Source of the DNA: a virus | Strand: one strand, 5' to 3' | IMG/VR virus record: IMGVR_UViG_3300043466_000541 | Location: 1 to 25,325 of that record | Length of the DNA stretch: 25,325 bases | In this document: in pieces, positions 1 through 25,325 of the stretch | Layout of the letters: each line of letters begins with the position of its first letter | How positions within the stretch are numbered: position 1 is the first letter of the stretch | Notes under the pieces: generated by a model | What the model saw: only the letters and a program-made list of their open reading frames with translations | Told to the model about the DNA's origin: nothing | Databases searched by the model: none | Position numbers and translations under genes: made by a program

Positions 1-760
1 GTGGAGTTTTTAATCTTACATCTTGTTGTTGTATGCTAGGTCTTTGCACAGAGGTATTATCAGAAACCATTCTGTTATCTAACTTACCTAGAAAAACTGG
101 TTTTTTAATAACCCCACCTTTTTTAAACATAGTAGCTGTAGAGTTACCTGCAAACCCACCAGTCATTTCTTGTTGTTGACCTGCTAATTTAGCAGTATTA
201 ATAGAAGCAGTACTTTCTTGTTTTGTTTGTTCTTCTTTAGCTTTTCTAACTTGAGCTTCGGCATATGATTCCCCACCCCATAACCCAAAAGAAGCATTTC
301 TTTTCATAGCTTCATAATTACCTGTAGTAAAACCTTCTAGCAAACTTTTAGGTGTAGATAAAGGATTTAATGTATATAATGCTTCAGCAGTTTTACTTTT
401 AAAAGTACCATCTGAATTTTTAGCCATGCTTGTACTCATAGTATCAATAATACCTACTGCTTTAATAACTCCTGTTATAGGGTCTACAACAGGAACAGAA
501 TTAGCAGCGTCACCTAATGGGTTAGATGCTTCAGCACCATCACCAAAAGACTGCGCTTTAAAAATATCTAGTGCATTAGCCATTCCACCATTTTGACCAA
601 GTTTATTAGTTTTAATAGATTTTTGGTTACCAAAATTAATACCCTTAGAATCTAATAACTTAGGTGTATTAGTTTTAAAAGTTGGTGTATTAGTTAATCC
701 TAAGCCACCTAACTCAAACTTTTTAAGTTTGTTATTTCTTATTTCTGCTAAATATTTCAT
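1..760 (-). CDS. Internal virion (cargo)-type protein, N-terminal 253 residues; runs off the window
   Basis: Open frame with its start at 760 and no stop before the window edge, so the C-terminus is missing. The ATG lies one base after the muzzle stop, which suggests translational coupling. The visible part is Asn/Thr/Lys/Gly-rich, with an early Gly-rich segment (KKFELGGLGL, about residues 13-22), a Gln/Glu/Lys-rich stretch around residues 180-200 and a MFKKGGVIKKP motif beginning at residue 211. No enzyme domain is visible. Crassviruses carry large cargo or ejection proteins and virion RNA polymerase genes just downstream of the muzzle gene, and short KKGG-type motifs recur in internal proteins of Bacteroidota phages as I remember them. 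The cargo assignment is therefore inferred from position and composition, and a virion lysozyme-type protein is possible. The reading frame itself is secure. Confidence 0.6.
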   Translation of the reverse strand, partial: MKYLAEIRNNKLKKFELGGLGLTNTPTFKTNTPKLLDSKGINFGNQKSIKTNKLGQNGGMANALDIFKAQSFGDGAEASNPLGDAANSVPVVDPITGVIKAVGIIDTMSTSMAKNSDGTFKSKTAEALYTLNPLSTPKSLLEGFTTGNYEAMKRNASFGLWGGESYAEAQVRKAKEEQTKQESTASINTAKLAGQQQEMTGGFAGNSTATMFKKGGVIKKPVFLGKLDNRMVSDNTSVQRPSIQQQDVRLKTP

Positions 761-761
761 A

Positions 762-3700
762 TTATCTTTCAACTATTTGACCTTTACTAGAAACATCTTC
801 TATTCGGATTTCATTTTGCAATATACCATTTATTTTGTTATCATGCAAAAGTTTTACAGCTAAATATTTATCTATTAAAGGTCTTCTTTTTTCAAAAGGT
901 TTATTAGTATCAATAGGTGATAAATCTGTATTAACGTCATAATTTAATATAAAAGGTTCTGTTTCTGTAGATAAGTAATCTTCACGTAGTAAATCTCTTA
1001 AATGATTAAACATCCATGTATCTTTAATATTTCTAGTATTAGAGTTAAAATAATTATCAAAATTAAAATTAATTAAACCTACTTCTCCAGTAGTTTGATA
1101 ATCATTCCATATTAATATAGAAGTAAAAGTATTTTGTTGTTGATATACTTGCTTTTTAAATACTTTAGCTAACCAAGATAATGCTGTAAATATTTTAGAA
1201 TCTTTAGTATTAAAATTAAATATAGGTATTATATAAGAAATATATGGTTGCCCTAATTCAGGGTTTACAGAATCAATATCTTTTAATGTAGTGTTATAAT
1301 AAATTGCTTTATTATTTAAATTATTATTATTGTAAATAAAGTTATCTTTAAATGATAAAAGTAAATTTCTAGTATTAACTAAAAAATCTGGTAAATAATC
1401 ATGTTCAGAAAACCATTCTTGTGTTATAAAAGAATAAGAATAAGTCCAACTTTTATTAATAAAGAAAGCTTCATTATCAAACAACACTACTTCTTTTTTA
1501 ATTGAACTTGTAGCATAAATAAATCTACCATTTACATAACGTAAATTAGGATATATGTTTGAAGATTGTTCTAATAAAGAAATAGCTGTATTAGTTAGCT
1601 TATAAAACTTTTTAGCTATAATTAATCTATCACTAAACCAATCATAAGCTGCCGTAAAACCGAATAAACTAAGGGGATTGTCTTCTTGAAATTCTATACG
1701 TTCAAGAGAATAGTCTAAATTTTGCTTAAACCACGTTTGTAATCCTTTACTAATATTAGTAGCTTCTGAACCATTTAATAACCAAATAAAACCGTTTTCT
1801 CTATCTATTGTTAATAAACCATATTTAGTTAATACAGAAGAAAACATATTTTGAGTTCCTACTGTACCTTCTTCAGATGGTAATATTTCAATTGGCTCTC
1901 TTTCAAATATATTACCAACACCTACAAAAGCTGTAACTTCATCAGTATTTAATTGCTCATTACCTGTAGTATAATACGAAGCTTGTCTAGTTTGTATGTA
2001 TAAATTCCTATCAGCACCTTGTATATTAGTAAGCTTACCTTTGTTTTTATTTGCTTCATAATAATCGTTTGTTAACCATATAGACCAATTGTTACTTAAT
2101 GATTCTTTAGACAATGGACTACTTCTAAATATTCTAAAATCAAATTTAGAAAAATTTTCTTGATAAGGATTGTTTAATATTAAAGGAGTTAAATTATTTA
2201 TTTTTAAAATACTATCATCCCAAAAATTACATGTAACATTCCATCTATTATTTAAATCTCTTAATAAATTAGCACCATATCTAGGAAAATACCTTTGATT
2301 AACATCTGAATCAGTAATAGTTCTTAAATCTAAAGGTAATGTGGATTCACATAAAAAAGTATGAAAAGTTCTTATACCTTTAAATTCATCATAAGTACCA
2401 GTACCTACTGTTGATTGACTAGCACCCCAACCTAAAGTGTTAAAAGTATTATATGTAATATAAGTATCTCCAGAATATGTTTTACATGAATTATTTACAA
2501 AACCTATTATAGGATTTATTACTCCTGTAGAAACAGGTTTTTGGGCATAAAAATTAGAATACGGATTATAATTAATAATAGCTAATGTAGATAAATAATA
2601 TTGAATATTTTTATTATTTAAACTTTCATTACTAGTATCAAATCTAGCATTTGCAGTTAAAGTTGGTAATCCTCTATTTAATTTACAAATTAAAGTATCT
2701 TCTAAATATCTATTATCAAATTCTAACCCAGATTTATTAGCAATAATTTGACTATTTACATATAAATTAAAAGCAATTCCTCTATAAATTTCTGAATTAC
2801 CAACAGTATTAAAAACATTTGTTCTTGTAGTTTCAGTAAAATTCAAACCGTATGTTTGTATATTATTTATAGAACCAGAACCATTTTTATTTTCATAAAA
2901 TAAAATAGGTTTATTTTGAGTATATAATTCTTGTATTAAATAACCGTTATTAAAAGCAATTTTATTTTTAAGCAAATTAGAATCATAAAATCTAATTATA
3001 TCAGTAACACAAAAATTGCTTTGAGTATTATTAAATTGATATGCTGTACAATTAACTCCATTACTACCAAAAGATAAACCAGAAGTTCCTTGAGAATAAG
3101 CTGCATTTACAAACATTGATTGACCAATGATTGTATTGTTTTTGCCAGTTCTTTCACCATAAGAAATTACATAACCTTTTATTTTAGGTAGTAATTCTTT
3201 TGGAAATTTAATATCTGTAAACTCTAATCCTAAACAATCTAAAAAACTTCTACCATAATCTGGAATAGTAGAATATATGTTATTTTTCATCCATCTAATA
3301 GATGGCATTTTATGATGTCTTACATTTTTATTTTTTAATGAACCTATAACAGAAGTTTCACCATTTACATCTACATCATAAATATCAAAAGCATCTAAAT
3401 TAGGATATTTTTCATTATCATTTTCCCATTGACCGCATAACCCTTTAGATTCTCCTGTAGGATTATTTGTTGTAGGAGATACAGTACAAGTATCTTCTAC
3501 TTGAAATATTTTACCTATAACACCTTCTGGTTGAGCAATAGTAGATAATAATTTATTACCAGAATTAGGTTCTAATCCCGGTATATGAAAACCTCTTGTT
3601 ATAACACCACCATCTAATATTAAATGAATATTTAAAGAATATACTTCTCTATGTTGAAAAGATTTTTCTGTAAATCTATCTGTTTGATATTTAGGGCTGT

Positions 3701-4808
3701 CCTGTCCATTACTAAATGGACTTTTTAATTTACTAGTCCATTTTACTTTAATATTATTTGCGTATGGTTGGTAATCAAAATCAAATTGTTCACCACTCAT
3801 AGCATATAATCTTTTAGATACTGTTGTTAATTTACCTAATTTACTATAAACAGCTCTTGGTGTTAGTATTTCTGCAACAGTTAAAGCAGTAGTTTTTTCA
3901 TTACCTGTATATAAATAAGTTAATGTATTACCTATTATAGGAATATCCACAACTTCTTCTGCTATAAATTGATTGTTAATACATTTTATTACAGATAAAG
4001 TTAAATAATCAAATGTAGTATCTACATCTGTTATATAAAAAGTAATAGATTTAGAAGTTAATGTATTTGGAGCAGAACCTTGTGAAGCTGTAATATTACT
4101 AGTATCAAAATTATCAGCGTAAATTATAATAGGATTTTTAGTAATACCGTAATTTGTATCACTGCCGTCTTTTTTCTTATATTTAAAAACAGCAAAATAA
4201 CTTCCACTATATAAAGCTCCACCAGTATTATTGTATTGTATTGTACAATTAACATCTGATTTATTAGGAAACATTAAACAATCATTTATTTGAAATAAAT
4301 TAGGATTGTTTTTATAAAAAGTTAAATTAACTAATTTAGGAGAAGAGTTTTTATCAGTAAATGCTGTAATAAGTTCGTTTTTATAATTGTAATCAAATTC
4401 TCCTACAATAGGATAATTAGGATTAAATTCAAGTTCATTATTAATATCTCTAATATAAGATACATATTCACCTTCTTTAGTGATAATACCTATTTCAGCT
4501 ATCTTTACTTCTAAAGAAGCGTTATTAACATATGTTTTTTCAAAACCACATGACCAAATTAATAGCGCATTATTATCTATTTGTTTACAACCAATTGGTT
4601 TTAATATATAAATAATACCACTTAAATTAATTTCAATTAACCCATATTTTTGATTAGAAGCAGTATTTCTTTTTTGGTGAACTAAAAATCCATTTTCATT
4701 AACAACAGCATTTAATTGTTGAGAATAAACAACATTTTTATTATTTAAAACAAATCCTTCTGGTAATTCATCTGGGGTAATATTTCTATTTATTCCTTTT
4801 ATTTTCAT
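762..4808 (-). CDS. Muzzle / tail stabilization-type protein (1348 aa)
   Basis: Very long Asn/Tyr/Ser/Thr-rich protein, low in charge, with no transmembrane segment or signal peptide, as expected for a mainly beta-structured virion protein. It begins MKIKGINRNITPDELPEGF, the style of opening I associate with crassvirus muzzle proteins and with P22 gp10/T7 gp12-type tail-nozzle proteins. Its size (about 1350 residues) and position, directly after a ring-type protein (2-base gap) and directly before a cargo-type gene, both fit. The expected role is to form the distal tail tube that holds or channels ejected proteins and DNA. A conserved crassvirus tail protein is well supported by context; the specific name 'muzzle' rests on recalled family resemblance. 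No catalytic motif was seen. Confidence 0.7.
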   Translation of the reverse strand: MKIKGINRNITPDELPEGFVLNNKNVVYSQQLNAVVNENGFLVHQKRNTASNQKYGLIEINLSGIIYILKPIGCKQIDNNALLIWSCGFEKTYVNNASLEVKIAEIGIITKEGEYVSYIRDINNELEFNPNYPIVGEFDYNYKNELITAFTDKNSSPKLVNLTFYKNNPNLFQINDCLMFPNKSDVNCTIQYNNTGGALYSGSYFAVFKYKKKDGSDTNYGITKNPIIIYADNFDTSNITASQGSAPNTLTSKSITFYITDVDTTFDYLTLSVIKCINNQFIAEEVVDIPIIGNTLTYLYTGNEKTTALTVAEILTPRAVYSKLGKLTTVSKRLYAMSGEQFDFDYQPYANNIKVKWTSKLKSPFSNGQDSPKYQTDRFTEKSFQHREVYSLNIHLILDGGVITRGFHIPGLEPNSGNKLLSTIAQPEGVIGKIFQVEDTCTVSPTTNNPTGESKGLCGQWENDNEKYPNLDAFDIYDVDVNGETSVIGSLKNKNVRHHKMPSIRWMKNNIYSTIPDYGRSFLDCLGLEFTDIKFPKELLPKIKGYVISYGERTGKNNTIIGQSMFVNAAYSQGTSGLSFGSNGVNCTAYQFNNTQSNFCVTDIIRFYDSNLLKNKIAFNNGYLIQELYTQNKPILFYENKNGSGSINNIQTYGLNFTETTRTNVFNTVGNSEIYRGIAFNLYVNSQIIANKSGLEFDNRYLEDTLICKLNRGLPTLTANARFDTSNESLNNKNIQYYLSTLAIINYNPYSNFYAQKPVSTGVINPIIGFVNNSCKTYSGDTYITYNTFNTLGWGASQSTVGTGTYDEFKGIRTFHTFLCESTLPLDLRTITDSDVNQRYFPRYGANLLRDLNNRWNVTCNFWDDSILKINNLTPLILNNPYQENFSKFDFRIFRSSPLSKESLSNNWSIWLTNDYYEANKNKGKLTNIQGADRNLYIQTRQASYYTTGNEQLNTDEVTAFVGVGNIFEREPIEILPSEEGTVGTQNMFSSVLTKYGLLTIDRENGFIWLLNGSEATNISKGLQTWFKQNLDYSLERIEFQEDNPLSLFGFTAAYDWFSDRLIIAKKFYKLTNTAISLLEQSSNIYPNLRYVNGRFIYATSSIKKEVVLFDNEAFFINKSWTYSYSFITQEWFSEHDYLPDFLVNTRNLLLSFKDNFIYNNNNLNNKAIYYNTTLKDIDSVNPELGQPYISYIIPIFNFNTKDSKIFTALSWLAKVFKKQVYQQQNTFTSILIWNDYQTTGEVGLINFNFDNYFNSNTRNIKDTWMFNHLRDLLREDYLSTETEPFILNYDVNTDLSPIDTNKPFEKRRPLIDKYLAVKLLHDNKINGILQNEIRIEDVSSKGQIVER

Positions 4809-4810
4809 AA

Positions 4811-5728
4811 TTAATACATTTGACCAAATACTTGTTCAGTTCTATTAAATAATTGTAATGGTAAATTTCTTCTAGTTCTAAATTGTTCCCACATTCTAGT
4901 AAATCTTTCAGCATCTTGTAAAGATGGTATACGAACATTATTAGCTGCTTTAGCTTTCCATCCAGATTCTCCTAATTGAGTATTTCCCCAAAACATTGCA
5001 TAAGCTGTTTTCCAATCAAATATAGGATGCTTGTAACCTTTTTGTATAAGCATTAAAATTATATACCATTCAATTGCTTGAATATAGTATTCATTATCAA
5101 TTATAAAAGGATAACCTTCTTCATCTATAGGAAAGCTTGTGTAAACAATATCTATATAACCTCTTTCAAAAGATGTTTGAATTAAATCTAATTTACTGTT
5201 CCAAAATTCTCCATTAGTAGCATTAAGAGTTCCTCTACCAACTTGATATATATTTAAAGTAGAACTATAAACTTCTAAAGCATTTATTCTACCAGATATG
5301 TATTCTATTTTTTCAGCTATTTCATCAGTTGGTGTCATAGCATACATATCTACTAATTCTTTTTGTTGTTTTAACAATCCATTAATTTCTAAAATAGTTT
5401 CTTGTTCTAATATTTTAAGATTGTCAGGATTTTTATCTAGTTTTTTTTCATAACCAATTCCAGAAATATCGCTACCTAAAGGTAATAATTGATTTTTATA
5501 CATTATAGCAATAATACCTTCTGTACCTAAAGGATAACAAGTATGATAATTATCTACATAAACATTAGTACAAATATTAGTTGTAAAACCAGCATGTTTA
5601 CCAATAAATCGCATTGCTTGACCAACCCAATCAATCATATTAGCTTCTTCATTACTATGAAGAATATTATGGTTAGCTAACAATCTTTGAAAAGAGTATT
5701 TACAAGATATAGTTTTTGTTTCGCTCAT
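4811..5728 (-). CDS. Head-tail ring / tail adaptor-type structural protein (305 aa)
   Basis: Soluble protein with motifs I recognise from crassvirus ring or tail-tube proteins: an N-terminal IDWVGQAMRFIGKHAGF helix (about residues 32-48), and a central beta-rich part ending TSFERGYIDIVYTSFPIDEE (about 186-205) followed by GYPFIIDNEYYIQAIEWYI. The 'expected DxxGYPxIxD then helix' pattern is typical of adaptor or gatekeeper proteins that stack below the portal. A helical insert around residues 100-150 (Leu/Glu/Lys-rich) may be a coiled coil. It lies two bases upstream of the muzzle gene and its 5' end overlaps the preceding gene by 29 bases, so it belongs to one translationally coupled tail operon. 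The precise ring position in the tail is not determined from sequence. Confidence 0.62.
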   Translation of the reverse strand: MSETKTISCKYSFQRLLANHNILHSNEEANMIDWVGQAMRFIGKHAGFTTNICTNVYVDNYHTCYPLGTEGIIAIMYKNQLLPLGSDISGIGYEKKLDKNPDNLKILEQETILEINGLLKQQKELVDMYAMTPTDEIAEKIEYISGRINALEVYSSTLNIYQVGRGTLNATNGEFWNSKLDLIQTSFERGYIDIVYTSFPIDEEGYPFIIDNEYYIQAIEWYIILMLIQKGYKHPIFDWKTAYAMFWGNTQLGESGWKAKAANNVRIPSLQDAERFTRMWEQFRTRRNLPLQLFNRTEQVFGQMY

Positions 5729-6266
5729 ATAAAGGTACAGTTAATTTATTAATTTTATTTGTATTAACGTAGTTAGTAAGTCTACCAAATGCTTCACTAG
5801 ATACATCAAATTTCCAAAAAATAGAATTTGGTACTAGTTTTTTATATTTAGTTTCACTTATTTTTTCGTAAGTATATATTTTTTGTATTGTTAAATAAAA
5901 GTCATCTATAAAAAACACCATCCATTTTTTACCATCGTCAAAAATAGGATTTCCATTAGGAGATGTACCAATTTTAGAAGCTGGTTTTTCTCCACGCTCA
6001 ATAATCTGTTTTTTTAATTTATTACTTTCTCCCCAGTTAGGAACTAATTTATCAAAATTTCTTTCTTTTCTAACTAGTTTAATATAAACAGCATTACCCA
6101 CTCGTAGTGGGTAATTATTTAATATTATTTCATCTAACATTAAATCATTTAAATCGTTTAATATTTTACCTAGTTTAAATAATTTAGTTGTAGTAACTTT
6201 TTGATTATTACTAATTAAATAATTTTTTATAAAATCAGGTGTGTTAAAATTAATTGTTTTCGGCAT
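5700..6266 (-). CDS. Conserved tail-module protein of unknown function (188 aa)
   Basis: Basic soluble protein, with no membrane segment, between two ring-type genes that it overlaps at both ends (17 bases upstream, 29 downstream). An N-terminal helical part (residues 1-55, rich in Asn/Leu/Ile) is followed by VPNWGESNKLKKQIIERGEK (about residues 76-95) and a region GKKWMVFFIDDFYLTIQKIY (about 112-131). The WGESNKLKK and KWMVFFxDDFY patterns recall a conserved crassvirus protein found at this place in the tail gene block, but I know of no biochemical role. Plausible roles are tail completion or a small collar component. The overlap arrangement makes the gene itself secure. Confidence 0.55.
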   Translation of the reverse strand: MPKTINFNTPDFIKNYLISNNQKVTTTKLFKLGKILNDLNDLMLDEIILNNYPLRVGNAVYIKLVRKERNFDKLVPNWGESNKLKKQIIERGEKPASKIGTSPNGNPIFDDGKKWMVFFIDDFYLTIQKIYTYEKISETKYKKLVPNSIFWKFDVSSEAFGRLTNYVNTNKINKLTVPLYERNKNYIL

Positions 6267-6888
6267 CTACAGAAATTTGAGTATTAAGTAAAGTATTTAA
6301 TTTAGGTATTACCATTTTAGTAATAGTATCTTCCCAATGACCTTCAATAAAAATGTCTTCTTCTAAATCCCAACATGGTTTATTATCACAATCTAATATT
6401 GCACTTAATTCAGTGGGGTCAGCAGGTATATAACGTAATTTAATTTTTTCTAAACTAGGTTTATTAATAATAACAATACGTCTATTTATCCAAGTGTAGT
6501 AAATTTCTTTATTACTAAATTTTCTATGTTTAACATATTGAATTTCAGACGGTTTAATATAATTAAATGGTTTTATACCAGTTAATTCCCCAATAAATAA
6601 AAAATTAACTTCATCTTTAACTTCAATAGGAACAGGTATTTGATTAACAGTTGTTGGTAAATTACAACTTAAATCAATACCACAACATTCACTACTAGAT
6701 TTTAATTCTAATGGTTGGCAAAAACTAGCTGTTGAATTACTTGGAAACAACCCAGTTTTTTCATACTGCTGTCTTACTAAAGCTTGTCTAGCTGTAATAA
6801 TAAACCCTTTAATTATTAATTTTGTTGGATAGTCAAAAGGTTTTTTAGCTAAAGCAGCTAATGTGTCTACATATTTATTTAAATACAT
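6250..6888 (-). CDS. Ring / head-tail connector-type protein, Cys-rich (212 aa)
   Basis: Helical N-terminus (MYLNKYVDTLAALAKKPFDY, then a helix with ARQALVRQQYEK) followed by a beta-rich part with IYYTWINRRIVIINKPSLEK (about residues 129-148) and LRYIPADPTELSAIL. The 'hydrophobic strands, then YIPADPTE, then CDxxPCWDxEED, then a C-terminal helix' layout is one I associate with crassvirus ring proteins and T7 gp11-like adaptors. It has at least seven cysteines, including SECCGIDLSC (about 66-75) and LDCDNKPCW (about 165-173), which could bind metal or form disulfides. The start at 6888 overlaps the preceding 44-codon gene by 10 bases. Connector identity is inferred from motif layout and neighbours. 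Confidence 0.6.
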   Translation of the reverse strand: MYLNKYVDTLAALAKKPFDYPTKLIIKGFIITARQALVRQQYEKTGLFPSNSTASFCQPLELKSSSECCGIDLSCNLPTTVNQIPVPIEVKDEVNFLFIGELTGIKPFNYIKPSEIQYVKHRKFSNKEIYYTWINRRIVIINKPSLEKIKLRYIPADPTELSAILDCDNKPCWDLEEDIFIEGHWEDTITKMVIPKLNTLLNTQISVDAENN

Positions 6889-7013
6889 TTTATACTGTTA
6901 TTACTTGCATTTGTATTAATAGTGTCTATTAAACTTTCAAGTAAATTTATAGATTCTATTTTAAATTTTGAAACTTTACTTACTATTTGTTTTAATTTTT
7001 TTAATAGTGCCAT
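6879..7013 (-). CDS. Small basic protein of unknown function (44 aa)
   Basis: Short frame reading MALLKKLKQIVSKVSKFKIE and ending NNSIKCI before TAA. It fills an otherwise empty 129-base gap. Its ATG is 4 bases after the preceding stop (7018) and its 3' end overlaps the next ATG (6888) by 10 bases, exactly the packing of the other genes here, which is the main evidence that it is real. The N-terminal 20 residues could form an amphipathic, Lys-rich helix, followed by a Leu/Ile-rich segment. There is no signal peptide or full transmembrane segment. Lying between the lysis cassette and the ring genes, it could belong to either. No family was recognised. Confidence 0.55.
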   Translation of the reverse strand: MALLKKLKQIVSKVSKFKIESINLLESLIDTINTNASNNSIKCI

Positions 7014-7017
7014 AGTT

Positions 7018-7437
7018 TTATTTTGTAATTAATGCTATTAATATAATGGTTTCAATAGTAGCTACAGTACTAACAGTTATTATTAAACTTGTTAAAAAAT
7101 TTATTTTGTTATTCTTTTTTTCAACAGTTTTTTCTAAACTATTTTTTTTGTCTGTTAATACTTTATTAGTATTTTCTTGTTCTTTTATAATAAGTTTTTG
7201 GTTTATTGTTAAAGTATCTAACATTTTTATCTTTGCAGCAAATAAAACAGATAAAGAATCCTTTTGTTTTATTTCTTGTTCCATTTGATTATTTTTATTA
7301 TATACTAAATTCCAAATCTTTTTGTCATTATTTGATATATTGTTGGTATTTAAAGTAGGCTGACCAAAGGTTACTTCTATATAAACTGTCAGTAGCATTA
7401 CTATCCAAACTACCAATATTTTTACTTTTTTGTTCAT
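7018..7437 (-). CDS. Spanin-like protein: N-terminal signal/anchor, coiled coil, C-terminal membrane segment (139 aa)
   Basis: An N-terminal hydrophobic stretch (about residues 6-24, VKILVVWIVMLLTVYIE) ends in a possible signal-peptidase site near TFGQP. A long Lys/Glu/Asn-rich coiled-coil region follows (about 40-110), then a strongly hydrophobic C-terminal segment (about 113-137). The first 110 bases overlap the preceding 116-residue gene in another frame, like Rz/Rz1 spanin pairs. There is no lipobox cysteine, so it is not a standard o-spanin, and the C-terminal membrane segment recalls u-spanins, which however carry a lipobox. Position right after the putative endolysin supports a role in the last step of lysis. 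This function is inferred from topology and context; homology was not recognised. Confidence 0.6.
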   Translation of the reverse strand: MNKKVKILVVWIVMLLTVYIEVTFGQPTLNTNNISNNDKKIWNLVYNKNNQMEQEIKQKDSLSVLFAAKIKMLDTLTINQKLIIKEQENTNKVLTDKKNSLEKTVEKKNNKINFLTSLIITVSTVATIETIILIALITK

Positions 7438-7678
7438 AAATAAAAGTGTTATTTATAATTGTTTTTTGGTTTTTGACTATTTCATTAGTTAATGAATCTA
7501 TTTTAAGTTCTGTTTTTTTAACAGTTTCTTCTGCTTGTAACTGTATAGTAGATTTTAAAATATTTTTTTCTACCTCTAGTAATTTATTTTTATGGTAAAA
7601 ATAACCTAGTATACAAACAAAAAAAGTTGTTGTTATTAACAACAACCCTAATAAATAAATTATTCTATTGTTAACCAT
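7328..7678 (-). CDS. Inner-membrane spanin-like protein (Rz-type topology, 116 aa)
   Basis: A single N-terminal transmembrane segment (about residues 6-26, IIYLLGLLLITTTFFVCILG) is followed by a charged coiled-coil region (about 30-75, with heptad-like Leu/Ile spacing) and an Asn/Ser/Tyr-rich tail. This is the topology of i-spanins (Rz), which link inner and outer membranes and complete lysis in Gram-negative hosts. It overlaps the putative endolysin upstream by 19 bases and contains the start of the next membrane gene in a shifted frame within its last 110 bases. Length (116) is close to typical Rz proteins. Sequence similarity is not demonstrable by eye, so the call rests on topology and neighbours. 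Confidence 0.58.
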   Translation of the reverse strand: MVNNRIIYLLGLLLITTTFFVCILGYFYHKNKLLEVEKNILKSTIQLQAEETVKKTELKIDSLTNEIVKNQKTIINNTFIYEQKSKNIGSLDSNATDSLYRSNLWSAYFKYQQYIK

Positions 7679-8097
7679 ACTTTTTCTTTCTTTAAAGCTA
7701 GTTCAATATCTTTTTCTAATTTAGTTGCTGCTTTAGCACTATCACCAGCAAATCCATCAGAAGAATCTTCATAAGCTACACCAATACAACCTTCTACGTT
7801 TTTAGCTGTATTTGCAACATGAATACGAACACCTTCAAAACCTTTTACATTTACGATATAAGTCATAAATCTTTTAAATCTATTACTATAAGTCATAGTA
7901 ATTTCATACCTACCTTTAGGTATAGCTGTTTTTCCATGTACTTTAATTTTAGCAATTTCATTAAGTTGCATTGTTTGGTCTAACCCTCTATCAAAATCTT
8001 CAATAGAAAATGCAAAAAATTTACCGTTAACAAACCATTTACCGCCACAATAAAGTTTTTTTTCATTATTCCAAATACGTTTTACATTTAATTCCAT
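7660..8097 (-). CDS. DUF5675 family protein, putative endolysin (145 aa)
   Basis: Carries the motifs I associate with the DUF5675 family: HGKTAIPKGRYEITMTYS (residues 54-71), GFEGVRIHVANTAKNVEGC (86-104) with a His and a Cys (H93, C104), and CIGVAYEDSSDG after it. The His...GC arrangement resembles an L,D-transpeptidase-like active site, and genes of this family often sit in phage lysis regions of Bacteroidota phages. The family length is about 130-150 residues, so the gene looks complete. There is no signal peptide, so release would need a holin, consistent with the small membrane proteins encoded just upstream. Peptidoglycan cleavage is an inference; the catalytic mechanism of the family is, to my knowledge, not established. 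Confidence 0.72.
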   Translation of the reverse strand: MELNVKRIWNNEKKLYCGGKWFVNGKFFAFSIEDFDRGLDQTMQLNEIAKIKVHGKTAIPKGRYEITMTYSNRFKRFMTYIVNVKGFEGVRIHVANTAKNVEGCIGVAYEDSSDGFAGDSAKAATKLEKDIELALKKEKVWLTIE

Positions 8098-8101
8098 ATT
8101 A

Positions 8102-8410
8102 TTATTCTTTAATTTCTTTATAATTTAAATCGTTATTACCAATTTCTGTTGTAGTTGTTTTAGTAGTATTTTCTATTGTAGACCTTCCAAATAAATAAGT
8201 TAAAACAATAGGCATCTGAACACCTACAAATAATAAAATATTATTAATAGAATTTTTATCAATCCATTTAATAAAGTAAGTTATACCAGAAATAACAGTT
8301 AAAAATATTAAAGATGCAGCATACCAAAAACAAATAAATAATCCTACTGAAGATTTACCGTTTTTGTTTGAAGTAGCTTCTTTCCAATTAAATTTTGAAA
8401 AATCAAACAT
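8102..8410 (-). CDS. Holin-like small membrane protein, two transmembrane segments (102 aa)
   Basis: Two predicted membrane helices (about residues 22-46 and 56-74) are separated by a short charged turn (KWIDKNSINN). The N-terminus is charged and soluble, and the C-terminal 25 residues are polar and Thr/Asn/Glu-rich. Size and topology fit a class II-type phage holin. Its ATG overlaps the stop of the upstream gene as TAATG (8410), and its stop is 4 bases before the DUF5675 gene, giving a compact order: coiled-coil membrane protein, holin-like protein, endolysin, spanin-like pair. The holin role is inferred from topology and position only; it could be another membrane accessory protein. Confidence 0.6.
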   Translation of the reverse strand: MFDFSKFNWKEATSNKNGKSSVGLFICFWYAASLIFLTVISGITYFIKWIDKNSINNILLFVGVQMPIVLTYLFGRSTIENTTKTTTTEIGNNDLNYKEIKE

Positions 8411-8802
8411 TATTTAGTATTTTTTAAAAAATTAACAATTTGCATTATAAAGTATAATGCACCTATTACAATACCTACAATTGTAGTAATGCCAGCCCAA
8501 GAACCTATAATAAAAGCTTTTTTTTCTTTAATAATATTTAAAAATGATTCAACTCGTTTAAATCTTGCAAAAAGAGAATTTTCGTTGTCTAAATCATTAC
8601 CTACTAAAGTAAATAATAAATTATCTAGTTTTTTATCTAATTTACTATAATTTGTTTTAGCATCTACAGAATTATTTATTAATTCTGAATAAATACTTTT
8701 AATTTGTGTTGAAACATTGTTTTTAAAATTTTCTAGTTCAGGCTGAAGTTTTTTATAAACTTCATCAACTATTTCTTGTTTTTCATGTTTAGTTAATGGC
8801 AT
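8410..8802 (-). CDS. Coiled-coil protein with C-terminal membrane anchor, lysis-associated (130 aa)
   Basis: Residues 1-95 are charged and helical with coiled-coil character (KHEKQEIVDEVYKKLQPELE near the start). A single strong membrane segment follows (about 96-121, Ile/Gly/Ala-rich), then a short basic end. This resembles the layout of XhlA-type haemolysin/holin-accessory proteins, though it is longer and I see no convincing sequence match. It is translationally coupled to the downstream holin-like gene by a TAATG overlap, which suggests that the two products act together at the inner membrane. A holin partner or antiholin is the best guess. Confidence 0.5.
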   Translation of the reverse strand: MPLTKHEKQEIVDEVYKKLQPELENFKNNVSTQIKSIYSELINNSVDAKTNYSKLDKKLDNLLFTLVGNDLDNENSLFARFKRVESFLNIIKEKKAFIIGSWAGITTIVGIVIGALYFIMQIVNFLKNTK

Positions 8803-8822
8803 TATAACAATTGTTTTAATGA

Positions 8823-9305
8823 TTAAAATAAATACCCTTTTAATTCTTCTTTTGTAAATTCGTCAATAGTATTAAGTATTTTTTCTTCTTTACAAATAAC
8901 AGGTTCAAACCATACTTTTTTACTTTCTAGTGAAGTGTTAGATTTTTCAACAAGTTCATGAAGTTTACGTGAACGTATTTTACCTTGTTCTTTATTTGTA
9001 TTTGGAATATTATCTGTGTAAGTTAATAATCCATCTTTATTTTCAACAGCAGTTTCAAAAAAAAGTTCTTCTTTTTCTTTTTCAAAATTACTTGAATTGT
9101 CTTTAATTTCTTTTTCTGTAGCTAAATTATATTGTTGTAAAAACTTTTTAACAAAATAAGTTTTTTTATCTTTTATTTCGTTTTCAATTTTATCTGTACC
9201 TATAATAGAGATAACTAATTGTTTTTTACTAGCTAAGGTTTTAATATCTATTTCAAAACCATTTTTACTTTTTGTGTTTTCTTGTTTTTGTGAGTTACTT
9301 GACAT
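8823..9305 (-). CDS. Hypothetical charged protein (160 aa)
   Basis: Lys/Glu/Asn-rich soluble protein with no membrane segment, signal peptide or recognised motif. The N-terminal 20 residues are polar and probably disordered (many Ser/Gln/Asn/Lys). The middle contains a helix with KKTYFVKKFLQQYNLATEKE (about residues 47-66), and the C-terminus ends DEFTKEELKGYLF, which could be a short capping helix. It is the first gene of the lysis block, 20 bases before the coiled-coil membrane gene and downstream of the only AT-rich spacer in this part of the window (9306-9375). It may be a lysis-timing or virion accessory protein, but no function can be assigned. Confidence 0.45.
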   Translation of the reverse strand: MSSNSQKQENTKSKNGFEIDIKTLASKKQLVISIIGTDKIENEIKDKKTYFVKKFLQQYNLATEKEIKDNSSNFEKEKEELFFETAVENKDGLLTYTDNIPNTNKEQGKIRSRKLHELVEKSNTSLESKKVWFEPVICKEEKILNTIDEFTKEELKGYLF

Positions 9306-9329
9306 AAAATTTTAATTAAGGTTAAATTT

Positions 9330-9360
9330 AAAAAAATGCTAATTTACAAAAAAAAATTAG
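9330..9360 (-). terminator. Possible weak intrinsic terminator between adhesin and lysis genes
   Basis: In the 70-base spacer 9306-9375, CTAATTT (9354-9360, minus strand) can pair with AAATTAG (9339-9345) around an 8-base loop. Two bases later comes a run of seven T (9330-9336) on the transcribed strand. The stem is only 7 base pairs with a single G-C pair, so it would be weak, and the same pairing may arise by chance in such AT-rich DNA. Confidence 0.3.
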
Positions 9361-9375
9361 TAAAAACCAAATTTT

Positions 9376-9636
9376 TTATGAATTTTCAATTAATTTTCTT
9401 TCTAAGTTTAAAAAATTTAATACTAAATTTTCTACATACACATTATTAGCACCCCATGCTTCAAATTCATCTTTTGTTAGGTAATAAGTACCTTCTGCTA
9501 TTTGTTTACCTTCGGCTGTTTTTAACACCCAATAAGTACCAGTAGTTGTTGCATCTGTTGTAAATCCATGGACTGTTACTTGTAACTGTTCGGCTGTACC
9601 TAGTACACCTAAACTTGTTGGTTTGATTGTTATCAT
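9376..9636 (-). CDS. Small tail-associated protein of unknown function (86 aa)
   Basis: Compact protein beginning MITIKPTSLGVLGTAEQLQV, with a Thr-rich hydrophobic core (VHGFTTDATTTGTYWVL, about residues 22-38) and a C-terminal helix (VYVENLVLNFLNLERK, about 67-82). The 'TTTGTYWVLKTxEGKQIAEGxYYLT' pattern is one I have seen in small proteins encoded next to fibre and adhesin genes of Bacteroidota phages, without a known role. It follows the concanavalin-fold adhesin gene by 11 bases. It is possibly a small structural or chaperone partner of the fibre; the function is unproven. Confidence 0.55.
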   Translation of the reverse strand: MITIKPTSLGVLGTAEQLQVTVHGFTTDATTTGTYWVLKTAEGKQIAEGTYYLTKDEFEAWGANNVYVENLVLNFLNLERKLIENS

Positions 9637-9647
9637 GTTTTATTGTT

Positions 9648-10526
9648 TTAAATTATTGTGATTCCATAAAATTGCCCTTGGTTACGTTCAATTGTTTGTC
9701 GGTTGGTGGTGGAGAGGACGGAGGGGAACGAAATCAATTCTGATACAGTGCCTTCAAATGTGAGCAATGATGCAGTTCCATTCAACGAACCTATAGCACT
9801 ATTAACCCCCGTATAGAGGCTCGTAATTGTTGCGCTTTCCCATTGTGTGCCGTTCTTAAACAGTTTCCACTGCTCGCTTCCGGTGGTTGATATAGATGTG
9901 ATTAAAGTGGGTGTATTTGAAATAGCAACATCTGCGGCTAAACCGTTGGTTCCGTTGCCTCCTGTCGCTGCAATGTTGGCTACGTTTAAGAACCCAGCCG
10001 AAATAGGTCCAGCCGAATTTTGGTTTGCAATAATGTAAAAACGGTCAGTTTGCCCAGAAGACCACTGCCCAAAAACAGTCCCGAATTCATTTTCAATCTT
10101 CGGTGTGAACAGAATAAACAAACTGTGCGTTGTGTTAATAAGCGGAGAAGGGGCAGCTAAATAATCATCTATGCCGTCAAAGCGCAGCGTGGGCCGTCCG
10201 TTTTCCGTCTGTATCGCACCATTGCTAACAATTTGCGGCTGCGATCCTGCCGTGGCTTGAGTTGCATTGCGACCATTGCCCGATTGGTCGTACCACGTTG
10301 TTACAAAGCCATTATTACCAACACCTACAAATGCTAGCAAAGTTACAGTATCTAAATCACCACTTGCTGTAAAGCCAATATCCTGAGTGGCACTGTCGCT
10401 ACTTCTTCTTACATTAATAGCTGCACCTAAGTATTCAGTACGAAGTTTTCGTAAACTATACGCAGCAGCACTATTTAAGCCGTCAAGTATTAATCTCGAT
10501 GAAAAAAAGAAAGCGTTACCAAACAT
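9648..10526 (-). CDS. Concanavalin/LamG-fold, arabinofuranosidase-like tail adhesin (292 aa)
   Basis: The N-terminal half carries AAYSLRKLRTEYLGAAINVR (about residues 21-40), then GFTASGDLDTVTLLAFVG and TWYDQSGNGRNATQATAGSQ (about 77-96). These resemble the start of the catalytic-domain fold of alpha-L-arabinofuranosidase B (a concanavalin-type beta sandwich). RPTLRFDGIDDYL (110-122) then begins a LamG-like sugar-binding sandwich. At 292 residues it is far shorter than the enzymes, and I could not place catalytic residues, so binding of surface glycans is more likely than hydrolysis. It lies 3 bases downstream of the large fibre gene. Its G+C is much higher than that of the genes around it (31 of 60 bases in 10201-10260), pointing to acquisition or exchange. 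Host-receptor binding is inferred. Confidence 0.65.
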   Translation of the reverse strand: MFGNAFFFSSRLILDGLNSAAAYSLRKLRTEYLGAAINVRRSSDSATQDIGFTASGDLDTVTLLAFVGVGNNGFVTTWYDQSGNGRNATQATAGSQPQIVSNGAIQTENGRPTLRFDGIDDYLAAPSPLINTTHSLFILFTPKIENEFGTVFGQWSSGQTDRFYIIANQNSAGPISAGFLNVANIAATGGNGTNGLAADVAISNTPTLITSISTTGSEQWKLFKNGTQWESATITSLYTGVNSAIGSLNGTASLLTFEGTVSELISFPSVLSTTNRQTIERNQGQFYGITII

Positions 10527-10529
10527 ATG

Positions 10530-13500
10530 TTATGCAAAATTTCGTGAAACAGATATTAGAAATTGAGTCCCATCCCATAGTACCGCAATAACGTCTTTTC
10601 TATTTGCAGTTCCAACGTAAACATTTCCACCTCCATTAGCTTGAATTGTTCCTGTTGGGAAGATTAAATTTCTAGGAGTTGCACCATTAGTTACTTCTAT
10701 TAAAGGGCAAATAGCGTTTTGCGCATTCAATAATGTGAGAGTAACGTTTCCAGTTGCCGAACTTAATACAAGGTCAACTATGCTTCCGTTATTCCAATCT
10801 ATTGTTTGCGTTGTTCCAGTAGGTGTTAGTGTTTGTTTTGTTGTGCTTATTTGTGCAGCTCTAAGAGTTCCACTAATTCTAGCACTACCACCAATAATAA
10901 AATGTTCTCCACTATTAACCGCCCCATTAGTTATAATTTGACCATTTGTTTGTAGCACCATACCACCACCACCACTTGCTTCTATTGTTAAATTATGTGA
11001 AGAATTAATCAGCGCACCACCACCCTGATTTAAAGCAGTCATTCCTATTGTAACACCTGATTGAGATTTAGCTATATAACTAGCACTTGCAATTGAATTA
11101 GAACTAGTATTTTCTAAGTAAGAATACAACCCCAATGCTTTAGAATCTTGAATATGTAAATTATAAAGTGGACTTACTCCAATACCTACGTTATTACCAT
11201 TTTGAAACAACACACTATTTGCCACCGTACCTGCTCCAGTTGCTACGGGTAAATAACCAGTAGTTAGTGAGCCACCTATTTTAGCGTTCCAAATAGCTGC
11301 ACTTGAAATATAAGCATCTCCTATTGCTGTACCTTGCCATACACCAGTTCCAATAGTTCCTAAAGTAGTTATTGATAATTGCCCTACATAGGTAGAAGCA
11401 ATATCTATTATTGGTGTAGCACCTCCACTTGATGTTATTCTGTTAGTTGTTCCTGTAACACCTGTTACTGTTCCTACATTCCAGCTTCTATTTGCACTTA
11501 AATCAAATGCCGTTCCATTTATTGTTAATGTTCTTCCAGTTGGAACACCATCTAACCCTGCTAAAGTATAATTGGGTACATTTAATGTATCTCCTAAAAA
11601 AGTAGCTGCACCCGAAGTTCCTGTAGTTGTTAGTGTTATTGCATTTTGTTTATTAGTAAATGTAGTAAATGCACTAGATGACAAAACTCCATTTTGGCTT
11701 GCTGTTGCAACTCGTATATCAAGAAATTTATTACCAAAAAGGTCTGTATATACATACAAAGGTTCAGATAATTTACTAAAAGTAATTATGTTGGACAAAG
11801 ATATTGTTGTCCAATCTCCTGTTGAAATGTCTTTTCCTAACAATAAAGTGTCACCACTAATTCCCCCAAAAAATGGTAAAGGAGAACCTAACAACCCACT
11901 GACATTTGGACTTTGATATGTACCACTTAAATCACCACCAGCAGCTATTCCATTTATTGATGTTAGATAACTATTTGAATCAATACTTCCATCTGCTTTT
12001 AAGAATTGACTTGAAGTACCTCCTGACTTAACTAAAGTAGTTGCGTTTAACGTACCTATGATTGTTGCAGCGTTACCCGAACCACTTGTTTTGTTTATGT
12101 ATAAACCTTCTCCATTACCACTTTTAGTAATATTCAAAGCAATACCGCTACCACTTGAATGGGTAACGCTTAAAGTATTACCATTACCAGAACTTGTATA
12201 AGAACCTATTGTACCTGTAATAACATCTGCGGTCAAATCAAAAGTTCCTAAATCTACATTTGCAGTTGCCCCTGTATATGGAACTAATCCCGTTATACTT
12301 GGGAATGTTGCCAAGCTACCATCACCACGCACATATTGACTTGATGTACCTAATATTTTTTCCAACACTCCATTAGTATCGGCTGTTACTATTCGTGTAC
12401 CTGTTCCTGCTAAACTACCAACAGTAAGAGTACTATTAATTCTTGCACTACCATTAACCTGTAATCTATCTACTCCGTTATCGACTGTTGTTCCTATTAG
12501 TAGGTTACCAGTAGCTGCTAACGTCATTAAGTCGGGAAAGGTTGTTAAAACGTTACCTGCCGTTCCTGAAGGGGCGGTTCTCCAAGAATGGCGTCCACTT
12601 GCTTGATAATAGTTAGAAGCAGCATCAGATTTAATATATATCCAATTACTACCATTATAATATGCATTATATGTTAATTGCAAACTTATTAGAGAATCAA
12701 GAAAACTTGAATTACCAATTTGTAATGTTTTAACTCCACTCCACGCACTCGGTGTAACTCCTAATCCTAAATTGCCTGATACTTCTCGCAACACACTATT
12801 TGCCACCGTACCTGCTCCTGTTGCAACAGGTAAATATCCAGTAGTTAGTGAACCGCTTATGTAACCGCTTAACGCTGCACTTGTTATGAATCCGCTTGGG
12901 TTGCTGTTAGGGTAGTATGATGTTGAATCAATACTTCCATCTGCTTTTAAGAATTGACTTGAAGTACCTCCATTTTTAATAATCGAATTAGCAATCAAAT
13001 CATAACCACCTAAGTTTACATTTTGAGTTGCTCCTGTATATGGAACAAATCCACTACCAGTATTAGCAATTGTTGAAGATAATACACTCCAATTACTGTT
13101 ATTAAATGATATTATTTCTACTGATTGATTAGGTAATAAAACTAAAGAATTTATTGCAGAAATACCACCATCAAATTTATCTGCTCCACTTAATTGTATT
13201 GTTAAATTACCTGTGGACAGATTTAAATTACGAATAATAAATCTTTTACCTGCCCCAAAATTAGCTGTTGAGTGTACAGGTATTGTACATGTTCTATTTA
13301 TAGCAGCTAAATGAAAAGTAACAATATAATCATCTGCTGTTATAGTATAATTATCTATTTTACCTGTAAAACCTGATGTTGAATAACTACCTTTTAAATG
13401 TAATGTACTATTAATATCTGTTGAGTTTGTATTAAAATTACCAATACCTACTTTGTTATTATAAAAAGAAAGCATTTTATAATAAACTAAAGTAGTAGGA

Positions 13501-14318
13501 TTTCCATACCAAAAATCTAAACCTACATTTTGAGTATGTAATATATTACCCTTTTTCCAAAATTTAAGTTCTGCTGTATTAGCTACATCATCATAAGTAT
13601 TTTGTGCATATAACGATGAGTAATAAGAAAAAGATAAGCCATAAGCTGCTGTATCATTTATAAACCCATAATTTATAGAAGCGTTTTCACCTGCATTAGC
13701 GTTAGCTATACTAAAACTTAATTCATTATTTTTATCATGCGCTAAAAATAAATTACCAGCATTAAATTGATTATATCTTAAACTAGCAAAATTATCACCT
13801 AAATAAAAAGAATAACCATCTGTTGCAATAGTAGTATTTTCTGTTAAACTACCTCCTAGTTTAACATTAATAGTATCTAGTATTGTACCATTAGTAAAAT
13901 TGTATGAACTAAGTCCTGTTTGACCTCTTAAAACTTTTACAGTACTAGCATCTGAAAATAATATATCTGTATTACCAAATAAATCATAACTATATGAAAC
14001 TATTTCTATAGATTCTCCTGACTCTCCAATATCACCTTTATTCCCTTTATCTCCTTTTAAATTTGTGTAACTACCCCATGTATTATTAGGATTTTTAAAA
14101 CGTAAAAAAGTTCCAGACCATTCATGTTCTGGGGCTAATCCATTTTCACCACCATCTCCTTTATTTCCTTTATCTCCTTTTTTTACAATAACTGTATTAC
14201 CATCAGAAAATAATATTTCTGTATCTCCTAGTAATGTGTAAGAATAGCTTATAATATATATAGATTTTCCATCTAATCTATCTTCACCATTGTTAGAAGG
14301 TTTAGGTAAATCAAACAA
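10530..14318 (-). CDS. Large collagen-containing tail fibre (1262 aa from a TTG codon; 5' end interrupted by TAA)
   Basis: The N-terminal region has two similar modules (about residues 20-47 and 104-132: SYSYxLxGxTxILFSD plus TVxV) and two collagen-like Gly-X-Y stretches (47-60, GDKGNKGDGGENG; 88-103, KGDKGNKGDIGESGES). The middle is a Ser/Thr/Gly/Asn-rich beta-repeat fibre with recurring VPYTGATxNVxLG, SSQFLKADGSIDS and TTGYLPVATGAGTVANSVL motifs, common in long fibres of Bacteroidota phages. The last about 110 residues form a distinct Thr/Asn/Gly-rich tip. Host attachment is the expected role. The frame extends upstream to an ATG at 14390, but a TAA at 14343-14345 cuts that off. Between TAA and the TTG at 14318 there is no ATG, so TTG is only a possible restart; every other complete gene here starts with ATG. 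Confidence 0.75.
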   Translation of the reverse strand: MFDLPKPSNNGEDRLDGKSIYIISYSYTLLGDTEILFSDGNTVIVKKGDKGNKGDGGENGLAPEHEWSGTFLRFKNPNNTWGSYTNLKGDKGNKGDIGESGESIEIVSYSYDLFGNTDILFSDASTVKVLRGQTGLSSYNFTNGTILDTINVKLGGSLTENTTIATDGYSFYLGDNFASLRYNQFNAGNLFLAHDKNNELSFSIANANAGENASINYGFINDTAAYGLSFSYYSSLYAQNTYDDVANTAELKFWKKGNILHTQNVGLDFWYGNPTTLVYYKMLSFYNNKVGIGNFNTNSTDINSTLHLKGSYSTSGFTGKIDNYTITADDYIVTFHLAAINRTCTIPVHSTANFGAGKRFIIRNLNLSTGNLTIQLSGADKFDGGISAINSLVLLPNQSVEIISFNNSNWSVLSSTIANTGSGFVPYTGATQNVNLGGYDLIANSIIKNGGTSSQFLKADGSIDSTSYYPNSNPSGFITSAALSGYISGSLTTGYLPVATGAGTVANSVLREVSGNLGLGVTPSAWSGVKTLQIGNSSFLDSLISLQLTYNAYYNGSNWIYIKSDAASNYYQASGRHSWRTAPSGTAGNVLTTFPDLMTLAATGNLLIGTTVDNGVDRLQVNGSARINSTLTVGSLAGTGTRIVTADTNGVLEKILGTSSQYVRGDGSLATFPSITGLVPYTGATANVDLGTFDLTADVITGTIGSYTSSGNGNTLSVTHSSGSGIALNITKSGNGEGLYINKTSGSGNAATIIGTLNATTLVKSGGTSSQFLKADGSIDSNSYLTSINGIAAGGDLSGTYQSPNVSGLLGSPLPFFGGISGDTLLLGKDISTGDWTTISLSNIITFSKLSEPLYVYTDLFGNKFLDIRVATASQNGVLSSSAFTTFTNKQNAITLTTTGTSGAATFLGDTLNVPNYTLAGLDGVPTGRTLTINGTAFDLSANRSWNVGTVTGVTGTTNRITSSGGATPIIDIASTYVGQLSITTLGTIGTGVWQGTAIGDAYISSAAIWNAKIGGSLTTGYLPVATGAGTVANSVLFQNGNNVGIGVSPLYNLHIQDSKALGLYSYLENTSSNSIASASYIAKSQSGVTIGMTALNQGGGALINSSHNLTIEASGGGGMVLQTNGQIITNGAVNSGEHFIIGGSARISGTLRAAQISTTKQTLTPTGTTQTIDWNNGSIVDLVLSSATGNVTLTLLNAQNAICPLIEVTNGATPRNLIFPTGTIQANGGGNVYVGTANRKDVIAVLWDGTQFLISVSRNFA
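11208..11270 (-). repeat. Internal in-frame repeat A of the tail fibre, copy 1
   Basis: These 63 bases match 12789-12851 with four mismatches. The copies are 1581 bases (527 codons) apart, in frame, and encode TTGYLPVATGAGTVANSVL. It is near residues 1017-1037 of the fibre. Confidence 0.9.
11975..12023 (-). repeat. Internal in-frame repeat B of the tail fibre, copy 1
   Basis: 49 bases identical to 12923-12971, 948 bases (316 codons) apart and in frame, encoding GGTSSQFLKADGSIDS. A diverged third version (SSQYVRGDGSL) lies near 12325-12345. Confidence 0.9.
12789..12851 (-). repeat. Internal in-frame repeat A of the tail fibre, copy 2
   Basis: Partner of 11208-11270 (59 of 63 bases identical), near residues 490-510 of the fibre. 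Confidence 0.9.
12923..12971 (-). repeat. Internal in-frame repeat B of the tail fibre, copy 2
   Basis: Partner of 11975-12023, identical over 49 bases, near residues 450-465 of the fibre. Confidence 0.9.
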
Positions 14319-14342
14319 ATTATCGTAAGAAATTAAACCTAT

Positions 14343-14390
14343 TTAAGGTTTAGAATTTTTTGAATATTTACCAAATATATTAGTATTCAT
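14343..14390 (-). other. Interrupted 5' end of the tail fibre gene: 15 codons then in-frame TAA
   Basis: An ATG at 14390 overlaps the TAA of the upstream 90-residue gene (TAATG), the same coupling seen at 8410. It reads MNTNIFGKYSKNSKP, then TAA (14343-14345). The same frame continues without another stop as IGLISYDN and then directly into the 1262-residue fibre frame at 14318. The joined sequence looks like a continuous phage fibre N-terminus, and TAA is one base from AAA (Lys). The stretch is therefore best read as the true start of the fibre gene broken by a nonsense codon, unless this is a sequencing error or readthrough occurs. A free-standing 15-residue peptide is the alternative. Confidence 0.7.
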
Positions 14391-14662
14391 TATCTATTAT
14401 AAATTATAAATTTTATTCTATTAATCATTATATTAAATTCTTCTTGAGTAATATAATTGTTTTCTTTAGGCGTACCATCAAAATATTGTTCCCAATAATT
14501 TAATACCCATTGGTATAATGTTAATTCTTTTAGTACAGATTGTTTATCAAGACAAAATTCTGTAGCAAATCTTAAATTATTAAATTTATGTTCTCCTATA
14601 TTAGCATAATAATATACAAGGTCAGAATTAATTTGAATTAGTTCATCAACAGTTACAACCAT
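14390..14662 (-). CDS. Small protein of unknown function next to the tail fibre (90 aa)
   Basis: Predominantly helical, Tyr/Asn/Leu-rich protein without membrane segment. Visible features are an N-terminal helix (TVDELIQINSDLVYYYANIG, residues 4-23), a central aromatic helix (LTLYQWVLNYWEQYF) and an acidic/amphipathic end (QEEFNIMINRIKFIIYNR). Its start overlaps the end of the preceding gene by 17 bases, and its stop overlaps the fibre ATG as TAATG, so it is tightly coupled to fibre expression. A small structural adaptor or fibre-assembly protein is plausible; no family was recognised. Confidence 0.55.
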   Translation of the reverse strand: MVVTVDELIQINSDLVYYYANIGEHKFNNLRFATEFCLDKQSVLKELTLYQWVLNYWEQYFDGTPKENNYITQEEFNIMINRIKFIIYNR

Positions 14663-15536
14663 CAGATTTGCATATTTTTAAAAGTGTTTTTAAATTACTA
14701 TCAGCTTGAACATATAATTCAGCCTCTAGTTGAGCATCTACAATAAAAAGACCGTCTAAAACGTCTTTTAAAGCATCAATATCAGAACCTTTACATGTAC
14801 TACAACAAGATTTTTTTTGTATAGATGTTTTAGCTATTTTTGGTTGAAAACATTCTAATAATTCTACATCAGATTTTATGTAAACAGTAGTTTTATAACC
14901 AGCCATTATAATTACAGAAGAATTTTCAGGTATTAGCTCATTTAATATAGGTTTATTTAAATTAATTACTTTTGTATTTAAATAAGTATCTATATTAGTT
15001 ACAACATTAGTAACTACTTTAGCTTGAGATATTGGTACTGTAGTACTTGAATAAATTACTTTAATTAAATCAGTATCATATAAAAAACTATTTAAATTTA
15101 AATTTGTTGTACCAGCTACACTAATAGTAGTAGTAGTAAGTTTTTTACCTTGACCACTAGTTAAACCACTTAAAATATACCAAACATAATATTCTACTTT
15201 TATAATACCAACTGGTAAAACAGTATTAATACCTAATTCAAGGTTACTAATATCTACGGATACTACTGTTTTAGGCATTAAATTATTTTCATCTGTTGCT
15301 GAAATATTAATATCAACAGAATTAAAAGAAGCATTTTTATAAAAAGTATGCACAGTACCATTAGCCATTGTTATAACAATTTCTGTTACTGTATTATTTT
15401 TACTTCTATTAAGATTAGTTATTCCAGTAGAATATTTTTTACTACCTGCTAAATTATCTCCGCCAGTAACATCATTTATTGTAATAATTTTACCTGTTTT
15501 ATCTAATGTTCCTGTAGCAATTAATTCTAAAGCCAT
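14646..15536 (-). CDS. Structural/tail protein with Cys-rich C-terminus (296 aa)
   Basis: The first about 225 residues are beta-rich and Thr/Asn/Val-rich, with no charged clusters, typical of virion proteins (KIITINDVTGGDNLAGSKKY at about residues 16-35, VVSVDISNLELGINTVLPVG around 91-110). A Cys-rich tail follows: KKSCCSTCKGSD (about 241-252), a helix, and CKSDGCNC at the very end, seven cysteines that could bind metal or cross-link. It ends with the only TGA stop in the window, immediately followed by a second in-frame TGA, so readthrough is unlikely. It follows the 227-residue ring-type gene by one base and overlaps the next gene by 17. A tail or fibre-connecting protein is inferred from position. 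Confidence 0.55.
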   Translation of the reverse strand: MALELIATGTLDKTGKIITINDVTGGDNLAGSKKYSTGITNLNRSKNNTVTEIVITMANGTVHTFYKNASFNSVDINISATDENNLMPKTVVSVDISNLELGINTVLPVGIIKVEYYVWYILSGLTSGQGKKLTTTTISVAGTTNLNLNSFLYDTDLIKVIYSSTTVPISQAKVVTNVVTNIDTYLNTKVINLNKPILNELIPENSSVIIMAGYKTTVYIKSDVELLECFQPKIAKTSIQKKSCCSTCKGSDIDALKDVLDGLFIVDAQLEAELYVQADSNLKTLLKICKSDGCNC

Positions 15537-15537
15537 A

Positions 15538-16221
15538 TTATTGTTTTAATAATTGTATTTTATTTGGGTTTTGTTCTGCTATTATAGACATGTATATAAT
15601 AGCTGTTTTTATAATTTTAAAACATGTTTGGTCAGGAAATTGTAATACTGTACTACCATTATTACCAAAAGCTACTTTAGTAGGTTTAGATAGATAATCC
15701 ATATAAATAGCTTCTATATTAAACTGTTTTATGTTTTTATAAAAATTATAAACATATAAATTATTACCAGATAAATGAGAAATAGGGCTTTCTTGACTAG
15801 TTTTAAATATTGAGTTTTCTAATATCGTTTTTATATCTTCTGTTTCTGTTAATCTGTTAGGTACTTCTCTTGTAATATCACAATTTAATGGTTTTACTAA
15901 AGTACTGTCGTTTAACAAATGCCTGTAATTTTCAGGTAATGTTATGTAACTAACAGGATAACTACCTATAGTAGTTGTTAATAAAGTATTAGTATTTCCT
16001 AATACTTCTAATATTTTTAAATCATCAATAGATGCTTGTACATCTTGATATTTTTCTGGTTTTTGTACTGCATATTTATCAGGAAAAGCTAATTGAATAA
16101 ATAAATCCGTACAATAATTCCAATTGTAATCTAGTTCTTGTAATTGCACATTTGCATAAGCAAAGGATGCAATTGCTTGCACCCCTTGCTGTATGTAAAT
16201 ATACGCTTCTTTAACTGTCAT
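15538..16221 (-). CDS. Head-tail adaptor / ring-type protein (227 aa)
   Basis: A helical N-terminus (MTVKEAYIYIQQGVQAIASF, then a second helix with YCTDLFIQLAFPDKY) leads into a beta-rich region containing VSYITLPENYRHLLNDSTLV (about residues 89-108). Next comes the pattern IYMDYLSKPTKVAF (about 173-186), FPDQTCFKIIKTAIIYMSII, and a short tail. The layout 'YxTLPENYRHL ... YxxxPxxV ... FPDxxCxxIIxxAI' is what I recall for connector or ring proteins that sit below the portal in crassviruses and related podoviruses. Position between the head genes and tail genes agrees. The stop lies one base before the next start, implying coupling. The exact ring tier is unknown. Confidence 0.65.
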   Translation of the reverse strand: MTVKEAYIYIQQGVQAIASFAYANVQLQELDYNWNYCTDLFIQLAFPDKYAVQKPEKYQDVQASIDDLKILEVLGNTNTLLTTTIGSYPVSYITLPENYRHLLNDSTLVKPLNCDITREVPNRLTETEDIKTILENSIFKTSQESPISHLSGNNLYVYNFYKNIKQFNIEAIYMDYLSKPTKVAFGNNGSTVLQFPDQTCFKIIKTAIIYMSIIAEQNPNKIQLLKQ

Positions 16222-16230
16222 TAGTTAAGA

Positions 16231-17553
16231 TTAAAAATTAATAATAGCGTTTGGAGCTAATTTTTTCAAAACAGCTTCAAAAGTAGTAACGGCAGTCCAT
16301 GTAGTAGGTACAGCAATTTGAATTGCTGAATTATCTCCTTTATTATGTTCTACACCACTTTCAGTAGTAGTATTGCGGAATAAGATACTGTAGATATTGT
16401 AATTAGTATCTGCATTAGCAAAACGAGGAAGTTGTTTCATCCATTTGCTGAAAGTATCAAACTGACCTCTATAAGCAATAAGACCTTCTTCAATTTTAAC
16501 AATTTCTGCACCAGTACCTAATCCTTGACTTGGATTAACTGTGTAAGTTACAGTAGCGTTTTCAATAACACCTTGTTTAGCATAATTAAATACTGAATTA
16601 GGGCTAATTGTAGTTAGCTGTAATCCAAATTCTGTAGAAGCTGCTTGAGTAGCAAATACTGGAGAAGCTCCACCATTACCATCTAAACGAGTTGCTGTAG
16701 TAGTAACACCTTCATAAGGGTTATCTAAAGTAATAGTCATTACATTTGCAGCAATGTTAGGAGTACCAACAACTTTGTAAGTTACACCACCAATAGTAAT
16801 TAAACTACCGGCTGCAATTGTAGTAGCTGTTAAAGTTGTTGAAGTAATTGTTACTGTTTTACTACCGTTTGTAGCTGTACCTAATTGTACAGCAGCAGCA
16901 CCAGTACCAGTAATTGAACCTCCAATTGCAATTGTAGTTCTAGCACCATTAGCTAAAATTTCAGCAATATGTGTTCTTACAACTCCAATATTAGCAACAC
17001 TATTAATTGCATTTGCAAGTTGTACTAAAATGTCATAAGCAGCTGTAGAAGGGGCTAATGTTGCAGTATTAAATTGCAATTGTTCTCTAATCTGGTCATT
17101 TGTAGAAACTTCTTGTTGAACAGCTAACAAAGTAGCTGAATCATTTTGTACGATAGTAGGTAAATTTAAAGAACCGCTTGTACCATTGTAACCAATTACA
17201 GCCACACCTTGTACAGGAGCAGTATAAGCTTGTTTAATAATACGTGTAATTCCTTTACATTGAATATCACCTGTTTGAACAGGTGTTTCAGTGTAACCTT
17301 GTACAATACGGAATAATGAACCACCACCTGTTATAAAATCATCTACATGACATAGACCTGCTGAAGAAGTTCCATTAGTTAGTAATGTAAAACGATTGTT
17401 GTTAGCTGCGGTAGTTGCATCAATTTCAACTAATCCGTAAATACCAACTGCTCCACTTGCTAAATTTTCTGTGTTAGTACCAGTTAAAGTAGTACTAGAA
17501 GTTTTAGATGGTGCATAGGCTTGGTTGCCTGTAAAGATTAAGATTTTTTTCAT
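16231..17553 (-). CDS. Thr/Ala/Gly-rich major structural protein candidate (440 aa)
   Basis: Begins MKKILIFTGNQAYAPSKTSS and continues with low-charge, Thr/Ala/Gly/Asn-rich sequence of beta character through a central domain (TTIAIGGSITGTGAAAVQLG, around residue 205-224). It ends in a mixed region (EGLIAYRGQFDTFSKWMKQL) and a C-terminal segment ending PNAIINF. Composition and local G+C are those of an abundant, well-expressed virion protein. Its place shortly after the capsid gene suggests a capsid decoration, head-fibre or auxiliary capsid protein; a tail-tube subunit is the main alternative. I do not recognise a named family with confidence. Confidence 0.55.
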   Translation of the reverse strand: MKKILIFTGNQAYAPSKTSSTTLTGTNTENLASGAVGIYGLVEIDATTAANNNRFTLLTNGTSSAGLCHVDDFITGGGSLFRIVQGYTETPVQTGDIQCKGITRIIKQAYTAPVQGVAVIGYNGTSGSLNLPTIVQNDSATLLAVQQEVSTNDQIREQLQFNTATLAPSTAAYDILVQLANAINSVANIGVVRTHIAEILANGARTTIAIGGSITGTGAAAVQLGTATNGSKTVTITSTTLTATTIAAGSLITIGGVTYKVVGTPNIAANVMTITLDNPYEGVTTTATRLDGNGGASPVFATQAASTEFGLQLTTISPNSVFNYAKQGVIENATVTYTVNPSQGLGTGAEIVKIEEGLIAYRGQFDTFSKWMKQLPRFANADTNYNIYSILFRNTTTESGVEHNKGDNSAIQIAVPTTWTAVTTFEAVLKKLAPNAIINF

Positions 17554-17584
17554 TGTTTTGTTTTATTAGATTGTTTATTTGTTT

Positions 17585-18535
17585 TTACTTTTTAAGTAAA
17601 ATATCTTTTAATCTAGCTTTTAGTTTTGATACTTCTCCAGAATTAGTTTGGTCATTTAAATAAGTAATTGCTTCTTTATACGCACCAATTTGTTTATTAT
17701 CTAGGAAATATGTTCCACCTTCTAGTGTTATTAATCTTGTTTGAGTTAATCTATATAATAAAGCTTTTACTTCCAATAAGTCATCGTTGTATTTTGTAAC
17801 AAATTCAACAGGTTTTTGGTTAGCTATTTCTTTAAGGCGCATTAATTTATCTGTTAAATCTACATTGTAGAATAATTCATGGTCTTCTTTTAATAAGTCT
17901 AACATGTATTCTACTTTTTCAGTTTTACCAGTTTCTTTTACTAAAGTAACTAATTCAACATATTTAGCATCTGCTATAGATATTTGGTCAAATTTCTTAC
18001 GACTTTCTGCTTTAGCTACAGATAAATCATTCATAATGAATTTAAACAAATCTGGATTATCACGTTCTTCTGGTAAGAAAGCTACTCCATTAGATTGTTT
18101 TGCAAATTCAGCTTTAATATACTGGTCTAAATATTTAGGTTTTTTAATAAATATTTCTTCACCATCTAATTTAACTTTTTCTTCAGTGTAAGAAGCATCT
18201 AAAATTAAACCTCTTTCTGGTACAGCTAAAGTAAATTCTGCCCAAAAAGTTGTCATTGCATCATCAAATCCTAAATCTTTAGGATTTTTATTAATTAATT
18301 GAGAAGAATAAAATCGTTCTTGATTTGTATCTAATCCTCTAATAATTGCGGTAGTAGTATAACCGTTAATAACTTTATATTGAGAACTTATATTACCTTT
18401 GTAATATGAACTATCTCGCAGTTGTTTAGGGAGAGGATGATAATCATCCTCTCTCCTATTAACTGTGATTTTATAGATTTGTTCAACTGTTTTTATTTCA
18501 GTTGGTTTTTCTTGTTGTTTAGCTATTGCTTCCAT
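17585..18535 (-). CDS. Conserved head-module protein of unknown function (316 aa)
   Basis: Lys/Glu/Asp/Leu-rich soluble protein, with a mixed N-terminal half (QIYKITVNRREDDYHPLPKQ, about residues 19-38) and a mainly helical C-terminal half. The C-terminus includes LITLEGGTYFLDNKQIGAYK (about 268-287) and ends in a Lys/Leu helix. The GGxYFxxNKxxGxxxEAIxYL pattern is one I recall from uncharacterised proteins just downstream of capsid genes in Bacteroidota phages. A -7-type promoter sequence lies 49 bases before the start at the end of the capsid gene. It may help capsid completion or head-tail joining; the function is unknown. Confidence 0.5.
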   Translation of the reverse strand: MEAIAKQQEKPTEIKTVEQIYKITVNRREDDYHPLPKQLRDSSYYKGNISSQYKVINGYTTTAIIRGLDTNQERFYSSQLINKNPKDLGFDDAMTTFWAEFTLAVPERGLILDASYTEEKVKLDGEEIFIKKPKYLDQYIKAEFAKQSNGVAFLPEERDNPDLFKFIMNDLSVAKAESRKKFDQISIADAKYVELVTLVKETGKTEKVEYMLDLLKEDHELFYNVDLTDKLMRLKEIANQKPVEFVTKYNDDLLEVKALLYRLTQTRLITLEGGTYFLDNKQIGAYKEAITYLNDQTNSGEVSKLKARLKDILLKK

Positions 18536-18583
18536 TTTTATTTTATTAAGTTTAAGTTGAAATTTATTTTATTTGGATTTTTA

Positions 18584-18591
18584 CAAAGCTA
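18584..18591 (-). promoter_or_regulatory. Possible Bacteroidota -7 element downstream of the capsid gene
   Basis: TAGCTTTG on the minus strand matches the TAnnTTTG -7 consensus perfectly, 1 base after the capsid stop codon and 48 bases before the next ATG (18535). The -33 position is poor (no TTTG 19-21 bases upstream), so activity is doubtful. Confidence 0.3.
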
Positions 18592-18592
18592 C

Positions 18593-20107
18593 TTATTGAC
18601 CAAGATTACATAACAATTTGAAACAAGATGATGGGCGTTTAATTTGAATACCACCTGTTCTTACATTTTCAATACTTGTTGCATCTCTATCAGTAGCACG
18701 ATAAACTGTTTCTGGGTAACCCATTGGGGTATAAACACCCGGAACTACAAAGTTAATGTTCTCAGCACCATCTTGAACAATATATTGAAGATTAGCTTCT
18801 CCTTGATATACTGTTTGGTCTATAAAGTAGAAGTGATGTGAACAAATTGGTAATCCTGAAACTGGATGTTTAGGTTGACCTTCTGCATATACACCTCTAT
18901 CAAACATTGGATGATAATGTACTGTTAACATTTGACCATCAATATGACGGAATGAACTAAAGAACGAACCGTAAACCATATCCCAAGTATTTTCTCCTTT
19001 AGAGAATTGTCTACTATCAATAAGTTGAGTAAATCCTTTTAACTCATTTTTAATCATTTTATCAAATCCTTCCATACCACCTTTACCTGTGTAAACGTGA
19101 ATATCAGATACTTCATCTGTAATGTTAAAAGTAACATCACGAACCATGTTAAAGAACTTGTTATAGGTCAATATTGAGTAAGTATCAATATTACTTGTAG
19201 GAATTTGTTGGTCAATACCAGCTCCAGATGTAATTGGAATAGATGTTTCATTATCTACTGTATAAAATTCACCTGTATTTGATTTTGCGTATTGCGACCA
19301 CCAAATATCATGTTCACGAGCCTCATTAAAATATAACATTGACATGTACAATTCATAATCCATATAAGATTTGAATAGTTTACCATCAATAGGAATATGA
19401 AAACGCATTACTTTTTTAGCAAGATTTCCTTTGTATTTGTAAGAATTACGATGCATGCTAATCATGTTAGTAGCCATACTAGGCATTTGTGAACGTGATT
19501 CAGTTCCTTTTGAACCTTCAAAAGGTACTTTAGCAACACCACCAGTCCAAACACTACCTTGCGCTAAACAGCTAAGTGGCATATATAAACCAGAAGTGCC
19601 TGCAAAGATTTTAACAGTATATTCCCAACCATCTGATACTGGAATAGGGTCTTCTTGTACACGACATTGTAGTTGCGCTCTATTAATTGTAGGTGGGTAC
19701 AATGTTTGTTGGCGATAAAACCATCTATCTGCAAACACAATTTTAAAAATACTTCCACCTAAACCTGGTCTATCACCAGCAGTATAATAGCTTCTTACTA
19801 CTAAAGAAGATTTTTTAGGTGCGCCCATTACTGGATATTTATATTCAAAGTTAGCATCATCAAGTTTTACTTTGGTAATAGTTTTAGCTTTACCTTCAAT
19901 ACCTGCTTTGCTTCCTTCTGTGTAAGCTAGAATAGGAAAGTTTTTCTTACCATATTCTTTGTCATTGTAAATCATGTGAGTTACAATAGGAGTTAACAAT
20001 GTAGCTTCTGACTGCATTGCTCTTGATAGTTCAGTAATAGAACTGTAGTCTTTATCTTTATATGTATCTTGATAAAGCTTCAACTCTGGTTTAATTTTTC
20101 CACTCAT
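18593..20107 (-). CDS. Major capsid protein, HK97-fold type (504 aa)
   Basis: Length (504) and position (after portal and scaffold) fit crassvirus major capsid proteins. The N-terminus MSGKIKPELKLYQDTYKDKD precedes an Ala/Met helix and TPIVTHMIYNDKEYGKKNFP (about residues 39-58). The pattern GGSIFKIVFADRWFYRQQTL followed by RVQEDPIPVSDGWEYTVKIF (about 149-168) matches my memory of the capsid's extended-loop and axial domains. There is no signal peptide, membrane segment or protease site cluster; crassvirus capsid proteins are assembled without a visible fused scaffold. The leader upstream of the ATG is A/T-rich without a Shine-Dalgarno sequence, as is usual in Bacteroidota. Capsid identity is well supported by context, while the fold is inferred. 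Confidence 0.78.
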   Translation of the reverse strand: MSGKIKPELKLYQDTYKDKDYSSITELSRAMQSEATLLTPIVTHMIYNDKEYGKKNFPILAYTEGSKAGIEGKAKTITKVKLDDANFEYKYPVMGAPKKSSLVVRSYYTAGDRPGLGGSIFKIVFADRWFYRQQTLYPPTINRAQLQCRVQEDPIPVSDGWEYTVKIFAGTSGLYMPLSCLAQGSVWTGGVAKVPFEGSKGTESRSQMPSMATNMISMHRNSYKYKGNLAKKVMRFHIPIDGKLFKSYMDYELYMSMLYFNEAREHDIWWSQYAKSNTGEFYTVDNETSIPITSGAGIDQQIPTSNIDTYSILTYNKFFNMVRDVTFNITDEVSDIHVYTGKGGMEGFDKMIKNELKGFTQLIDSRQFSKGENTWDMVYGSFFSSFRHIDGQMLTVHYHPMFDRGVYAEGQPKHPVSGLPICSHHFYFIDQTVYQGEANLQYIVQDGAENINFVVPGVYTPMGYPETVYRATDRDATSIENVRTGGIQIKRPSSCFKLLCNLGQ

Positions 20108-20137
20108 GTTGTTTATTTATTTAGTTGTTTATAGTTA

Positions 20138-21214
20138 TTAGGTTTGTTTATTACCTAGTTTTCTTTTTAATTCTTCAAAAGACATTTCTGGAATATCTTT
20201 AGAATCACCTGCTTTACCAGCTAATGCTGGTTTTCTATTTCCACTAGATGCTGCAACTACTTGTTTTTTTTCTACACCTTTGATATTAAAATCTTTATAA
20301 AGCATATATTCAATAAGTAATTGTGTTTCTGTATCTAATTTATTCCATTTTTCTTCACGGTCTTTTGAAAAAAGATATTTGTTAAAAGTAGTTCTTTCTG
20401 TTTCAGGTATAATTAATCTATTTGCTAATTTACCTGTTTTAATAATTTCATTAACTTCTTTTATTTCTTTATCTCTAAGTTCTTGTTCTGTTTTAGCTTT
20501 TACCGCTTCTTGTTTTGCAATAGCATCAGCATTTTGTTTTACACTCTGCTTAATTTTTTCTTGAAAATCTTTAGATTCAGTTAATAATTCATCATCATCT
20601 TTTAATTGTTCAATAATTGCATCAAGTTTTTTACCTTTAATTCCTTGTTGTTCATACACTGAACGAACAAATTTTTCATGCCCTTCAATATCATCATCAG
20701 AAATTTCAATTGTAAAAGCTTCAGCTTCTTTTTGAGCTTTCCAACTAGCTACTGATTTACCTTCTTTTTTCCATTCAGAAAGACTTTTAATGTCTTCATC
20801 CTCTTCTAAGATTTGAGCTGCTATTTCTTTAACTTTTTTAACATCTCTAATTTCGTAAAACTTTTTAATTGCTTCAACAGAGTTGTCTTTTAAATCTAGT
20901 TCTTTAAAATCATCATCATCTTCGTAACCGTAATTAGTTAATAAAGTTTTTAATGTAGATGGTTCATCTTCATCTTCATCTTTATCTTCATCATCATCGT
21001 TGTTAGAATCGTTGTTAAATGCAAAATTTAAATCTTTAGATGTTGATGATTCTTCATCCCAAGATAAATCAGTACCATCAGGTTCATCATTAGTTGCATT
21101 GTTAGTTGCATTGTTACTAGGCGCATCAGGGGTTTTTTCTGGGTCTTCCAGATTAAACTTTTGGTTCATCATTTCAGCCATTTCGTCTGAAACAAAAATT
21201 TGTGGTTCTACCAT
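20138..21214 (-). CDS. Acidic scaffold-like protein (358 aa)
   Basis: Highly acidic N-terminal third (residues about 17-95), with a NNATNNATN repeat and an unbroken run of Asp/Glu (DDDEDKDEDEDE, around 72-83), probably disordered. Charged helical and coiled-coil regions follow (about 105-275). The C-terminal part is more basic and ends in a helix (MSFEELKRKLGNKQT). Acidic disordered, coiled-coil centre and short basic C-terminal helix is the usual layout of phage internal scaffolds, and the gene lies exactly between portal and capsid genes. A promoter-like element stands 43 bases upstream. No protease motif was seen. Scaffold is inferred from layout and position; sequence homology was not recognised. 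Confidence 0.6.
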   Translation of the reverse strand: MVEPQIFVSDEMAEMMNQKFNLEDPEKTPDAPSNNATNNATNDEPDGTDLSWDEESSTSKDLNFAFNNDSNNDDDEDKDEDEDEPSTLKTLLTNYGYEDDDDFKELDLKDNSVEAIKKFYEIRDVKKVKEIAAQILEEDEDIKSLSEWKKEGKSVASWKAQKEAEAFTIEISDDDIEGHEKFVRSVYEQQGIKGKKLDAIIEQLKDDDELLTESKDFQEKIKQSVKQNADAIAKQEAVKAKTEQELRDKEIKEVNEIIKTGKLANRLIIPETERTTFNKYLFSKDREEKWNKLDTETQLLIEYMLYKDFNIKGVEKKQVVAASSGNRKPALAGKAGDSKDIPEMSFEELKRKLGNKQT

Positions 21215-21257
21215 AATTATTAAATTTAAGTTGTGTGTATTTATTTAAAACCGAATA

Positions 21258-21290
21258 CAAATTTACACAATTTACAACAGTTATTTTAAA
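21258..21290 (-). promoter_or_regulatory. Bacteroidota-type promoter ahead of the scaffold-capsid genes
   Basis: On the minus strand TTTA (21287-21290, three of four matches to the -33 TTTG) is followed by 21 bases and TAAATTTG (21258-21265), a perfect match to the -7 consensus TAnnTTTG. Transcription would start near 21250 and leave a leader of about 35 bases before the ATG at 21214. It lies in the longest gene-free stretch of the window (21215-21320) and could give extra transcription of the most abundant virion proteins. Confidence 0.5.
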
Positions 21291-21315
21291 CTATTTTAAG
21301 TGTATTAATTGTGTA
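21264..21315. repeat. 9-bp inverted repeat spanning the capsid-operon promoter
   Basis: TACACAATT (21264-21272) and AATTGTGTA (21307-21315) on the plus strand are perfect inverted copies 34 bases apart. One arm overlaps the -7 element by two bases and the other lies upstream of the -33 position, so it could be a divided operator. TGTAAATT also occurs twice in tandem next to the -7 element on the minus strand. Confidence 0.4.
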
Positions 21316-21320
21316 TAGAT

Positions 21321-23639
21321 TTATTTTTTTGCTCCTCTATTTGAAGCATTTTTCTTTGCTATTTCTAAATCATTTACCATATTTTCTCTAGCTATTTTAA
21401 CATCATCCATTCTTTTTTGTTTCGATTCTTCTAATTTTTGTTGTTCTAAATCAATTTTTCTAAAAATTTCTTGTTGTTTAATAGCAAGTTCTTGTATTTT
21501 AACAGCATCTACAGTACCTTCTTCACCCATTTGAAAAGATAATGCTTGTGCTTGTGCTTGTAAAACAGCTATATATTTTTTAGTATCATTGTTTTCATCA
21601 ATTTCATATATTTTAAGCTGTCTATCTTTTTCTTTATCAGCAACTTCTTCTGCTTTTAATTGTTGTTCTGCTTGAACATTACCTTGTTGTTGTTCATTGA
21701 ATTTAGCTTCTATCGCATCTATTTCTTCAATCAATTTACTCATATTAGTAGCTCTAGCAATTCTAGGTAATAATCCTATTTGGTTAGATTGTTGTGCTAC
21801 ATTACCTAATTGTTGTTTCATCATTTGTAGTTCTTTAGTAGCTTTTGTACTATTTTCTACATAAATACCATGTTCTGAAAAAGGATAAACAGTAGGGTCT
21901 AAATTGTAATAAACTTCTTTCATATCACTATTTACATAAGCACCTTTTTTACCATTAGCCCAAGCTACTTTAGAGAAATCTAATAAACATTGTAAATCTC
22001 TAATAATTGTTTCTTCATGTTGTTTAAAAAATTCTTCACTAATAACAGAACTTCTGTATATAGCTTCTTCATTTACAGCTTTTCCATCAGAAGCCATATT
22101 TTGACCTTTTCTTTGTCTACTTATACCAACTGATTCATCCCAATCTTCTTTTATCTGCCTAAGAATACCATACATTTCTTTAATGTATTGTGTTAACCCC
22201 ATATCAATACTTTTCATGTATTGCATAGCTTGCATTGTTTGTGGATTAGTTTCATCCATAAATAAGTAACCATGAGCATCAGCATAATACATCATAGTAA
22301 ATTCATCCCAACCTTCTTTTTGAGGTATAATCCCTAAAGGAATAGTCATTATTTTATCTTTATTTTTAGCTATAATTTTTTCTAAATGGTAATGTATTAT
22401 ATTATATTTAATTTGATATACAATTCCTTTTTCTATAATAGATTGAGGAATAATATAATTATTCATAAATATTCTACCGTTGTATAAATTTTTACATTTA
22501 TTAGGGTTATTATAAGTACCACGTTGAAATTCAATTGGTTGTACTCCTAATATATGTTGACCATCTATTCTATACCCTTCCCATTTTTCATTAACCCAAT
22601 ATTCTTCTACTTCTTCTGTATCTAAAGCTATATAAGTTTCATCGTAATCTTCTTTATAAAAATTTCCAAAAACGTCTTTACCAGTAACACGTTTCATCAT
22701 TTTCATAGAAGTCCAATTAATATGCTCTACCATTAATCCTTCGGTTTGAGTAGTAAATGGTTGTGACATATCTCCTTTTAACATATCTGTAGTTATACCT
22801 GTATAAACAGATTGATAGCCAACATTACCAATACGTAATTCTAATTCAGGTAATATTTTTTGAAAATCTTTATTATCAGAAAAAATATCCATTATTTCTG
22901 ACATAGGTAATGTTACAGCACGTTTAACTGCTTCACAGTCTTCTATAAAATCAACATTAGGTGTATTAGTAAAACTAATTTCTAATGGACTAACCCAATT
23001 ATAAACTATATCATTATATTGTATATCTCTGTAAGTAAACATACGAGCTAAAACAATAAAATCATAAAGTGTTTTACGTCTAATTAAATCAACTTCAGAA
23101 TCTTTTAAAATAACATCTAACCCTTGTTGACCCATTAATGCTAATTGGTCTTTAATATTAGAAACAGTTTTTCTAATAATATCATCAGATAATGGTGTTT
23201 GAGCTATTTCTTGCGGAGCTAATCCTTCTTTTACTAAATTATTTACAAATTCTTGTTTTAATTGTTGTAGAAGTAATTCATATTCTTTTTCTTCTTTTAA
23301 ACTTTCAATATTAGAATTAATTGCTATAACCATTGGGTTAAACAATCTTTCACTTAATTCTCCAAGAAGAGTTTGAATATTACCAGATAAAATGTCAATA
23401 TTACGCATTTTAGCTGGATACCCTTTTAATTTAGTGTCGTTAGTATTTAATGGATTTGTAACGTAAGTATATACGCTTTCATCCATTTTACCTGCTGCTG
23501 CTGCGTATAAAACTAAAGCATCGCTATTAACAACAGGATATAAATTAGTTCTACCACACCAATATATTACGTTTTTTTCTTTCCAATCTTGATTCTTTTT
23601 ACTTAAAAGTAATCGTTGTTCTGGTCTTGATATATTCAT
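21321..23639 (-). CDS. Portal protein (772 aa)
   Basis: Long soluble protein following the terminase by 6 bases, the usual place of the portal. Early motifs fit crassvirus portals: a Tyr/Ala region ending in SVYTYVTNPLNT (about residues 56-67), GYPAKMRNIDILSGNIQTLL (73-92) and a conserved GELSERLFNP just after. The centre has the mixed alpha/beta pattern of clip, wing and stem regions. The last about 130 residues (640-772) are Gln/Glu/Lys-rich and strongly helical, suggesting the C-terminal barrel or an internal coiled coil. Family length is about 750-850 residues, so the gene looks complete. The product forms the dodecameric channel at the capsid vertex that docks the terminase and the ring proteins. 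No catalytic function is expected. Confidence 0.78.
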   Translation of the reverse strand: MNISRPEQRLLLSKKNQDWKEKNVIYWCGRTNLYPVVNSDALVLYAAAAGKMDESVYTYVTNPLNTNDTKLKGYPAKMRNIDILSGNIQTLLGELSERLFNPMVIAINSNIESLKEEKEYELLLQQLKQEFVNNLVKEGLAPQEIAQTPLSDDIIRKTVSNIKDQLALMGQQGLDVILKDSEVDLIRRKTLYDFIVLARMFTYRDIQYNDIVYNWVSPLEISFTNTPNVDFIEDCEAVKRAVTLPMSEIMDIFSDNKDFQKILPELELRIGNVGYQSVYTGITTDMLKGDMSQPFTTQTEGLMVEHINWTSMKMMKRVTGKDVFGNFYKEDYDETYIALDTEEVEEYWVNEKWEGYRIDGQHILGVQPIEFQRGTYNNPNKCKNLYNGRIFMNNYIIPQSIIEKGIVYQIKYNIIHYHLEKIIAKNKDKIMTIPLGIIPQKEGWDEFTMMYYADAHGYLFMDETNPQTMQAMQYMKSIDMGLTQYIKEMYGILRQIKEDWDESVGISRQRKGQNMASDGKAVNEEAIYRSSVISEEFFKQHEETIIRDLQCLLDFSKVAWANGKKGAYVNSDMKEVYYNLDPTVYPFSEHGIYVENSTKATKELQMMKQQLGNVAQQSNQIGLLPRIARATNMSKLIEEIDAIEAKFNEQQQGNVQAEQQLKAEEVADKEKDRQLKIYEIDENNDTKKYIAVLQAQAQALSFQMGEEGTVDAVKIQELAIKQQEIFRKIDLEQQKLEESKQKRMDDVKIARENMVNDLEIAKKNASNRGAKK

Positions 23640-23645
23640 TGTATT

Positions 23646-25325
23646 TTATTTAAAACATTGGTGGTTATCTAAAAAGAATGTTTTTCTTTTTACAGTTTCT
23701 TTTCTATTTTCATAAACAATTTCTCGTTCATGGTAAGCTTGTATTCTTAAAGCAGCAATTCTATCAAAATTACCTTTTTCTGGATTATATGATTCAATTT
23801 CTTTTAATAATCCAATATCATATATAGTCATTAAATTAGTTTGTGTTGAACCGTCTTCGTAAGTTCCTCTAACTTCTTCAATACTATCTTTTATATATTC
23901 ATCTCCAGTATACTTACGTTGTGATAACTTACCATCACCAATGTGCATACCAAATTTACGCCTAACTTTAGAATTTTTTGTAGCTATTTTTTCATCAAAA
24001 GCTAATTGAAATTCCCCTTCAAAATATTTCATTAAATCTAATTTTTTAGCTTTAGCGTAATCTAATAATGTTTGGTCATCATTTTCATAACCTATTTTAG
24101 CATTATAGTAATCAGCTAATTGAAATATAATTCTACAAAAGTCATCTTTTTTTGCAGGTCTTCCAACATATTGCCCAACAATTCTGTTATCTAAATTAAA
24201 CGGTACTTTAGCACCAGATAGTATTTTTACATAAGCTGCTCCAACAGAACTACCTGTACTTTGGTCATACCTGTATGTATCTACATCTATAATATATCTA
24301 TTTGCTGGTACTTGACCACCTTCTTTTAAAGGTGGATTCCAAATAACTACCGCTCCTTTTTTATTAGGAGTATTTTCATTAATTGGGTAATCCCAAAAAG
24401 GTTGTAATGTTCCAGTATCGTCAACATTAAATTTTAATTTACCAGAACTATCGTAACTAAATGAACCTACAGTTGCAAATTTTTGATGTAGTTTTTCTCT
24501 TTCTACTTTTAATCGCCATTCTCTAACAGTTAAAACATCAAATATATTACTACTAGAAATTGCAAATGCTTCTGCTGGACACATTGGATGCTCCATTTTA
24601 CGAGCAACTAATCCTTTACCATCTCCTTTAGTTAAATATTTATTTTTTTGATATTCTAATTCAGCTTCTTTTGCTAATTCAATTAAAGATTCACCATTTG
24701 GTGTAATAAATCCTACAGCAGTCCAATAATCAGGAATAAACATTCCACAATAAGTACCAGTAGCACCTTCATCCCAAACATTTTCAAATTCAAGACAATT
24801 ATATTTATTAGGGTTGTAAAAAATTTCTTTAAAACCTTCCCAATCTGTATTATCACCACCACCAGTACCAAACCAAATAATTTGCCCAGTACTATTCATT
24901 AATCCATCACTTAATGAATCTATAGTAGCATCACTAAATTCAATAAGGTTAGGTGCTTTACCAGATTCTTCTACGTATATTTCATCAGCATCTTTACCCC
25001 TTGCAGCACCTTTATTACCCCTAAATGAAATAGCAATAATTTGACTTTTTCTACCTTTATGTACTTCTACACCACCAACATTTTCTTTGTAACCACACAT
25101 TTTATGGTCATCAAGATTTATTAATCTTCGTTTAGTAAACGGTGTTTTACTATCTATCCAGTCAATACATTCAACTGTTTTAGTCATTAACGCATCATCT
25201 AAAAGATACGCATTGTCATAAGCAGTTAATAAAGTTGTAGATTTTTTAAAGAAATGGTATCTTCTACTACCAGCATTACCCATTTTATATGAATAACCAC
25301 CACGTCTTTTTTTACCTACTACTAC
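23646..25325 (-). CDS. terL: Large terminase subunit, N-terminus cut by the window edge
   Basis: The frame is open to the edge, so the true start is beyond 25325; 559 residues are visible. Numbered from the internal Met at 25283: a lambda-like Walker A just before it (GKKRRGGYSYK, 25284-25316), Walker B with catalytic acid in GKDADEIYVEESGKAP (about 96-111), and the coupling motif in QIIWFGTGGG (134-143). The nuclease domain has acids in RYIIDVDTYRYD (D333, D335), GYENDD (E400 region) and GNFDRIAAL (D506). All parts needed for an ATP-driven, headful-type packaging motor with RNase H-like nuclease are present. It is followed by the portal after 6 bases. Family assignment is strong from motif order; the missing part would be the adenine-binding N-terminus. 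Confidence 0.88.
   Translation of the reverse strand, partial: VVVGKKRRGGYSYKMGNAGSRRYHFFKKSTTLLTAYDNAYLLDDALMTKTVECIDWIDSKTPFTKRRLINLDDHKMCGYKENVGGVEVHKGRKSQIIAISFRGNKGAARGKDADEIYVEESGKAPNLIEFSDATIDSLSDGLMNSTGQIIWFGTGGGDNTDWEGFKEIFYNPNKYNCLEFENVWDEGATGTYCGMFIPDYWTAVGFITPNGESLIELAKEAELEYQKNKYLTKGDGKGLVARKMEHPMCPAEAFAISSSNIFDVLTVREWRLKVEREKLHQKFATVGSFSYDSSGKLKFNVDDTGTLQPFWDYPINENTPNKKGAVVIWNPPLKEGGQVPANRYIIDVDTYRYDQSTGSSVGAAYVKILSGAKVPFNLDNRIVGQYVGRPAKKDDFCRIIFQLADYYNAKIGYENDDQTLLDYAKAKKLDLMKYFEGEFQLAFDEKIATKNSKVRRKFGMHIGDGKLSQRKYTGDEYIKDSIEEVRGTYEDGSTQTNLMTIYDIGLLKEIESYNPEKGNFDRIAALRIQAYHEREIVYENRKETVKRKTFFLDNHQCFK

Follow-up and report, generated by a model that had tools for sequence, protein, structure and literature searches.

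The stretch of DNA analysed here (the window, 25,325 bases) carries a tail-fibre gene on its minus strand, interrupted near its 5' end by an in-frame stop codon (Table 1). Genes assigned to a portal protein (phrog_6547) and a terminase (phrog_6681) were found at 21321–25283, beside the capsid gene; all three matched head-and-packaging PHROGs. On the basis of its predicted major capsid protein, the source phage is typed as crAss-like (Crassvirales), with the putative portal and large terminase genes adjoining the capsid gene. A tblastn search with the capsid protein matched 96 GenBank phage records, all at less than 60% identity; the 15 matches listed showed 27–29% identity, were nearly all crAss-like by name, and included records of 91–99 kb. 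Genomes of crAss-like phages are typically near 90–100 kb. One scan of the genome collection returned no relative of the capsid protein, and the upstream 296-aa protein had no match among GenBank phages. The region of the fibre around the stop likewise had no GenBank phage match: 30 records matched the fibre query, all within residues 85–159 and none covering 80% of it.

Table 1. Features of the window discussed in the text, with their positions.
Feature	Position	Strand	Remarks
Crass-like major capsid protein	18593..20107	(-)	PF23898 (Crass_capsid), E 4.6e-55; phrog_11589, E 1.1e-68
90-aa ORF directly upstream of the fibre	14390..14662	(-)	orthologues directly upstream of a fibre-like gene in L025–L027 and L029
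Tail-fibre gene	10530..14390	(-)	native frame of 1286 codons, predicted from ATG 14390; internal TAA at codon 16
In-frame TAA, fibre codon 16	14343..14345	(-)	CAA (Gln16) in G001 and G002
TTG, first common start codon after the TAA	14316..14318	(-)	native-frame codon 25; start not conserved
Second private difference	14277..14279	(-)	AGA (Arg) in the window; GGA (Gly) in G001 and G002
Virion-associated protein (292 aa), gene next downstream of the fibre gene	9648..10526	(-)	phrog_10356, E 4.8e-36; partial PF09206 match, E 1.4e-7

The fibre protein contains collagen-like GDKGNKG stretches and repeated shaft modules, and it matched a tail-protein family among the PHROGs (phrog_29134, E 3.7e-9). 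The initial annotation had placed an ATG in frame with the fibre, in a TAATG overlap with the upstream stop, and had read codon 16 as TAA. All of this was confirmed on the minus strand: the ATG occupies 14390–14388 and overlaps the stop of the 90-aa ORF, codons 1–15 encode MNTNIFGKYSKNSKP, and the TAA follows at 14345–14343. Beyond it, the frame stays open until its terminal stop. When ATG, GTG, and TTG were allowed as starts, an open frame of 1262 aa was obtained from TTG 14318, and the next in-frame ATG after the stop was located only at codon 306 (13475), in agreement with the earlier statement that the 1262-residue frame has no ATG and is offered a TTG. As had also been noted, the other genes start with ATG; this was true of the 21 other window genes counted, and TAA terminates 21 of the 22 genes. 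For this count, genes were chosen from the ORF list; the start of the gene at 23646–25283 may lie beyond the window, while the ORF at 2–772, which runs off the low end, was left out.

A scan in which the variable base was given as N recovered two contigs only, although the tool may omit records that are very near to the window. The first, IMGVR_UViG_3300043436_003696 (G001, 90,098 bases), contains the whole window in two pieces. Window positions 1–9880 equal bases 1–9880 of G001 at 100%, and positions 9667–25325 correspond to bases 70855–86513 with 8 mismatches. The segment 9667–9880 is thus present twice in G001, and six of the eight mismatches fall at 9687–9753, where the copy at the start of G001 agrees with the window. 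Compared with the best-matching copies, the window therefore differs from G001 at two positions over 25,325 bases, namely 14345, where the TAA of the window is CAA (Gln) in G001, and 14279. The two sites are 66 nt apart and both changes are G:C-to-A:T. The second contig, IMGVR_UViG_3300044640_000822 (G002), is 99.3% identical to the window over 12,443 bases and agrees with G001 at both sites; the window states at 14345 and 14279 are thus the derived ones. Among the 142 codons that differ between the window and G002 over the aligned parts, a single difference is nonsense, the TAA at codon 16. From the same ATG, the fibre is open for 1286 codons in G001 and for 1489 in G002. Among the sequences found, the TAA is derived and private to the window sequence. 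The initial annotation had proposed that homologues might carry AAA or another sense codon in place of the TAA; a sense codon was indeed found, but it was CAA rather than the suggested AAA.

Five distant capsid relatives (L025 to L029) reach the fibre region. In four of them (L025, L026, L027, and L029), a matching fibre N-terminal part was found, and its ATG either overlaps the end of the orthologue of the 90-aa ORF, as in L025–L027, or lies 3 bases after it. No matching fibre N-terminus follows the 90-aa ORF orthologue in L028, and this sequence was left out of the fibre alignment. The capsid protein of L029 is 75% identical to that of the window; its fibre begins MKFNIFGKTNKNSTPQ, with Gln at residue 16, and recognisably retains the upstream residues (NIFGK..KNS.PQ). 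The N-terminus is shorter in L025–L027, where residue 16 corresponds to Glu in L026 and L027 and to a gap in L025. All six aligned fibre N-termini (G001, G002, L025, L026, L027, and L029) lack the stop; of these, L026 and L027 are alike and hence not independent. The Gly changed at the second private site belongs to a GEDG motif that is also present in L025–L027 and missing in L029, although the exact alignment there is ambiguous. Among the other sequences, L023 ends just after the capsid gene and offers no fibre for comparison, L004–L007 match only an inner part of the fibre and not its N-terminus, and a scan with the capsid alignment added one short contig (L033), which was used only in the tmRNA search described below.

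Since both sides of the stop form one open protein in G001 and G002, the first 15 codons belong to the fibre gene, as the initial annotation had suspected from the continuity of the reading. These comparisons support the view that the stop represents more than a chance layout of ORFs and that a single continuous protein is interrupted. The native fibre start is best placed at ATG 14390, and TTG 14318 is not a conserved start. In this record the gene should accordingly be annotated as interrupted, with its start at ATG 14390, and not as a 1262-aa protein from the TTG; unusual translation need not be invoked.

The results are very probably explained by a native start at ATG 14390, one continuous protein, and a derived C-to-T change (CAA, Gln16, to TAA) in this one assembled sequence, and not by an expression signal. 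The overlap of the fibre start with the end of the 90-aa ORF suggests that translation of the two may be coupled. The change itself may be a consensus error, or it may stem from a damaged or defective template in a presumably thinly covered patch, with damage to one molecule as a candidate source of both changes. We consider such an error or defective template somewhat likelier than otherwise, with a true null allele that segregates among the phages as a lesser, though appreciable, possibility. The lean toward the former is based on the occurrence of two clustered changes, one of them breaking a large structural gene, in otherwise identical DNA. When pairs of G:C-to-A:T changes were placed at random in the window genes as a null model, the two fell within 66 nt of each other in 0.6% of draws, and they did so with a stop and no synonymous change in 0.07%; a single change of this type makes a stop in 7.5% of cases. 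These figures were computed after the pattern had been seen and serve only as a guide. Points against the preferred explanation include the small number of close relatives found (two) and a possible mis-join near the end of G001. The latter caveat does not touch the fibre N-terminus, because G002 gives the same answer there.

The alternative of a true nonsense allele, in which a fibre-null or fibre-low phage segregates in the population and is perhaps maintained because phages in mixed infections complement it or because adsorption is under selection, has a lesser but appreciable probability. Real-looking strain variation occurs near the stop, within the central part of the fibre and in the next gene, the other counted window genes are open, and the rest of the window equals G001. 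In a study of p-crAssphage, tail fibre proteins were enriched for nonsynonymous variation (PMC6962324), and fibre-gene variability of this kind in crAss-like phages could put two true changes in the fibre gene; selection acting on fibre genes is a reasonable objection to the error reading. Against this, a large structural protein should be lost when its gene stops at codon 16 and offers no further ATG until codon 306, and the same study reports a deficit of nonsense sites, relative to expectation, in p-crAssphage from mothers (PMC6962324). The second change 66 nt away is also easier to understand as a local error, though selection could cluster changes as well. If the change is real, the expected product would be a 15-residue peptide and little or no fibre, with a presumable effect on the phage. 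If, in addition, the allele were common as well as real, losing the fibre would be indicated as a strategy of this uncultured crAss-like phage; nothing in the present data requires that.

Several readings give the stop a role in expression. A true allele might be kept beside the intact one while residual translation, whether from inefficient termination after Pro15 or from a restart at TTG 14318, yields a phage with little fibre, which gives up adsorption in exchange for something else; we regard this as very unlikely. Slightly less credit still is given to the proposal that readthrough of the TAA or re-initiation at the TTG, an option raised in the initial annotation, is a real, selected mechanism of low-level fibre expression. 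Such a mechanism could draw on the 1262 codons open from the TTG, nine codons past the stop, and on the Pro at codon 15, since in E. coli termination is slower when Pro precedes the stop. Yet it would need a shared stop, and the stop is not shared: it occurs in none of the six aligned homologous N-termini, G001 lacks it while being otherwise identical, and the G001 pieces yielded no tRNA and therefore no suppressor tRNA. Selected readthrough or re-initiation is thus without support, and it is largely refuted already by the sense codon in G001 and G002.

That TTG 14318 is itself the native start, with the 15 codons upstream open by chance, is more doubtful again. TTG is a legal start in bacteria and gives the 1262-aa ORF, but G001 and G002 are open from the ATG, L029 keeps the upstream residues, the ATG of L025–L027 overlaps the end of the 90-aa ORF orthologue, and ATG begins each of the other genes counted. 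The initial annotation had envisaged homologues that all begin at the equivalent of the TTG; the relatives instead start at the upstream ATG. The TTG was thus rejected as the native start on the open fibre of G001 and the N-termini of L025–L027 and L029.

Reading of TAA as an amino acid, as occurs for TAG or TGA in some crAss-like phages, has a negligible probability: stop recoding in crAss-like phages, according to PMC12386605, concerns TGA and TAG and involves suppressor tRNAs, whereas TAA is the main stop here, ending 75 of the 101 ATG ORFs of at least 60 aa kept in the G001 pieces as well as nearly all window genes, and tRNA searches of the window and, with ARAGORN, of five pieces that together cover G001 found none (a gene cut at a piece join would be missed). 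A code change with a suppressor tRNA was rejected on these grounds, in line with the earlier judgement that TAA is the main stop and reassignment unlikely. A diversity-generating retroelement was also considered as the mutagen and is unlikely to be the source of the change, because no reverse transcriptase (PF00078) was matched in the records of L001 (G001), L029, and L003, a search whose control matched in 3 of 14 named genomes; moreover, both changes are G:C-to-A:T and lie at the N-terminus.

Overall, the case looks ordinary, namely a one-letter change or a sequencing error. It resembles the sporadic nonsense changes or consensus errors of metagenome-assembled phage genomes, in which one derived base change breaks one gene while close relatives are intact, and differs from them in nothing apart from the second private change. 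With the nonsynonymous fibre variation described for crAss-like phages in PMC6962324, it shares the fibre gene and variation among close relatives; it differs in that the change is a stop, known from one assembled sequence. The stop recoding covered in PMC12386605 is similar in that an in-frame stop lies in a structural gene of a crAss-like phage, but there TGA or TAG is affected in many genes with suppressor tRNAs, and here a single TAA, the main stop, is involved.

Comparison of the fibre genes revealed a further difference between the relatives. The middle of the fibre, at window positions 12414–12882, is swapped for a longer segment in G002 (469 versus 1078 bases), giving the fibres of 1286 and 1489 codons. 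Two copies of a 49-base sequence lie in the window fibre, at 11975–12023 and 12923–12971, and could let cassettes recombine.

At the end of G001, after the 292-aa gene and the second copy of 9667–9880, 3,585 bases of other sequence follow (L014:16015–19599, G001:86514–90098). This segment, which may be foreign, matched neither the window nor the remaining sequence of G001, nor the compared parts of G002 and G003. Its G+C content is 0.33–0.38 per 600 bases, above that of most of the window outside the fibre region, and one of its ORFs matches a DNA methyltransferase PHROG. The end of G001 may reflect a mis-join at the 292-aa gene or a different arrangement. A third contig, G003 (L017:1–3436), aligned with window positions 7458–10890 and has in common the C-terminal part of the fibre and the downstream genes, while its capsid belongs to another family (phrog_752). 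No mismatches were found up to about 9750, after which the sequences diverge; the pattern could mean that unlike phages recently exchanged the fibre and lysis module, or that the contig is chimeric.

In addition, G001 appears to encode a tmRNA, at L032:3871–4220 on the minus strand (G001:54871–55220). The match to Rfam RF00023 scored 82.4 bits (cut-off 47; E 2.6e-30), in a search whose control matched all 14 named genomes, archaea included, and exceeded the cut-off in nine. ARAGORN predicted the tag AKTEKVALAA. A tmRNA was found in one of the 12 records searched, the other 11 comprising nine of 7–41 kb and two of 86 and 108 kb. The occurrence of a tmRNA in a crAss-like phage may merit separate attention.
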